Shown here piece after piece: positions 1 to 58,517 of a stretch of 58,517 nucleotides of DNA. Position 1 is the first letter of the stretch, and each line of letters opens with the position of its first letter. The DNA is taken from positions 1 to 58,517 of the forward strand of contig SCSM01000017.1 in assembly GCA_004322215.1 (NCBI GenBank), given 5' to 3'. The position numbers and the translations under genes were made by a program. The DNA is from Bacteroidota bacterium (GTDB taxonomy: Bacteria; Bacteroidota; Ignavibacteria; Kapaibacteriales; UBA2268). The notes under the pieces were generated by a model. The model saw only the letters and a list, made by a program, of their open reading frames with translations, was not told the origin of the DNA and did not search any database.

Positions 1-189
1 TTCGAACAAACATAAAAAACTCCTCTGGGACACCCAACGTAAAAATTCAAATATAGTATTTATGCGTGTTTCCAGCGTTTTTTTCTGTCTTTTTTAAAAA
101 ATGCGGAAGTCAGGAAAAAGTTTTATGTTTTAATTTTTGCGATTATTTTTCTAGCTTCTTGCACAAAAGACAATCCTACAGAAGTACAG

Positions 190-756
190 TTGCCAAATCC
201 AGTTGGTTATTATAAGTTCGATGTAAAAACTGATATTATCGAAAAAGCAGCAAATGCTGGAGCAAAAGCAGGATTGAAAGCAAATATCGAAAATTGCGGT
301 TGGGCTGAAGTGGTAGAGACCGGAGAAGATTATTCCCTGTGGATTGATGCAGCGACAAGAGATAAGAACAAAGGAATCGTTCATTTGGAATTTAATTTTG
401 AATTGCGTACTGCTACATTTATGGGAGTTGGAGATTTAATAAAAATCAAGCATTTTACTTTGGATTATGACCCGGAAGCAGATTGGGAAAATGTCACTTC
501 GATTCCCGATGCAAAGGCATTGACGAGTTGGTGTCAGAAGGAAATTGAAAAATTAAAAAAGAATGGTTTAATTGATTTTGCTTTTGGAGGTGCATTGGAT
601 AAAGCCTCGAAAGTTACGACAATTTTAAATAAAGTGCTTGGTTATTTAGATCCAACTGATTCAGCCGAAAAGCAGGCAGAAGCAGTTCTTGTGGGAACTT
701 TATGTTATTCGCAGTTACAAAGCTGGATGCTCGAGCATGAGCAGGGAAAATGGTAA
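190..756 (+). CDS. Putative lipoprotein of unknown function, start codon unclear
   Basis: I do not recognise the family. The only standard in-frame start is TTG at 190, but the same frame is open back to a stop at 40-42. From about 112 it reads as a lipoprotein signal: basic RKK, a hydrophobic run, then lipobox LASC with its Cys at 160-162, followed by TKDNPTE. The real protein therefore very probably begins near 109-115 and is exported and lipid-anchored. No ATG, GTG or TTG lies in frame there; the codon before RKK is GTC, and the ATG at 101 is in another frame and soon stops. Either a start codon has been lost, or a rare start (ATT at 58, CTG at 85) is used, or there is a sequence error. 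The mature part is about 200 residues, mixed alpha/beta, with no known motif. Confidence 0.6.
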   Translation: MPNPVGYYKFDVKTDIIEKAANAGAKAGLKANIENCGWAEVVETGEDYSLWIDAATRDKNKGIVHLEFNFELRTATFMGVGDLIKIKHFTLDYDPEADWENVTSIPDAKALTSWCQKEIEKLKKNGLIDFAFGGALDKASKVTTILNKVLGYLDPTDSAEKQAEAVLVGTLCYSQLQSWMLEHEQGKW

Positions 757-871
757 ATTTTGTTTTGAACAATTTATACTTTATTCTTTTTTTTGCTATT
801 CATTAAATATTTTAGTCTATTGAATAGTAGAGGTTAAATGTATTTTCAGTAATCACCTGGAAGGTATTGTT

Positions 872-2509
872 ATGAAAAACTATTTTTTTTTCATTTTAAT
901 AATAATTTTGATATTTGTCAGAATTCCATTGTTATCTCAAGAATTACCTTATCCTATTATTTTTATACATGGGCTTAATAGTAGCAACAAAACTAGTGAT
1001 ATCTATGTAGTAAACTTTGATACTTGGTGGAATGAAAATCCGAATTCGCCAATGATTTATCTTAATACTGATATTTATGACGTTTCAACAGGTGAATCCA
1101 AAAGTAATCAATCCTCGATTGTAAAGCAAGGTTATGCTTTGGGGCGTTTTATAAAAGAAATAATTAATCAAACCGGGGCTCAAAAAGTTATTTTAGTTGG
1201 TCACTCAATGGGTGGATTATGTGCGAGAGAATACTTACAAAGAAGAGAAAATGGAAAACCTAAATGGTGGTATGACCCAAATTCACCTGATGGACATAGA
1301 GTAGCAAAACTTGTAACGATTGGTACTCCTCATTTAGGAAGTAATTCAGGCAATTTTATACCAATAGCCGATAAAAAAAATAAATCTGATGAAATACAGA
1401 TGATAAATACAAGTAGTGAAGCTGTTCGAGATTTACGCTATAGTTATATAGCAGGTGATGGTGGAGTCGGCAGATATTTATTTGGTGGACCGGAATCTGG
1501 TTTAACTTCTCTACCAAGTTACCTTGGCGGATGGCATAATAGGGATATAAATTGTAATGGAACCGAAGATGATTTAATATTAGGGATTAATACAGAACTT
1601 GATAAATCTTTGCCATTACCAAGGAATATTGCTTATCATTGGATAACTTCTGATGTTTCTTTTACAAATGGTGATAGAATTGTTGATTTAGATAGGCAAT
1701 GGATAAGAACTGTTAATAACATGCCGTATCCGTATGGCATCACTGATACTACTTTAACAGATAAAATGCATACAAATGAGCCTCAAGATTTTTATTCTAT
1801 ACTTAGAGGACTTGATGAACCCCAACAAAAGATTCTTTCATATAATTTAGAAATAGGTAAAACTTATATTGGTTTCAGAAATTACTTAATGAATTACAAT
1901 CTGCATGATACAGATTCATATAAAATTGATATTTCTAAGTTAAATATTGAGAATGGATTATTGACGATTAATTATAATGACTTACTTAATCAAACATATA
2001 CTCTTTCACCATGCAAAATTATTCTATGGGATTCTAATGAATATTATGTGATGGATACAACTTTCACAAATGAAATAGAACAAAATAATATTTACTTAGA
2101 TGAATCAATGTTAGCAAAATTTAAAGGATTAATGTATTTAGAAATAATTGCAGATGCTTTTAGTGATAATGATTATTTACCTTATAATGCTCCTTATAAT
2201 ATAACAACAACATTTAAAATTATTTCAGATGTTGAAGACCAAACAAATGATAACAAAATAGAATTGGGAATTTCCCCAAATCCTGCATCGGATAATATTT
2301 CAATTTCTTTTTCAAATTCAGATTTTACAAATACTAGTATATCTATCTATAATTATCTTGGAATTGAAATAAAAAAATTTGATGAAATGAAATTATTTGG
2401 TCAGAGTTCAATTAATTTTTCAATGAAAGAATTTAATCCTGGTTTTTATTTTTGCACTTTGAAATGTGGCATTGGTAATGTAACAAAAAGTTTTATTCTT
2501 TATAAGTAA
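872..2509 (+). CDS. T9SS-exported alpha/beta-hydrolase (PGAP1/lipase-like)
   Basis: Secreted serine hydrolase, probably a lipase or esterase. An N-terminal signal peptide ends near LLSQ. Next come the oxyanion-hole segment IIFIHGLNSS (about residues 30-39) and the nucleophile elbow VGHSMGGL (about 109-116), whose Ser is the predicted catalytic residue; TIGTPHLGS follows, as in PGAP1-like/triacylglycerol lipases. The last 85 or so residues form a T9SS type-A sorting domain (SPNPASDN, a beta-rich middle, GFYFCTLK, final SFILYK), so the enzyme should be exported across the outer membrane and be cell-attached or released. The substrate cannot be told. The start has AAGG about 8 nt upstream. The gene is very AT-rich compared with the housekeeping genes here. 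Family assignment is firm, specificity open. Confidence 0.85.
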   Translation: MKNYFFFILIIILIFVRIPLLSQELPYPIIFIHGLNSSNKTSDIYVVNFDTWWNENPNSPMIYLNTDIYDVSTGESKSNQSSIVKQGYALGRFIKEIINQTGAQKVILVGHSMGGLCAREYLQRRENGKPKWWYDPNSPDGHRVAKLVTIGTPHLGSNSGNFIPIADKKNKSDEIQMINTSSEAVRDLRYSYIAGDGGVGRYLFGGPESGLTSLPSYLGGWHNRDINCNGTEDDLILGINTELDKSLPLPRNIAYHWITSDVSFTNGDRIVDLDRQWIRTVNNMPYPYGITDTTLTDKMHTNEPQDFYSILRGLDEPQQKILSYNLEIGKTYIGFRNYLMNYNLHDTDSYKIDISKLNIENGLLTINYNDLLNQTYTLSPCKIILWDSNEYYVMDTTFTNEIEQNNIYLDESMLAKFKGLMYLEIIADAFSDNDYLPYNAPYNITTTFKIISDVEDQTNDNKIELGISPNPASDNISISFSNSDFTNTSISIYNYLGIEIKKFDEMKLFGQSSINFSMKEFNPGFYFCTLKCGIGNVTKSFILYK

Positions 2510-2653
2510 ATCAATTAGAATTTTTCTCAAGTTTCACTAGAATTTCTTACGACAGATAAAGTATGTTAGAAAATTCAGCAGGCTATAACTTTTTAAGCTG
2601 TGTGCCGGTGGAAATACAAAATATAATTGAGAATAACAAATAGGATAATACTT

Positions 2654-3256
2654 ATGTCAAACGATGGAAAAAAATTAGAATCTGATTTTGCAGATTTTAT
2701 GAAGAAAAAATTAGGCTTCAATAAAGTCGCTATTAGAGAAAGGATAAAAGGCAAAGTAACCAATATTCCAATTGAGGTTGATGTTCATGGTATTAAAGAA
2801 AATAATTTATACCGAAATATTTTTTTTGTCTGTTTGTATGTAGTAATACTTTCAATATTATCTTTAATATTTGAAATAAACGAAATTCAAGTTTTTTTAC
2901 AATCTATTGTTGCAAATTTTGTTCCTGATATTAAATTACATAGTGCAGTTATTGTTGTTTTGGTTGTATTTTTAATAGTTAGTTATTATTTCAAAACAAA
3001 ATCTGTAAAACATGTATGGGTTGAATGTAAAGACCATCTCGGAAATGTGAAAAGAAAAGATATAGAAAAGTTAATAAGTGAATCTGGAGATGCACAGGAT
3101 TCAATAGATGTTAAATGGAAACCAGATGAACTTATCCTTGTTTCAGGATCTGGCTTTGATGATGATGTGTATAATTTTGCGGATGAATATGATATTATGC
3201 TTTATAAGAGAAAGGGAAAATCATTTGTTTTGGTGGATAGATATGGGAACCATTGA
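2654..3256 (+). CDS. Membrane protein with split PD-(D/E)XK nuclease-like domain
   Basis: 200 aa from ATG 2654, which has AGGA 8 nt upstream; a TTG at 2627 would add nine residues but looks worse. Residues 5-45 (LESDFADFMKKKLGF, then IEVDVHG) resemble the first helix and first acidic strand of Mrr/restriction-endonuclease-like folds. Residues 121-140 (VWVECKDHLGNVKRKDIEKL) resemble the E-x-K strand and following helix; Glu9, Asp43, Glu124 and Lys126 are plausible active-site residues. Between the two halves sit two hydrophobic helices (about 54-75 and 97-113), so the nuclease-like core would be built from two cytoplasmic segments joined by a membrane hairpin. The remainder ends in a beta-rich segment (ILVSGSGF). 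Activity is inferred; it could be a catalytically dead membrane sensor. Confidence 0.6.
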   Translation: MSNDGKKLESDFADFMKKKLGFNKVAIRERIKGKVTNIPIEVDVHGIKENNLYRNIFFVCLYVVILSILSLIFEINEIQVFLQSIVANFVPDIKLHSAVIVVLVVFLIVSYYFKTKSVKHVWVECKDHLGNVKRKDIEKLISESGDAQDSIDVKWKPDELILVSGSGFDDDVYNFADEYDIMLYKRKGKSFVLVDRYGNH

Positions 3257-3374
3257 AACAAATATGAATAAATTAATAATAAACTGTTAAGTATTCTGTT
3301 AAGTGATATTTTGTTTTGTTTTTGTAATTATTAATAAAATCAATAAGTAATAATTATATTATTAAATCCACTTG

Positions 3375-3449
3375 TCGGCGTGGGCAGATTCGAACTGCCG
3401 ACCCCTACTACCCCAAAGTAGTGCGCTAACCGGGCTGCGCTACACGCCG
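3375..3449 (-). tRNA. tRNA-Pro (anticodon GGG)
   Basis: Read on the minus strand, the acceptor arms CGGCGTG and CACGCCG pair perfectly with discriminator A. The anticodon stem CTACT/AGTAG encloses the loop TTGGGGT, giving anticodon GGG (proline). The T arm contains GTTCGAATC. 75 nt, no encoded CCA. It lies just downstream of gmk on the same strand. Confidence 0.95.
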
Positions 3450-3499
3450 ATAATCGAGACTGCAAAATTACGGCTTGTGTCTCAATTTATAAAATTTAT

Positions 3500-4069
3500 T
3501 TACTTGATGTATTTCTCTACTATTTCCTTCACTTGTTCAAATGTATCGGCTAAAACATCATTTACTATCACATGGTCGAATTCGTTGCTCTTGCCGATTT
3601 CCATTTCCACCCGCTTGAGACGTACCTGTATCTGTTCTTCCGATTCGGTATGCCGTTTCCTTAAACGCTGTTCCAGTGCTTCCATGTTTGCCGGCTTGAG
3701 AAATATCAGGACTGACTCCCTCGGGTATGCTTCCTTCAACGATAATGCTCCCTTGACGTCAACATCGAATACGAGTGTTTTCCCTTGATTCAGTGCCTTG
3801 TCAATCTCGCTTTTCAATGTTCCGTAATACTGCCCGAATATTTCTTCCGATTCTATCATCTCGTTGTTCTGAAGCTTTCGGAAAAACTCGGGAATATCCA
3901 TAAAATAATACTCGCGCCCATGTGTTTCCCTGGGCCTTTTCGGGCGTGTTGTCGCCGAAATCGAGAATTGGAGCTGGGGAAATGTCCTCAGCAAAAATCT
4001 CGCTACTGTTGATTTACCGCCTCCGCTTGGCGATGACAGTACTATTAATTTTTTCTTTGTTCCGGGCAT
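3500..4069 (-). CDS. gmk: Guanylate kinase
   Basis: Phosphorylates GMP (and dGMP) to GDP with ATP in the cytoplasm; essential for guanine nucleotide supply. 189 aa, the usual length. The P-loop SSPSGGGKST lies at residues 12-21, the GMP-binding region TTRPKRPRETHGREYYF at about 40-56, FGQYYGTLKS at about 78-87, and the lid/arginine region RLRKRHTESEEQIQVRL near 135-150. The P-loop has GGGK rather than the common GVGK, which is tolerated in the family. It is downstream of the 968-aa repeat protein on the same strand with a 74-nt gap and is followed by tRNA-Pro. Its base composition is less AT-rich than the accessory genes around it. Confidence 0.97.
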   Translation of the reverse strand: MPGTKKKLIVLSSPSGGGKSTVARFLLRTFPQLQFSISATTRPKRPRETHGREYYFMDIPEFFRKLQNNEMIESEEIFGQYYGTLKSEIDKALNQGKTLVFDVDVKGALSLKEAYPRESVLIFLKPANMEALEQRLRKRHTESEEQIQVRLKRVEMEIGKSNEFDHVIVNDVLADTFEQVKEIVEKYIK

Positions 4070-4143
4070 AATTTATATCAATCTTTATTATCAATAATTA
4101 TTAAATCTGATTTTCCGCTTTTATCAATATAACAATACTGAAT

Positions 4144-7050
4144 TTATTTTCCTTTCTTTTTCATTAACACCATTAATTTGTCAATCAGATTCTGCAATTC
4201 TTTCTCGGTTTCTGCTTTTCTGAACTCTTTTAATTTTTTCGTCCATATCTTATTACCCGTTTTATAAATTGATTTATAAATAATTCTTCTTATGCTCACA
4301 GGTAAATTATAAAAATTTTCCTGAAATATTTTCATTTCTTTTTTGGAAAATTTTGATGCTGTTATTAGTGGTGCAAATTCCGTCTTCGCAGACATTGGTA
4401 TATCGGCTTTAAATAATTGCAGTATAAACATTAATGATATATCCCGCTTATCTGTAATCCCCTCGAATGTTCTTTTGCGTACTAAATTGTAATCGTCATA
4501 AAAGCACAAATGAATCCGATTTAATATGTCTTCCGGCATAAGTTCACCGAGTGAAAAAGCTGCACATGACCTTACATATGGATTTGAATCCTCCAACAAT
4601 TCTGTCAGTATGTCTATTTGAGTGCTTGCTCCGATTTTCCCTATTGCATCGGCTGCTTCGGCTCTCAACCTCCATGAACTGCTTTTTGATAATTCTGATA
4701 TCGGCTTCACTATATCGAATATTTTATAATCTGCCATCAATCCAAGGCATACCATCAGCACTCCCGCATTTTTCGATTCTGAGGAATCTATCAACAGATT
4801 TTTGCAAGGAAGAGAGTTCTTTTTCAATAATCCTGAAAGGATATTCTTTATAAATTTCCTTTCAAATATGGATTCGGTTCCCAATTTTCCTGCAAAATAT
4901 TCTGCAGTTGATGGATTTTCGGTTATCTTATCCTTGAGTAGTTCTATTTCTTCAACTTTCAAAGTTCCACTCATCGCTTGATTATACAAATCCTCCGATG
5001 ATTTATCCTTTATTGATTCATTAAATTTGCTTGTATCAATTTTTGAATGTAACAGAATCAATCTTCTTTCAAAATCGAATTGAGACAAGTCGTATTTCTG
5101 TTTCTCTTTATTTGTATCTTGTGTGGCTAATGTCAAAATCGAATAAAAATCGGTAACTGATGTATCCCCCGTTGATATATTAAAATTTCCGTATCTATCC
5201 CTGATGTTATGTTGTAAACACTCTTCCGTCAATCCCGTTTTTGTATAAAATGAAATATCCCTGTTCTTTTGATTCTCGGGTAAACATGTCTTCTTTTTTC
5301 CAATCATTTCCTTGTCAACAATCAAATAATTGCTGAATGTTGAACTTCCGTAAGAATCAATTAACATTGAGAATGAAGGAAGTTTGGATTCAATCCTATC
5401 ATCCGGCTGTGTATTAATACTATAAAAATCGCTGCCGAAGTCATCGAGAAGTAATGCAAAGCTATTATCATTTGCAAAACCTTGTGCTATCCCGTATGAA
5501 CTATATGAGTCATTCCCCTGGTTATCGAACAAAATTCCAATGCCGCTATTGAACGAAGCTCCTTGTGAATATTGATTGGATTCATAATTATCATAACCAT
5601 TGATGTCATATAATGCTCCCAAACCGAACCAATAGCCAAAACCCTGTCCACATACACCTGCCCTGTAATTATCATTTCCCCTGCCTTCTACTAATAATCC
5701 TATGCCACCTGATGAGTATGGATAAAATCCCACAGATACACCCTGTGCAAATGATAAATATTGCTTCTTTTCAGGATTAATGTAAAATAAAGAATGATAA
5801 CTATCTTTCCCAAAATTATCAACTAATGCTGAAAATCCTTTTGAAAGAGCCAATCCTTGACCGAAACTGCTTATATCATATTCGTCATTACCTGAATTGT
5901 CAAAGAGTAAACCAAGTCCGAAAGATGATGCTCCTTCCGACATGATTTTTCCTGTATAATTATCATCCCCTGATACATCATGCAAAATACCAACTCCAAA
6001 CACACCGCAGCCAAGTGAAAAATTATCTGATGAATAACTATCATTTCCCTCGATGTCAATCAATACATTAATACCGAAAGCAGCCCCCCCGAGGGTATAA
6101 TCGGTTCCCTGGTATATATCATTCCCTGACAAATCGACGATAAACTTCGCTTCTGATTTATTGCCATTTCCTGAACTTGTAATTATGTATTTATCATCGC
6201 CTCCTATATCGAGTATAGCAGTGAAATCACCCTCATACCTATCGTTCCCAGCTCCGCCGAGTGCCACTTTCCCGTATGGTGTTTCGATAATTGTTGTCTT
6301 GATATTATTTTTCAGTATATCAATATTATTTCTTGCTGTTACCGCAAGTTTTAATAATGTTTTATATAATGATATCCCGTTCGAATAGAGCATCGAACGG
6401 TCAGCCGACTGTGAATAAATAAAGAAATCCTTTGCTGTTTTTTGCAGTGAGTCATACCCGGTATTCGAATTTTCACTTCCCGTACCGAGTAAAACCCCTT
6501 TGTAATTATCCTTTAGAAATGATAATCTCACACCCTTCTTGCAAAGAAAATCCTCGGCAAGCATCTGTTTGATTTGAATGACCGGCGAAATGAACATCCT
6601 GAATAATTGCCCGCCTTCAACTCCAAATGTGGTATCGGTGCCGAATCCAAGTTCACCGTCAATATCCTTTGTACTCAGGTTATTATCATAATATACCGGT
6701 TGATACTTCCTGAATTCGAGTTGGTTTATTACCATTTCAAAGTATATATCAAAATTGGTTTCATTTAAATTCAGTAGAAAATTAGCGTGTTCTTTAACTA
6801 CATCAACAGAATGTAAAGGATTTGTGAAAATTGTATCGAACAATTTCAATCTGTGATAATTGTTTTCTGTTGTATCAATCGAAAGCCATATATCATTTAG
6901 GTTCATTTCTTTCGCCTTCAAACCTTCGGTCAATACCTTGAAAGTTCTTCTGCTCAGCGAATCCTGGGCTAATGTATAATAATTCAGGATTGCAATCATA
7001 GCAATCGCCGTTGTTATGACTTTTGTTTTTGCTGATTTATGCTGCAACAT
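4144..7050 (-). CDS. Exported G-x-D-x-Y repeat protein with HEAT domain
   Basis: 968 aa, no family I can name. An N-terminal signal peptide ends near TLAQ (residue 29). Residues 30-265 are mostly helical. Residues 268-545 hold about eleven units of 24-27 residues (one is about 40), each starting G-[NDKYS]-D-x-Y and continuing with a small-residue stretch such as SQGASFNSGIGILFDN; GND, GDD, GKD, GYD and GSD variants all occur. The pattern suggests a beta-solenoid or beta-roll with Asp/Asn turns, possibly metal-binding, but it is not the classic RTX nonapeptide. Residues 760-870 contain HEAT-like helical repeats (SWRLRAEAADAIGKIG, NPYVRSCAAFSLGEL). No T9SS tail or transmembrane anchor is visible, so the periplasm is the likely location. 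Role unknown. Confidence 0.8.
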   Translation of the reverse strand: MLQHKSAKTKVITTAIAMIAILNYYTLAQDSLSRRTFKVLTEGLKAKEMNLNDIWLSIDTTENNYHRLKLFDTIFTNPLHSVDVVKEHANFLLNLNETNFDIYFEMVINQLEFRKYQPVYYDNNLSTKDIDGELGFGTDTTFGVEGGQLFRMFISPVIQIKQMLAEDFLCKKGVRLSFLKDNYKGVLLGTGSENSNTGYDSLQKTAKDFFIYSQSADRSMLYSNGISLYKTLLKLAVTARNNIDILKNNIKTTIIETPYGKVALGGAGNDRYEGDFTAILDIGGDDKYIITSSGNGNKSEAKFIVDLSGNDIYQGTDYTLGGAAFGINVLIDIEGNDSYSSDNFSLGCGVFGVGILHDVSGDDNYTGKIMSEGASSFGLGLLFDNSGNDEYDISSFGQGLALSKGFSALVDNFGKDSYHSLFYINPEKKQYLSFAQGVSVGFYPYSSGGIGLLVEGRGNDNYRAGVCGQGFGYWFGLGALYDINGYDNYESNQYSQGASFNSGIGILFDNQGNDSYSSYGIAQGFANDNSFALLLDDFGSDFYSINTQPDDRIESKLPSFSMLIDSYGSSTFSNYLIVDKEMIGKKKTCLPENQKNRDISFYTKTGLTEECLQHNIRDRYGNFNISTGDTSVTDFYSILTLATQDTNKEKQKYDLSQFDFERRLILLHSKIDTSKFNESIKDKSSEDLYNQAMSGTLKVEEIELLKDKITENPSTAEYFAGKLGTESIFERKFIKNILSGLLKKNSLPCKNLLIDSSESKNAGVLMVCLGLMADYKIFDIVKPISELSKSSSWRLRAEAADAIGKIGASTQIDILTELLEDSNPYVRSCAAFSLGELMPEDILNRIHLCFYDDYNLVRKRTFEGITDKRDISLMFILQLFKADIPMSAKTEFAPLITASKFSKKEMKIFQENFYNLPVSIRRIIYKSIYKTGNKIWTKKLKEFRKAETEKELQNLIDKLMVLMKKKGK
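5416..6249 (-). repeat. Coding tandem repeats, about 11 x G-x-D-x-Y units
   Basis: Region of the 968-aa protein coding for residues 268-545. Units begin GNDRY, GDDKY, GNDIY, GNDSY, GDDNY, GNDEY, GKDSY, GNDNY, GYDNY, GNDSY and GSDFY in order. Spacing is mostly 24-27 codons, with one longer unit (about 40) after GKDSY. The DNA copies have diverged, so this is old protein-level repetition rather than recent tandem duplication. Confidence 0.8.
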
Positions 7051-7315
7051 TATACTTTTCTTTTTTCATCTGCTCAATTTGTTTTTTTTCTATATTGTAA
7101 TATTATGAATTATTTTTATTGAAAAAAAATTGTATCAAAATTCATTATAATTAACCATAACATAATATTATTTCATTCACTACTAACAATTAAATTCATA
7201 TTATTTAATAATACATTTATATTACACTAAAAATAACTGATTCTTGTCTTGAATCTTGAATTTTTGGAGTGTGCATTAAATTTATTTAATTTAATCACTT
7301 TTTTTGGAGGAACTG

Positions 7316-8686
7316 ATGTTCAGTAAATTTTACTCTAACAAGTATGTATGGACACTTCTCGCCCTGCTATTCTTCATTTCAGCCATGTTTTTTAGTACCC
7401 AAAAATCGAAAGCAGTTCCAAGCTTTGCCCGCCAGACCGGTTTGGCTTGCAACTCTTGTCACACTGTCTTTCCCCAGCTTAATTCTTTCGGTAGAAATTT
7501 CAAGTTAAATGGTTACACCTTTACAACTGCCGATGTCATAGAACTAAAAAGTGATGACACTCTGAGCAATACAAGCTTTCTGAAATTATTGAAGATGTCG
7601 CCGATTTCGGCTATGCTCGAAAGTTCTTTTACACATTTGGGTAAACCGGCAGATGGAACTTCAAATGATAATGTGGCATTTCCGCAGCAGCTCAGTCTTT
7701 TCCTTGCGGGTGCCATTGCACCAAAACTCGGACTCTTCATGCAAATTACCTATGATGACCAAAGCGGTGCATTTGGATGGGATAACACCGAACTAAGATT
7801 TGCCGACAATACAACTATCGGAAACTCGGATTTAGTGTACGGCTTGACTCTTAATAATAATCCTACAGTTCAGGATTTGTGGCATACTACCTCTGCATGG
7901 GGTTACCCTTATGCTTCTTCTGCAGTTGCTCCGGCTCCCGGTGCCGCTACTCTTATTGATGGCGGCTTGGCTGGGCAGTCTTTGGGTTTGGGTGCGTTTG
8001 CACTTTGGAATGACCTTTTATATGCTGAATTAAGTGTTTACCATTCCGCATTCCAGGGTGGTTCCCATCCTTATGATTCCACTGTATCGGGCGTTATACA
8101 GGGAGTTGCACCCTACTGGCGGCTTGCTCTTCAGTATCAGTTCTCTAACCAGTATATTTCTGTCGGTACAATCGGGCTTATGGCTAACACAATACCTACT
8201 GGCATCAGCGGAACAACAAACAAGTTTACCGATTTTGGTGCAGATATCCAATACGAAATGGGCATTGGCTCCGGCTCTGATGCTCTTTCGGTTTATGGCT
8301 CCTACATCCATGAAAAACAAGAGCTGGATGCAACTTTTGCATCCGAAGCATCACAAAATAAGACTAATGAACTTAATCAATTTAAAATTAATGCGAGCTA
8401 CTATTTTCTTCAGCGGCTCAATCTGACTCTCGGCTATTTCACGACTTCCGGCTCTGCGGATAATATTCTCTATCCTTCCGGACCGGTCAGCGGTAATTAT
8501 AACGGGAAACCGGACAGCGATGGACTAATTGCTGAATTCGGTTATCTGCCATGGTTGAACACAAGATTCTCGCTCCAATATGTAATGTACAACAAATTCA
8601 ACGGTGCAAGTACTAACTATGATGGTGCCGGAAGAGATGCCGCTCACAATAATACATTTTATTTACTTACTTGGTTTATGTTTTAG
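7316..8686 (+). CDS. Cyc2-like fused monohaem cytochrome-porin
   Basis: 456 aa from ATG 7316, chosen because GGAGG lies at 7306-7310 with ideal spacing; the in-frame TTG at 7304 overlaps that Shine-Dalgarno site. After a signal peptide (cleavage near SKA/VPSF) comes PSFARQTGLACNSCHTVFPQ with a single c-type haem site CNSCH at residues 45-49, then LNSFGRNFKLNGYTF. This arrangement of FARQTG, CxxCH, FGRxFK and GYT matches the cytochrome head of Cyc2 outer-membrane iron oxidases. The remaining 380 residues alternate hydrophobic and polar strands and end in an aromatic Phe, as in an outer-membrane beta-barrel. The likely role is moving electrons between outside and periplasm, for example Fe(II) oxidation or other extracellular electron transfer. 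A monohaem cytochrome gene follows 5 nt later. The fusion is well supported; the electron donor is inference. Confidence 0.75.
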   Translation: MFSKFYSNKYVWTLLALLFFISAMFFSTQKSKAVPSFARQTGLACNSCHTVFPQLNSFGRNFKLNGYTFTTADVIELKSDDTLSNTSFLKLLKMSPISAMLESSFTHLGKPADGTSNDNVAFPQQLSLFLAGAIAPKLGLFMQITYDDQSGAFGWDNTELRFADNTTIGNSDLVYGLTLNNNPTVQDLWHTTSAWGYPYASSAVAPAPGAATLIDGGLAGQSLGLGAFALWNDLLYAELSVYHSAFQGGSHPYDSTVSGVIQGVAPYWRLALQYQFSNQYISVGTIGLMANTIPTGISGTTNKFTDFGADIQYEMGIGSGSDALSVYGSYIHEKQELDATFASEASQNKTNELNQFKINASYYFLQRLNLTLGYFTTSGSADNILYPSGPVSGNYNGKPDSDGLIAEFGYLPWLNTRFSLQYVMYNKFNGASTNYDGAGRDAAHNNTFYLLTWFMF

Positions 8687-8691
8687 AAAAA

Positions 8692-9114
8692 ATGAAAAAT
8701 TCATTAAATATAATAATAATTGCAATTATTGCACTCCTGGTTATGTTTTTGTTTACAAACTCGGGCACTCAGGAGAACAGGGACTTGGGTGTTGGTCCTA
8801 TAAAATCTTTAAAACTCGGTCCCATCAACAAAGGACAAGTTTCGATGGGTCAAAATATTTTCAATTCAAAATGCTTTGTCTGCCATACACTTGACCAGAA
8901 AAAAGTGGGCCCTCCTCTTGGAAAAGTGGCAAAAGAACAGGCGCCCGAATATATTGTCAACCTGCTTCTGAATACTGTGGAAATGCAGCAAAAAGATTCG
9001 AGGGTTAAACAATTGCTCTATCAGTATAAAGTTCCTATGCCCGACCTGAAACTTTCAAAAAATGATGCTCTTTCTGTTCTCGAGTATCTCAGGTCTGCCT
9101 CAGAAAACAGGTAG
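8692..9114 (+). CDS. Membrane-anchored monohaem cytochrome c
   Basis: 140 aa from ATG 8692; an upstream in-frame extension from 8671 lies inside the preceding gene and is unlikely. Residues 7-22 form a signal anchor or uncleaved signal. The class I cytochrome c core has FNSKCFVCHTLD with the haem site CFVCH at 61-65, VGPPLGKVA at 72-80 and the probable distal ligand Met116 in VPMPDLKLS, ending in the helix DALSVLEYLRS. Only 5 nt separate it from the porin-cytochrome gene, so the two are almost certainly cotranscribed. It is the natural periplasmic electron partner for the outer-membrane haem domain. No oxidase or reductase gene is adjacent. Confidence 0.88.
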   Translation: MKNSLNIIIIAIIALLVMFLFTNSGTQENRDLGVGPIKSLKLGPINKGQVSMGQNIFNSKCFVCHTLDQKKVGPPLGKVAKEQAPEYIVNLLLNTVEMQQKDSRVKQLLYQYKVPMPDLKLSKNDALSVLEYLRSASENR

Positions 9115-9147
9115 ATTACCTGATTTAATATTATTTAAAAATTTGAA

Positions 9148-9180
9148 ATCACTCCCATCTCTTCGGAGATGGGCAGTGAT
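9148..9180 (+). terminator. Strong hairpin with UUCG loop after cytochrome operon
   Basis: Arms ATCACT+CCCATCTC and GAGATGGG+C+AGTGAT pair over 14 bp with one bulged C, closed by the extra-stable C(UUCG)G tetraloop. It sits 34 nt after the cytochrome stop. There is no T-tract after it, so it may protect the mRNA 3' end or be a repeat-type palindrome instead of a classical terminator. Confidence 0.5.
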
Positions 9181-9406
9181 GGAATTGTAAACATTCTTTC
9201 ATCCTTATCTTTAACTGTGCCATGGCTCTTTATTTTAATAATTGAAACAAAATCGCCTTTTTCGGATTTATTTAATAAAGAGCTTGGAGAACCAAAATAT
9301 TTCACTTACAGGAATTAATCCTGGCAGTAAAAACTGAAACTTTTTTTTAAAGGAAACGTTCTTAACATTATAAATATATTTAATTGTATGAAAGGAGGAT
9401 GCAAAT

Positions 9407-9943
9407 ATGCCTCGAATGAATTTTCCGTCTGTTTTCTGGACAATGGCTTTTGTCTTAATGATTATTACTTATATTATTTCCGGCTGTGAAAAAACAAGCA
9501 TTCAGAATAACGGCAAGCCAACCGGAAATTTAATTAAATATTCAGATTGTAAAAACACTGTTACAGGTATTCTATCTGATACGACTCCTAACAATCTCGA
9601 TTGCATCGAATACAGCTACAACAACTTGAATGGTATTTTGAAATTAAACCATATTAATGCCGGATTCAATTGCTGCCCCGGAAAAATCACTGCCGATATT
9701 TCAATCAACAATGATGCAATCATAATAAACGAAAAGGAGCAGGAAGCCGGATGCCATTGCGATTGCCTTTTCGATATTGAATATCAGTTTAATAATCTTC
9801 AATCCCTGACCTTCAAGCTCATTGTAGTTGAACCGTATCGTCCGGTGGATGAAGATGTGCTGGAGTTTGTTCTTGACCTTAATATTCAGCCATCGGGTAA
9901 ATTTTGTGTGGAACGCAAGAACTACCCCTGGAACATTAATTAA
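9407..9943 (+). CDS. Cysteine-rich lipoprotein, unknown function
   Basis: 178 aa; very good Shine-Dalgarno AAAGGAGG at 9391-9398. A signal peptide ends in a lipobox ISGC with Cys27 the lipidated residue. The mature protein has eight further cysteines: DCKN, LDCIEY, a CC pair in FNCCPGK, a CHCDC cluster in AGCHCDCLF, and FCVE near the end. The CC and CHCDC clusters could form disulfides or bind metal. It reads as a compact beta-rich envelope protein. It lies about 290 nt downstream of the cytochrome pair on the same strand, with a hairpin between, so cotranscription is uncertain. I do not recognise the family. Confidence 0.75.
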   Translation: MPRMNFPSVFWTMAFVLMIITYIISGCEKTSIQNNGKPTGNLIKYSDCKNTVTGILSDTTPNNLDCIEYSYNNLNGILKLNHINAGFNCCPGKITADISINNDAIIINEKEQEAGCHCDCLFDIEYQFNNLQSLTFKLIVVEPYRPVDEDVLEFVLDLNIQPSGKFCVERKNYPWNIN

Positions 9944-9979
9944 TTACGAATGACATATTTCGAACTCAATAAAATTTCT

Positions 9980-10000
9980 TTCTGAACTTGGTTCTGAATC
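9980..10000. repeat. Dispersed REP-like repeat (CTGAACTTGGTTCTGAATC type)
   Basis: Near-palindromic TTCTGAAC-TTG-GTTCTGAATC between two convergent genes. The core CTGAACTTGGTTC recurs at 37152-37182, so this is a degenerate member of the same small dispersed family. It may also serve as a transcription stop between the converging genes. Confidence 0.5.
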
Positions 10001-10085
10001 TATAAACCATCATTCGTAATTAAATATATCAAACCGTCATTCATAATTCAAAACATAAAATTCAAAATTTTTTTTTATAAATAGG

Positions 10086-10613
10086 TTACTTAACCACTAC
10101 CATTTTCCTGCCGTCTGTTTCATTACCGCTTTGGATAATATATTCATAAACTCCGGATGGATATCTCTCTGTATTTATACTTATTGTATTCATACCCGGC
10201 TTTGGGATTAACGAAAACCTCTCAATTTCCTGACCCAGTGAATTTTGTACTATGATGTCGCACGATTCCGGATTATCACGTCGGTCTATAAACTCGATAG
10301 CGGTATAATTAATACTTGGATTAGGATAGTTCTGCATCAATGTAATCCCCCCGTTGAACTGCGCCAAATCATCAACTGATGAAACTCCTTCATCGGAACT
10401 GAACAAAATCCCTAATTCGGCATTTGTAGCTCCGCTTGCTTCTGCTCTACCTGCAATAGGAATACCTAATGCAAACTGTGCATTAATATTCCCCGAACTT
10501 GTACTGATAAGACCGGGCGAAAAACTTACAGCTTCTAACTTCACTTCCTGTGCATTTATTAGTCCCGAAAAAGCAATAAACAAAATAACTGCAAAATATT
10601 TTTTCTTTAACAT
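10086..10613 (-). CDS. Small T9SS-sorted protein
   Basis: 175 aa. A signal peptide ends near INAQ. Residues 25-75 (VSFSPGLISTSSGNINAQFALGIPI) form a beta-rich segment of the sort often found as a short cargo domain before a sorting tail; no enzymatic motif is visible. The last 85 or so residues are a T9SS type-A sorting domain: GGITLMQNYPNPS at about 88-100, SLGQEIERF, PSGVYEYIIQ and final KMVVVK. It is the third gene of a same-strand cluster after an exported Hcp-like protein and a collar-domain protein, with an 18-nt gap to the latter, so the three are probably cotranscribed. It may be the surface-attached member of that set. Confidence 0.8.
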   Translation of the reverse strand: MLKKKYFAVILFIAFSGLINAQEVKLEAVSFSPGLISTSSGNINAQFALGIPIAGRAEASGATNAELGILFSSDEGVSSVDDLAQFNGGITLMQNYPNPSINYTAIEFIDRRDNPESCDIIVQNSLGQEIERFSLIPKPGMNTISINTERYPSGVYEYIIQSGNETDGRKMVVVK

Positions 10614-10631
10614 ATCATAATCCTCGTATTA

Positions 10632-11609
10632 TTACCGGACCTTAATAATATAAAACACTGACCCATTCGGAGGCATCGGAACAGCACTCGTTTCTTCGAC
10701 GCTTTCACTGCTGGTGCTATACCTGTAGCCCTGGTTATCATACATAGGTTCCACACCTGATTTATCCGATGATATGTAAAGCGGATTTGAATTTGCTCCG
10801 CTCATATCCTGCAAAGAGCCGACATTATCTCCGGCATTTCCACCGGGTTTAATCGGCTGTCTGAATCCCGCATCTGCATCTCTTCCTGCACCGCCGTCAA
10901 CTCCCCTGAGGAACAATCCGCGTAAGTCCGGCAGGTTGAAATTCTTTGTACCTGTCGTATCATTTGACCCGTCGCCCCAGTTCGTTGAAATAACCTGGTA
11001 TAAATGGGGGTAATCCTTTGATGACAGTGCCGTACCATCACAAAGCATCCATCCGTCCGGTATCTTTGCTGCGATTCCTCCAAAAGGTAGAATGACACCC
11101 ACAGGCAGCACACCGCTCATTGCATAAGCGGCTGTGTCTGCTCTCTGTGAATATCCTGACGAATCAGAGCTTAACGCATGGAGTGACATTTTCGAGTTTT
11201 CCGAATAGGACGCAGTATCCGATTTTCCTGCCCTGAAGCTGAAAGGTACACTGCCTATTCTCATCCTCGGCGATAATTCTACTCCTCCTCCGATTTGCAC
11301 GCTTGCCCACAATTCTGTCAGTGTTTCGGGAATTATTATCGGCACCTGCTCCCCAAGCATGGTCGAAAATATTCCGTTTTTTATATTCAATAACTCATCT
11401 TCCTGCCAGTATAATCTTCCTCCCTCGGGAGAATCATATAACCGTACAATCGCCTGGTATTGACCGTCAGTCAGGGGTTTATCCTGGGCATCGAGTAATC
11501 TTCCCTGCATGGAAATAACCTGTGGCACTGATGCATTCACTTTGTTCAACATGATTATACACAACAAAAAGACCATTGCCATATAACTGTAGAATCTTTT
11601 AATTTTCAT
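10632..11609 (-). CDS. Exported phage tail-collar domain protein
   Basis: 325 aa. The signal peptide ends near VNAS. Residues 28-120 (MQGRLLDAQDKPLTDGQYQA, then VRLYDSPEGGRLYWQE) form a beta-rich N-domain that recurs in secreted Bacteroidota proteins. From about residue 170 there is a phage tail collar domain as in tail fibres and microcystin-dependent proteins: LPVGVILPFGG, IPDGWMLCDGTALS, DYPHLYQVI, FNLPDLRGLFLRGVDGG, ending PNGSVFYIIKVR. Collar domains commonly trimerise at the tips of fibres and bind surface glycans. The gene lies 32 nt after an Hcp-like gene and 18 nt before a T9SS cargo gene. An extracellular fibre or adhesin role is inferred. It has no T9SS tail of its own. Confidence 0.85.
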   Translation of the reverse strand: MKIKRFYSYMAMVFLLCIIMLNKVNASVPQVISMQGRLLDAQDKPLTDGQYQAIVRLYDSPEGGRLYWQEDELLNIKNGIFSTMLGEQVPIIIPETLTELWASVQIGGGVELSPRMRIGSVPFSFRAGKSDTASYSENSKMSLHALSSDSSGYSQRADTAAYAMSGVLPVGVILPFGGIAAKIPDGWMLCDGTALSSKDYPHLYQVISTNWGDGSNDTTGTKNFNLPDLRGLFLRGVDGGAGRDADAGFRQPIKPGGNAGDNVGSLQDMSGANSNPLYISSDKSGVEPMYDNQGYRYSTSSESVEETSAVPMPPNGSVFYIIKVR

Positions 11610-11641
11610 AACTTCTCCTATATATAATATTAGTTACACGG

Positions 11642-12178
11642 CTATCTTGACCAATCATCAACAGCCATGGTTTTTCCATCCAAATTTTCAATCTGTATCT
11701 TCTGAAATGTAAATGAAACTTCTTCTAATTCTTTCGAATCAACTCCCTGCGCACTATTGAAATAATCCTTAAACATTCTTACACCACTTATATTGGCATT
11801 CGTCAATGTTATGGTCTGGTAAACCTGTTCGAAGCCGTCAGAATTCACGTGTACAAACTGCAGAACTACCGAAGGAAGCACTTCATTTGTAACACATGCC
11901 TGGAATATCTGCGGTGAAGCGGCTCCCCACTCTTTTACAATTTTAATTGGTTGATGCTGCCTTTTGCCGGATGCTTGTCCCGTAGCGGCATCGCGTGGTG
12001 ATTTTATCTCATAACTGAATGCTATCCCCTGGATATTATCGGGAAACTGCTGGTTCCTTGTTTCTCCCTTAAAGGTTCCCTGTTTGGCACCCTTTATTTG
12101 CAGGTAAAAATCTACTGCTGAATAAGACATTGTATATGCTGATATTAGCAGAACGACTAATAACACAATTTTTTTCAT
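11642..12178 (-). CDS. Hcp-family (type VI tube-like) protein with Sec signal peptide
   Basis: 178 aa. After a clear Sec signal peptide (residues 1-20, cleaved near SYS/AV) the protein reads VDFYLQIKGAKQGTFKGET, IQGIAFSYEIKSPRD, KRQHQPIKIVKEWGAASPQIFQAC, VLQFVHVN, YQTITLTNANISGVRMF and LEEVSFTFQKIQI. This order of beta strands matches the Hcp1 family of type VI secretion tube proteins. Hcp itself is not normally made with a signal peptide, and no other T6SS gene (VipA/B, ClpV, VgrG, TssJKLM) is present here. This copy is therefore probably a stand-alone exported ring or tube protein. GGGGG precedes the ATG. It heads a three-gene operon with a collar-domain protein and a T9SS protein. Confidence 0.8.
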   Translation of the reverse strand: MKKIVLLVVLLISAYTMSYSAVDFYLQIKGAKQGTFKGETRNQQFPDNIQGIAFSYEIKSPRDAATGQASGKRQHQPIKIVKEWGAASPQIFQACVTNEVLPSVVLQFVHVNSDGFEQVYQTITLTNANISGVRMFKDYFNSAQGVDSKELEEVSFTFQKIQIENLDGKTMAVDDWSR

Positions 12179-12360
12179 ATTTCCCCCTTAAGTATTCCTA
12201 TATTTAATAAAATTTAAAATTTAAACGTTTACTAAATTTTATTATTTTAGCTATGTCTAAATCATTACTTAGTGTAACATATCAATTACTTCAACCACTC
12301 TTATCCCGTAGGGATTATATATTCCTATCGCCATGAGCGTATGTCGAAGGGCCACTTCAT

Positions 12361-12390
12361 TGTCATTCCTGCGAAAGCAGGAATCCATAG
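12361..12390. repeat. REP-like repeat, GCGAAAGC inner stem
   Basis: Begins TGTC, contains the perfect 8-4-8 hairpin ATTCCTGCGAAAGCAGGAAT and ends CCATAG. A second copy at 47841-47870 is identical except for one base. A related repeat at 37152-37182 has the same outer bases but another stem. Confidence 0.75.
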
Positions 12391-12463
12391 CCAAAACCCA
12401 CATCAATTATTATAAATCACACAAATCACTGTTCAGATTACTTGCGTCTCTGCATGAGAGTAA

Positions 12464-12483
12464 CCCCATGCTTCAGCATGGGG
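12464..12483. repeat. Perfect hairpin CCCCATGC-TTCA-GCATGGGG
   Basis: 8-bp perfect stem with TTCA loop. It resembles the hairpin at 9148-9180 (CCCATCTC-TTCG-GAGATGGG). No T-run follows, so it is a structured repeat more than a terminator. Confidence 0.55.
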
Positions 12484-12517
12484 GAAGAGAAAGATACTCG
12501 TCCATCACCACAGCCCC

Positions 12518-12535
12518 ACCACACTAAAGTGTGGT
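12518..12535. repeat. Perfect hairpin ACCACACT-AA-AGTGTGGT
   Basis: 8-bp perfect stem with a 2-nt loop, 34 nt after the previous hairpin. Paired hairpins of this style occur at the ends of REP/RAYT or IS200-type non-autonomous elements, but no transposase is nearby. Confidence 0.5.
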
Positions 12536-12748
12536 GTTATCAAAATCACTCCAATCACAAAAATCACACAAATCACTTTTCCAACAATTTGCGTCTCCGC
12601 TCCTCTGCGTGAAACAAAAAATCCTGAAATCCTTTAATCCCTTAATCTTGTTCAGACAATTATTTTTAAAATCCTTTTAAAACCGTTTTCTTTTTATATC
12701 ATTCCATTAAATTAACTTTGCCCCGCTTGTTCTTTGATATTCTGGGTT

Positions 12749-12809
12749 GAATAGCCACTATTTTTAAATAGTGGAGATTGGATTAAAAGAACCTCTCGAC
12801 TTTAGTCAC
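12749..12809 (+). repeat. Structured dispersed element, copy A
   Basis: Begins GAATAGCCAC, forms the hairpin CCACTATTT/AAATAGTGG and ends GACTTTAGTCAC about 60 nt later. The reverse complement of 47165-47227 has the same start, nearly the same hairpin, a shared AAGAAC-TCTC middle and the same end. The two are clearly copies of one element. Confidence 0.7.
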
Positions 12810-12836
12810 TTATTGTCACAAAATGCCACCCCAAAT

Positions 12837-12988
12837 AGGACATCAATAGGACAAGATGAGACAAAAACGGACAAAACAGGACAAATATTCCAATTTAGTA
12901 ATTATTTAACTCCTTATAAATCATTTTAATTCCTAAAGAGCAATCCAAAAATAAAAAAAAGTGTGACAAATAGTGACAAAATGTGACA
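12837..12988 (+). repeat. Helically phased GACA repeats
   Basis: Five GGACA or GAGACA words end at 12842, 12853, 12863, 12873 and 12883, so they are 10-11 bp apart. After a gap, three GTGACA words start at 12963, 12973 and 12983, exactly 10 bp apart. The regular one-turn spacing puts all sites on one DNA face. Function unknown. Confidence 0.55.
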
Positions 12989-13089
12989 TTTTCTGATAAC
13001 TCACGTAATCACACTGGCTTATTATTGAAGAAAAAACATATTTTAAATGTAACCGAAATTATTCATTATTCACATACATCTCCCAATTC

Positions 13090-14409
13090 CTAATTCTTTA
13101 CTACCATTCTCATCTCAGTAGTACCCTGCACATTCACAAAATACACACCTGAAATCAATGTTTCAGTCGGAATGTGAAAGTTGGATGTTTTTCCTGTTTC
13201 GAGAAATTCTGTTTGTTGTTTTAAAATAACTCTGCCAGGCAAATCATAAATAATAATAGTTTCCGCTTTTCCATCACCTTGAATTGTTATTGAAATATAA
13301 TCCGAAAATGGATTTGGGTTAACAGAATTGGTTTCTTCGCTGTACTCATCAATTATCCCTGTTTCAGTATTAAAAATCCTTTCATAATTTTCTGCATATT
13401 CATAAGTTGAATGACATGTATTCACAACATCCCAATTGATTGACCAGGTCATCATTCCCCGGAGTTTAGGATACCCTGCTGAATTGATGAGTGTATAATA
13501 TCCCGGCTTGGGCCCTTTACCCATCAGGTAATCCAAAGCAAGCTTAACAGTTGCAGTGTCTGTATATCCCCCGCTCGCAGCACTTGCGCAAGCCGGCAAT
13601 CCGACAGCTATCTTGTCTTCAGCCAAACCTCTGAAATATCCCCCCGGTGTGTCGAAACCCCGGATTATCTGCTCAGTCATTGCCCCGATAAAATCTGCTG
13701 TCCCCTGGTTATATATGTTCCCGTCTATTCCCCTCATGGAACCGCTATTATAAAGCTGGACATGTAGTACTTCTATCGAATCCCGAAGTGCATCAATCAC
13801 CGGTAGATAAGCCCCCCACACTCCTGCAAAGGATTCCATTCCTCCTTGCACATTCGCTGTCTGGGGAGCCATTGTCAATAATAATCTTTTCCCGTTTTTG
13901 AAATAATAATCGGACATGATTTTTTTGATGGCTTCTATCATATATTGAACCGGTTTATCTGTCGGTTCAGAAATAGTTCCACCGTTTATAAAAAGCGAAT
14001 TGCCTTCCAGGTCAATGTCTATGCCATCGAAATTATACGTGTTTATTATTTGATTCATCGTGCTGACAAAGGTGTTCATTTCCATTTCATCGTTCAGAAT
14101 AATCGGAGAATTTCCACCCCCGATACTGATTATCACTTTCTTTCCCTGACCCTGAATAAAATTTATTTGATTAATTAAAACCGATGAATCGACCTCTACA
14201 GGATTGAATTCCATTTCAAAATCCTCAGGTGGCTTGGGAACAGCGAAAGCAACATTTATGACATTGTACCTTGAATCAATCAATGTTATTGGAATATATG
14301 GAGCGTTTACATCATCCCAGTTATGCCAATAGCCAATTAAAGCTGGATTTGGCAACTGGCACAATGCAAATGAAAAATTGAATAAAATAAGTATTATTAT
14401 CTTTTTCAT
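13090..14409 (-). CDS. Secreted GH18 chitinase-like glycosidase with T9SS tail
   Basis: 439 aa. The signal peptide ends near FALC/QLP. The GH18 barrel follows: ALIGYWHNWDD at 23-33, VIISIGGGNS at 92-101 (substrate strand SxGG), catalytic DGIDIDLE at 128-135 with Glu135 the acid/base, LTMAPQT and MTWSINWD further on. This is the pattern of bacterial chitinases of the ChiD/ChiC type that cut beta-1,4-GlcNAc polymers by substrate-assisted catalysis. From about 360 there is a T9SS sorting domain (SVNPNPFSDYISI, LISGVYFVNVQG, final MRMVVKN), so the enzyme should be surface-attached or released. It is isolated between intergenic stretches. Chitin is the best substrate guess; endo-GlcNAc-ase activity is possible. 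Confidence 0.92.
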   Translation of the reverse strand: MKKIIILILFNFSFALCQLPNPALIGYWHNWDDVNAPYIPITLIDSRYNVINVAFAVPKPPEDFEMEFNPVEVDSSVLINQINFIQGQGKKVIISIGGGNSPIILNDEMEMNTFVSTMNQIINTYNFDGIDIDLEGNSLFINGGTISEPTDKPVQYMIEAIKKIMSDYYFKNGKRLLLTMAPQTANVQGGMESFAGVWGAYLPVIDALRDSIEVLHVQLYNSGSMRGIDGNIYNQGTADFIGAMTEQIIRGFDTPGGYFRGLAEDKIAVGLPACASAASGGYTDTATVKLALDYLMGKGPKPGYYTLINSAGYPKLRGMMTWSINWDVVNTCHSTYEYAENYERIFNTETGIIDEYSEETNSVNPNPFSDYISITIQGDGKAETIIIYDLPGRVILKQQTEFLETGKTSNFHIPTETLISGVYFVNVQGTTEMRMVVKN

Positions 14410-14600
14410 GCTTCACTCCCTTAAAATTATTAATGCATTGAAAAAGACCAAATTAGAATAATGATATTGTAAATTATTATCAATTTAAAAAAAATAGTTA
14501 AAACTAATTATAAATTTTGCCTAATGGAAATATTATCGGCTTCTATTCGTTTATTATTCCGGTAACTATTTTCAATTCAAATATTAAGTGGGATTGTACA

Positions 14601-15239
14601 ATGAATAATTCATATAAAATAATTATTAAATACATGTTTTTCGCAATTATAATCATAAATATTTTTACACTGAACATATCATTCGCGAAATTATTCGATG
14701 TTAATGTTTCTAATACAAAATTTACACCGAAGAACATTACAATCGGTGCAGGGGATACAGTCAGATGGACAAATACTCAAGGCATGCATAATGTAAATGG
14801 TTCAAGGTCATCCTTCCCCAATAATCCCGAATCATTCGGAAACGAGGTCGGAGAGGGCTGGATTTATATTTTCAAATTCACTATGCCGGGCAAATATGAT
14901 TACGAATGTACACCTCATAGAAATTTCGGTATGGTCGGCTCTGTTACGGTAGATATTACTAATGATGTAAAAGAATCGCAATATGCAAATAACGGTTTAC
15001 TTAATACATATCCCAATCCTGCTTCCGAATATGTAACCATCGGAATAAGTTCAAACTTTGATAATAAATCTAAAGTAATTATCATTACAGATATGAATGG
15101 CAGAGAAACGGATAGATATTCCATAATGAATTTATCATCATTGGTTGTTGATACCCGAAATTATGCAAAAGGGACATACTATATCAGCGAAATTATTAAT
15201 GGTGAAAATATTCAACATGGTATGTTTATTGTAAAATAA
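14601..15239 (+). CDS. T9SS-exported cupredoxin (plastocyanin-like)
   Basis: 212 aa from ATG 14601; an upstream TTG at 14517 would put 28 extra residues before the signal peptide. The signal peptide ends near SFAK. Residues 31-118 form a plastocyanin/azurin-like domain with the full type-1 copper set: His63 (GMHNVNG), Cys103 and His106 (YECTPH) and Met111 (FGMVGS). The rest is a T9SS tail (NTYPNPASEYVTI, YAKGTYYISE, final GMFIVK). A small blue-copper electron carrier displayed outside the cell is unusual and may connect to the porin-cytochrome at 7.3 kb, though the two are far apart. The gene is transcribed away from the chitinase, with about 190 nt between the two starts. Confidence 0.88.
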   Translation: MNNSYKIIIKYMFFAIIIINIFTLNISFAKLFDVNVSNTKFTPKNITIGAGDTVRWTNTQGMHNVNGSRSSFPNNPESFGNEVGEGWIYIFKFTMPGKYDYECTPHRNFGMVGSVTVDITNDVKESQYANNGLLNTYPNPASEYVTIGISSNFDNKSKVIIITDMNGRETDRYSIMNLSSLVVDTRNYAKGTYYISEIINGENIQHGMFIVK

Positions 15240-15400
15240 CTTAAAGCTTATATTTCTTATAATTCAAATTTTCTAATACCTGATTCCTTCTAATAGCAAT
15301 TGGGATTTATTATTAAATTTAAAATTGGTGTTAATATGATTCGGAATTCAGAATTAATTTTCAATTCGCCATTTCCCTTATCATATTTCCAATTTCCCAA

Positions 15401-16351
15401 TTACAATGTCGTAACAATTTTAAACCAGTAAGTGTAGTTTTTCTCCAATTCTTTATATTTCACTTTCTTAATTGACACAGTGTATCTTTTTCCGTTAACC
15501 AATCCTTCTGCTTTCCATTGAATAACGTTTGGTATTCCGTACCCTTCGGTATTGTAAGAAATAGAATTAACAATAACAGGATTGTCGCTTTCATCCTTCA
15601 TTTCAATTGTTGCATTTGAAAAGTCAACATTTTTATTATTAAAGAAAGTATCCCTGTCGGCGACTGCAGAAAAAGACAGATACCAGTCCAATTTAAAAGC
15701 ATCAGCGGGATAATTTCCCTCAGGATATGCGACATATTCTATATCAGATTCAAACCTGGGCCAATAAACCAACTGGTCGAAAACCTTCAACACACCTGCA
15801 GTAACATGCCTCCCACTGTTTGAGACTTTATCTACTCTGCCATAAGCAAAATTTCGCATAAAAGGGTTCAAAAGCCATCTGCGATGGCCTAATGATTCCA
15901 CTTTATCGTCTATCAGCCAATCAAGTATCATTTTTTCAGAAAGCCAGTCGTAAACCTGTGTAGCAGAACCAAGCCAAAGATTGCTTTCGACACAACCTTT
16001 ATATCCATTCTGTGTGAAGCACTTCGAAGTATTCGGCGGCTCATGATTCATTTCTTCATTAGCACATGTAATCAATGCTGCTTCCTGCGCATATACTTCA
16101 TCATCAGGATTGATTGACACCTCCTGTAAACGGTGGAGAGAACGGATTTCTTTCAACTTTGACCAGACCTTGATTCCCTCATCGGGTTTAAGTTTTCCTT
16201 CGTAGCAATTATCAACATCGGGTCCGCAATCGTAAAGCTTTGCAATTGTTGCCGGTAATTTTGTATTGCATCCGGGTCCTGCCGTTTCACTACAGCTATA
16301 CACAAATACAGCTATTATAATGATTAATATAGATAATGTTAATTTTCTCAT
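15401..16351 (-). CDS. CAP-domain (SCP/PR1-like) lipoprotein
   Basis: 316 aa from ATG 16351, which has GAGG 5 nt upstream; a GTG two codons earlier is also in frame. A lipobox (FVYSC, Cys20) makes it a lipoprotein. Residues 85-200 carry the CAP pattern: YAQEAALITCANEEMNHEPP with the conserved His, then SNLWLGS, and LGHRRWLLNPFMRNFAYGRV holding the second His of the CAP cavity. Seven cysteines suggest disulfides. C-terminal residues 200-316 look like a beta-sandwich (VIVNSISYNTEGYG, VNGKRYTVSIKK). CAP proteins act outside the cell in lipid binding, wall or protein interactions; no clear enzyme activity can be assigned. Confidence 0.82.
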   Translation of the reverse strand: MRKLTLSILIIIIAVFVYSCSETAGPGCNTKLPATIAKLYDCGPDVDNCYEGKLKPDEGIKVWSKLKEIRSLHRLQEVSINPDDEVYAQEAALITCANEEMNHEPPNTSKCFTQNGYKGCVESNLWLGSATQVYDWLSEKMILDWLIDDKVESLGHRRWLLNPFMRNFAYGRVDKVSNSGRHVTAGVLKVFDQLVYWPRFESDIEYVAYPEGNYPADAFKLDWYLSFSAVADRDTFFNNKNVDFSNATIEMKDESDNPVIVNSISYNTEGYGIPNVIQWKAEGLVNGKRYTVSIKKVKYKELEKNYTYWFKIVTTL

Positions 16352-16430
16352 GTACACCTCAAATCAGTTTTATGAATAAATTCAATATATGAAAAATTAT
16401 TTTTCCGTCTATTAATATTAAGATATTTAC

Positions 16431-17522
16431 TTACGGAATCAGCACATATTTATTCAGCTGAAAATCTATTACGCTTTCAGGTTCAGTGAATTTTAAAACG
16501 AAATTTCCCTTTTTGTCTATAAATCCAAACTCTTTCGTATTTTTATTCGAAGCCCATGCAAGCCCGTTTACAAAACTCCCTGCAGTACTGAATTTCGATT
16601 CGATAACATATTGTCCGTTTTTATCTACAAAACCCCATTTCCTGTCCTTCTTCACAGCAGATAAATCCTCCGAAAAATCCAACGCATCATCGAAAAGTGT
16701 TGTTACTGTTGCTTTTCCAGTCTTATCGATAAATCCCCAATGTGTCCTGAAACTGTTATCGAGCTTTCCAACTGCAGCCCTGTCTTCCTTAAAAGGCATG
16801 GCATAATCAAATACCGGATTGATTGCAATTTCACCTTTTTTATTAACGTAGCCGTATTTGCCATTTATCCCTATGACAGCTAAGCCCTCGGAGAAATATC
16901 CGGCTTCATCGTATCTGTATTCAATAACCACATCACCTTTTTTATTTATGAATCCGCATTTGTAATGCTCGTTTGTCACTGCAGCCATTCCCTCGTGGAA
17001 TTTGCTTCCCGAAGCATTTTGAAGTATGATTAAATATTCCCCGTTTTTGTCAATGTAACCTCTTTTATCTTTGTCGAGTATGTAAGCCATTCCACGTTCA
17101 AAATCAGTAGCATCCATAAATTTTGGAGGCAGTACCTGTTTTCCTTCTTTGTTGATGAATCCGTAAACCATGTCATCGTGAGCATCAGTGGTGTATTTCA
17201 TTATGACAGCCATTCCGTCTGAAAAATCCCTTGCCTTGTCACAATCGCAAACGATTGCTGTTTCACCCTTCATATTCAGGAAACAGACTTTTTCTTTTCC
17301 GTCAATTTTTTTCTTCACTCTGAAAAATCCATCTCCATAACCGTCAACATCAGCCAATTCGAGAGGAGGAAAAATGTCTTTACCATCGGGATAGATGAAG
17401 TGCCAGAGCTCGCCTTCTTTATATGCAGCAAGCGGTAGTTTGTCGCTTTTCTTTACTTGTGCGAATGTTGACGATATAATGACCGAGAAAATTAAAACCG
17501 GCAAAAACAATTTTAATTTCAT
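16431..17522 (-). CDS. WG-repeat (KWG) exported protein
   Basis: 363 aa. The signal peptide ends near TFAQ. The body is made of about eight WG-type repeats of 40-45 residues built on G-[FY]-[IV]-[ND]-K-x-G: GFINKEGKQVLPP, GYIDKNGEYLI, GFINKKGDVVIEYRY, GYVNKKGEIAINPVF, GFIDKTGKATVTTLF, GFVDKNGQYVIESKF and GFIDKKGNFVLKF. F-x-[ED]-G-x-A segments (FSEGLAVIG, FHEGMAAV) lie between them. WG repeats probably fold into a beta-propeller-like protein-binding surface. No catalytic motif and no sorting tail, so it is probably periplasmic. Confidence 0.85.
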   Translation of the reverse strand: MKLKLFLPVLIFSVIISSTFAQVKKSDKLPLAAYKEGELWHFIYPDGKDIFPPLELADVDGYGDGFFRVKKKIDGKEKVCFLNMKGETAIVCDCDKARDFSDGMAVIMKYTTDAHDDMVYGFINKEGKQVLPPKFMDATDFERGMAYILDKDKRGYIDKNGEYLIILQNASGSKFHEGMAAVTNEHYKCGFINKKGDVVIEYRYDEAGYFSEGLAVIGINGKYGYVNKKGEIAINPVFDYAMPFKEDRAAVGKLDNSFRTHWGFIDKTGKATVTTLFDDALDFSEDLSAVKKDRKWGFVDKNGQYVIESKFSTAGSFVNGLAWASNKNTKEFGFIDKKGNFVLKFTEPESVIDFQLNKYVLIP

Positions 17523-17664
17523 TAATAATCCTAAATTTAACTAAAACAATAAATCACTAAACGAATATGGATTGGATTTATGCTTATTGAATAAAAATTA
17601 TCCGGTTTAATAATTATAATTTAAAAATTCAATGAAAATTGTAAATTTTAAATTGAAAATTAAT

Positions 17665-18774
17665 TTACCTCATCCTTCTCGGGCAGAGCGGAAGCGGAAC
17701 TTCGTCATTGGTATCGTCGAAATATGTTTCTAAGCAATCAGACGGGTCACAACATGTGTGGCATACACGCTTGTGCGAACGAAAACCCTCCAGCTCTATA
17801 TCTACGGACAGAAATCCATTTTTGACCTGCTCATCTCGAAGTAAATCAGTGCTGAGATATTTCTTGTTATCATCAGGGAAAACAGTTACCACTCTGGCAT
17901 CATCACCAAGTTCGTTCTGGATTTTCAATGCACCAACAAAGTTTGCACCGCTCGATATACCGACACCAATGCCTAGCTCGGAGGACAGCTTTTGAGCCAT
18001 AATAATTGCATCACCATCGTCAACCGATACTACAGAATCGAGTTCGTCGAGCTTAAGTATTGAAGGTATGAACTCATCGGATATACCCTGGATTCTGTGC
18101 TTACCGACCTTGTGCCCTGTGGTTAATGTCGGGGAATTTGCCGGCTCAAGAGGATGAATGTATATTTCCTTACTCTTTTCTTTGAAAAATTTTCCGACAC
18201 CCATGATTGTGCCGCCTGTTCCTACTCCGGCGACAAATGCATGCGGCTTTATGTTTCGGAATGATAATTGCCACCATATTTCAGGTCCCGTCGTCAAATA
18301 ATGCGCTTCAACGTTATCGCCATTCGCAAACTGGCATGGAAGAAAAGCATTACCGATTTTTTCCGCAAGCTCTTCCGATTGTTTTATGCTTCCGAGAAAT
18401 CCGCCTTCTTCGCGACTGATGAGTTTAATGGTTGCACCAAGACTCTTGATAAGATTTAATCTTTCCAAACTCATCCAATCGGGCATGAAGATGGTAACAG
18501 GATGTCCCAATGCCCTCCCGAGAGCAGAGAATGATATACCCGTATTACCGCTCGTTGCTTCGATTATATGTGTTTTATCATTAAGTACTTTTTTCTCATA
18601 AGCACGATACAAAATGTGATAAGCCATCCTGTCTTTTATACTGCCTGTCATGTTCAGGTTTTCAGCTTTAGCGAATATTTTTCTATGTTTTCCTTTGTAT
18701 TTGAAATCTATCTCAAGTAAAGGTGTATTACCGATTAAATGCGATAATCCCTGAATTCTTTTTCTCATTTCCAT
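17665..18774 (-). CDS. Cysteine synthase/cystathionine beta-synthase-family PLP enzyme with Cys-rich tail
   Basis: 369 aa. Fold-type II PLP enzyme: IGNTPLLEI at 14-22, PLP lysine Lys47 in NMTGSIKDR, phosphate/substrate loop [10 protein letters not shown] at about 93-102, [17 protein letters not shown], the PLP-phosphate Gly loop [12 protein letters not shown] and [10 protein letters not shown] near the C-terminal substrate site. It should perform a beta-replacement on O-acetylserine, serine or a similar substrate to make cysteine or cystathionine. Unlike plain CysK it ends in about 35 residues with five cysteines ([20 protein letters not shown]), a possible metal-binding or redox-sensing tail. 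There are no CBS domains. It stands alone between the WG-repeat gene and tRNA-His. Exact substrate uncertain. Confidence 0.85.
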
Positions 18775-18898
18775 AATAAATTATCATATATTAAAAATTG
18801 TATTGAATAGTGAAATGTAAATTAAGAGATAATGAGAAAATGAACAAGTGATGTTCCTTAATTGAAAATGAAAACGGATAATAAAATTCATTTTTTTG

Positions 18899-18972
18899 GG
18901 CGAGGGACGGGGCTCGAACCCGCGACAACCAGAGCCACAATCTGGGACTCTACCAACTGAGCTACCCCCGCC
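18899..18972 (-). tRNA. tRNA-His (anticodon GTG)
   Basis: Minus-strand reading gives an 8-bp acceptor GGCGGGGG/CCCTCGCC including the extra G(-1):C73 pair diagnostic of tRNA-His. The D arm is GCTC/GAGT, the anticodon stem CCAGA/TCTGG has loop TTGTGGC (anticodon GTG), and the T arm is GCGGG-TTCGAGC-CCCGT. No encoded CCA. Confidence 0.95.
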
Positions 18973-19246
18973 GTATTATTTCGAGATTACAAAAATAAAG
19001 AAAATTATTTGCTTATCATAACATTTTTCGGTTACAATTACCGACAAGGTTCACTACCAAAGGCAATTTGAACGTGATGTGATGTTACCCTTATTTACAC
19101 TTACATGTTGTATTGTATATTTTTAATGAAATGATACTGTGATACTTGAAATAGCACAATTAAAGTTTAAGTAAAATATCCCTGTTTAAACAGAATTAAT
19201 ATATAATTCTACAAAAAAGAAAAACATATATTATGAACTTGATAAT

Positions 19247-20614
19247 TTATTTTACTTTCGTAACAGTTGTCTTTACTATTCCATCAGGTAAAGTTCCTCC
19301 TCCGTCAGGAATTTTCTCCACGAGTTCCTGGTAATCTTTGTTTGCATCAAAAGTAAGCCCAAGCGGACCTGTTACCGTTTTAGATCCTGGTTCAGACCAA
19401 GGCGGGGCATCTTTACAGCTTATCTTAAAAGATGGAGTATAACCCCAAGAATTACCGTTCATAAAGATATTAATCTGATGTTCTAAAGGATTGAAGCTCC
19501 CTCCAAATGAAACGCCATTAGAAATATTAAAATAGCCATCACCGGGTTGTGTTATTGTGTAGGTGCATGTCCCCTCGCTTTGTGATTTTGGTGTTACTTT
19601 TGCCTCTTCATTATATAAATTTAACACCATTACAGATAAATCGTCCTTTAATAATACACTCATTCTTGCACTGTCGGTTACAGTGAAGAATTTTTTTCCC
19701 GCACCAAATCCTAAAGGTATGTTTGATGTAAATACTATAGAGTAAAGCGCTCCCTCAATTACCAAAATATTGGAAATCAATTTCGGGTTTTTAAAAGTTT
19801 TGTCCTTATAGGTAAAAGTTAAGTTACTGAGTGTCGCAGAAACCGCCACAGGATTATGACTTTCATCAGGTACAACCGAAGGCGCAATGAATGTAGCTTT
19901 GTTTTCATCTGTTTTTACGATTTGACCGGAAGCAGCATTGCCACTGGTGCCGTTCACCTGCCATGTTGAAACATAAGTTTTGTTTTCATTTAAATAAGGA
20001 AGGTCAACGTTCTCTTCTGTCTTGTATTTGGGTTCTCCTATATATATTACTTCCAAATCAATACTTTCATTTATTTTTACAATTGCTTCCGAAGGGACAA
20101 TACTGATTTTCTCAAACTCACTCACATCGCAGAAATGTTTAATCTGTACGCTGATTTTTTTCTCAACAACATCTAATGAAAAAACTTTCGGTGCTAACCA
20201 TGTTTTATCAGTATCCTGATAGGCAATTCCCAGAAACTCTTCATTAGCCGGAAGAGTATCGGCATAAGAAAAGGTTACCGTTACCAGCTGGGCGAATTTT
20301 ATGCCTTCGGGTAACAAACGATAAGCAATGCCAAATCCACCCGGGCAATGGCTGGTTACGGGTTGAATACTGAAAACAGTTGCTGAGCTTACTGCACCGG
20401 CAGGAACTGTTAATTCTAAGATTCCGTCGGCTGAAGAAAGCGAACCGCCGCTTGCGTCAATGGTAGCCGTAACAGCAGGTCCCAGTGGTGTCCCAACAGG
20501 AGTAACCAGTGGTTCATTGTTATCCGTCGGGTTTGTGCCTGAATCGTTATTATTGCATCCGGTGAATAAAGCAACACAGATAGCAATAGCAGAGAAAAGT
20601 ATAATTTTTTTCAT
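19247..20614 (-). CDS. Large lipoprotein with ZU5-like beta domain
   Basis: 455 aa. Signal peptide with lipobox LFTGC (Cys20), then a low-complexity linker NNNDSGTNPTDNN. Residues 45-165 resemble a ZU5-type beta domain: ATIDASGGSLSSADGILEL, TVPAGAVSSATVFSIQPV, YRLLPEGIKFAQLVTVTFSY, VQIKHFCDVS. These are found in exported proteins as assembly or autoproteolysis-related modules. Residues 170-290 look like a bacterial Ig-like domain (VPSEAIVKINESIDLEVIY). The C-terminal 150 residues have no pattern I recognise. Probably a structural outer-membrane or surface protein. It lies downstream of a small membrane protein gene on the same strand, with an AT-rich 170-nt gap. Confidence 0.75.
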   Translation of the reverse strand: MKKIILFSAIAICVALFTGCNNNDSGTNPTDNNEPLVTPVGTPLGPAVTATIDASGGSLSSADGILELTVPAGAVSSATVFSIQPVTSHCPGGFGIAYRLLPEGIKFAQLVTVTFSYADTLPANEEFLGIAYQDTDKTWLAPKVFSLDVVEKKISVQIKHFCDVSEFEKISIVPSEAIVKINESIDLEVIYIGEPKYKTEENVDLPYLNENKTYVSTWQVNGTSGNAASGQIVKTDENKATFIAPSVVPDESHNPVAVSATLSNLTFTYKDKTFKNPKLISNILVIEGALYSIVFTSNIPLGFGAGKKFFTVTDSARMSVLLKDDLSVMVLNLYNEEAKVTPKSQSEGTCTYTITQPGDGYFNISNGVSFGGSFNPLEHQINIFMNGNSWGYTPSFKISCKDAPPWSEPGSKTVTGPLGLTFDANKDYQELVEKIPDGGGTLPDGIVKTTVTKVK

Positions 20615-20781
20615 AAGTATACTTCTATTTAATAAAAGAAATTAAAAAGAATATAATTAAGATTTTTTAATCTTATTATTAATAATAACAATTTACGAAA
20701 TTTCCTAACTTTTTCTAATAAATAATTTATAATATTAGATGAATCAGTAGTAATTAAAACAATTCTGGAAAAAAAAGTTTT

Positions 20782-21300
20782 CTAAAAAGATATTGAGATT
20801 CCAATTATTTTTCCTCTATTTGGAAAAGAATAACTTGTATTATATTTTGGAAAAAATTCAATCCCATTATTAGTAATTGTCCTGTTGTACAATTCTACTG
20901 CTTCCTCTAAACTCGTAATTGCCGATGAAGCTACAAGTAATCCAATGATAACTGCACAGGAACCGACAAGAATCATCGGCGTGTAATAATCGAGCCATTT
21001 TCCGCCTCCTAAATAGCCGCCAAGCGGCCAGCCGATACATCCACCTCCAATTATGCCAATTATTTCCGAAGTTGATGATTTGGTATTATAACTGTCGAGT
21101 TTATCGAGACAATCATTGCAATTTCTCATCAGCACTTTTAACTCATTCATATTATTCTCAAGCTTTTTGAAATTGACCCCACCATCGAGAGAATATTTCG
21201 GCTCGGAGAACATTGAAGTATGAAGTGTGATTCTTTGTGAATAACAATTTTGAATTAAGACAAATGCTACGAGTATTGAAATGATATGTGTTGATTTCAT
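20782..21300 (-). CDS. Small exported/membrane protein, unknown
   Basis: 172 aa; no family recognised. An N-terminal hydrophobic stretch ends near CYSQ, a probable signal peptide. Residues 45-72 hold a short helical segment with a Cys pair (MRNCNDCLDKLDSY). Residues 80-127 are hydrophobic and glycine-rich (GIIGGGCIGWPLGGYLGGG, then a helix MILVGSCAVIIGLLVASSAI), giving one or two membrane passes. It ends in a polar segment rich in Asn, Phe and Tyr. It sits between the ZU5-like lipoprotein and the TldE/TldD genes on the same strand. Confidence 0.65.
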   Translation of the reverse strand: MKSTHIISILVAFVLIQNCYSQRITLHTSMFSEPKYSLDGGVNFKKLENNMNELKVLMRNCNDCLDKLDSYNTKSSTSEIIGIIGGGCIGWPLGGYLGGGKWLDYYTPMILVGSCAVIIGLLVASSAITSLEEAVELYNRTITNNGIEFFPKYNTSYSFPNRGKIIGISISF

Positions 21301-21407
21301 TTTATTTCTCCAAAATAAAATTAATTAGTTTTTTGTATAAATAATATTGAAAATCAAACCTCTGTATTTATAGCAGAGGTTTGACAAAGAAAATTAATTT
21401 CATATTT

Positions 21408-23270
21408 TCACTTCCCGACAGGGTTCACAACCACAGGCAGTTTCCCTGTTATCAATCGTTTTTCTTTTTGTACATCCATTTCGTCAATCAAAATGGCATC
21501 GGGAACGATGAAAGATGATGGAATTCCACTTAAATTCCAACTTTCTGAGCCGGCGAATCCGAAGGCAAATGAGAACAAGCCGCTCATTCCGCCTCCCTGC
21601 GAAAGCATCGTGTTATATGCAAATTTTTGTGCCGATGAACCTGCTATTTTTTTCAATGTGCTTAACGATATACTACCTATTTCGGCAGAGCGCAATAGTT
21701 CTTCTTTACCATCAGCTACCGATACTTTGTAAATAGCAATCGGCTTACTGACAGAACCTTTCTTTTCAAAACCCGAAGCGAATGACATTATTGAGGATTC
21801 ATCCATCTTTGTTTTGATTGATGAAGCCGGTGATTTTAGCTTTCTGATAATAATAGCATAATCCAATCCTCCTTCTTTAGCTTTCTCAATCAGTAGCTTT
21901 TTAAGTTCATCCCTCTTAAGAGTTTCAGAAAATGAAAAGTCGATTACACCAGCCCCTATATCGGATGTAACCGATGAACCCTGGAACTTGACCCTCTTAC
22001 TTCCGTTTGAGCCATCGAGTTTTGGTGTCGGAATCCTGCTGTTCAAAATAGTTTTTAACGAACCCTTATCAACAAGCGTTAGTTCATTCGGAGGGACGAC
22101 ACCTTCCATATCAACCTGGTAACTTCCGATTAATTTTTTACCGTCAAATTCGGTTTTTGATGGAGTTGATTTTATAGTAAGATTATCAGCAAGAATTTTC
22201 TTTCCCATTTTATCATCGAGTGATTTTCCCATCATTTGATTAGCAAATAACAAAAACTTCGGGTCGCTGTAAATCAATTTTCTTATCGCTAAAAGTCCTT
22301 CATTTTCGGAGAATAGACGTTGTGAGAGCATTTCACCTACTGCCTGGTCTTCGAATAATACTGGACCTGTATATGATTCCTCGAAAGATTTTGCTTTTCT
22401 CAATGAGACAAGATTTTCTGCCATTTTCTTTACATCAGATTTCATCGCATCAAGCTTGGGTAAATCCTCTGGACTAACTTCATAATACAAAACCTGGTCA
22501 AAAAGCGGTTCTCCGTCTTCCGCCTGCGTGTACGCATTCACCTGGACCGCAGCGAGAGTTACGGGAAAAACTGTTTCGGTTTCTTCGCTGTTAATATAAA
22601 ATTCATCCCCCTGGATAAAAGTTATTGTTACTTCCGACTTATAAATATCCGGGTAAGTTCCGAATAGACCGGAAATTTCTTTTGCCGCAGATTCCCATTT
22701 TGTTTTATTGAAATCAAATTTCACAGGGGAAAGTTTTTTATTTACAACCGGTGCCTTGAAAAGGTCTCCAAGTGCCGAATCTTCAGGTGTAAGCTTCTGC
22801 TGGTTGATTGCTGATATTTTCTTCTCATAAGTTTCTGCTGCACGTTTATACATCTCATCTGTTGATTTCCAGATTACCCTTCGAATTCCGTCATAATCGT
22901 TTTCCAATGGAAGCTCATCATTGGTGAAGCCGGACACAAAATCACCTCCCGATTCCGGGTCAAAGAAATTTTCCTGTGTTCTTTTGTAATCCCCTACAAT
23001 AATGCGCGACCACAGCGAGCGATAGGGTTTTACTTCAGAAACAACGATTGCTCCGAGTGATGCTTTTAGTGACATAACCTTTAAATCATGAATATTATAG
23101 CAGATGAAAAACGGCTTTTTTAGATTTTCGAGCGAAAGATTATTCAAATTCCTGCCCAACTCATCTTTCACAGCTTTAATAATTATGTCTCTTGAATTGC
23201 TTTGCTGGGAATAAGATAAAGTAATACCCAGGACTAATGTTATGACTATTGATATTATTTTCTTTTTCAT
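21408..23270 (-). CDS. Exported TldE/PmbA-like partner protein
   Basis: 620 aa. The signal peptide ends near LSYSQ. Overall layout follows the TldD/PmbA (peptidase U62) family: DIIIKAVKDELGRNLNNLSLENLKKPFFICYNIHDL at the start, the middle segment YTGPVLFEDQAVGEML at about 320-340, and a C-terminal barrel ending VPDAILIDEMDVQKEKRL. At the place where the TldD neighbour has HEIFGH this protein reads QAVGEMLSQRLF, so the zinc motif is absent, as in the non-catalytic TldE subunit. It lies 29 nt downstream of the tldD-like gene. A heterodimer of the two in the periplasm is the natural inference. Unlike cytoplasmic E. coli TldD/E, both carry signal peptides. Confidence 0.82.
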   Translation of the reverse strand: MKKKIISIVITLVLGITLSYSQQSNSRDIIIKAVKDELGRNLNNLSLENLKKPFFICYNIHDLKVMSLKASLGAIVVSEVKPYRSLWSRIIVGDYKRTQENFFDPESGGDFVSGFTNDELPLENDYDGIRRVIWKSTDEMYKRAAETYEKKISAINQQKLTPEDSALGDLFKAPVVNKKLSPVKFDFNKTKWESAAKEISGLFGTYPDIYKSEVTITFIQGDEFYINSEETETVFPVTLAAVQVNAYTQAEDGEPLFDQVLYYEVSPEDLPKLDAMKSDVKKMAENLVSLRKAKSFEESYTGPVLFEDQAVGEMLSQRLFSENEGLLAIRKLIYSDPKFLLFANQMMGKSLDDKMGKKILADNLTIKSTPSKTEFDGKKLIGSYQVDMEGVVPPNELTLVDKGSLKTILNSRIPTPKLDGSNGSKRVKFQGSSVTSDIGAGVIDFSFSETLKRDELKKLLIEKAKEGGLDYAIIIRKLKSPASSIKTKMDESSIMSFASGFEKKGSVSKPIAIYKVSVADGKEELLRSAEIGSISLSTLKKIAGSSAQKFAYNTMLSQGGGMSGLFSFAFGFAGSESWNLSGIPSSFIVPDAILIDEMDVQKEKRLITGKLPVVVNPVGK

Positions 23271-23299
23271 TTATACCTCTTTAAATTTATTTTTATTAA

Positions 23300-25012
23300 T
23301 TATTCGGGAATTGAACCGGGGCGAGGCAGAATCGGCGGCTTATCCTGCGATTTGCTTTTCTTCTGCACTTCAATCCGTTTAACAAATATCGAAGGAGTCG
23401 ACGAACTGACAGGGACACCACCCGATTCGGCTCCACAAGTGCCGTTAAACACTTCATAATCGCTTCCTGCCTCTGCTATCTGTGAAAACATCGAGAGTGG
23501 TGTTCCGACAAGGTCAACGCCACGCACAAGCTCGTCGGGTCTGCCGTCAACATATACCTTGTAAACTTCTGTCGGCATTACATTGAAAGAATTTGGAATT
23601 GTCCTTCCGGTAATAGTAAAACCGCCGGTTATATCCTCAAAAAAGTACCCGAATGGAATTCCCTGCGATTTACACTCGTCAATCAGCTTTTTTCTCAGCT
23701 GTTCTTTCGTCAGAGGATTGGTCGTTTCCAAAATAAGGTTGGACTGCCGGCAAACCGGCTTGTATCCGGACTGCGCCCTGCCATGTCCGTTAGAATGAGG
23801 AAACTTGTCAATCGGGCTTCTTGACATTAAAAAATTCTTCAAAATCCCATTTTCAATAACTGCAACTTTTTCTCCTTTCATACCCTCGTCATCATACATA
23901 TAATAGCCGTTAAGGTCAACCCCGTTATGTGATTTGATAGATGGGTCGAATATCACACTCATCTGAGCGGGAAGAATCAGTTCGCCGACTTTTTTCTTGA
24001 AAGTCTGTCCTTCATCTTCGCTTTTTTGCCTGTGCCCTTCAACTCTGTGACCGAATATTTCATGGAAAAATACACCGGCTGACCTGCCTGAAAGAATCGC
24101 CGGTCCTGTGTACGGGTCAACGACTGGAGCATTCTGCATTTTCTTTAACTTATCAACCAACTCGGTAACCTCTTTTATTACCTGTTCATCATTTGGTAAA
24201 TTTTCCGGCTTGTATGCAAAGTAGGAGAGATATAAAGGGAGTTCCATTCCGTCATTTGCCTTAATAGTCCCGCTCACAAATAAACGAACCCCAAACCTGT
24301 TCTGAACAATTTTCGTGCCTTCAGTCGAAACAAAGTATTTTCTCTCGACACTGAAATTGACTGTAGCATCGCCTCTGTATATGTCTTTTTCTTTTAACAA
24401 TATTTTGGAATATCTTTTCAACCTGTCTTCCCATACTGTTCTGTCGAAGCTGTAGTCCTTTGGATTTAGCGGTTCTTCGTAATATTCCACTTTGCCGTTA
24501 TCATTCGAAAAATCTGCAGATGTATCCTCTGCTGTAACTTTAACTGCAACATTTGCTTTCACCTTCGCAAATTTATCTGCTGCCGTTCTGTACTCGTCAT
24601 TCGTAACGTTCCAGATGATTTGCCGGATTGCCTTTTCATCATCATCGATAGGAAGTAAATTGTTCTGGGGTAGCATTCCGAAAATCTCGCTCAGTTGGTC
24701 GCCTCTTAGTTCATGTGTATTATCGAGAACATTGTTCCCCACCCTGATTTGAGTTGTAAAGTAATGTTTGTGCGATTCATCCGAGTTGGTAATATTTCCG
24801 AAAGAGGCGCTGACAGTATATCTCCGCACGTCATCCACCCTGTAACAAATATAATATGGCGGATTCTCCTGTGTCTTGAGTACATCCATTTCACGGTTCA
24901 TTTCATCGGTGATTATATCGAGCAATTTATCAGGTGCTGCTGTCAGATTAATTGCAGTAGATATGAAAAACGAAATGAAAATAATTATAAACAAACTTAA
25001 CTTTTGACGCAT
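23300..25012 (-). CDS. Exported TldD-like zinc metallopeptidase
   Basis: 570 aa. The signal peptide ends near LTAAP. It has the TldD core: DPYTGPAILSGRSAGVFFHEIFGH with the zinc motif HExxxH at His317-His322, RVEGHRQKSEDEGQTF after it, and GTCGAESGGVPVSSSTPSIF near residue 530, where the Cys matches the third zinc ligand of TldD. The family cleaves extended unstructured peptides in a TldD/TldE barrel, for example in microcin maturation in E. coli. Here the pair is sent to the periplasm, so the role is probably peptide or misfolded-protein turnover, or trimming of an exported peptide. The next gene, 29 nt downstream, is the zinc-less TldE-like partner. No precursor peptide gene is evident nearby. 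Confidence 0.9.
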   Translation of the reverse strand: MRQKLSLFIIIFISFFISTAINLTAAPDKLLDIITDEMNREMDVLKTQENPPYYICYRVDDVRRYTVSASFGNITNSDESHKHYFTTQIRVGNNVLDNTHELRGDQLSEIFGMLPQNNLLPIDDDEKAIRQIIWNVTNDEYRTAADKFAKVKANVAVKVTAEDTSADFSNDNGKVEYYEEPLNPKDYSFDRTVWEDRLKRYSKILLKEKDIYRGDATVNFSVERKYFVSTEGTKIVQNRFGVRLFVSGTIKANDGMELPLYLSYFAYKPENLPNDEQVIKEVTELVDKLKKMQNAPVVDPYTGPAILSGRSAGVFFHEIFGHRVEGHRQKSEDEGQTFKKKVGELILPAQMSVIFDPSIKSHNGVDLNGYYMYDDEGMKGEKVAVIENGILKNFLMSRSPIDKFPHSNGHGRAQSGYKPVCRQSNLILETTNPLTKEQLRKKLIDECKSQGIPFGYFFEDITGGFTITGRTIPNSFNVMPTEVYKVYVDGRPDELVRGVDLVGTPLSMFSQIAEAGSDYEVFNGTCGAESGGVPVSSSTPSIFVKRIEVQKKSKSQDKPPILPRPGSIPE

Positions 25013-25383
25013 AATTTCTCCTGATTAATTATGAATTTATCAATTATAAATAAGAGTCAAAAAGCAATTCAAACATGAAATATAAAAGTATGAATAAGTT
25101 CCAGTCGAAATGTAGTGATAAATTATTGAAAAAGAAAATTTATTTTGTGTAATGTTTAATGTTTGACAATTGATGCTCTAAATTACTTTTTTTAAAGGTA
25201 TAATAATTTTTGATTTATTCGACTCAATAATTTGGATAAATTAATTAATTGTTTATGTAAAATTGGTCACTATCACTGACTGATTTTACGTAAATTCGGT
25301 CATTAAAACAACCAAATTATTCCGTATAAATTGATAATAGTGGAGGTTTGAATTAGAATATAATCCTATTAATTCTATTAATT
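25013..25383. other. Intergenic region, no gene seen
   Basis: About 370 AT-rich nt between the TldD-like gene and the end of the giant glycosyltransferase gene. It has similar words AATTGGTCA and AATTCGGTCA 36 nt apart and the near-palindrome GGTCACTATCACTGACT, but nothing I would call a site. Any tldD promoter should lie in its right-hand (low-coordinate) part near 25013-25200. Confidence 0.5.
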
Positions 25384-28300
25384 TTATAGGTTATTCATCA
25401 GTTTCTCTGCTTCAGCAAAATCCGGTTTTAGCTTGATTGCCCATTCCAGCATTTTAATAGCATCGTCATTTATTCCTGCCTCGATGAAACATCGCGCAGC
25501 ACCGAAACAAGCGAATGGATTGGAATTGTTCATTTTTAATGCTTCTGTGTATAGCTTCAATGAGTTTTCAATATCACCGAGTTCAAACAAACCCTCTGCC
25601 GTGTCGCATAGCAGGTCATCGAGTGCAACTTTCAGCGTGGTATTAAACCGTGTTTCTTTCCATTTATTCATCAATTCAGTCAAAAGTTCGAGTGCTTCTG
25701 TCCAATTGCCATTCATCAAGAATGATTTGGCTTTGATATAAATGCTGTCAGGATGGTCCGGTGAAATTATATCGGCTTCTGATATAAATTTCCCAGCTAA
25801 TTCAAAATCTGATTCGAGCATTGAAATCATTGAGAGCTTGTGTAAAGCATGAAGCTTGAATCGATCACTTTTAATTCCGTGCTCCAGTACTTCCGAATAC
25901 AATCTTTTTGCCGATTCATAATTTCCCGAATCGAAATTTTCATCTGCTTCGCCAAGAATAATAAATTCATCCCGTTTATCATTTAAGTTATTTTCTGCTT
26001 TATGAGCCAATGCTTTATCGTAGAGATAATCTAATCGTGAAATGATTTTCAATGTAGAACGTTTCCATGTCCATTGTGTTCTCGCCCTGTATGTGGCTTT
26101 CAATCCCTTATCAAAAATCAGGGCAGGATTAGAATATACATTTTTCAGAATTTCTGTCAATGCAGCTGCATCCGGTTCAAGAACGAATGCTTCTCCTGTT
26201 AACTCGAGATTACCGATTTTATCTCCTATCGAACGTGGTTCGGATGGTATCAGCCAACCCACTTTCTCATCTACGAAGTCATCAGTCGAGCCGCCATCAG
26301 TAACAATAACGGGCAAACCGCAAGCCATCGCCTCGAGTGTCGGAAGTGAAAACCCTTCTCCCCTGTAGGAACAGACAAACACATCACATGACCTGTACAG
26401 GTTTGCTATCTGTTCCTCGGTCATGTAATTATCAAAGTAAATTATTTCGGGTGAACCAGGCACTTTCCGCAATTTCTCTATGTGGTCTTTTGCAGTTTGC
26501 CCTTTGTAAAATGATTCGCCGCCCATATCCTTAATGATTAATGTTATATCATCATCGGATGTAAATGCTTTTGTGTATGCATGGAGGAGTACGTCAATCC
26601 CTTTCCTGAAAATTGTACCGCCTATGTAAAGGAATTTCAATTTCTTGTTTGTCGGAATCAGATACTTATCGCCTGACGGCTTGAAAAGCTCAGGGTCAAT
26701 GCCGTTCGGAATGACCTGCACTTTATTGAAATCTATTCCCGAATTAATAAAGCTCTGCCGCGAATATGTCGAAGGAGTCCAAAGTTCATCAGCTTGTTTG
26801 AATAAGTCTGCAAAATCTTTTCTCAAAGTTGTGTATTCCCAGGGCTGCATTATTATCCACTTTGCACCTCTCGGCGGCTCATTGTTTGGGGGCCATTGAT
26901 GTCGTATCCAAACATAAGGTAGACGTGCTACCTCCTTGCTAACCTCTTTTTTGAATCTTATGTCATTGTCTTTTAATTTTTCATACTTCGGATTTCCACC
27001 GGGTAGAAACCTGTCATTTTCATAAGGCACAATTGTTACATTGGCAAGTCCTGTATCAATCAAATTAGCACACTGCTCGCGATTGATTAATGCAAGAGAA
27101 TGATATACAAATTGAGAACCCTCCCATACTATGTTTAATTGAGGTTGCCCATTTTTTCCTTCATGTAGAGGCGTATTGCCATGCGTCTCTAACTTATGTT
27201 CTGTGTCAAATACTGGTTTTTCCTCTTCTTCCAAATCAAACGTAAATCCCGATAGATTCTCATCTGCGTTTTCTTTAGGTAATATTTCTTGCTGCGAAAC
27301 ATTGCCATGCGACTCTAAAGTAATACCGTTTGCATTCGCAAAATACCCCGGCAAAACATTTTTCTCATCTATCAATTTTAATTTGACTGTTTCTTTATTA
27401 TTCAGGTAAAAACCAAAGAGAACATTGTCAATATCTGTATTTTCGGTAACATTTATCGTTACTTCTTTATAATCAAAATTCTTTTTTATATTATTTTCGA
27501 TATCCAGAAATTCATCTGCTATTACTGATGGCGAAAAATTATTCATGCACTCGATATTACATGGGATTCGCCAGTAGCAATTTAGACAATTAAGATTCTG
27601 ATTCCTGGCAACAGCAAATCCAGATGAAGGATTTCCGCTCAATGCAGGGTTTGTCAAACCGAATAGCACCATTGTCGGTTTTTTGAAATAATTGTGTCCC
27701 GCATGATAAAATGCACTGTCAATTGTCAGGAATTTATCACAATGTTCAGCCAATGCCATCTGTAACCTGAATGGTATATTCTTCCATGCACAATCATATA
27801 ATTCAGGAATACTTAATCCCGGCGATTCCTTTCCAAGAAGAAGGAATCTGAAATTCGGATTTCGATTTAATAACTCCCTGACCAAATCTTTTGTGTATGG
27901 ATAGCTTCTCTTCTGGTCTTTGTTTGTGAATAATTGAATCCCGATTAATTCATAACCGTTTTTGAAATTGGAAATTTCATTTTTTGCCCAATCGGCTTCC
28001 TGTTCGGTGATTGTATATATTATGTCCTGCTTCGTAAATCTCATTCCTGCTATGTTACCGAATATGTCCATGTATGAAATACCATTGTAATATTCAGGCA
28101 GTTTCGCAATAATGTTTGTGTAATCAACCACAACATCAGCCATTGATTCGATTGTTATTTCATCTTCCGAACCCGAAAGTATAATATCTTCTATATCATT
28201 GTGATTGAGGAACACATCGCCGACAATCTCATTTCCTGATATGTATATTTTCAATTGCGGATATTTCTCTTTCAACTCAGCAACAATCGCCGTCAATGCA

Positions 28301-31300
28301 AATGCATCGCCGATTGCAGGAGGGGATTTGATAATAACCGTTTTTGCATACTGATAATTCCGGTCTAAAAACTTTTTTGAAAAGCTTGTGAAATATTCTT
28401 TTTTCTCTTCCTTCTGCTTTGCTCCTTTTATTTGGGATTCCATCATTGATTTGAATTTCTCTTCATTAACCGGAACAAGTGTGTTGCCCTGCATTTTCAA
28501 ACCGTCTTCGGCATAAAATAAATTTGCATCACGCTTGATTTGACTATCCCATCGTTTCATAAATCTTTCACGGTTTCTCAATTCTTTCGGAGTGTCTAAT
28601 GCGAGTAAATCTTCGCCGTTTGACTGTCTCAGCTTTTTAGTGATTGATTCGTAATGATATAGAACAACTTCGGGATTGTAAATAATCTTTTTCCCGCTTG
28701 AATTGACTTTCATGCAAAGGTCAGTATCTTCCCATCCGAAAACATATTTTTCATCGAACCCGCCAATTTGTCTGAAGAGTTCTGTCCTTATAGCCAGGCA
28801 TGCTCCCGTAACAAATTGCATTTCTCTTCTTCTATCGACAAGCGGAAGAGATGGATCTGCTGTCAGGTATGCATGATATGGCTCTTCAGGTCTTCCGGGT
28901 CTTTCGCCGAATATCATCCCGGCATGTTGTATGGTCCCATTCTCATATAATAGTTTTGCTCCCTGGATTCCGACATCGGGATTGCTCCGGAATTCCTTCT
29001 CGATTGCATCCAGCCATCCCGGGAATGGATATGTATCATTATTTAAAAATACAAGATATTTTCCCTTTGCAATTTCAGCACCCCGGTTATTCACAAATGC
29101 ATAATTTTCATTATTATGATTTGATATTATTTCAAATTGCAGTGATTTATTACCTTTTGTCTCCTCATTCAGATTTTTCAGATATTCTGCTGTTCCATCG
29201 GTTGACGCATTATCAATTAATATTAATTCAATATTAAATAATCCTTTCATCTTCCTGATTCCTTCGATGCATCTTTTTGTATAATCGAGATTATTATGTA
29301 CAGGTATTATTATTGAGAAAGTAATATGCGAATCAATTTTATGATGGAATTTATCTTCATCAATTCTTATAGGTAAAATCTTTTTTATAAATTCAATCTT
29401 ACAGGTTTCATCTATTGTTATCTGCCCGGTCCACTTGCTTCTGAACCTGTGGTAATCCTTAGTTTGCTTTAAATCAATATCATAATTTTGAGAACCGGAA
29501 TCCGAAACTATACTGCTACCGCAAAATCTTACTTTGAATCCTGATTGAGACATTCTCAGACAAAAATCTACATCTGCAAAATATTTTTCAAAGCCCTCAT
29601 CGGGTACACCAACATTTACTACTGCCGACTTGCGGATAAGCATGCATGTTAACGGCAGTGAGTGAACATCATTCGAAATTTCAGACTCTTTCAATTCGGA
29701 AATGCTTTTCCCGTTGACAGGGTAATACAAATCTATACCTGTTGGCTGGGGTTTTATTTGACCCCATCCCGGTTTTATATATTCACTATTCGAATCGAGT
29801 ATGCAGGGTCCTGCCAAGCCGATATTTTCATCAGAACGTATTACATTTATCAAATTATCGAACCATTTCTCACTCAAATGCAATGATGGTTCAACAAAAC
29901 AAATGAAACATGAGTTGTTTGAAATTATTCCCTGCGATAATGATATTATATTGCTGTTTATCAACGGGTCATTCAATAAAAATACATCATCTTTTTTGGA
30001 AAGCTTCTTTGGTAAATGAGTATCAACAATATCCTTTGGAATATTTCCGGCTATTGTAAAGTTATAATTAAAACCTGTTACTGTCCTTCTTATCGAATTA
30101 ATAAATTCCGAAAGCAAATCTAAATCAAATGTAAAGGGAATAACGAAAGTGACAGCAGGGTCATTCTTTTCCTGCTTATTTAATAATCCTATCATCTTCT
30201 TCTTTAAATCTTCCGCTTCACGGTAATCGCCGTTCTTTTGAAGGACCTGAATCAACCTGTGAATATATTTTATATCATCCGGATTTTTCTCGAGGATTTC
30301 CCTTATCCATATTTCCCATTGATTGGAAATGGTTATTTCTTCATTTTCATCCAATTCTATAACATTCAACCATTTCTCATCGAGCAGTTTCTGGTTGATT
30401 TTGTCGTTATCATGCCTTGAAATTGACATTGATTCATAATGATACACTATACTGTCCGCACAATACCTGATTCTGTATCCTGTCGAGTAAGCCCTGAAAC
30501 AATAATCTACATCTTCATAACCGTTTTTGAACTTCTCATCCAATAAACCTATCTCGCTGATAACATATTTTTTTAATAGTACACAGGCAAATGTAACGAC
30601 TTTATAATCCCTCGAGTTTCTTGCTGAAGGTGTGCTGTTCAAACTTCTGAGCCGGTTTACATGATAAGGTGCTATTCCTCCTCCAATCATTCCAGCTCTA
30701 ACACCGCAGTGCTGGATTTTATCGGTATCCGGGTAAAGCAGCAATGAGCCCACAATACCAATCTTCTCATCTGACATTGCTTCTTTAATCAATGGTTCAA
30801 GCCATCCCCCAGTAACTTCGGTATCATTATTCAGAAGAATAATGAACTCACTTTTGCTTTTACTAATACCCTGATTACAAGCTGCAGCAAATCCCTCATT
30901 TTTTGAATTTCGTATAAATATAAAATTGTCTCTTTCGGTTGATAATTCTCTAAAAAGTGACTGAGTGCCGTCACTCGAAGCATTGTCGATGGCAATAATT
31001 TCAAACTTTATGTTTTGTGTAAATTGATATATACTGTTGATGCATTTCTTAGTCAGTTCAATCCTGTTAAATACCGGAATAATTATACTGACACTTGGTT
31101 TATCCCGTTTAATGCTTTGAATTTTTACACCGGTTTTTTCAGTTTCTTTAAGTTTGTTTACTTCTGCTTCGATTGATTTTTCGTTAATCCTTCTATGATA
31201 AAGTATCTCCTCATTTTCTCCGACAATGCCTTTGGTTTTATCATAAATAATTCTCAAAGTTCTGAGCATATCTGCCCTACGCGATGATGTCATAGTCGAA

Positions 31301-33615
31301 CCGTCTGTCCTCCATGTAAATTCGCAGGTTGCTTGTCTTATATGCGCAAATTCGAAATTAAGTCCGATTCTAATCCACAAATCCCAGTCTTCGTGAGTTG
31401 AGAGTGATTCATCGTATAACCCGGAATATTCAAGGCACAATCGGTTATGCATTACACATAATATCGGTATGTAATTCCCGACTAAGAGTTTTTTATAACT
31501 AAAATCTTCGGAGTAAATAACTTTCCTGTCCACCGTTACATATTCCCCGTTTTGCTTTACCTGGCTTGCCCTGAATGCATCGGTATATGCCACTTTGTAA
31601 TTGCTGTTCTCGAGAAATCTCACTAATGTTTCAAGATGGTTGTTATAGAATATATCGTCATCATCCAGATAGCATATATATTTTCCCCTGGAACACTTGA
31701 TACCGGTATTTCTTACGATAGACATACCGCTGTTTTTCCAAAGCTCGAGATATTTTATTCTTTGGTCATCAAATCCCTCTATTACTTTTATTACGGATTC
31801 TCCACCGTCATTGATTACGATTATTTCAAAATCCTTATATGTTTGCTGCAAAACACTAAGGACAGCGATTTTCAGCATCTCAGGACGATTGAAAGTCGGG
31901 ATGATAACGGTTACTTTGATGCTCTCGATTTCTTCCGGTCTCCAAATCATATATAATTCATGAAGCAGAGGATTTGTTGGATGTCTCTTCAGTGCATTAA
32001 TTAATCTGTCGGAACTGCTCGCCGGCATTTTCCTGATTTTTTCTTTTGCATCGGCAATTGCTTTATCATCGTACAATTCTTTATGATGAATAATTATATG
32101 AGCCAATACTTCATCAATTTTTGACATAGTTGTCTCAACCATCGTCCCTGCCCTGTTTCTATAGAGAAACAGTGGTTTCTCGAGATGATAAGATTTGAAT
32201 CCGTGTTTTGCTGCCGATACCCAAAAATTCCAGTCATGAGCGCCGATGAACATTGCTGTTGAAAATCCACCACCGGTCTCCCACACTTCTTTCCTGAACA
32301 AACTGCAATAGTCATGAACATTATATTTTATCAGGTATTGAAGTCCTGACGGACCCTTCCTGTGTATATGATTCGTCTCGCCGAAATTCTGTTCGTCAAC
32401 ATAAACTATGTCATAACCGGGATTTTTTTCAAGTATTGCAACTGTTTCTTCGAGATAGGTGGTTGCTATCTTATCATCAGCATCGAGTGGGAGAATATAC
32501 TTCCCCTTTGATATTTTAATTCCTTCGTTTCTTGCAAATGGTAATCCACCATTCTGTAGTTCAATGACTTGAATATTACAATCATGGTACTTCTTAATCA
32601 ATTGATTTGCAATTTCATTCGTATTGTCCGGACTGCCATCATTGACTATTATACATTCCCAAATTTTATATGTTTGATTGACAACGCTTTCAACTGCCTC
32701 AGCCAAATACTCTGCCTGCTTATAGCATGGAATTATTACCGACACAATTATATCAGATTGTTTTATCGCATCTCCTGTAAAGACCAATTCTACTTCCTGA
32801 TGGCAGGCATTCGGTATGAAGTTATTGTATTTTTCTATATCTATTCTTTTCCCTTTGTCAAATATATCAGCCAGTTCATCTGCTGAATAGCTGATTTGCT
32901 CCGAAGCACGGTTAGTGGGATTAGTGGTCTGTACTTTGTTAACAGGAATACAGAAAGTTAATGATTCCTCATAGCAAATCAATTCAGGAAGCGGCTCCTT
33001 GTAATATGAAACATTCTGCCAGAGATACTCCTCCAATGTATTCGGATTACGAAAATCAATCACAACCATCAGCTTGAAAATGTCTGCCACTCTATATATT
33101 GAACTGGATAATTCAAGCGGATAGCCAAAATCATATTCTTCATTAGTCCAATCGAATATAATATACCCGTAACCAATTTGAGTGAATTTCGGGAATCTCT
33201 GAGATGCCCTGCGTGAATAGCAATAGTCCGTATTTTTACCAAGACGAAGCGAAATTCCTATTGCCTTTTGATTTTCATCTAATAAATTTACAAGGTCAAC
33301 TATTCTGAAATCCCTGACAAATATATTGTCATCAACAAGGAATAACAATTTCTCATAAGGAGCTGCCAGAGCCAGAACATCACTCTTGAAACTTTTTTCT
33401 TTTATAAATTTTATATCCCGGTTTTTTGAAAATTCACTCGCTAAAATATCATATTGTCTTTGATGATGTTCGGATGAAGTTGTATATAAAATACGAATGT
33501 CATATTCATCGAAATCACTGCAATGAAGCATATAGGAACGGAGAGTCGCATCTAATTGCATAGCACGGTCGCGGCTGAAAATGAGTATTAACGTTTCTTT
33601 CGTATTAACTTCCAT
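25384..33615 (-). CDS. Giant multi-domain glycosyltransferase (six GT-A-like + GT9 + GT4 + TPR)
   Basis: 2,743 aa from ATG 33615, one nt after the stop of the upstream gene and preceded by GGGAG; an ATG ten codons earlier would overlap that gene. Domains: 1-270 GT-A-like (LVDDN); 290-490 GT2 (VSVIIPCYKQ, DADD at 378); 567-780 GT2 (VTVIIPTFNRP, DDDD at 651); 840-1085 GT2 (SIIIPVFNR, LLNNDTE, YEDVDYCFR); 1154-1395 divergent GT2; 1431-1690 GT2 (SIIIPVHNN, FLNNDTY, GWEDTDLC); 1757-2040 GT9-like (SPPAIGDAFALTA, TIDSAFYHAGHNY and a Cys cluster CLNCYWRIPC); 2155-2530 GT4 (IPNGIDPELF, GEGFSLPTLEAMACGLPVI); 2550-2743 TPRs. No signal peptide or membrane segment, so cytoplasmic. It probably assembles a multi-sugar glycan, with each active domain adding a residue. 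The acceptor (protein or lipid) is unknown. Confidence 0.9.
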   Translation of the reverse strand: MEVNTKETLILIFSRDRAMQLDATLRSYMLHCSDFDEYDIRILYTTSSEHHQRQYDILASEFSKNRDIKFIKEKSFKSDVLALAAPYEKLLFLVDDNIFVRDFRIVDLVNLLDENQKAIGISLRLGKNTDYCYSRRASQRFPKFTQIGYGYIIFDWTNEEYDFGYPLELSSSIYRVADIFKLMVVIDFRNPNTLEEYLWQNVSYYKEPLPELICYEESLTFCIPVNKVQTTNPTNRASEQISYSADELADIFDKGKRIDIEKYNNFIPNACHQEVELVFTGDAIKQSDIIVSVIIPCYKQAEYLAEAVESVVNQTYKIWECIIVNDGSPDNTNEIANQLIKKYHDCNIQVIELQNGGLPFARNEGIKISKGKYILPLDADDKIATTYLEETVAILEKNPGYDIVYVDEQNFGETNHIHRKGPSGLQYLIKYNVHDYCSLFRKEVWETGGGFSTAMFIGAHDWNFWVSAAKHGFKSYHLEKPLFLYRNRAGTMVETTMSKIDEVLAHIIIHHKELYDDKAIADAKEKIRKMPASSSDRLINALKRHPTNPLLHELYMIWRPEEIESIKVTVIIPTFNRPEMLKIAVLSVLQQTYKDFEIIVINDGGESVIKVIEGFDDQRIKYLELWKNSGMSIVRNTGIKCSRGKYICYLDDDDIFYNNHLETLVRFLENSNYKVAYTDAFRASQVKQNGEYVTVDRKVIYSEDFSYKKLLVGNYIPILCVMHNRLCLEYSGLYDESLSTHEDWDLWIRIGLNFEFAHIRQATCEFTWRTDGSTMTSSRRADMLRTLRIIYDKTKGIVGENEEILYHRRINEKSIEAEVNKLKETEKTGVKIQSIKRDKPSVSIIIPVFNRIELTKKCINSIYQFTQNIKFEIIAIDNASSDGTQSLFRELSTERDNFIFIRNSKNEGFAAACNQGISKSKSEFIILLNNDTEVTGGWLEPLIKEAMSDEKIGIVGSLLLYPDTDKIQHCGVRAGMIGGGIAPYHVNRLRSLNSTPSARNSRDYKVVTFACVLLKKYVISEIGLLDEKFKNGYEDVDYCFRAYSTGYRIRYCADSIVYHYESMSISRHDNDKINQKLLDEKWLNVIELDENEEITISNQWEIWIREILEKNPDDIKYIHRLIQVLQKNGDYREAEDLKKKMIGLLNKQEKNDPAVTFVIPFTFDLDLLSEFINSIRRTVTGFNYNFTIAGNIPKDIVDTHLPKKLSKKDDVFLLNDPLINSNIISLSQGIISNNSCFICFVEPSLHLSEKWFDNLINVIRSDENIGLAGPCILDSNSEYIKPGWGQIKPQPTGIDLYYPVNGKSISELKESEISNDVHSLPLTCMLIRKSAVVNVGVPDEGFEKYFADVDFCLRMSQSGFKVRFCGSSIVSDSGSQNYDIDLKQTKDYHRFRSKWTGQITIDETCKIEFIKKILPIRIDEDKFHHKIDSHITFSIIIPVHNNLDYTKRCIEGIRKMKGLFNIELILIDNASTDGTAEYLKNLNEETKGNKSLQFEIISNHNNENYAFVNNRGAEIAKGKYLVFLNNDTYPFPGWLDAIEKEFRSNPDVGIQGAKLLYENGTIQHAGMIFGERPGRPEEPYHAYLTADPSLPLVDRRREMQFVTGACLAIRTELFRQIGGFDEKYVFGWEDTDLCMKVNSSGKKIIYNPEVVLYHYESITKKLRQSNGEDLLALDTPKELRNRERFMKRWDSQIKRDANLFYAEDGLKMQGNTLVPVNEEKFKSMMESQIKGAKQKEEKKEYFTSFSKKFLDRNYQYAKTVIIKSPPAIGDAFALTAIVAELKEKYPQLKIYISGNEIVGDVFLNHNDIEDIILSGSEDEITIESMADVVVDYTNIIAKLPEYYNGISYMDIFGNIAGMRFTKQDIIYTITEQEADWAKNEISNFKNGYELIGIQLFTNKDQKRSYPYTKDLVRELLNRNPNFRFLLLGKESPGLSIPELYDCAWKNIPFRLQMALAEHCDKFLTIDSAFYHAGHNYFKKPTMVLFGLTNPALSGNPSSGFAVARNQNLNCLNCYWRIPCNIECMNNFSPSVIADEFLDIENNIKKNFDYKEVTINVTENTDIDNVLFGFYLNNKETVKLKLIDEKNVLPGYFANANGITLESHGNVSQQEILPKENADENLSGFTFDLEEEEKPVFDTEHKLETHGNTPLHEGKNGQPQLNIVWEGSQFVYHSLALINREQCANLIDTGLANVTIVPYENDRFLPGGNPKYEKLKDNDIRFKKEVSKEVARLPYVWIRHQWPPNNEPPRGAKWIIMQPWEYTTLRKDFADLFKQADELWTPSTYSRQSFINSGIDFNKVQVIPNGIDPELFKPSGDKYLIPTNKKLKFLYIGGTIFRKGIDVLLHAYTKAFTSDDDITLIIKDMGGESFYKGQTAKDHIEKLRKVPGSPEIIYFDNYMTEEQIANLYRSCDVFVCSYRGEGFSLPTLEAMACGLPVIVTDGGSTDDFVDEKVGWLIPSEPRSIGDKIGNLELTGEAFVLEPDAAALTEILKNVYSNPALIFDKGLKATYRARTQWTWKRSTLKIISRLDYLYDKALAHKAENNLNDKRDEFIILGEADENFDSGNYESAKRLYSEVLEHGIKSDRFKLHALHKLSMISMLESDFELAGKFISEADIISPDHPDSIYIKAKSFLMNGNWTEALELLTELMNKWKETRFNTTLKVALDDLLCDTAEGLFELGDIENSLKLYTEALKMNNSNPFACFGAARCFIEAGINDDAIKMLEWAIKLKPDFAEAEKLMNNL
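27166..27191. repeat. Palindromic repeat inside coding linker
   Basis: Near-perfect palindrome with arms TAGAGGCGTA and TGCGTCTCTA around TTGCCA, inside the linker between the GT9 and GT4 domains. On the coding strand it reads KLETHGNTPLHE. A partial second copy (ATTGCCATGCGACTCTAA, 27301-27318) codes LESHGN 42 codons away. Confidence 0.65.
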
Positions 33616-33616
33616 T

Positions 33617-35983
33617 TCATTCTCCCGACAAAATTTTTGCTGCATCGCGGTTTTCCGGCTCCAAACTCAACACAGCCAGAGCCAATCTAAATGCTTTTTC
33701 ATAATTACCTTTACCGGCTTCATCTTTCGCCATTTCCAGCAATCTCTTCGTATCTCTGAAATCTTCAACAACGGGCTTTTCCGGCTTTTTAATTTCAACT
33801 TTATTAGTTTGTTTTTCACCCGGCTTTTGATAAACGACATGATATCCGACTGTGAATTGGTCTATAAAGCAATTATCCTCGAGATAGAATAAATATCTTG
33901 GTATCCACTCGCCGAACAAGCTGTGAATTTGTTGCCCGTTTTCACCGTGCAAATGCTTGTGCTGGTCCCATGTCCACGCTAAGCGTGCCGATTCCTGTGC
34001 AAGTAATCTAAAATAACCTCCGTTTGAAACTATTTCAATAAGATTCAAATTGAATCTTTCAGCCATCAGCTTGTACCACTCAGGTGTATAACCCCCGTAA
34101 TAATGATAAGGCAACTGGTGAAGTCCCGAACCAAGCGGTGCAGTAATGAATATCTTTCCACCGGGTTTTATAATTCTTGTCATCTCTTCGACCGCCTTTA
34201 TTGGCTCCGGCACATGCTCAAGCACTTCTGTGCAAAGAATGTAATCGAATGATTCACCAGGAACAGGGATTGAAGCTATATCCGATTCATAATCAATTTT
34301 ACCATATTCAGTTGTATTTCCAAGCATGACTCCATGATACTTCTTGAAATCATGTGCCTTATAATTGCAATGTGAAAAATTAGCTCTGTAAGGGCAAGTT
34401 CCTGCACCAATATCGAGTATGGAAGCACCTGCAGGAACTTCCTTCGCCTTCTCAATCACCCATCTGTCCCTGTCTCTTTGATTGAAATTGTGAATTTCAT
34501 CCAATGGAAGTTGTGCATCATTCTGCTTTAATACTTCAACAGCTTTTTGAGGTATATCAAATTTGAATTTCTCGTAATCAATGATTGGATGCGGCAATTC
34601 GGCACCCGATAATACAATATCTCTCAATTGTCTTTTCCATGCTTCGTGACTTGGCTTCTCGGATTCATGAACAGTGCTGTCCCAAAGAAGTTCATCAGCT
34701 GCTTGAAGAAGTTCTTGTATTGACAAATCTTTTATTTTCACTCCAACTGCATGTACACTTGACAAAAACGGCTCATGCTTCCATGATTCGCTTTTAGTCC
34801 TGATGTTACCGAAACCAAGTTTGGATAATGTCTTCTCAAATCTTTCAGGAAACCAATGGTCTATATGATAAGCCCACGAGTTAACCTGGTCACCAGCAAG
34901 ATGGCGTATGACACCGGTTTTTACATTCCATTTATTGTTAGACAAAAATGTCTTTGCACTTCCCTCAAAATCGGGTGTTTCTATATACAGTTCCCCACCT
35001 GTTTTCAGCCATTTGTGCCAGCGAATAAGCAGTGCCAATGCGCCTACACGGCTAAAATGCTCAAATACGTGATGTAGCCGTATTTCATCAACTGTATTAT
35101 CAGATAGATTCAGTTTTGTAATATCTGCAAAAACATCCGCTTTCACATTCATTATATCATGTTCGCTCGGGGGATAATCCACGTTGATATATCCGTTGAA
35201 ATGCTGTTCGCCACAGCCGAGATGAAGCCGCATCGGTTTTCCGTCCGACCATAATTTCTTTTCTTTTATTTCCCTGATAAAATCAAGCGAAATTTTTTCT
35301 TGAATTTTTGAATATTCATTTGCTTTTTCAAAATAATCCTGATGAATCAGAATTGTATTGATATATGTATCTGCATATACGATGTAACCTCTTTCTGTCA
35401 GAAAATCTATCAGGTGCTTATCCTTTTTCCTGTATTTAAAATCATTCCCGAAAGGCAGAGTTTCAATGCAGATTACTTTAGGAAAGCATCTGTCATAATT
35501 AATTGATTTCAATATTCCTAATTCTAATCCCTCTACGTCTAAATTTAAAAAATCTGGAAAAACAGAATTAGTATATTGATTTATTACGTTCATCAATGTA
35601 TCAACAGGAATTGGGATAACCTGTTCAATTACATATCCGTGATTTTTTACGAAATCATCTGCCTCATTTTTATCAAATGTGCTAATCGTATTTGCATTCA
35701 TTATATAGAATGGTAATTCACCTTTATTCCCTGCAACTCCTATGTTTAAATTAATATCTCTTTGCCTGTGATTCAAGAATTCCCTGAAGAGATTCGGATT
35801 CGGCTCAATATTTATTCCGCTTGCTCCGGCATCATAGAATATTGCCGTGTTGCTTAGATTGAAAGGATGGTGTGCACCAATATCAATATAAGTTGGTTGT
35901 TTTATTCCAAGATTATCAAAAATGAATTTTAGTATTATATCCTCTCCACATTGCGAAAATGATGTGTGAGCGTAATTATCCAT
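33617..35983 (-). CDS. Triple SAM methyltransferase (FkbM + two class I domains) with TPR tail
   Basis: 788 aa. Domain 1 (1-215) is FkbM-type: QCGEDIILKFIFDNLG, YIDIGAHHPF at 32-41, INIEPNPNLF, LNLDVEGLELGIL. Domain 2 (250-410) is a class I methyltransferase: LHLGCGEQHFNGYINVDYPP, then DEIRLHHVFEHF and GGELYIETPDFEG. Domain 3 (505-680) is Methyltransf_11-like: ASILDIGAGTCPYR, FDYILCTEVLEHVPEP, GGKIFITAPLGSG. Residues 740-788 look like a TPR pair (AGKGNYEKAFRLALAVLSLEPENRDA), the same kind of tail as the next gene. The stop is one nt before the start of the giant glycosyltransferase, so translation is coupled. Methylation of sugars in the same glycan, for capping or modification, is the likely role. 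No signal peptide. Confidence 0.9.
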   Translation of the reverse strand: MDNYAHTSFSQCGEDIILKFIFDNLGIKQPTYIDIGAHHPFNLSNTAIFYDAGASGINIEPNPNLFREFLNHRQRDINLNIGVAGNKGELPFYIMNANTISTFDKNEADDFVKNHGYVIEQVIPIPVDTLMNVINQYTNSVFPDFLNLDVEGLELGILKSINYDRCFPKVICIETLPFGNDFKYRKKDKHLIDFLTERGYIVYADTYINTILIHQDYFEKANEYSKIQEKISLDFIREIKEKKLWSDGKPMRLHLGCGEQHFNGYINVDYPPSEHDIMNVKADVFADITKLNLSDNTVDEIRLHHVFEHFSRVGALALLIRWHKWLKTGGELYIETPDFEGSAKTFLSNNKWNVKTGVIRHLAGDQVNSWAYHIDHWFPERFEKTLSKLGFGNIRTKSESWKHEPFLSSVHAVGVKIKDLSIQELLQAADELLWDSTVHESEKPSHEAWKRQLRDIVLSGAELPHPIIDYEKFKFDIPQKAVEVLKQNDAQLPLDEIHNFNQRDRDRWVIEKAKEVPAGASILDIGAGTCPYRANFSHCNYKAHDFKKYHGVMLGNTTEYGKIDYESDIASIPVPGESFDYILCTEVLEHVPEPIKAVEEMTRIIKPGGKIFITAPLGSGLHQLPYHYYGGYTPEWYKLMAERFNLNLIEIVSNGGYFRLLAQESARLAWTWDQHKHLHGENGQQIHSLFGEWIPRYLFYLEDNCFIDQFTVGYHVVYQKPGEKQTNKVEIKKPEKPVVEDFRDTKRLLEMAKDEAGKGNYEKAFRLALAVLSLEPENRDAAKILSGE

Positions 35984-36155
35984 CCGCTTACCCCGGCTAT
36001 TTAATAAAATTTCCCATAAAATTTATAATTCTTTGCAAATTATAACAAATACTATGCCTTAATTTAATAATCCTTCCCCAAAAATTTAACACTTTTTGAA
36101 TTAATATTATTAATTTACTTTCGTCATTAGCTAACAATTTTATAAATGGTGAGTT

Positions 36156-36500
36156 ATGATTTCGATTGAAACGTTTCCTAATCCGAAACCCGATAGAAAA
36201 TATGTGATTACTCATGTCAATCCTGAGTTTACATCTGTCTGTCCGAAGACAGGTCTGCCTGATTTTGGCATCATTACGGTCAAATATATACCCGATAAAG
36301 TCTGCCTTGAACTGAAAGCATTGAAGTATTATTACTTGAGTTACAGAGATAAAGGCATTTTTTACGAAGCAGTTACCAATCAGATTTTGGATGACCTCGT
36401 TGCCGCATGCGAACCTCTCGAAATGGAAATCACAAGCGAATGGACAACACGCGGCGGTATGAATTCAGTTATAGTAGCAGAATATCATAAGGGTGAATGA
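36156..36500 (+). CDS. queF: NADPH-dependent 7-cyano-7-deazaguanine reductase (QueF)
   Basis: 114 aa, the short single-domain (YkvM-like) form. It reduces the nitrile of preQ0 to the amine preQ1 in queuosine biosynthesis. Catalytic Cys29 and Asp36 lie in TSVCPKTGLPDFG. The QueF NADPH motif appears as ELKALKYYYLSYRDKGIFYE at about 64-83, followed by ACEPLEMEI and TRGGMNS. It is divergently transcribed from the methyltransferase gene and 217 nt upstream of queD on the same strand. I see no preQ1 riboswitch in the 170-nt leader. Confidence 0.95.
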   Translation: MISIETFPNPKPDRKYVITHVNPEFTSVCPKTGLPDFGIITVKYIPDKVCLELKALKYYYLSYRDKGIFYEAVTNQILDDLVAACEPLEMEITSEWTTRGGMNSVIVAEYHKGE

Positions 36501-36717
36501 TAAACTTTAATAGTTATTAATTTTCAATTTTTAATTTAAAATAAATATCAAATTTCTATTTTTTAATGATTAAAATGAAATCTTAAAAAATATGTTTAAG
36601 AGGAAAGTCAATTATTATGGAAAAACATTTTATTGTCGTTTAAAAATTAAATATTTTAAATTGAAAATTCATTTTAAATTATAAATTAAAAATTTAAAAT
36701 TCTTGATAAAGAGAGTT

Positions 36718-37140
36718 ATGTTTTCAAAAATCGCTAAAGAGTTTAAATGGGAAATGAGCCACCGCCTTCCTTTTCATAAAGGTGAATGCAAAAACATACA
36801 TGGTCATTCCTACAAATTAAGAATAGAATTAAGCGGCAAAGTTGACGATAACGGAATGTTAATCGATTATTATAACATTGAAAAAATCGTTATGCCGCTT
36901 GTCAGAAAGCTCGACCACGCATTCATCTGCAATGAGGCGGATACTCTAATGCTCGAATTTCTCACAAAACACAATTTCAAACATTACGTCATAAAAGAAA
37001 ACACAACTGCAGAAAACCTCGCAGACTTTTTCATCAGCAAATTATCACCTCAATTCAAAAACTATTCCAATATTAATCATATCATTATCAGGGTTTACGA
37101 AACCGAAGATGCCTACGCCGAATCCGAATCAAAATTGTGA
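36718..37140 (+). CDS. queD: 6-carboxy-5,6,7,8-tetrahydropterin synthase (QueD)
   Basis: 140 aa from ATG 36718, preceded by AAAGAGAG; a TTG at 36703 would add five residues. It converts dihydroneopterin triphosphate to CPH4, the second step of the deazaguanine (queuosine) pathway. Zinc ligands: His15 (MSHRLPFH) and His28/His30 (NIHGHSY), with catalytic Cys24 (GECKN). LDHAFICNE and ENTTAENLA follow, and the end reads IRVYETEDAYAESESKL. With queF just upstream this is a small queuosine locus; queC and queE are not in the window. A second, degenerate copy of the last 18 codons lies at 37258-37314. Confidence 0.95.
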   Translation: MFSKIAKEFKWEMSHRLPFHKGECKNIHGHSYKLRIELSGKVDDNGMLIDYYNIEKIVMPLVRKLDHAFICNEADTLMLEFLTKHNFKHYVIKENTTAENLADFFISKLSPQFKNYSNINHIIIRVYETEDAYAESESKL

Positions 37141-37151
37141 TTATCAAAAAA

Positions 37152-37182
37152 TGTCATGCTGAACTTGGTTCAGCATCCATAG
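37152..37182. repeat. REP-like repeat, CTGAACTTGGTTCAG type
   Basis: Starts TGTC, contains a perfect 9-3-9 palindrome (arms ATGCTGAAC and GTTCAGCAT, loop TTG) and ends CCATAG. Its outer bases are the same as in the 12361 and 47841 repeats, whose inner stem is different. Confidence 0.7.
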
Positions 37183-37257
37183 CATAAAAGCCAAAAATAA
37201 ATAGGATGTTGCTGCCCCATTTTTCAAAGGTGGATAAAGGGGGTTTTTATTTGCCCT

Positions 37258-37314
37258 AAAATCCGCGTTTATGAAACCGAAGACGCATACGTCGAAGCGG
37301 AATCACAATTGTGA
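37258..37314 (+). pseudogene. Orphan copy of the queD 3' end
   Basis: Reads KIRVYETEDAYVEAESQL and stop, matching 15 of the last 18 residues of QueD (IRVYETEDAYAESESKL), with silent changes as well, for example CGC for AGG and GAC for GAT. Nothing upstream continues the queD frame; a REP-like repeat and a GGTGGATAAAGGGGG segment separate it from the intact gene. It is a fragment of a diverged second queD copy, left by recombination or replacement. Confidence 0.75.
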
Positions 37315-37388
37315 AATACAATCAATTGTTTTTTAAAAATAAATTATGTAATTTTAGTACATTATTCTTTAATTTTAAATGATTTGTA

Positions 37389-39311
37389 ATGAGAATAACA
37401 TCAGTTGACATACCAAAATCACCAGATAATAATGATGGACTTGAACATATTAAAATGGACAGGTTAGGACCTATTGTTTTATTAGCAGGAAAAAATGGCT
37501 CTGGTAAAACAAGAATATTAAATAAAATATTTTCTACATTAAAAGCAAAGCCAAATAAAAATTTAGTTAATAATTCAAAATTGCAAATGCAGAATATTCA
37601 AAAGAATATAAGTCAATTTAGTTCTAATAATGAAAATTTAAAAAGTAAATTATTAAATCAAACAAATCAAACACAAATTGATAATTTAAATAGAGCAATA
37701 AATGATAATCAATTAAGAATTGAAAATTCAAATAAACAAATATTAGATCATGAAAAAGTGATTTATTACAAAACAATAATTTCATCTGAAATTTCGGATC
37801 ATTATACATCAGTTCATTTTGTACCAAAAAATTTGACGTTAACTGATTGCAATCAATTAAATAAACATGAACTACTTAGATCTGCTAGCAATTATGATAA
37901 GATAGGAATTGAAAATATACATACAGGAACATCGGCAAAAATCCAAATTATTCAGAATAGTTGGCATGAAGCTACTCATCAATTTTCAAGTATATCTGAA
38001 ATTGATAAGAAGAATGCAATTGAAAATTATGAGAAACTAAAATACTTAATAAAAATTTTTTTAAATACTGAAATAGATAGAGATAAAAATGGTGAACCAA
38101 CATTATTTGGATTACCAATGAGCAGAGCAAATTTGTCCGAAGGACAAATTGTTCTAATTCAATTTTGCCTTTTAATATACAGTCAGGAAACTGCTCTAAA
38201 GGATCTTATACTTGTTATGGATGAACCTGAAAATCATTTACATCCATCTGTAATAATTGAATTGTTAAATAGAATACAAAAATTTGTCTCAAACGGTCAA
38301 ATATGGATTGCAACACATTCAATACCTTTACTTGCACATTTTGACCCCTCATTAATCTGGTATGTTGAAAATAATAAAATTAGTTATGCAGGGAAAATTC
38401 CCGAAAAAGTATTATCAAGCTTATTAGGAGATGAAAATGAAATAGCAAAATTACAAGATTTTATAAGCTTACCTGCCCAATATGCTACAAGTAATTATGC
38501 ATTTGAATGTTTGTTTGAACCAAAAACAATAATGACTGGAAGTAATGACATTCAATCATATCAAATAAGAGAGGAGTTAATTAAACTAACTAAAGAAGGT
38601 AAGCTAAGAGTATTAGATTATGGTGCAGGTAAGGGAAGATTATTATCAAATATATTTGACTTAGAACCAACCGAAAAAGATAAATTAATTGAAAACTTAG
38701 ACTATATAGCATACGACAAATTTGATAAAGATAAGGAACAATGTGAGAATTCTATAAGCAAAGCATATAGTATTTGTGAAAAAAGGTATTATAACAATAT
38801 GCAAAATCTATTATCAGATTATGATAAAAATAGTTTTAATGTTGTGATAATGTGTGATGTTTTTCATGAAATAGATCCAAAAGACTGGTTCAATTTATTT
38901 AAAGAAGATGGTACTATTACATCACTTTTAGCCGATGATGGATTATTATTACTTGTTGAAGATTATCAAATGCCAATTGGAGAAAAAGCATATCAAAATG
39001 GATTTATTGTTTTAGATAGACCACAATTGAAAGAACTTTTTAAAATCACAGAAAAGGATAAGGATTTTATTACTCATGATAAATATGGTGATGGAAGATT
39101 GAAATCACATCTGATACCAAAAAATTATTTAATTAGAATTGATTCTGATTCTCGAAGTGAATCATTAAAGTCGTTATGTAAATATTCAAAAGAAAATGTT
39201 AAAGAAATCAGGAATAAAGGAACAGATTATAAAATTGGTAAAATACATGGTTTTTGGATTCAACAATTAGTTAATTCTGAATTAAGTCTTGAAGAATTAA
39301 CTGTGAAATAA
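37389..39311 (+). CDS. ABC/SMC-type ATPase fused to a SAM methyltransferase domain
   Basis: 640 aa. The N-terminal half is an ABC/AAA_21-class ATPase with every motif present: Walker A GKNGSGKT at 34-41, a coiled-coil-like insertion at 60-125, signature NLSEGQI at 248-254, Walker B LVMDEPENHLHPS at 275-287, and H-loop IATHSIPLL at 307-315. From about 395 a class I methyltransferase begins: LRVLDYGAGKGRLL at 406-419, DYIAYDKFDKDKE, NVVIMCDVFHEIDP at 484-497, DDGLLLLVEDYQMP at 516-529. I know of no named family with this order. ATPases of this class (OLD, Septu PtuA, RloC-like) often serve phage defence. The gene is much more AT-rich than queD before it and DUF2723 after it, suggesting transfer. 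No partner gene is adjacent. Function is inference; the domain calls are direct. Confidence 0.8.
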   Translation: MRITSVDIPKSPDNNDGLEHIKMDRLGPIVLLAGKNGSGKTRILNKIFSTLKAKPNKNLVNNSKLQMQNIQKNISQFSSNNENLKSKLLNQTNQTQIDNLNRAINDNQLRIENSNKQILDHEKVIYYKTIISSEISDHYTSVHFVPKNLTLTDCNQLNKHELLRSASNYDKIGIENIHTGTSAKIQIIQNSWHEATHQFSSISEIDKKNAIENYEKLKYLIKIFLNTEIDRDKNGEPTLFGLPMSRANLSEGQIVLIQFCLLIYSQETALKDLILVMDEPENHLHPSVIIELLNRIQKFVSNGQIWIATHSIPLLAHFDPSLIWYVENNKISYAGKIPEKVLSSLLGDENEIAKLQDFISLPAQYATSNYAFECLFEPKTIMTGSNDIQSYQIREELIKLTKEGKLRVLDYGAGKGRLLSNIFDLEPTEKDKLIENLDYIAYDKFDKDKEQCENSISKAYSICEKRYYNNMQNLLSDYDKNSFNVVIMCDVFHEIDPKDWFNLFKEDGTITSLLADDGLLLLVEDYQMPIGEKAYQNGFIVLDRPQLKELFKITEKDKDFITHDKYGDGRLKSHLIPKNYLIRIDSDSRSESLKSLCKYSKENVKEIRNKGTDYKIGKIHGFWIQQLVNSELSLEELTVK

Positions 39312-39351
39312 TTTTACATTCATTATTTTTTTTTGAATTGATATTCCAATT

Positions 39352-41268
39352 ATGAAATTATTTAATAAAAACATTTTTTCGGTATTCGTTTTTGTTTTTT
39401 CATTTATTATATATATTCTGACAGCCGCTCCCGGGCTGATGTTCACGGACAGTGGTGAGCTTGCTTCAGTTTGCACAACTCTTGGAATCGCACATCCTAC
39501 AGGCTATCCCTTGTTCTCGATTCTGGGTTATTTCTGGACAAAAATACCTTTACCTTTATCGAATATTCAGTCACTAAATATTTTTGCCGGCTTCCTGACT
39601 GCACTTTCAGCGCTCGTGTTTTTCCATATCTCTTTTTTAGTTTTGAATTATCTTTCTAACAAAAATAAAATAAAACAGCAGCCATCTGACATAAAGAGAA
39701 AAGGCAAATCATCAAAATTTTTAATATTCTGGTCAAAACAAATTGATGAATCTGCAATCATACTGATTTCTACGGCTCTGGCTCTTGCTTATGCATTAGC
39801 ACGCACAATATGGTCTCAGGCAACATCAATCGAGGTGTATTCTCTTCAGCTTCTGCTGATGAACTTGATTATCTTATTTTTATTAAAGCCAGTATTGGAA
39901 GGAAATCAAAAGTATTTTCTTCTTTCTGCTTTTTTACTCGGCTTGGGATTTGCAAATCATCTCACAACAGTATTAATGCTTCCGGCAATTCTGTATTTAT
40001 TTTTCAAAAGACCTGATGAAAAATTCGATTTCAGTTCCGAACGCTGGAAAGAATTTGCAATCTTGCTTATTCCATTATTCATCGGATTAAGCTTCTATAT
40101 ATATCTCCCTCTGAGAGCTGCCACAATGCCTGAATTCAACTGGGGAGGTGTTTCCCGCGGCTGGGACAAATTCATTTATCATGTGTCTGGTAAGCAATAC
40201 CAGGTTTGGATGTTTGCCGATATGGGACTGTGGAAAACAAACATTGTCCGTTTTGCAGAGGAAGTTCCATTCCAACTTGGATTTGTCGGAATCCTGTTTA
40301 TGCTCTACGGCTTCTACATTTTACTCAAAATCTCGAAAGAACTTTTCTGGTTCTTCATTTTCCTGATTTTCTTCTGTCTTGTTTATACATTAAATTACCA
40401 GATTCATGACATTGACACATACTTTTCAACTGCATTCTTTTCGTTACTTATTGTTACGGGAGTCGGCTTACTCGCTCTGGCAAAGCGTTCATTCCGGCTC
40501 ATACCTGCATTCTTTGTTTTACCTTTAATTGCGCTTGCGTTTAATTACACCACAAACAATGAATCAGACGATGTAATAGTTCCCGAATACATGAAAATTC
40601 TCACAAATAACCTGGAGCCGAATGCTCTCATTATTTCATCACAATGGGATTATTTCTGTTCTGCATTCTGGTATATGCAAAAAGTTGATGGCTACCGCAA
40701 TGATGTTGTGCTTGTTGAAAAGGAGTTAATGCGTCGCACATGGTATCCAAAGCAATTTGCTTTGTGGTATCCGGAGATAGCAAAAAAATCTCAAATTGAG
40801 ATGAAACTTTACCAGGAAGACCTCGAACTGTTCGAGTCGGACCAGGATTACAACCGCGAAAGAATTCAGCAGAGATTTGTTAATATGTTCAACAGCTTCA
40901 TTGACCAAAACTATGGCAAAAGACCAATTTATCTAACAATTGACATAATCACGACCGACCCCGATATAGGAAAAGGATATGAGAAAGTACCACAGGGATT
41001 CGCTTTCCGTCTTGTCAAAGGAGACAGCATATATCCTGCAACATTCAATCCCGCAAAGCTGACAAGATTCCTGAAATCACTGAACAAAAACGAAGGTCAT
41101 CTCGTTGATGGAATCCGCAACACAGCCGCAATCAACATAGCTAACATAGGCAGGTATGCTCTCTACACAAACCGTCCTGAAGAAGCAGAAAAGGCATTCC
41201 GGCTCGCATTATCCATCGAACCGACTAATGAAGTCGCATTGGATGGCATGAGGAGATTAGGGAGATGA
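39352..41268 (+). CDS. DUF2723 multi-pass membrane protein (mannosyltransferase-like)
   Basis: 638 aa. The N-terminal part is typical DUF2723: IIYILTAAPGLMFTDSGELASVCTTLGIAHPTGYPLFSILGYFW at about 19-62, with the Asp/Glu pair in FTDSGEL that matches the catalytic-site acidic residues of GT-C enzymes. About ten transmembrane helices follow up to residue 400, then a soluble region (VPEYMKILTNNLEPNALIIS) and a TPR-like end (EEAEKAFRLALSIEPTNEVAL). The family is related to polyprenol-phosphate-dependent protein O-mannosyltransferases and is common in Bacteroidota. It probably transfers a sugar from a lipid carrier on the outer face of the inner membrane. It may act with the glycan locus at 25-36 kb, but they are not adjacent. 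Confidence 0.88.
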   Translation: MKLFNKNIFSVFVFVFSFIIYILTAAPGLMFTDSGELASVCTTLGIAHPTGYPLFSILGYFWTKIPLPLSNIQSLNIFAGFLTALSALVFFHISFLVLNYLSNKNKIKQQPSDIKRKGKSSKFLIFWSKQIDESAIILISTALALAYALARTIWSQATSIEVYSLQLLLMNLIILFLLKPVLEGNQKYFLLSAFLLGLGFANHLTTVLMLPAILYLFFKRPDEKFDFSSERWKEFAILLIPLFIGLSFYIYLPLRAATMPEFNWGGVSRGWDKFIYHVSGKQYQVWMFADMGLWKTNIVRFAEEVPFQLGFVGILFMLYGFYILLKISKELFWFFIFLIFFCLVYTLNYQIHDIDTYFSTAFFSLLIVTGVGLLALAKRSFRLIPAFFVLPLIALAFNYTTNNESDDVIVPEYMKILTNNLEPNALIISSQWDYFCSAFWYMQKVDGYRNDVVLVEKELMRRTWYPKQFALWYPEIAKKSQIEMKLYQEDLELFESDQDYNRERIQQRFVNMFNSFIDQNYGKRPIYLTIDIITTDPDIGKGYEKVPQGFAFRLVKGDSIYPATFNPAKLTRFLKSLNKNEGHLVDGIRNTAAINIANIGRYALYTNRPEEAEKAFRLALSIEPTNEVALDGMRRLGR

Positions 41269-41300
41269 AATTTATCTTAATATTTTAAATATATATTTTT

Positions 41301-41551
41301 ATGAAAAAAAATTACAAAGGAAAAAACATAAAGAAAGCAAAGCCAATTACTGATAGATCCTTTGATGATGAGCTTTTACCGGAATATGAAATTGATTATA
41401 CAAAGGTAAAACGGAATCCATTCTATAAAAAAACAGAACTTTGATTGAACTTGACGAGGATGTTGCAAAAATTTTTCAGTCTTCCGAACAAGTAAATTTT
41501 ATTTTGAAAGCAATTATAAAATCAATTCCAAAGAAAATTGTGGCTATGTGA
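41301..41551 (+). pseudogene. Frameshifted antitoxin-like gene
   Basis: An ATG at 41301 opens 47 codons ending NPFYKKTEL before TGA at 41442. If one base is added to the A7 tract at 41427-41433, the frame continues as NRTLIELDEDVAKIFQSSEQVNFILKAIIKSIPKK to TGA at 41549. The joined protein (PEYEIDYTKVKRNPFYKK, IELDEDVAKIF, SEQVNFIL) matches small antitoxin-type proteins with a ribbon-helix-helix-like C-terminus that usually pair with BrnT- or DUF4258-like toxins. Either the gene is inactivated by slippage in the A-tract, or slippage is used for expression, or the base call is wrong. No partner toxin is next to it; the next gene is another antitoxin type. Confidence 0.6.
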
Positions 41552-41583
41552 TATTTTTTTCACAAATAATTAAATAAATCAAG

Positions 41584-41814
41584 ATGATAAATTATAAAGA
41601 CAATATTATTTCAGATTATAAAATAATGCTTGGTAAACCTGTCATAAAAGGAACAAGGATTACTGTTGAATTAATTTTAAAGAAGCTCTCAGAAGGAATA
41701 ACAATTCCTCAATTAATTGAAATGTATCCACATCTGAATTCTGAACAGATACATGCAGCTCTCGAATATGCTTCAAACGTTGTTGGAAACGAAGAAGTAT
41801 TGGAATTGGCTTGA
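41584..41814 (+). CDS. DUF433 antitoxin-like protein
   Basis: 76 aa. DUF433 pattern: IISDYKIMLGKPVIKGTRITVELILKKLSEGITIPQLIEMYPHL with the conserved GKPVIKGTRITV at about 17-28 and the winged-helix segment SEQIHAALEYA. DUF433 proteins are antitoxins (VapB45-like) normally followed by a DUF5615 PIN-like toxin. No such toxin follows; the next gene is 3 nt away on the opposite strand and belongs to a different TA pair. It is therefore an orphan antitoxin, the remains of a module, or a stand-alone regulator. Confidence 0.85.
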   Translation: MINYKDNIISDYKIMLGKPVIKGTRITVELILKKLSEGITIPQLIEMYPHLNSEQIHAALEYASNVVGNEEVLELA

Positions 41815-41817
41815 TTT

Positions 41818-42084
41818 TTATTTCTTCAAAATTTTATTATATTCTGAATGGGAGCCAATCCAGAACCATACTATTACATCATCTGTCATTACGCCCAATG
41901 CCCGCCAGCCGATACTGACACGAACTGAATAAATAGGTTTAGTTGGATGTACAGGTTTGAAATCAAGCGATGGATGATATGGATTTTGCTTCCAGATTTT
42001 ATAACTTTTCCTTGCACTTCTTTTAACTCTTTCGGGAAGTTTCGAAAAGCATTTGACGAAATCATCGTTCAGTTCTGAAATCAA
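41818..42084 (-). CDS. ParE/RelE-type toxin
   Basis: 88 aa. Pattern of the RelE/ParE toxin superfamily: CFSKLPERVKRSARKSYKIWKQNPYHPSLDFKPV, then YSVRVSIGWRALGVM, VIVWFWIGSHSEYNKIL. The Arg in YSVRVSIGWRALG and the final GSHSEYNKIL are typical of the toxins that cut mRNA or poison gyrase; which one cannot be told. It begins with TTG overlapping the TGA of the antitoxin gene (TTGA), so translation is coupled. The antitoxin comes first, in the usual order for many pairs. Confidence 0.82.
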   Translation of the reverse strand: MISELNDDFVKCFSKLPERVKRSARKSYKIWKQNPYHPSLDFKPVHPTKPIYSVRVSIGWRALGVMTDDVIVWFWIGSHSEYNKILKK

Positions 42085-42299
42085 AGTTCGTCAAATCCCT
42101 TTCTAACTGTTTTCCCATTTTCATAATCTTTTATTGCTTTTTCTGCAATTAATTCAAGTTGAGAAATGGAATTTTTCAATGTGGTATCCCACTGAAGTTC
42201 TGAATCAAGGTCTTCACTCCAATACACAGCAATCTCATCCTGTACCTCAGGAGGAAGGGAGGATACCTTTTCAAATATTGTACTTATAGATTGAGTCAT
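42081..42299 (-). CDS. Antitoxin of the ParE/RelE pair
   Basis: 72 aa from ATG 42299; a longer frame from 42389 overlaps the end of the neighbouring gene and is not needed. Sequence MTQSISTIFEKVSSLPPEVQDEIAVYWSEDLDSELQWDTTLKN resembles small antitoxins in which SLPPEVQDEIA forms a short helix and EDLDSELQWD an acidic toxin-wrapping stretch. Four-base overlap with the downstream toxin gene supports the pairing. An autoregulatory operator would lie in 42300-42378; I see none with certainty. Confidence 0.75.
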   Translation of the reverse strand: MTQSISTIFEKVSSLPPEVQDEIAVYWSEDLDSELQWDTTLKNSISQLELIAEKAIKDYENGKTVRKGFDEL

Positions 42300-42378
42300 A
42301 ATTAATCCGTTAAATTTAATTTTGTAAATAAACGAAAAATCATTTTGAATGTTGTATAAATGTTCTGATTTTATCTTA

Positions 42379-43272
42379 TCAATGCACAACCATCACCGTC
42401 TTCGTTATTATATTCCCTCTATATTTGATTTGCAACAAATACAAACCCGATGGATAATTATATGTACTCAATTCATAACTTTTGTTATTCATCTTGTCAG
42501 CAAAAAGTAGAACACCAACCTGGTCGTACAATCTCAGCTCCGCCTCCTGATACAAATCAGAATTGGATTCAATTATTATGTTATCAGTATTAGGATCCGA
42601 TTTGATATTAAATGATGATGTATTATTATTTTTCTCTGAAACATCAGCAAAAATTCTATAGATTTCACAAGTTTTTGTATTAATATAAATAGATAATTCA
42701 GATATATCATTTGGGCAATTCCCACAAAATCTATATGTCCAAACCGGAAACCCATTCTCTTCGTAACTAAAAGGCCATCCGTGATAATGATATTTTAATT
42801 CTGAATAATTTAAATACATTAAATAAGTTGAATCTAAACATTTGACTAATGAATCAGTGTCAAGTAATATATCTTCTTCATATAGTTGTTGGTCAGATTT
42901 GAAATAAGATGGATAAACAAAAACCGAATCTAATATATAATTATCTCCATTATTCCATATTCTGAAATAAAGGCATGAATCTTGTGAATTACATATTAAG
43001 TAATACCAATATAAAGATTTCCCCGTTGAATCATTGTATGGATTTATTTTATCAATTAAAACCTTATATCCTTCATAAGGGAAATGATCTGAGTTTTGTA
43101 CTCTCCATCTAATACATTTTATAGAATACAACTCCACACCATCATCATTAAAATACAACTTTGCAATTTCCATCGCTTTTTGTATTCCCTGCTTTGCTGT
43201 GAAGTATTGGTAGTTCTGTGCCTCAAGTGCTGTAGCCGAAATGACAAGCAATAAAATTATTATCTTCTTCAT
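42379..43272 (-). CDS. T9SS-sorted secreted protein, unknown
   Basis: 297 aa. The signal peptide ends near LEAQ. Residues 22-200 are a beta-rich domain of unknown type (FTAKQGIQKAMEIAKLYF, FPYEGYKVLIDKINPYND, LYWYYLICNSQDSCLYF, GFPVWTYRFCGNCPNDIS); FTAKQGIQKA at the start recalls PepSY-like domains but I cannot confirm it. From about 210 a T9SS tail follows (NNTSSFNIKSDPNTDNIIIES, LYDQVGVLLFADKM, YPSGLYLLQIKYRG, final KTVMVVH). Four cysteines in the middle may form disulfides. It lies just upstream of the ParE/RelE pair on the complementary side and is AT-rich like other accessory genes. Confidence 0.75.
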   Translation of the reverse strand: MKKIIILLLVISATALEAQNYQYFTAKQGIQKAMEIAKLYFNDDGVELYSIKCIRWRVQNSDHFPYEGYKVLIDKINPYNDSTGKSLYWYYLICNSQDSCLYFRIWNNGDNYILDSVFVYPSYFKSDQQLYEEDILLDTDSLVKCLDSTYLMYLNYSELKYHYHGWPFSYEENGFPVWTYRFCGNCPNDISELSIYINTKTCEIYRIFADVSEKNNNTSSFNIKSDPNTDNIIIESNSDLYQEAELRLYDQVGVLLFADKMNNKSYELSTYNYPSGLYLLQIKYRGNIITKTVMVVH

Positions 43273-43538
43273 ACCTAACGCCCTCCCTTTGTTATTAATG
43301 AGTGCTTCAGTTTTTTTATCAAGTATAAACGTAAAACAAACTTAATGATAAATTATTGTGAAGTCAAATTAAATTGTAGAGTCATTTCACGGATTGCTCA
43401 TATTCATTTACTTACATATTGAAATTAATTTATTTAATTTTGTAATTAAATAGTAGTAATTTGAAAACAATTAATGACAATAACTGTTTTAGAATTACGA
43501 CTTAAAATTAATAATATGAATATCCGGGAGGTAAAGCA

Positions 43539-43769
43539 ATGCAAACCTATAAAGCACAAATAGTAAAAGACAGAATTAAATGGTTGGGACGAAAACCAAA
43601 AGAGTTGGTTGTGGACGGAGAAAATCTTTTTGAAGTAAAATTCATAAATAATAAGTCAGCTAATAAACCTAAGAATGATTTAGTCGAATTTTTCAGGAAC
43701 TCTCCTTTATACGGAGTTGAACTTGATCTGGAGAGAGATAAAGACACCGGCAGGAATATCGATTTATGA
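43539..43769 (+). CDS. Antitoxin-like partner of the broken PIN toxin
   Basis: 76 aa. Start preceded by GGGAGG at 43526-43531. Sequence QTYKAQIVKDRIKWLGRKPKELVVDGENLFEVKFINN is probably a small beta-rich N-terminus, and NDLVEFFRNSPLYGVELDLERDKDTGRNIDL is an acidic C-terminal tail of the type that blocks PIN-domain toxins (FSPLYGVEL-like). It overlaps the toxin gene by four bases (ATGA), the usual VapB/FitA-VapC/FitB arrangement. Because the toxin is frameshifted the antitoxin may have no target. Confidence 0.75.
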   Translation: MQTYKAQIVKDRIKWLGRKPKELVVDGENLFEVKFINNKSANKPKNDLVEFFRNSPLYGVELDLERDKDTGRNIDL

Positions 43770-44178
43770 AATATCTGCTCGATACATGTGTGATTTCCGA
43801 ACTGATAAAAATTGAACCTCACAGTAAAGTTCAGTCATGGATCAATGAACAATTTCCATGGCAGTTGCAGATAAGTGTTATTACATTGGGTGAATTGATA
43901 AGCGGTATAAACAGACTTCCGGACTCAAGAAAAAGAAAGCAATTAGAAAACTGGTTTGAAAACTATGTTATAAAGAAATTTGAAAAGTCATCATTCCAAT
44001 TAACAAAGAAATTGCTGTAAGGTGGGGTATTCTGCAATCTGATTTAGCTAATATAGGTAGAACAATTCCTCTTATTGATGGTTTGATTGCTTCAACTGCA
44101 ATAATAAACGATTTAATATTGGTTACACGCAATACAACTGATTTCATTCATACCAGCTGTGAATTATTCAATCCCTAG
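43766..44178 (+). pseudogene. Frameshifted PIN-domain toxin (VapC/FitB-like)
   Basis: The 5' part reads MKYLLDTCVISELIK (catalytic Asp6 and Glu12), ISVITLGELISGINRLPDS and stops at 44018 after KKLL. The rest of a FitB-type toxin is present in another frame: IPINKEIAVRWGILQSDLANIGRTIPLIDGLIASTAIINDLILVTRN, then TTDFIHTSCELFNP and TAG at 44176. The third and fourth acidic positions (LIDGLIAS and TTDF) are thus cut off. The shift lies at about 43980-43990 (GAAAAGTCATCATTCC), where one base appears missing. The gene is probably inactive. Confidence 0.8.
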
Positions 44179-44341
44179 GAAAAATGATTTTATTCAATAT
44201 TATTCATCAAACAATTTCTGTGTAATTCCCTTCACATCATGTAATTCTAATTTCACACTTTCATTTCACACTAATAAATTGTTATTATGCCACAAATCTG
44301 TCATTTTGTCATATCTTGAATTTGCAATTTTGGCAGAAAAT

Positions 44342-44377
44342 AAAAAAAAGCCCGCTTTTATTTAAAGCAGACTTTTT
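44342..44377 (-). terminator. Intrinsic terminator of the ECF sigma gene
   Basis: On the minus strand AAAAGTCTGCTTT pairs with AAAGCGGGCTTTT using two G-U pairs, followed by a run of T. It lies about 40 nt after the sigma-factor stop. Confidence 0.7.
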
Positions 44378-44417
44378 ATAAACAATTGATTATTTTCACC
44401 TTAATCCCTTTTCGGGC

Positions 44418-44975
44418 TTAATTCTCACTCACCGATGTATATAAGTTTTTCAATCTTTTCCTCAGATGAAGAACTGCATATCTCTTGCGTGCAAGAAGCG
44501 TATTAATATTAACTCCTGTATCTTCAGACATTTCGCGGAACGAAACACCTTCGAATTCATTCTTGACAAATACTTCTCTCTGTTCGTCGGGAAGCTCTGA
44601 AAGTCCATCCTGAACAGATTCCCAGATTGTTTTGCGGAGCAAATCAACCTCCGGGGTTGTTGTGTAATCGCCCAAAAAGCTTTCGAATGTATCTATTCCG
44701 TCTTCTGCCTGACTCGGAGTCTGCATATCCGAAAATGTTTCGGCTCTCTTCTTCCTGTATGAATCAATGATTCTGTTGCGAACTGCTGTAAATACCCATG
44801 AGGCAATATTTTCAATAGGTTTTTGCACGTTTCGTGAAGCCGCCAAAACATTGGTAAAGACGTCCTGAAGAATGTCTTCTGCTTCTTCCTGGCTCCTTAC
44901 TCTCTGTCTGATGAAACCGAGAAACTTCTTCCTGTCCGTCTTGAAGAGGTTTTCGATTTGAAGGGCTAAATCCAT
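44418..44975 (-). CDS. ECF-type RNA polymerase sigma factor
   Basis: 185 aa from ATG 44975, chosen because AAAGGAG stands 7 nt upstream; the frame reaches back another 33 codons without such support. Region 2: FLGFIRQRVRSQEEAEDILQDVFTNVL at about 20-46, then WVFTAVRNRIIDSYRKKR. Region 4: LSELPDEQREVFVKNEFEGVSFREMSEDTGVNINTLLARKRYAVLHLRKRL with its helix-turn-helix at about 140-170. It directs RNA polymerase to a specific promoter set, usually envelope or stress genes. No anti-sigma gene is adjacent: a terminator and a broken TA pair follow, and hutU lies on the other side. It ends in an intrinsic terminator. Confidence 0.92.
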   Translation of the reverse strand: MDLALQIENLFKTDRKKFLGFIRQRVRSQEEAEDILQDVFTNVLAASRNVQKPIENIASWVFTAVRNRIIDSYRKKRAETFSDMQTPSQAEDGIDTFESFLGDYTTTPEVDLLRKTIWESVQDGLSELPDEQREVFVKNEFEGVSFREMSEDTGVNINTLLARKRYAVLHLRKRLKNLYTSVSEN

Positions 44976-45318
44976 CTTTCTACTCCTTTTTGTAGATTTA
45001 TAGTTCTGACCATTTACTTTTGCTGTTTGCTTGCCGCTCACAACCAAAGCAGTTCTTCCGGTTGCCGTTCTCATAGCATTCCATCCTCTCTGTTTTTGTT
45101 TCCAAATACTCAGCTTTTGCTAAGTAATTCTTATTTAATTGAGTAGCAACTAAATCATACAGCTCCGTTTTATTTCAGAAATAAACCCACAAAATTTATT
45201 AGTTTTTTAAAAATTGTCACTCTTTATACTATATAGACACAAAAAATGGCAAAAGGTTTCAAAAAAATTTAAAATATTTTTAATTGTTTCGCTATGACTA
45301 ATTGTCATAACAACTTAC
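44976..45318. other. Upstream region of the sigma gene; no other gene seen
   Basis: 343 nt between the ECF sigma start and the hutU stop. It is AT-rich with homopolymer runs near 45255-45285. The minus strand has TTGCCA (45247-45252) and a TATAGTAT stretch about 15-17 nt downstream, a possible promoter for the sigma gene, but I am not certain. No hairpin follows hutU. Confidence 0.4.
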
Positions 45319-46974
45319 TTAATCGTATAGCATAGGAATTTTTATGCCAAACTTATGCGAATTTTCGATTGCCCGCCCATACCCGGCATCCGTATGACGG
45401 ATTATTCCTGTCATCGGGTCGTAAGTCAACACTCTTTTCAATCTTGTTTCCGCTTCTTCCGTCCCGTCTGCAACGACGACCATTCCTGCGTGCAAAGCAA
45501 GTCCCATTCCCACTCCGCCGCCGTGATGGAGCGAAACCCACGAAGCACCGCCTATGGCATTTAGTGCAAAATTGAAATATACCCAGTCGGCTATGGCATC
45601 AGAGCCATCCTTCATTGCTTCGGTCTCGCGGTACGGCGATGCAACCGAACCGCAATCGAGGTGGTCTCTGCCTATTACTATCGGTGCCTCGACCTGCCCT
45701 GACTTCACAAGTTCATTGAAAAGAAGTCCGGCTTTCATCCTGTCGCCGAAACCGAGCCAGCAGATGCGTGCCGGAAGCGCCTGGTACTTCACTCTCGACT
45801 GTGCCTGCTTGAGCCAGCGGTGCATTGCTTTGTCATCCGGGAATAAATCCATCAATGCTTCATCTGTTCTTGCAATATCTTTCGGATTCCCCGACAATGC
45901 CACCCATCTGAATGGTCCTTTGCCATCGCAGAACAGAGGTCTGATATATTCAGGTACAAATCCCGGGATATTGAAAGCATTTAGTACTTTTCCATATTCT
46001 TTTGCAATCCCCCGAATATTATTGCCGTAATCAAATACTATTGCACCCCGTTTTTGAAATTCGAGCATTGCCTGAACGTGTTTGGCAATTGATTTATAAG
46101 CTTCCTTCATATATTTATCCGGGTCTGACAAACGCAATTTGTCCGCTTCTTCCTTTGTGTATCCCGCAGGATAGTACCCGTTCAACGGGTCGTGTGCCGC
46201 TGTCTGATCTGTTACTACATCGGGAATAATTCCCCTTTTGATTAATTCCGGCAGCACATCGGCAGTGTTTCCCACAAGCCCCACCGAAATTGCTTTCTTT
46301 TCCTTCTTTGCATTATTTATTATATCGAGTGCCTCATCCAGTGTATAAACTTTTTTATCACAATATCCATCGTGAATTCTCTTGTCAATTCTCTTTTCGT
46401 CAATTTCGACTGTAAGCGATGCCGCACCTACAAACGTTGCCGCAAGCGGCTGGGCACCGCCCATTCCACCCATCCCGCCTGTGAGTAGGAATCTTCCGTA
46501 TAAATCTCCTCCGAAGTGATTCCGTGCAACTGCTGCAAATGTCTCATAAGTTCCCTGTAAAATTCCCTGCGTGCCAATGTAAATCCAGCTACCTGCAGTC
46601 ATCTGCCCGAACATTATCAAGCCCATGCTGTCTAATCGACGAAACTCATCCCAGGTTGCCCATTTCGGAACGAGGTTTGAATTAGCAATAATGACTCTCG
46701 GAGCAAGCGGATATGTAGGAACAATCCCCACCGGCTTTCCCGATTGAACGAGTAAAGTCTCATCCGGCTCTAAGTTTTTCAGCGATTCGATTATCGCATC
46801 GTAACATTCCCAATTTCTTGCTGCCTTGCCTAATCCGCCATAAACAATCAGCTCCTTCGGCTTTTCGGCATTCTCCGCGTCGAGGTTATGCTGGAGCATC
46901 CTGTAAGCAGCTTCAATCTGCCAGTTCTTGCACGTCAATTGTGTGCCGCGCGGCACTTTTACATTTCTCACCAT
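45319..46974 (-). CDS. hutU: Urocanate hydratase
   Basis: 551 aa, normal length. Uses a tightly bound NAD to hydrate urocanate to imidazolonepropionate, second step of histidine breakdown. Recognisable segments: [24 protein letters not shown] at the start, [80 protein letters not shown] (dinucleotide loop), [35 protein letters not shown] with the catalytic-site Cys, and [16 protein letters not shown]. hutH, hutI and hutG are not in this window. It has the highest GC and codon bias of a core gene here. Confidence 0.98.
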
Positions 46975-47094
46975 CTCACCTTTAATTTACTTATTCACAA
47001 TATAATGTCACAATAGAATTAATTTAAATAATATTAAATTTTTAATTTTCAATTTTCAATGAATTTCTAATATTATAATTTTCAATTTTTTTTT

Positions 47095-47227
47095 GAATAG
47101 CCACGACTTTTAAGTCGTGGGCTTGTCGCACCACCACTTAGCGGGATTTATCCCCTCACAATATGTGACTAAAGTCTCTTGAGACGTTCTTGATTACTAT
47201 CCCACTATTTGAAAATAGTGGCTATTC
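47095..47227. repeat. 133-bp element with inverted ends; contains structured element copy B
   Basis: Ends are inverted 10-mers: GAATAGCCAC (47095-47104) and GTGGCTATTC (47218-47227). Each end carries a hairpin, CCACGACTT/AAGTCGTGG on the left and CCACTATTT/AAATAGTGG-like on the right. The right half (47165-47227), read on the minus strand, is a copy of 12749-12809. No transposase gene is nearby; it looks like a non-autonomous element or a pair of REP-like units head to head. It sits between hutU and the DUF971 gene. Confidence 0.7.
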
Positions 47228-47314
47228 ATTATAAATTTATAATTTAATATTTATTAAAAATTTTGAATTAAAAATTAAAAATTCAGTTCTTACAAGATAA
47301 TCCTATGTTTAGTA

Positions 47315-47680
47315 TTAATTATTAGCTTTTATTTCAAATTTTTTCAATTGTTCCGGCTTCAAAGCGTGCTTCTCAAATATTTCTCTAAGCGTATCATAAG
47401 TATAAATACCCGTGCCATGCCCGTCACCCCATTTAGCAGTCAAAGCATAATTGCCTACTTTCTCCAGCGATTTCAATTCATTCATTCCGGTAACGAATGT
47501 TTTCAGCATAGGGAACGGCTCTTTACTTTTCTTCTCACGCTCATCTTTGCACAAGGCACAGGGACACTCTTCGCGTAGCTTTTCGAGAGTAATCGTAGCC
47601 GCAAAACCGTCCGTCCACTCTGCAGAAATCAGCGACGGATGCGGCTTTGATATTGACTTTGGTGCCGATTTATTATACAT
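47315..47680 (-). CDS. DUF971 / GBBH-like N-terminal domain protein
   Basis: 121 aa. DUF971 pattern: HPSLISAEWTDGFAATITLEKLREECPCALCKDE with the Cys pair CPCALC at about 40-45, LKSLEKVGNYALTAKWGDGHGTGIYTYDTLREIF at about 73-106. The family shares the small N-terminal domain of gamma-butyrobetaine hydroxylase that binds a metal through Cys and a His (here in GDGHGTGIY). Stand-alone copies are found near Fe-S or P-loop (Mrp/ApbC) genes and are thought to be linked to Fe-S or metal handling. No such partner is adjacent here. Function otherwise unknown. Confidence 0.88.
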   Translation of the reverse strand: MYNKSAPKSISKPHPSLISAEWTDGFAATITLEKLREECPCALCKDEREKKSKEPFPMLKTFVTGMNELKSLEKVGNYALTAKWGDGHGTGIYTYDTLREIFEKHALKPEQLKKFEIKANN

Positions 47681-47771
47681 TTTATTTCTATCTTACATGA
47701 TTTAGAAATTTTTAATATAGCTTACAAAATTATGAAATAAATAAGGAATTGGGAAATAGGAATTGGAATGC

Positions 47772-47798
47772 TGTCATTTTGAGTATAGCAGAGAATCT
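47772..47798. repeat. REP-like repeat, variant TGTCATTTTGAGTATAGCAG
   Basis: Begins TGTCATTTTGAG and ends GAGAATCT. Same outer plan (TGTCAT, then ATC) as the repeats at 12361, 37152 and 47841, with a degraded palindrome between. It is 43 nt before the next copy. Confidence 0.5.
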
Positions 47799-47840
47799 TC
47801 CCAATTTATAAATTGTTAATCATTATTCTTAAATCCTGAT

Positions 47841-47870
47841 TGTCATTCCTGCGAAAGTAGGAATCCATAG
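47841..47870. repeat. REP-like repeat, GCGAAAGT inner stem
   Basis: Differs from the 12361-12390 copy by one base (GAAAGTAG for GAAAGCAG), which changes one stem pair to G-T. Lies in the 319-nt gap between the DUF971 gene and the large propeller gene; apart from this copy and the one at 47772 I see nothing else in that gap. Confidence 0.7.
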
Positions 47871-47999
47871 AGTATAACCTTCATCAATTCCTTAATTGTT
47901 AAATGTGAATTCTTAATTTTAATTATTTTTGAGACCTTTTGGCATTTAATGTGTCATTGTATTAAATTGATTACACAATTAATAAATTGTGGGTAAACC

Positions 48000-50900
48000 A
48001 TGAAAAAATTATTACTGGTTGTCATACTGATTGCATATTCTGTTGTAGGTTTAGCAAAGAACCTGGAGTTTAAATCTTTTCAAACACTTGGTGATGAGCC
48101 ATTACGAAAAATTGTTGAATTATTAGATGGTTCATTATTAGTCGCTGCAAAACACGGTTTATTTAAGTCTTCGGATAAAGGAAAATCTTGGGATCTGATT
48201 GAATTTCCTTCTCGAGATACGATAATCAGTGACTTAAAAATACTAAAAAATGGCTCTGTTATTATTTTAACTGACTCATGTTTATTTCGTTCTGATGATA
48301 ATGCTAAAACATGGATTGATATTAATAATGGTATTTCACGGGATTCAATTTTATTTTTATATACTGAACAGAATGATAATTTAATTGTTACACTTCTTGG
48401 GAAAGGATATTCAAATGGGGGTATCTTTAAATCATCAAATTATGGTAATAACTGGGTAGGAATTGATAATGATACAACAATTAGACATCCAATTTATTCC
48501 TTTACAATAAATACATTAAATGAATATTTCATAGTTACCGGTGGAGATGTCTATCGTTCAAAAGATAATGGTAAAACATGGAAACATATAAAAGATACAA
48601 CTGATATGTATGGGATTAGTTCTGTATATTGTTTAAATAGTGATACAGTAATTACCCTGAATAATGGCTATAGATATACAATGTATAATTTAATTCCTCC
48701 TGGTTCTGATACTGTAGAAATGATTTCAACATTTTGGTATGATTTCGGACCTATTTATGATATGGAAAAAGATTCTTCAGGATTTATTTATATAGCAACA
48801 AACGATGGTGCATTTAAATTTACTTTTAATCCACCGAGATGTGATTCTGTCTTTTATTATGAGGTAACCGATAATTATGGGGACCCTATAAGTGACATTC
48901 ATGATATTTATTTTAATTCAAAGAATGAATTACTCATAGTCCATAGGACAGGAGTATATTATTCAAAAAATAATGGTGTTGATTTTGAATTATTATTTTC
49001 TGCATCATTGAAATATTATTTTGATAATGATGTAAGTCATCGTGGATGTATAATTGAAACAAGTGATGGTGAATTAATGATGAAATCATCACAAGGTAAA
49101 TTAGTGAAATCACAGTTTGACAAAAGGTATTGGGGTATAGTAAAAACCGGTATCCAACCTACCCGAACAAGAGGATTTCCCACGCAACTCATCACCGATA
49201 AAAAAGGGAAAATTTATGTTTTCTATGATAGTTTAGGATTGTACACTTCAACGGATTTAGGTTATTCTTGGGTCAGAACTGATAGTTCAACATTTAATGA
49301 TTGTGAAATTTATACTTCCTTAGTTGATCCAACAAATCGTATATTTATTGGTACAAATAAGGGATTATTCATAACTTCTGATGATGGAAAAAGCTGGTAC
49401 AGTGAACCTTATTTCAATAATAAAAATATTACAGCGATTACTCAATTTTCAACAGATACATTTTTTATCGGAGCTGATAGTATTTTGTATATTTCATCAG
49501 ATCAGGGAAACACTTGGAAGATTTTCAAAAATGATTTCAAAAATATTTATGCAATAACTGACATTGATTTTAATTCCAAAAAAGAGATTTTTATCAGTAC
49601 AGGTAACGGAATATTCAGGTATTCAAATAATAAATGGGAAAAGACTAATAAAGGAATTGGTGATTATGATATTTATGAAATGCTAATTACAAGTAACGAT
49701 GAATTAATTATAAGTGCTTACTATAATAATATTTATTTTTCAAATAACAATGGTGAATTCTGGGAACATCAGGGAGATGAAGCTGAAAGAATATTACTTC
49801 AGGGAAAGAATGGCAAAATATATTTTAGTTCATACATTTATATTTGCTATGTTGATGAGATAAGTAATGACCCAATTGAATTACCGGGATGGATTGATAA
49901 AGGTACTTATTTAGAACAAAAGTATAATTATTCTCCAAATAAATTTGTTCGTTATTCAAATGATGGAAAATATTTATTTACATTTGACGGATATAGTCAT
50001 TTTATTACATGGGACGTTGAATCCGGTTATATGGTAAAGGATTTTTATATACAATATTATTATTACAATTTCATTGATTTAATGCAGGATGAAAAAACTT
50101 TAGTATTAAAACCTTATGAATCTTATTATAGAGATACTTCTGTTTACATTACTTTGTATGATATTGAAAAGGATACTATCATTCTTCGGTTTGATGCAAA
50201 AATTAATTATAATGATAGTATAAATAAAAATGATTTGGAAATTGATTACTTCAATGCATATATAATGACTGATAACAAGCTACTTGTTAAGATTGATTTT
50301 AGTAACATTCAACAAGTTAGTCTTTGGAACCTAAAAACAGGTAAAAATATAAATTGTATTAATAAATTTTTTCCTACATTTATAAAACCGATAAATGAAA
50401 ATATAATAGCTGTTGGTTCAATTTCTTATAAACAAAATTCAGATGTACTCGATACATTTATTATAACTTTATATGATTCAAATTTATCAAATCCAAATAT
50501 TATTTATACTGAATTATTTGATAGAGGGCATTATCACGATCCACCAGGTTGGGATCCTGAATCGAAATTTGTTGACATGGCTTACAATTCTATTGATAAT
50601 ACTCTTTATGTTTCAATGTGGCACAAAGATCTATTAGTATTTAGCCTTGATAATTTTGAACTTGTAAATTCCATACCCATAAGATTAATGAGCAGTGATT
50701 ATCCTATAAATTCAATTTTGTTTTTAAAAAATAATAATTTAGTTAGTGAAGTTTATAATTTTAATCGTAATAATTACATACAGTTTTTTGATTATAAAAG
50801 TTATAGAATATGCGAAACATATCAATTTCCGGGAAATGATTATAAATTTTCAAATTCTCCAAATTCTTTTAATGTTGCTTGTGGAAATAATGATGGTATT

Positions 50901-51710
50901 CTATGGATTTTAAAACCGAGAATTTTGAATCCTGAATTTCAGGCAAACTTTTCAACAGACACAAACTTTGTAATCAAAAACGAACCATTACAATTCTACG
51001 ATATATCAAATGGCATACCTATTTGGTGGGTATGGGATTTTGGTGATGGCACTGGAAGTGACAAACAAAGTCCGGTTCATACATATAGGAAAAGTGGTGA
51101 ATTTACTGTTAAACTAATAGCATCTGACGGGAATAAAATTGATTCGATAATAAAAGAAAATTATATTGTTGTTAAAAGTCCGATGTGGATTGATTTCACT
51201 GCAAATCCCCGAATTGGATATGTACCACTCGAGGTACAATTTTATGACAAATCAATTAAAGATGATTATTTTTATAGGGAATGGGATTTTGGTGATAGAC
51301 ATGGCAGTACTGATTCAAACCCTTCACATAAATATTATGAGGCAGGTATTTATTGTGTGACGTTGACTTATGATGATTGGTACTTTACTAAATCATTATC
51401 AGACACGATAATAGTTCTAGACACAATTACATCAGTTAATGAAATAAACAAAACATTTTCTGCTTCAGTCTTTCCTAATCCAGCAAATGATTTTGTGATT
51501 GTTTCCTTCTCAGTTGAGGAGCCATTATCAGTAAATGTTACCTTTTCAGATATTCTTGGAAATAAAGTTTATAATTTAGAAAGAGAGTATATCGAAAGAG
51601 GTTTCTACACAAAGAAGATTGATGTAAATAGTTTAGAAAATGGAATATACTTTCTCAGAATTTCTATCAATGGAACTGATAAAACATATAAAGTAACTGT
51701 GCTTAGATGA
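48000..51710 (+). CDS. Giant T9SS-exported beta-propeller/PKD protein
   Basis: 1,236 aa. The signal peptide ends near GLAK. Residues 25-600 contain about nine Asp-box (BNR/sortilin-like) repeats of the form S-x-D-x-G-x-x-W: SSDKGKSW, SKDNGKTW, TSTDLGYSW, TSDDGKSW, SSDQGNTW and SNNNGEFW, building one or two propellers. Residues 640-970 are a different beta-rich region with a WD40-like part (YSNDGKYLFTFDGYSHFITWDV). Two PKD domains follow at about 985-1060 and 1062-1140, marked by WVWDFGDGT and REWDFGDRH. The T9SS type-A tail starts near 1145 (SVFPNPANDFVIVSF, ENGIYFLRISING). Likely a surface adhesin or binding protein. The gene is strikingly AT-rich, more so than typA next to it. No enzyme motif seen. 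Confidence 0.88.
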   Translation: MKKLLLVVILIAYSVVGLAKNLEFKSFQTLGDEPLRKIVELLDGSLLVAAKHGLFKSSDKGKSWDLIEFPSRDTIISDLKILKNGSVIILTDSCLFRSDDNAKTWIDINNGISRDSILFLYTEQNDNLIVTLLGKGYSNGGIFKSSNYGNNWVGIDNDTTIRHPIYSFTINTLNEYFIVTGGDVYRSKDNGKTWKHIKDTTDMYGISSVYCLNSDTVITLNNGYRYTMYNLIPPGSDTVEMISTFWYDFGPIYDMEKDSSGFIYIATNDGAFKFTFNPPRCDSVFYYEVTDNYGDPISDIHDIYFNSKNELLIVHRTGVYYSKNNGVDFELLFSASLKYYFDNDVSHRGCIIETSDGELMMKSSQGKLVKSQFDKRYWGIVKTGIQPTRTRGFPTQLITDKKGKIYVFYDSLGLYTSTDLGYSWVRTDSSTFNDCEIYTSLVDPTNRIFIGTNKGLFITSDDGKSWYSEPYFNNKNITAITQFSTDTFFIGADSILYISSDQGNTWKIFKNDFKNIYAITDIDFNSKKEIFISTGNGIFRYSNNKWEKTNKGIGDYDIYEMLITSNDELIISAYYNNIYFSNNNGEFWEHQGDEAERILLQGKNGKIYFSSYIYICYVDEISNDPIELPGWIDKGTYLEQKYNYSPNKFVRYSNDGKYLFTFDGYSHFITWDVESGYMVKDFYIQYYYYNFIDLMQDEKTLVLKPYESYYRDTSVYITLYDIEKDTIILRFDAKINYNDSINKNDLEIDYFNAYIMTDNKLLVKIDFSNIQQVSLWNLKTGKNINCINKFFPTFIKPINENIIAVGSISYKQNSDVLDTFIITLYDSNLSNPNIIYTELFDRGHYHDPPGWDPESKFVDMAYNSIDNTLYVSMWHKDLLVFSLDNFELVNSIPIRLMSSDYPINSILFLKNNNLVSEVYNFNRNNYIQFFDYKSYRICETYQFPGNDYKFSNSPNSFNVACGNNDGILWILKPRILNPEFQANFSTDTNFVIKNEPLQFYDISNGIPIWWVWDFGDGTGSDKQSPVHTYRKSGEFTVKLIASDGNKIDSIIKENYIVVKSPMWIDFTANPRIGYVPLEVQFYDKSIKDDYFYREWDFGDRHGSTDSNPSHKYYEAGIYCVTLTYDDWYFTKSLSDTIIVLDTITSVNEINKTFSASVFPNPANDFVIVSFSVEEPLSVNVTFSDILGNKVYNLEREYIERGFYTKKIDVNSLENGIYFLRISINGTDKTYKVTVLR

Positions 51711-51760
51711 CGTTCTTCAAAGTCATCCAAATCACACATTCATAATTCTTCCTATATTCC

Positions 51761-51817
51761 TAAACCTCTAACCATCTACAATCTAAACATCTACTCTCTT
51801 AACCTCTACCCTCTAAT
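51761..51817 (-). repeat. Degenerate TTAGAGG-like tandem words
   Basis: Between the converging propeller and typA genes. On the minus strand it reads as a loose series of 7-8-mers: TTAGAGG, GTAGAGG, TTAAGAGA, GTAGATG, TTTAGATT, GTAGATG, GTTAGAGG, TTTAGG. This is a degenerate repeat without coding sense and with no hairpin. Confidence 0.5.
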
Positions 51818-51835
51818 CATGAATTGTGAATTAAA

Positions 51836-53644
51836 TTACTCCTTCTTGTTTCTTCTCTTATTAGGGTCAAGCTCCATTTTGCGAAGCCGTATGTTTTCCG
51901 GTGTAATTTCAATCAGCTCATCCTCGGCAATGAATTCTATGCACTGGTCGAGCGACAGCTTCCTGCAAGGGCGAAGAACAACAGTTGCATCTGAATTAGA
52001 TGCCCTCATATTAGTAAGTTTTTTCTCTTTTGTTATATTCACATTCAAGTCCTGCGATTTATTTCTTTCGCCGACAATCATACCGGAATAAACTTCGTAA
52101 CCCGGCTCGATGAATAACTCACCGCGGTCTTCCATGCCGTAAGCTGCATTGGCAGTTGCTCTGCCCTGCCTGTCGGCAACCAATGCACCTGTCGACCTTT
52201 GCGGAATTGCACCGAACCATGGCTCGTACCCTTCGAATATCGTATTCATCACTCCGGCGCCTTTTGTATCTGTAAGGAATTGGCTTCTGAAACCAATCAA
52301 TCCACGTGATGGAATCCTGAATTCCATGTTCACCCTGCCGTTTCCACTGTGAGTGATATTCGACATTATTCCCTTTCTGACAGCCAGCTTTGAAGTGAGT
52401 GTGCCTATAAATTCTTCGGGTATATCGAGGAAAAGCCATTCAACCGGTTCACATTGTTGTCCGTCAATCTCTTTTGTGATTACCTGCGGTTTCGACACCA
52501 TAAATTCAAAACCCTCTCGCCTCATTGTTTCTATTAACACCGCCATCTGAAGTTCACCCCTTCCGCATACTTCGAAAGCATCTGTCCTGTCGAGATATTT
52601 CAATTCGATTGCGACATTTCTCAGCATCTCTCTTTCGAGCCGTTCTTTCAGATGCCGTGTGGTGAGGAATTTACCTTCCCTTCCGGCAAAGGGACTGTCG
52701 TTAACATAAAAAATCATTGACAATGTCGGCTCATCTACTTTTATTCTCGGTAAAGGTTTCGGATTCTCACTCGATGTGATTGTGTCCCCGATTTCAAGAT
52801 TGTTAACGCCGGCAATTGCTATTATATCTCCCGCCTCGACCTGTGTTACCTGCTTTTTCTTCAATCCCTGGAAATTGAACAGAGCGGAAAATTTAATCCC
52901 GTTAATAATCTTATCTTCAACTACCAATGAATATGTTTTGTTCATCTCGAGTATGCCATGCGACAGCCGTCCGATTGCAATCTGTCCGACATAAGAATCA
53001 TAGTCAAGATTGGTAACCAGGAATTGCGGCACTTCGTTATCATCGGCTTCAGGACCGGGTATTTCAGAAAGAATAGATTCGAACAATGGCTTCAGGTCTT
53101 CGTTGTCATCACCCAATTCACTATGAGCCACACCTGTTTTCGCATTAGTATATAGGATTTTAAATTCAATCTGCTCATCCTGTGCATCTAAGTCAATGAA
53201 CAAATCATACACTTCATTAATGACCTGCTGAATCCTTGCATCCGGACGGTCAATCTTGTTGATTACAAGTATAATAGGAAGTTTTTTTGCAAGCGCTTTT
53301 TTAACGACAAACCTTGTCTGTGGCAGAGGACCTTCACTCGCATCCACGAGAATCAAAGCACCGTCAACGAGATTTAAGCTTCGTTCCACCTCGCCTCCGA
53401 AATCGGCATGACCGGGTGTATCGATAATATTAATCTTGACATCTTTATAAAATATCGAAGTGTTCTTCGCCATTATTGTTATTCCGCGTTCCTTTTCGAG
53501 GTCCATCGAATCCATAATCCTGTCCTCGACATACTGGTTATCCCTGAAGGTTCCGCTTTGCTTCAACATTCCGTCAACGAGTGTCGTCTTACCATGGTCA
53601 ACATGAGCAATGATTGCTATGTTTCTTATATTCTCTTTTCTCAT
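51836..53644 (-). CDS. typA: Translational GTPase TypA/BipA
   Basis: 602 aa, normal length. Ribosome-associated GTPase of the EF-G/LepA group involved in 50S assembly and stress or cold adaptation. G1 AHVDHGKTT at 13-21, G2/switch I around EKERGITIMAKNTS, G3 DTPGHADFGGEVERSL at about 75-90, G4 NKID in VINKIDRPDA, then domains II, III and V: YDSYVGQIAIGRL, EPTLSMIFYVNDSPFAGREGKF, CGRGELQMAVLIETMRREGFE, and RGLIGFRSQFLTDTKGAGVMN, characteristic of the BipA C-terminal domain. Its start lies 320 nt from the histidine kinase gene, divergently transcribed, with operator-like repeats between them. Composition is that of a core gene. Confidence 0.97.
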   Translation of the reverse strand: MRKENIRNIAIIAHVDHGKTTLVDGMLKQSGTFRDNQYVEDRIMDSMDLEKERGITIMAKNTSIFYKDVKINIIDTPGHADFGGEVERSLNLVDGALILVDASEGPLPQTRFVVKKALAKKLPIILVINKIDRPDARIQQVINEVYDLFIDLDAQDEQIEFKILYTNAKTGVAHSELGDDNEDLKPLFESILSEIPGPEADDNEVPQFLVTNLDYDSYVGQIAIGRLSHGILEMNKTYSLVVEDKIINGIKFSALFNFQGLKKKQVTQVEAGDIIAIAGVNNLEIGDTITSSENPKPLPRIKVDEPTLSMIFYVNDSPFAGREGKFLTTRHLKERLEREMLRNVAIELKYLDRTDAFEVCGRGELQMAVLIETMRREGFEFMVSKPQVITKEIDGQQCEPVEWLFLDIPEEFIGTLTSKLAVRKGIMSNITHSGNGRVNMEFRIPSRGLIGFRSQFLTDTKGAGVMNTIFEGYEPWFGAIPQRSTGALVADRQGRATANAAYGMEDRGELFIEPGYEVYSGMIVGERNKSQDLNVNITKEKKLTNMRASNSDATVVLRPCRKLSLDQCIEFIAEDELIEITPENIRLRKMELDPNKRRNKKE

Positions 53645-53713
53645 AATACTCTATTTAAAAAATGGTTAATGACACAATAAATAAGAATAAATTGTAAAAA
53701 ATAATTCTTTGTT

Positions 53714-53769
53714 ATTGTTCAATATACTGAACAATATTTGAATTTTTTGTGAAGTATACTGAACAATAT
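53714..53769. promoter_or_regulatory. Operator-like repeats between typA and the histidine kinase
   Basis: TATACTGAACAATAT occurs twice as an exact direct repeat, at 53723-53737 and 53755-53769, 32 bp apart (about three helix turns). The first copy also forms an inverted repeat ATTGTTCA-6-TGAACAAT (53714-53735). The 320-nt divergent spacer between typA and the kinase holds no gene, and these repeats are its only clear feature. They look like binding sites for a dimeric regulator. Confidence 0.6.
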
Positions 53770-53964
53770 CATAAAATCAAAATAAATTAAATATATGTTT
53801 ATTTATAAATTCCGTTTATTATCGTGTTATTATAATGATACTTATCGTTTCCTGGTTAATCTTATTATTCCCAAATAATTTTTTATCTTTGAAATTGGTT
53901 GAAAATATAATATCTTTTTATTAATAAAGGTTATTACACCTGATTGTTATCGGAGCACAATTAA

Positions 53965-55569
53965 ATGGCATTAAAAATATCACTGAAGATGCGTCTGACT
54001 TTCTGGTACAGTGCGATTGTTGTGCTGTCACTCTCACTCTTTGGGGTATATATGTATCTGTCAGTCTCCAATGAATTGCATGCCAATCTCGATGCATCTC
54101 TTGCAAACGTTGCAATGTCTCTCGATAATATTATTAAAGAAAATACAATCGAAGGAATTCGTCAGAAAACAGAAAAAAGAACTAAAGGTACTCAGGATAA
54201 ATTTGCTCTTTTCAGGGAAGATGAGAAAAGAAGATTCGTTGGACCTCTTCGTCCCGGAAGCGAAAAGAAGGAATCGGATGACGACAAAGGAATGGTCTGG
54301 TCTGCAATCTACCAGCATATTCTTCTGGAACCGAAAAATTACTTTCTTCAGATTGCTGATACAAACAATCATATAGTCTGGCGTTCCGAAAATTTAAAAT
54401 CCGATTCATTGCCGGTTATAATGTATTATTCACTCAAAATGCAGGTTACAAGCGACTCTGTACTTGTCAAGGGCTCATCGTCTTTTACGATTCCTCCTTC
54501 AATTATTACATTACACGAGGATGTTGACTCTGCTTTTTCTTATGTTGACCACGAGGGAGAAGAATTGCGTCTCTTTGTTAAAAGAACTAACAATGCAGTT
54601 ATATCAATTGGCTACACATCGAGCGTCATTGAAAATCAGCTCCGCCAATTATTCTTTGCATTGCTTGTTGCTTTCCCTCTGATTTTATTAGTCTCGATTG
54701 CTGGCGGTTTTTTCCTTGCGAAAATTTCACTTCGCCCGGTTGACGAAATAACTCAGACAGCAAACGATATTACTGCAAAACACCTCAGCAAAAGATTACC
54801 CGAAATGACGATTAACGATGAATTGGGACGGCTCACACGCACTTTGAATGAGATGATTGAACGCCTTGAAAATTCTTTCATCCAAATTCGACAGTTTACT
54901 TCCGATGCTTCTCATGAATTGAAAACACCCTTGACTATTCTGAGAGGTGAGCTTGAAATTGCCTTGCACAGTCAGAAATCAACCGAAGAGTATGAAGGAG
55001 TTCTGATTAGTGCATTAGAAGAAGTTCAGAGATTGTCTAATGTTGTAGAAACTCTTCTCGAGCTTTCCCGTGCAGATACAGGTCAGGTCAGAATGAATTT
55101 CGAAGAATCAGATCTGTCAAAATTGCTTTATGACATTGTTGAGGATTCTATTATATTGGCCGAATCAAAAGATATTAAAATTATTCCCAAAATTGAAAAA
55201 GAGTTGATTATTGATTTCGATTCGGCAAGAATACATCAGGCAATATTGAATGTTATTGATAATGCGATTAAATATACACATAATGGAGGAGAAATATCAA
55301 TTGAGCTGAAAAAGGGAAAAATATTCAGTGAAATAATTGTAACAGACAACGGGATGGGAATGGAAGAAGAAGAGTTAGAACACATATTCGACAGGTTCTA
55401 TCGCATTGACAAAGCGAGGTCGAGCAATGTACAGGGATTCGGACTCGGTCTGTCAATCGTTAATTGGATTGTCGAAGCCCACAGGGGCAGAATCGAAATT
55501 AAAAGTAAGCTGAATGAAGGAACAGTCTTTACAATATTTCTTCTTAATAATCACGGATTATTTGTGTAA
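53965..55569 (+). CDS. Sensor histidine kinase (CusS/QseC-like)
   Basis: 534 aa. Transmembrane helix 1 at about 12-32, a periplasmic sensor of about 190 residues with no named fold, helix 2 at about 228-252, then HAMP (LRPVDEITQTANDITAKHLSKRLPE), HisKA with phospho-acceptor His317 in FTSDASHELKTPLTI, and HATPase_c with N-box NVIDNAIKYTHNGGEI, G1 TDNGMGM, F-box HIFDRFYRIDKARS and G2 GFGLGLSIVNWIVE. This is the standard layout of metal- or envelope-sensing kinases. No response-regulator gene lies next to it in this window, unlike most relatives. The next gene is metabolic and transcribed the same way after 188 AT-rich nt. The signal sensed is unknown. Confidence 0.95.
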   Translation: MALKISLKMRLTFWYSAIVVLSLSLFGVYMYLSVSNELHANLDASLANVAMSLDNIIKENTIEGIRQKTEKRTKGTQDKFALFREDEKRRFVGPLRPGSEKKESDDDKGMVWSAIYQHILLEPKNYFLQIADTNNHIVWRSENLKSDSLPVIMYYSLKMQVTSDSVLVKGSSSFTIPPSIITLHEDVDSAFSYVDHEGEELRLFVKRTNNAVISIGYTSSVIENQLRQLFFALLVAFPLILLVSIAGGFFLAKISLRPVDEITQTANDITAKHLSKRLPEMTINDELGRLTRTLNEMIERLENSFIQIRQFTSDASHELKTPLTILRGELEIALHSQKSTEEYEGVLISALEEVQRLSNVVETLLELSRADTGQVRMNFEESDLSKLLYDIVEDSIILAESKDIKIIPKIEKELIIDFDSARIHQAILNVIDNAIKYTHNGGEISIELKKGKIFSEIIVTDNGMGMEEEELEHIFDRFYRIDKARSSNVQGFGLGLSIVNWIVEAHRGRIEIKSKLNEGTVFTIFLLNNHGLFV

Positions 55570-55757
55570 GTAATTTAGAATTTTTAATGATAAATGAGCT
55601 AAAAAACAAGTTCTTTTTTTAAATACTTTTCTTATCTGATTATTTAAAAATTTAGTCATTGAAAATTCATTGAAGATTTTAAATTGAAAAATTGAAAATT
55701 ATGATAAAATATAATCAATAAATAAATTATAATAATTAGTTATTAAAAGGAGTTTAA

Positions 55758-56897
55758 ATGGCTGAACAGAGAAAGAAAAAGGAACATTACAAAATTGCAT
55801 GGTTACCCGGAGACGGCATTGGTATTGAGGTTTTGGAAGCAGCAAGAATCGTACTCGATAAACTGAATCTGAATGCAGAATATATTCACGGGGACATCGG
55901 CTGGGAATTTTGGTGCAAAGAAGCAGATGCATTACCTCAAAGAACACTTGATTTATTGAACGATGTTGACGCTGCTATGTTCGGTGCTATCACTTCAAAA
56001 CCGATGAAGGCAGCAGAAGCAGAGCTCATTCCTGAGCTTCGGGGAAAGGGTTTGATTTACCGTTCACCTATTGTAAGAATGAGACAGCTTTTCGATTTGT
56101 ATATTTGCCTGCGTCCAACAAAAGCTTATCCCGGCAATCCTCTGAATTTCAGGGATAATATTGATTTGGTCATGTTCAGGGAAAACACCGAAGACTTGTA
56201 TTCCGGTGTCGAGTTTAATCCTGTTCCTCAGGAACTTTCTGATACACTCGCAAAATTATCAAAGCCGTTTTCTGCTTTTAAGGATTTAAAGGATGATGAA
56301 TATGCTGTTTCGTGCAAAATAAATACAAATAAAGGTTGTGAAAGGATTATCAGAGCAGCTTATGAATTTGCACGTAAATTCGGTAGAAAGAAAGTTACGA
56401 TTGTGCATAAGGCAAATGTCGTTAGAGCAACTGACGGACTTTTCCTCGAAATCGGGAAAGAAGTGGCAAAAGAATTTCCCGAAATTCAATTCGATGAAGC
56501 AAATGTTGATGCTATGACAATGTGGCTTTTGAAAAATCCGAGTAACTATGATGTTCTTGTTGCACCTAATCTGTATGGCGACATTGTTTCCGATTTATGT
56601 GCTCAAATGGTTGGTGGACTTGGCTTTGGCTGTTCCGGAAATATTGGTGATAAGCTTGCGGTGTTCGAACCGACACACGGCTCTGCACCAAAATATACGG
56701 GTATGTACAAAGTAAATCCTATTGCAACCATACTTGCGGCAAAGATGATGCTCGACTGGCTCGGTGAAACAGAGAAAGCTGAAGCACTCGAAAAAGCTAC
56801 TGCCGATGTCATTAAAGAAGGCAAGGTCAGGACTTATGATATGGGCGGTTCGGCTAAGACATTGGATGTAGCAAATGCAATAGCTGAAAAATTATAA
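55758..56897 (+). CDS. Isocitrate/isopropylmalate dehydrogenase family enzyme
   Basis: 379 aa. NAD(P)-dependent beta-hydroxyacid oxidative decarboxylase: AWLPGDGIGIEVLEAA at 14-29, substrate loop RSPIVRMRQLFDLYICLRP at about 105-123 with Ser and Arg residues that contact the malate moiety, FRENTEDLYSGVEF, KANVVRATDGLFLE, metal site DAMTMWLLKNPSNYDVLVAPNLYGDIVSDL, and the coenzyme loop HGSAPKYTGMYKVNPIATILA. The SPIVRMR loop fits isocitrate or homoisocitrate better than isopropylmalate; KY after HGSAP recalls NADP-isocitrate enzymes, but the later conserved Arg is missing (YDMGG). No leuC/leuD or lysine genes are adjacent. A TCA-cycle isocitrate dehydrogenase is the simplest reading. An AGGAG ribosome site precedes the ATG. 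Confidence 0.85.
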   Translation: MAEQRKKKEHYKIAWLPGDGIGIEVLEAARIVLDKLNLNAEYIHGDIGWEFWCKEADALPQRTLDLLNDVDAAMFGAITSKPMKAAEAELIPELRGKGLIYRSPIVRMRQLFDLYICLRPTKAYPGNPLNFRDNIDLVMFRENTEDLYSGVEFNPVPQELSDTLAKLSKPFSAFKDLKDDEYAVSCKINTNKGCERIIRAAYEFARKFGRKKVTIVHKANVVRATDGLFLEIGKEVAKEFPEIQFDEANVDAMTMWLLKNPSNYDVLVAPNLYGDIVSDLCAQMVGGLGFGCSGNIGDKLAVFEPTHGSAPKYTGMYKVNPIATILAAKMMLDWLGETEKAEALEKATADVIKEGKVRTYDMGGSAKTLDVANAIAEKL

Positions 56898-56914
56898 TTT
56901 TATAAATTGAAAAT

Positions 56915-56980
56915 GTCAGTCTGAGCTTGTCGAAGACCGTTTTTAATAAGGTTATCACACTTCGACTTTACTCAGTGTGA
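56915..56980. repeat. REP-like pair (TGTCAGTCTGAGCTTGTCGA / CACACTTCGACTTTACTC)
   Basis: First half TGTCAGTCTGAGCTTGTCGA at 56915-56934, ending AGACCG. Second half at 56955-56980 with arms TCACACT and AGTGTGA. The two facing units share CTTCGAC/GTCGAAG in opposite orientation, so they form one longer inverted pair. Part of the same class as the TGTCAT repeats elsewhere in the window. Confidence 0.6.
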
Positions 56981-57009
56981 AATCATTTAAAAAAAATAAT
57001 TGTTTGTTT

Positions 57010-57930
57010 ATGAACTTCGATAATATTAAAAATATAAAAATCCACGATGTAGGGATGAGAGACGGATTGCAGATGGAAAGCGAATCCGTTGACATTGAAA
57101 CTAAAATCGAATGGATTGAGGAGCTAATCAAATCGGGTATTGATATTGTGCAAGTTGGCTCATTTGTTCACACAGTTAAAGTCCCTCAGATGGCTGACAC
57201 TGACGAATTGTTTCTGCATTTCAACAAACCGGAAAATAAACCTGCGAATACAATTCTCTCAGCTCTCATTCTGAATGAAAAAGGAATGGAACGCGGTTTG
57301 AATAGTGGTGTCGAAATGTTTTGCATGGGAGTCTCGGCAAGCGAAACCCACTCGATGAAAAATACAGGTATGAGCAGTGCAGAAGCTCAGACAAGAATTA
57401 TCAACATGGCAAAGGAACTGATGAATTCCGGCAAGCGTGTACAGGTATCTGTTCAATCCGCTTTCGGCTGCGGCTTCGAAGGAGACATCGCCGAAGATAA
57501 AGTTCTGGGAATTGTTAAGGAATATCTGAATGCCGGAATCAAAAACATAAGTCTTGCCGATACAGCCGGACATGGAAATCCAGCAAAGGTTCAACGGTTA
57601 TATTCTGCAATCCTTAAAATGGATAATGATATTGAAATGGCTTGTCATTTTCACAATACTTATGGAATGGGACTTGCCAATTGCCTTGTTGCTATAGAAG
57701 AAGGTGTTAAATATATCGAGACTGCATTCGGAGGGCTCGGCGGATGCCCGTTTACAAAGCTTGCCGCCGGAAATGTATGCACAGAAGACTTTGTCCATAC
57801 GCTTCAGAACATGGGGTATCGGAAGGATATTGACCTCGAAAGATTAATAAAAATAGCAAAGCATGCCAGCGGATTTTTTGTAAAAGACCTTCCCGGCTTT
57901 GTGTATAAATCGGGAGGGATTAATGACTGA
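57010..57930 (+). CDS. Hydroxymethylglutaryl-CoA lyase-like enzyme
   Basis: 306 aa from ATG 57010; an in-frame GTG at 56977 lies inside the REP-like pair and is rejected. DRE-TIM metallolyase fold: IHDVGMRDGLQMES at about 9-22 (the Arg-Asp pair for acyl-CoA and metal binding), VQVGSFVHTVKVPQMAD (strand 2), ETHSMKNTGMS, LADTAGHGNP, metal ligands in ACHFHNTYGMG, and active-site loop FGGLGGCPFTKLAAGN with the catalytic Cys. It would split HMG-CoA into acetyl-CoA and acetoacetate, the last step of leucine degradation. Related bacterial lyases use other acyl-CoAs. It follows the dehydrogenase by about 110 nt of repeat DNA. Its stop overlaps the stop of the convergent T9SS gene by 11 bp. Confidence 0.88.
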   Translation: MNFDNIKNIKIHDVGMRDGLQMESESVDIETKIEWIEELIKSGIDIVQVGSFVHTVKVPQMADTDELFLHFNKPENKPANTILSALILNEKGMERGLNSGVEMFCMGVSASETHSMKNTGMSSAEAQTRIINMAKELMNSGKRVQVSVQSAFGCGFEGDIAEDKVLGIVKEYLNAGIKNISLADTAGHGNPAKVQRLYSAILKMDNDIEMACHFHNTYGMGLANCLVAIEEGVKYIETAFGGLGGCPFTKLAAGNVCTEDFVHTLQNMGYRKDIDLERLIKIAKHASGFFVKDLPGFVYKSGGIND

Positions 57931-58517
57931 CAATAATTTTCCTATAGTATAAATTTTTACATAATTTTATTGTCAGCAAATAAATTCCACTCGGTTTGTT
58001 TTTCAGATTTAGAACTTCTATTGTTTTAGTGCCATTCAAATATATCCGTGAATTTAGAATTGTTTCTCCCAGTACATTGTATAATGTGTAATCTACCGTT
58101 GGATATTCGGATGTAATGATTTCAATGTTCAATTGTGATTCAGTTGGATTAGGGTATATTTTTATTAAATCATTGTTTAATTCTTCCGGTACTGAAGTTG
58201 TATAATTATAATCCTCCGAAAACTTCGATTTACAGCCGTTGGAATCTGTTATCTGCACTTTGTATCTTCCGTACTTATGTGGTGTATATTGTTTATCAAT
58301 AGCTCCTGTAATCTTATTCCCCTCATAATACCATTGATTACCATAATCGGCACTTGATATAAGTGCAGTATCCTGTATCGTTATTATTGGTTTCTCGGGC
58401 AATGGATTTACTGTCAGTTTACCTGTTTTGCTTATTGTACATCCGTTATTTCCTGTATATGTATATGTCATAGTATGTATGCCTGCTCCGGCGAGTGAAG
58501 GATAGAATAATCCAAGT
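57920..58517 (-). CDS. 3' end of a T9SS-sorted surface protein (5' end outside window)
   Basis: The frame is open to the window edge; the residues before the first Met (LGLFYPSLAGAGIHT, then MTYTYTG) continue the domain, so this is a fragment of at least 198 aa. SLAGAGIHTMTYTYTGNNGC is the repeated Ig-like module found in many Bacteroidota surface proteins. It is followed by a second Ig-like part (PEKPIITIQDTALISS, YGRYKVQITDSNGCKS) and a T9SS type-A tail (LIKIYPNPTESQLNIEI, NVLGETILNSRIY, KPSGIYLLTIKL, final RKIIVSH). The complete protein is probably a large multi-domain adhesin or enzyme. Confidence 0.85.
   Translation of the reverse strand, partial: LGLFYPSLAGAGIHTMTYTYTGNNGCTISKTGKLTVNPLPEKPIITIQDTALISSADYGNQWYYEGNKITGAIDKQYTPHKYGRYKVQITDSNGCKSKFSEDYNYTTSVPEELNNDLIKIYPNPTESQLNIEIITSEYPTVDYTLYNVLGETILNSRIYLNGTKTIEVLNLKNKPSGIYLLTIKLCKNLYYRKIIVSH

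Follow-up and report, generated by a model that had tools for sequence, protein, structure and literature searches.

Can one bacterial gene carry a whole series of glycosyltransferases (GTs), and on what acceptor would its product build a glycan? This question is raised by a multi-GT megaenzyme gene in the stretch of DNA analysed here (the window), which covers positions 1-58517 of contig C26, 58,517 nucleotides in length, in a genome of 4.2 Mb (47 contigs, 96.7% complete). The gene lies on the minus strand and extends over 25384-33645 when read from the first ATG at 33645, giving a protein of 2,753 aa, or over 25384-33615 (2,743 aa) from the alternative start at 33615, chosen in the initial annotation. 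Judged from the sequence, the start at 33615 looks better than the first ATG, since it is preceded at 6 nt by GGGAG and begins one base after the stop codon of the methyltransferase gene upstream.

The open reading frame has been confirmed as real and under purifying selection. It contains neither internal stops nor N bases, and the orthologue in a congener (G003) is colinear with the window protein over residues 1-2752 at 76% identity. The pN/pS ratio between the two proteins, rough because synonymous sites are near saturation, is 0.197 across 2,744 aligned codons. Calculated by part, the lowest of these rough values belong to the GT4 module (0.105) and the GT9-like module (0.109); modules 1-4 and 6 range over 0.129-0.242, the TPR tail stands at 0.287, module 5, the highest of the eight modules, at 0.40, and the short linker ahead of GT4 at 0.60. 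The colinear orthologue, the absence of internal stops and the purifying selection rule out an assembly join or mis-merged genes, and the initial reading of the locus as a single polypeptide holds. The highest mean over 19 residues on the Kyte-Doolittle scale is 1.57, therefore no membrane segment is expected in the megaenzyme.

The polypeptide consists of eight GT modules, namely one GT-A by fold, five GT2, one GT9-like and one GT4, followed by a C-terminal TPR tail. The modules, the tail and the upstream gene are as follows:

33617-35983, minus strand: upstream gene, one base from the start at 33615; 788 aa protein with an FkbM and two further methyltransferase domains
32770-33600, minus strand: module 1 (residues 16-292), GT-A-like by predicted fold, VDDN motif at 104-107
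31966-32751, minus strand: module 2 (residues 299-560), GT2 by Pfam, DADD at 388 and HDWNFW at 470
31141-31923, minus strand: module 3 (residues 575-835), GT2 by Pfam, DDDD at 661 and HEDWDLW at 751
30316-31107, minus strand: module 4 (residues 847-1110), GT2 by Pfam, NNDT at 939 and GYEDVDYC at 1042
29371-30192, minus strand: module 5 (residues 1152-1425), degenerate GT2 with VEPS at 1251 in place of DxD/NxD
28471-29325, minus strand: module 6 (residues 1441-1725), GT2 by Pfam, NNDT at 1535 and GWEDTDLC at 1637
27301-28335, minus strand: module 7 (residues 1771-2115), GT9-like, four invariant Cys toward its end
25936-27150, minus strand: module 8 (residues 2166-2570), GT4 core with E-x7-E (EGFSLPTLE, 2430-2438), the part conserved order-wide
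25387-25923, minus strand: TPR tail (residues 2575-2753), Pfam TPR_19 over the cut-off, proposed flagellin-docking region

Pfam analysis of the window protein revealed four GT2 stretches, one GT4 and TPRs. Modules 2, 3, 4 and 6 each combine a match to PF00535 with a DxD/NxD motif and a later acidic (D or ED) motif, and module 8 matches PF00534 (Glycos_transf_1) at 77 bits, over the cut-off, with the E-x7-E motif present. These E-x7-E, DxD/NxD and acidic motifs we take to be catalytic signatures of GT4 and GT2 enzymes. TPR_19 is found at 51.7 bits, over the cut-off; a GT domain and TPRs are thus carried on one chain.

The remaining three modules have been assigned by other means. The best 25 of the 26 Pfam rows listed for the window protein include no stretch in module 1. 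Its VDDN motif is invariant in four homologues, and its AlphaFold model (4 sequences, pLDDT 71.2, pTM 0.77) is matched best in Foldseek by GT-A enzymes, RmlT, TarP, SpsA and GnT-I among them, with a best E of 2.7e-6 and TM by query of about 0.4-0.5; two cytidylyltransferases are also among the 50 matches listed. By this predicted fold, module 1 is a GT-A-like domain. Module 5 appears as a GT2 relative by profile only (hhalign against module 6: probability 99.4, E 9.4e-22), its structure model being too poor for use (pLDDT 41.7). Module 7 reaches 12.4 bits against PF01075, below the cut-off of 22; five of its seven homologues match this family at E<=0.1 (best 9.7e-5), and its best PDB profile match is the GT9 protein 3tov (E 4.1e-4). 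Such matches weakly suggest a GT9-like module rather than a full GT9. The four cysteines toward the end of module 7 (27301-28335, minus strand) are invariant in seven homologues and form a possible metal site.

Pfam, fold and profiles together bear out the composition first proposed for the protein, i.e. six GT-A domains, one GT9-like domain, one GT4 and TPRs, with the GT9 call remaining weak. Of the up to eight transfer sites initially suggested, the eight modules are present, and at most seven sites look intact because VEPS stands in module 5 where the other GT2 modules carry DxD/NxD. It could be argued that only one or two modules are active and that the others are decayed passengers or scaffolds. 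The missing metal motif of module 5, together with its top pN/pS value, and the absence of modules 4 and 5 from a second congener (G001) agree with such a view, against which stand the recognisable motifs kept in seven of the eight modules, weakest in modules 1 and 7, and the rough pN/pS values of 0.105-0.242 in modules 1-4 and 6-8. Widespread decay is considered improbable; most domains retain recognisable motifs, and an assembly line for glycans is a fair description of the megaenzyme.

When 60 genomes were searched with the full-length protein, the C-terminal GT4-TPR part emerged as the most widely conserved piece of the megaenzyme. For comparison of architectures, 48 stretches and 79 named loci were fetched, and their ORFs were segmented by profiles seeded from the window. 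This gave 94 distinct core proteins, 57 of them order-level (core score over 500), of which 45 are complete. Among these 45, one GT module is recognised in 24 proteins, two in 2, three in 3, four in 7, five in 3, six in 4 and eight in 2, the last being the window protein and that of its congener; all counts are lower bounds, since these proteins retain unassigned upstream stretches of up to 1,764 aa. The number of GTs, described at the outset as unusual, is therefore the largest recognised within this set, and the proposed comparison of related genomes gives a range of 1 to 8. The tail behind the GT4 core measures 172-204 aa in the 45 complete proteins, with TPRs found by Pfam in all three order-level proteins scanned. 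All 19 complete proteins with at least three recognised GTs end in GT2-(GT9-like or GT4)-[methyltransferase]-GT4-tail, and 19 of the 24 proteins with a single recognised GT carry a methyltransferase domain as well. What stays constant is the GT4-plus-tail end; what varies is the number of modules in front of it.

In the phylum-wide sample, the core was detected at E<=1e-60 in 16 of 296 genomes, all of them from the window's class. Judged by the GT4 core, Ignavibacteria bacterium RIFOXYC2_FULL_35_21 is the closest named record (88%), the window's own genome being perhaps absent from the listing, and many further named homologues of the GT4 core belong to Candidatus Kapaibacterium or Kapabacteria records. 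Homologous multi-GT ORFs longer than the window protein include one of 4,531 aa in a class-level relative outside the order (G290; L160 1568-15163, minus strand) and one, with an open 5' end, of 4,783 aa or more in a Verrucomicrobia record (L129 2-14353, plus strand). In these longer homologues further GTs may be hidden in the unassigned stretches.

How modules enter or leave the series is indicated by several comparisons. In G001, of the window's genus, modules 4 and 5 are absent in frame, and the junction sits on the SIIIPV motif with which both module 4 and module 6 begin. Loss is the simpler reading, since a genome from another genus of the family (G015) contains a stretch matching window residues 859-2122. 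The homologues of Geomonas oryzae (2,834 aa, L123 5324-13828) and G. edaphica (3,045 aa, L124 4688-13825) have the same C-terminal module series and the same downstream gene, and differ from each other in the N-terminal half. The G. edaphica protein shares the Nterm-GT2a-GT2b order of the window protein; this module order is a hint of inter-phylum transfer. The view that modules arose mainly by recent tandem duplication is not supported, as only 2 of 30 cherries in a tree of 91 GT2 and N-terminal modules pair modules of one protein. Modules would have been gained and lost at shared GT2 motifs, and chain length and composition would consequently differ between relatives.

As to the acceptor, the distribution of the core gene points to flagellin. 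In the order sample of 123 genomes, the core was called at E<=1e-60 and flagellin by PF00669, a model that also matches the hook-associated FlgL. The core is present in 68 of the 123 genomes and PF00669 in 78; every one of the 68 core-positive genomes has flagellin, and the core is found in none of the 45 flagellin-less ones (Fisher p 3e-24, ignoring the relatedness of the genomes). One of the latter (G029, genus g3) keeps a diverged core gene with 29% identity and an E of 5.8e-47, below the threshold. Joint absence occurs within genera: single genomes of g18 (G362), g25 (G027) and g31 (G039) lack both genes and have congeners with both, and three other genomes of g31 have flagellin without the core. 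Altogether, ten flagellin-positive genomes are core-less (G002, G004, G016, G032, G037, G048, G339, G340, G365 and G385), so that the core gene is not needed for flagella; four of the ten are at most 85% complete, and G002 is a congener of the window genome. In the class sample of 391 genomes, where the core outside the order was called at a profile E<=1e-90, 18 of 19 core-positive genomes outside the order have flagellin, the exception (G540) having the core and no PF00669 match. With a background outside the order of 112 flagellin-positive genomes among at most 312, the rough hypergeometric p is about 1e-6 or less.

As a small control, a TMEM260-like gene was followed in the family and proved to persist in 3 of the 5 genomes without flagellin and in 40 of the 49 flagellin-positive ones, a weaker flagellin pattern than that of the core. 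QueF, QueD and the TMEM260-like gene are located near the megaenzyme locus (window 36156-37140 and 39352-41268), and in genus g9 (L157, L158) they stand beside GT clusters near flagellar genes. As a flagellin-linked marker the QueF-QueD-TMEM260 set was rejected, being suggestive in g9 only and given the persistence of TMEM260 in flagellin-less genomes.

Some gene neighbourhoods outside the order agree with the distribution. In 5 of the 19 class-level core-positive genomes (L161, L162, L163, L229 and L231), flagellin and FliD genes follow closely behind the core gene on the same strand, separated from it by one or two genes that include a GT2 gene of about 500 aa; both such GT2 genes scanned encode GT2-TPR proteins. 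Several of the other 14 loci lie at contig ends. At distant loci (<=45% identity), flagellin is present in the flank of 6 of 25, with examples confirmed by Pfam, in two Geomonas, Anaerolineae, Planctomycetota, Desulfatibacillum and Melioribacter records; these sets overlap, the Melioribacter locus L142 being on the same contig as L231, and L123 and L124 are congeners. Within the order, flagellin appears in the fetched flank of one genome only (G040; L052 and L111), and in the window genome the flagellin genes listed are carried by other contigs, C25 and C35.

Another protein might be glycosylated instead, such as a type IX secretion system (T9SS) cargo or an S-layer protein, the flagellin link then reflecting nothing more than a shared lifestyle. 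The T9SS sorting domains of four window proteins, the position of the gene away from flagellin in the order (G040 excepted) and the core genes kept without flagellin in G029 and G540 would fit this explanation. It is opposed by the flagellin adjacency in distant relatives, by the joint absence of core and flagellin within genera and, within the small control, by the weaker pattern of the TMEM260-like gene, and we assign it a low probability. The four window proteins with a C-terminal T9SS sorting domain (872-2509, 13090-14409, 42379-43272 and 48000-51710) are an alpha/beta hydrolase, a member of GH18, a protein of unknown type and one of PKD/Sortilin type.

A further alternative is that the repeat of an LPS O-antigen or of a capsule is synthesised on a lipid carrier, in the manner of the multi-GT polymerases of ABC-transporter-dependent pathways. 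GTs fused to other GTs and to methyltransferases do occur in such systems, Klebsiella WbbB uniting polymerase and terminator GTs on one chain in the portion of the report available (PMC11231755), and an ABC_tran match over the cut-off is present in the window at 37389-39311, inside an AAA/SMC-type ATPase-methyltransferase fusion. On the other side, a Pfam scan of 20 window ORFs showed no ABC-2 membrane partner, and the core tracks flagellin. Nor do the loci have a polysaccharide cluster in common: in the order, the best gene cluster is shared by at most 6 of 49 loci, core-protein clusters aside. A lipid-linked product thus seems improbable. The initial annotation had left LPS and glycoprotein as possible products; flagellin can now be proposed as the acceptor on the strength of co-occurrence and neighbourhood, and LPS is not favoured. 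Its idea of a repeat unit readable from the gene becomes unlikely if flagellin is the acceptor, because a defined chain rather than a polymer would be implied.

Other genes of the window were annotated alongside. The ATPase fused to a methyltransferase domain (37389-39311, plus strand) also gives weak matches to the defence-system ATPases PtuA, AriA and AbiLi. Directly downstream of the megaenzyme gene, two adjacent TldD/PmbA-type proteins are encoded (21408-25012, minus strand), whose N-termini resemble signal peptides by eye, and a protein with a phage tail collar domain is encoded at 10632-11609 (minus strand).

Taken together, the megaenzyme is probably a cytoplasmic enzyme of flagellin O-glycosylation, with the GT4-TPR end as starter and the N-terminal modules extending the chain. 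Flagellin as acceptor, the initiator role, the order of transfer, the donor sugars and the methylation are all inferred here. A soluble GT with multiple active sites would assemble, prior to export, an oligosaccharide O-linked to flagellin. The TPR tail would bind flagellin, and the GT4 domain would most likely add the protein-linked sugar; docking and placement of the first sugar are ascribed to this end because GT4 is the sole recognised GT in 24 complete relatives. The GT9-like module, then a GT2 and then further GT2/GT-A modules would add the later sugars to the still tethered acceptor, and the protein of the neighbouring FkbM/methyltransferase gene would probably methylate the product.

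Several elements of this scheme are known already, namely flagellin GTs linked to TPRs and polypeptides uniting two or three GTs. In FlmG of Caulobacter crescentus, a flagellin-binding TPR region is combined with a GT-B domain; compared by description, FlmG resembles the window protein in joining TPR and GT on one polypeptide for cytoplasmic O-glycosylation, and differs in having 596 aa, one GT, an N-terminal TPR and transfer of pseudaminic acid, in contrast to eight GT modules and a C-terminal TPR (PMC7591256, in part). In Maf-1, specificity for flagellin as acceptor is reported to come from a C-terminal TPR (PMC13317340, excerpt, citing Unay et al. 2024), a likeness to the window protein, but Maf-1 is a nonulosonic acid transferase; no Maf model is among the best 25 of the 26 Pfam rows listed for the window protein. 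The polar flagellin of Aeromonas carries a heptasaccharide with methyl variation, for which many GTs are needed, but in the sections available these are encoded by separate genes, fgi-1 to fgi-12, Fgi-1 having 327 aa and one GT2 domain (PMC7874193). The methylation of these Aeromonas sugars makes the gene upstream of the megaenzyme a fitting partner for a flagellin glycan. WbbB shares the presence of several GT modules per chain, other serotypes adding a methyltransferase, but according to the same partial source contains three GTs and makes a repeat polymer that is exported by an ABC transporter (PMC11231755). Enterobacterial flagellin glycosylation islands likewise combine GTs with methyltransferase domains, FkbM genes and a flagellin target, but involve GT41-type proteins, and no eight-GT protein is noted in the part of the account available (PMC4875605). 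In the largely open-access journal literature searched, neither a flagellin GT with this many modules nor a ladder of forms was found.

Whether the order of modules says anything about the order of sugars is a separate matter. Any such reading would more likely run from C to N, because the C-terminal end is the constant one. A constant inner spine with variable outer modules would fit that direction and would equally fit any constraint near the acceptor. A strictly colinear, template-like assembly line, in which the modules from the C-terminal GT4-TPR to the N-terminus correspond to the sugars from flagellin outward, is conceivable but doubtful.

Glycans are usually regarded as having no template. 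The proteins described here form a natural series with one constant end, one acceptor candidate and recognised GT modules numbering from 1 to 8 or more, and the relation of module number and order to glycan length and order is thereby directly testable. The two Geomonas proteins, differing in the N-terminal half, offer an example for relating module counts to flagellin glycans. If the colinear reading were true, the natural gain, loss and swapping of modules would rewrite the glycan, as in modular peptide and polyketide synthases.
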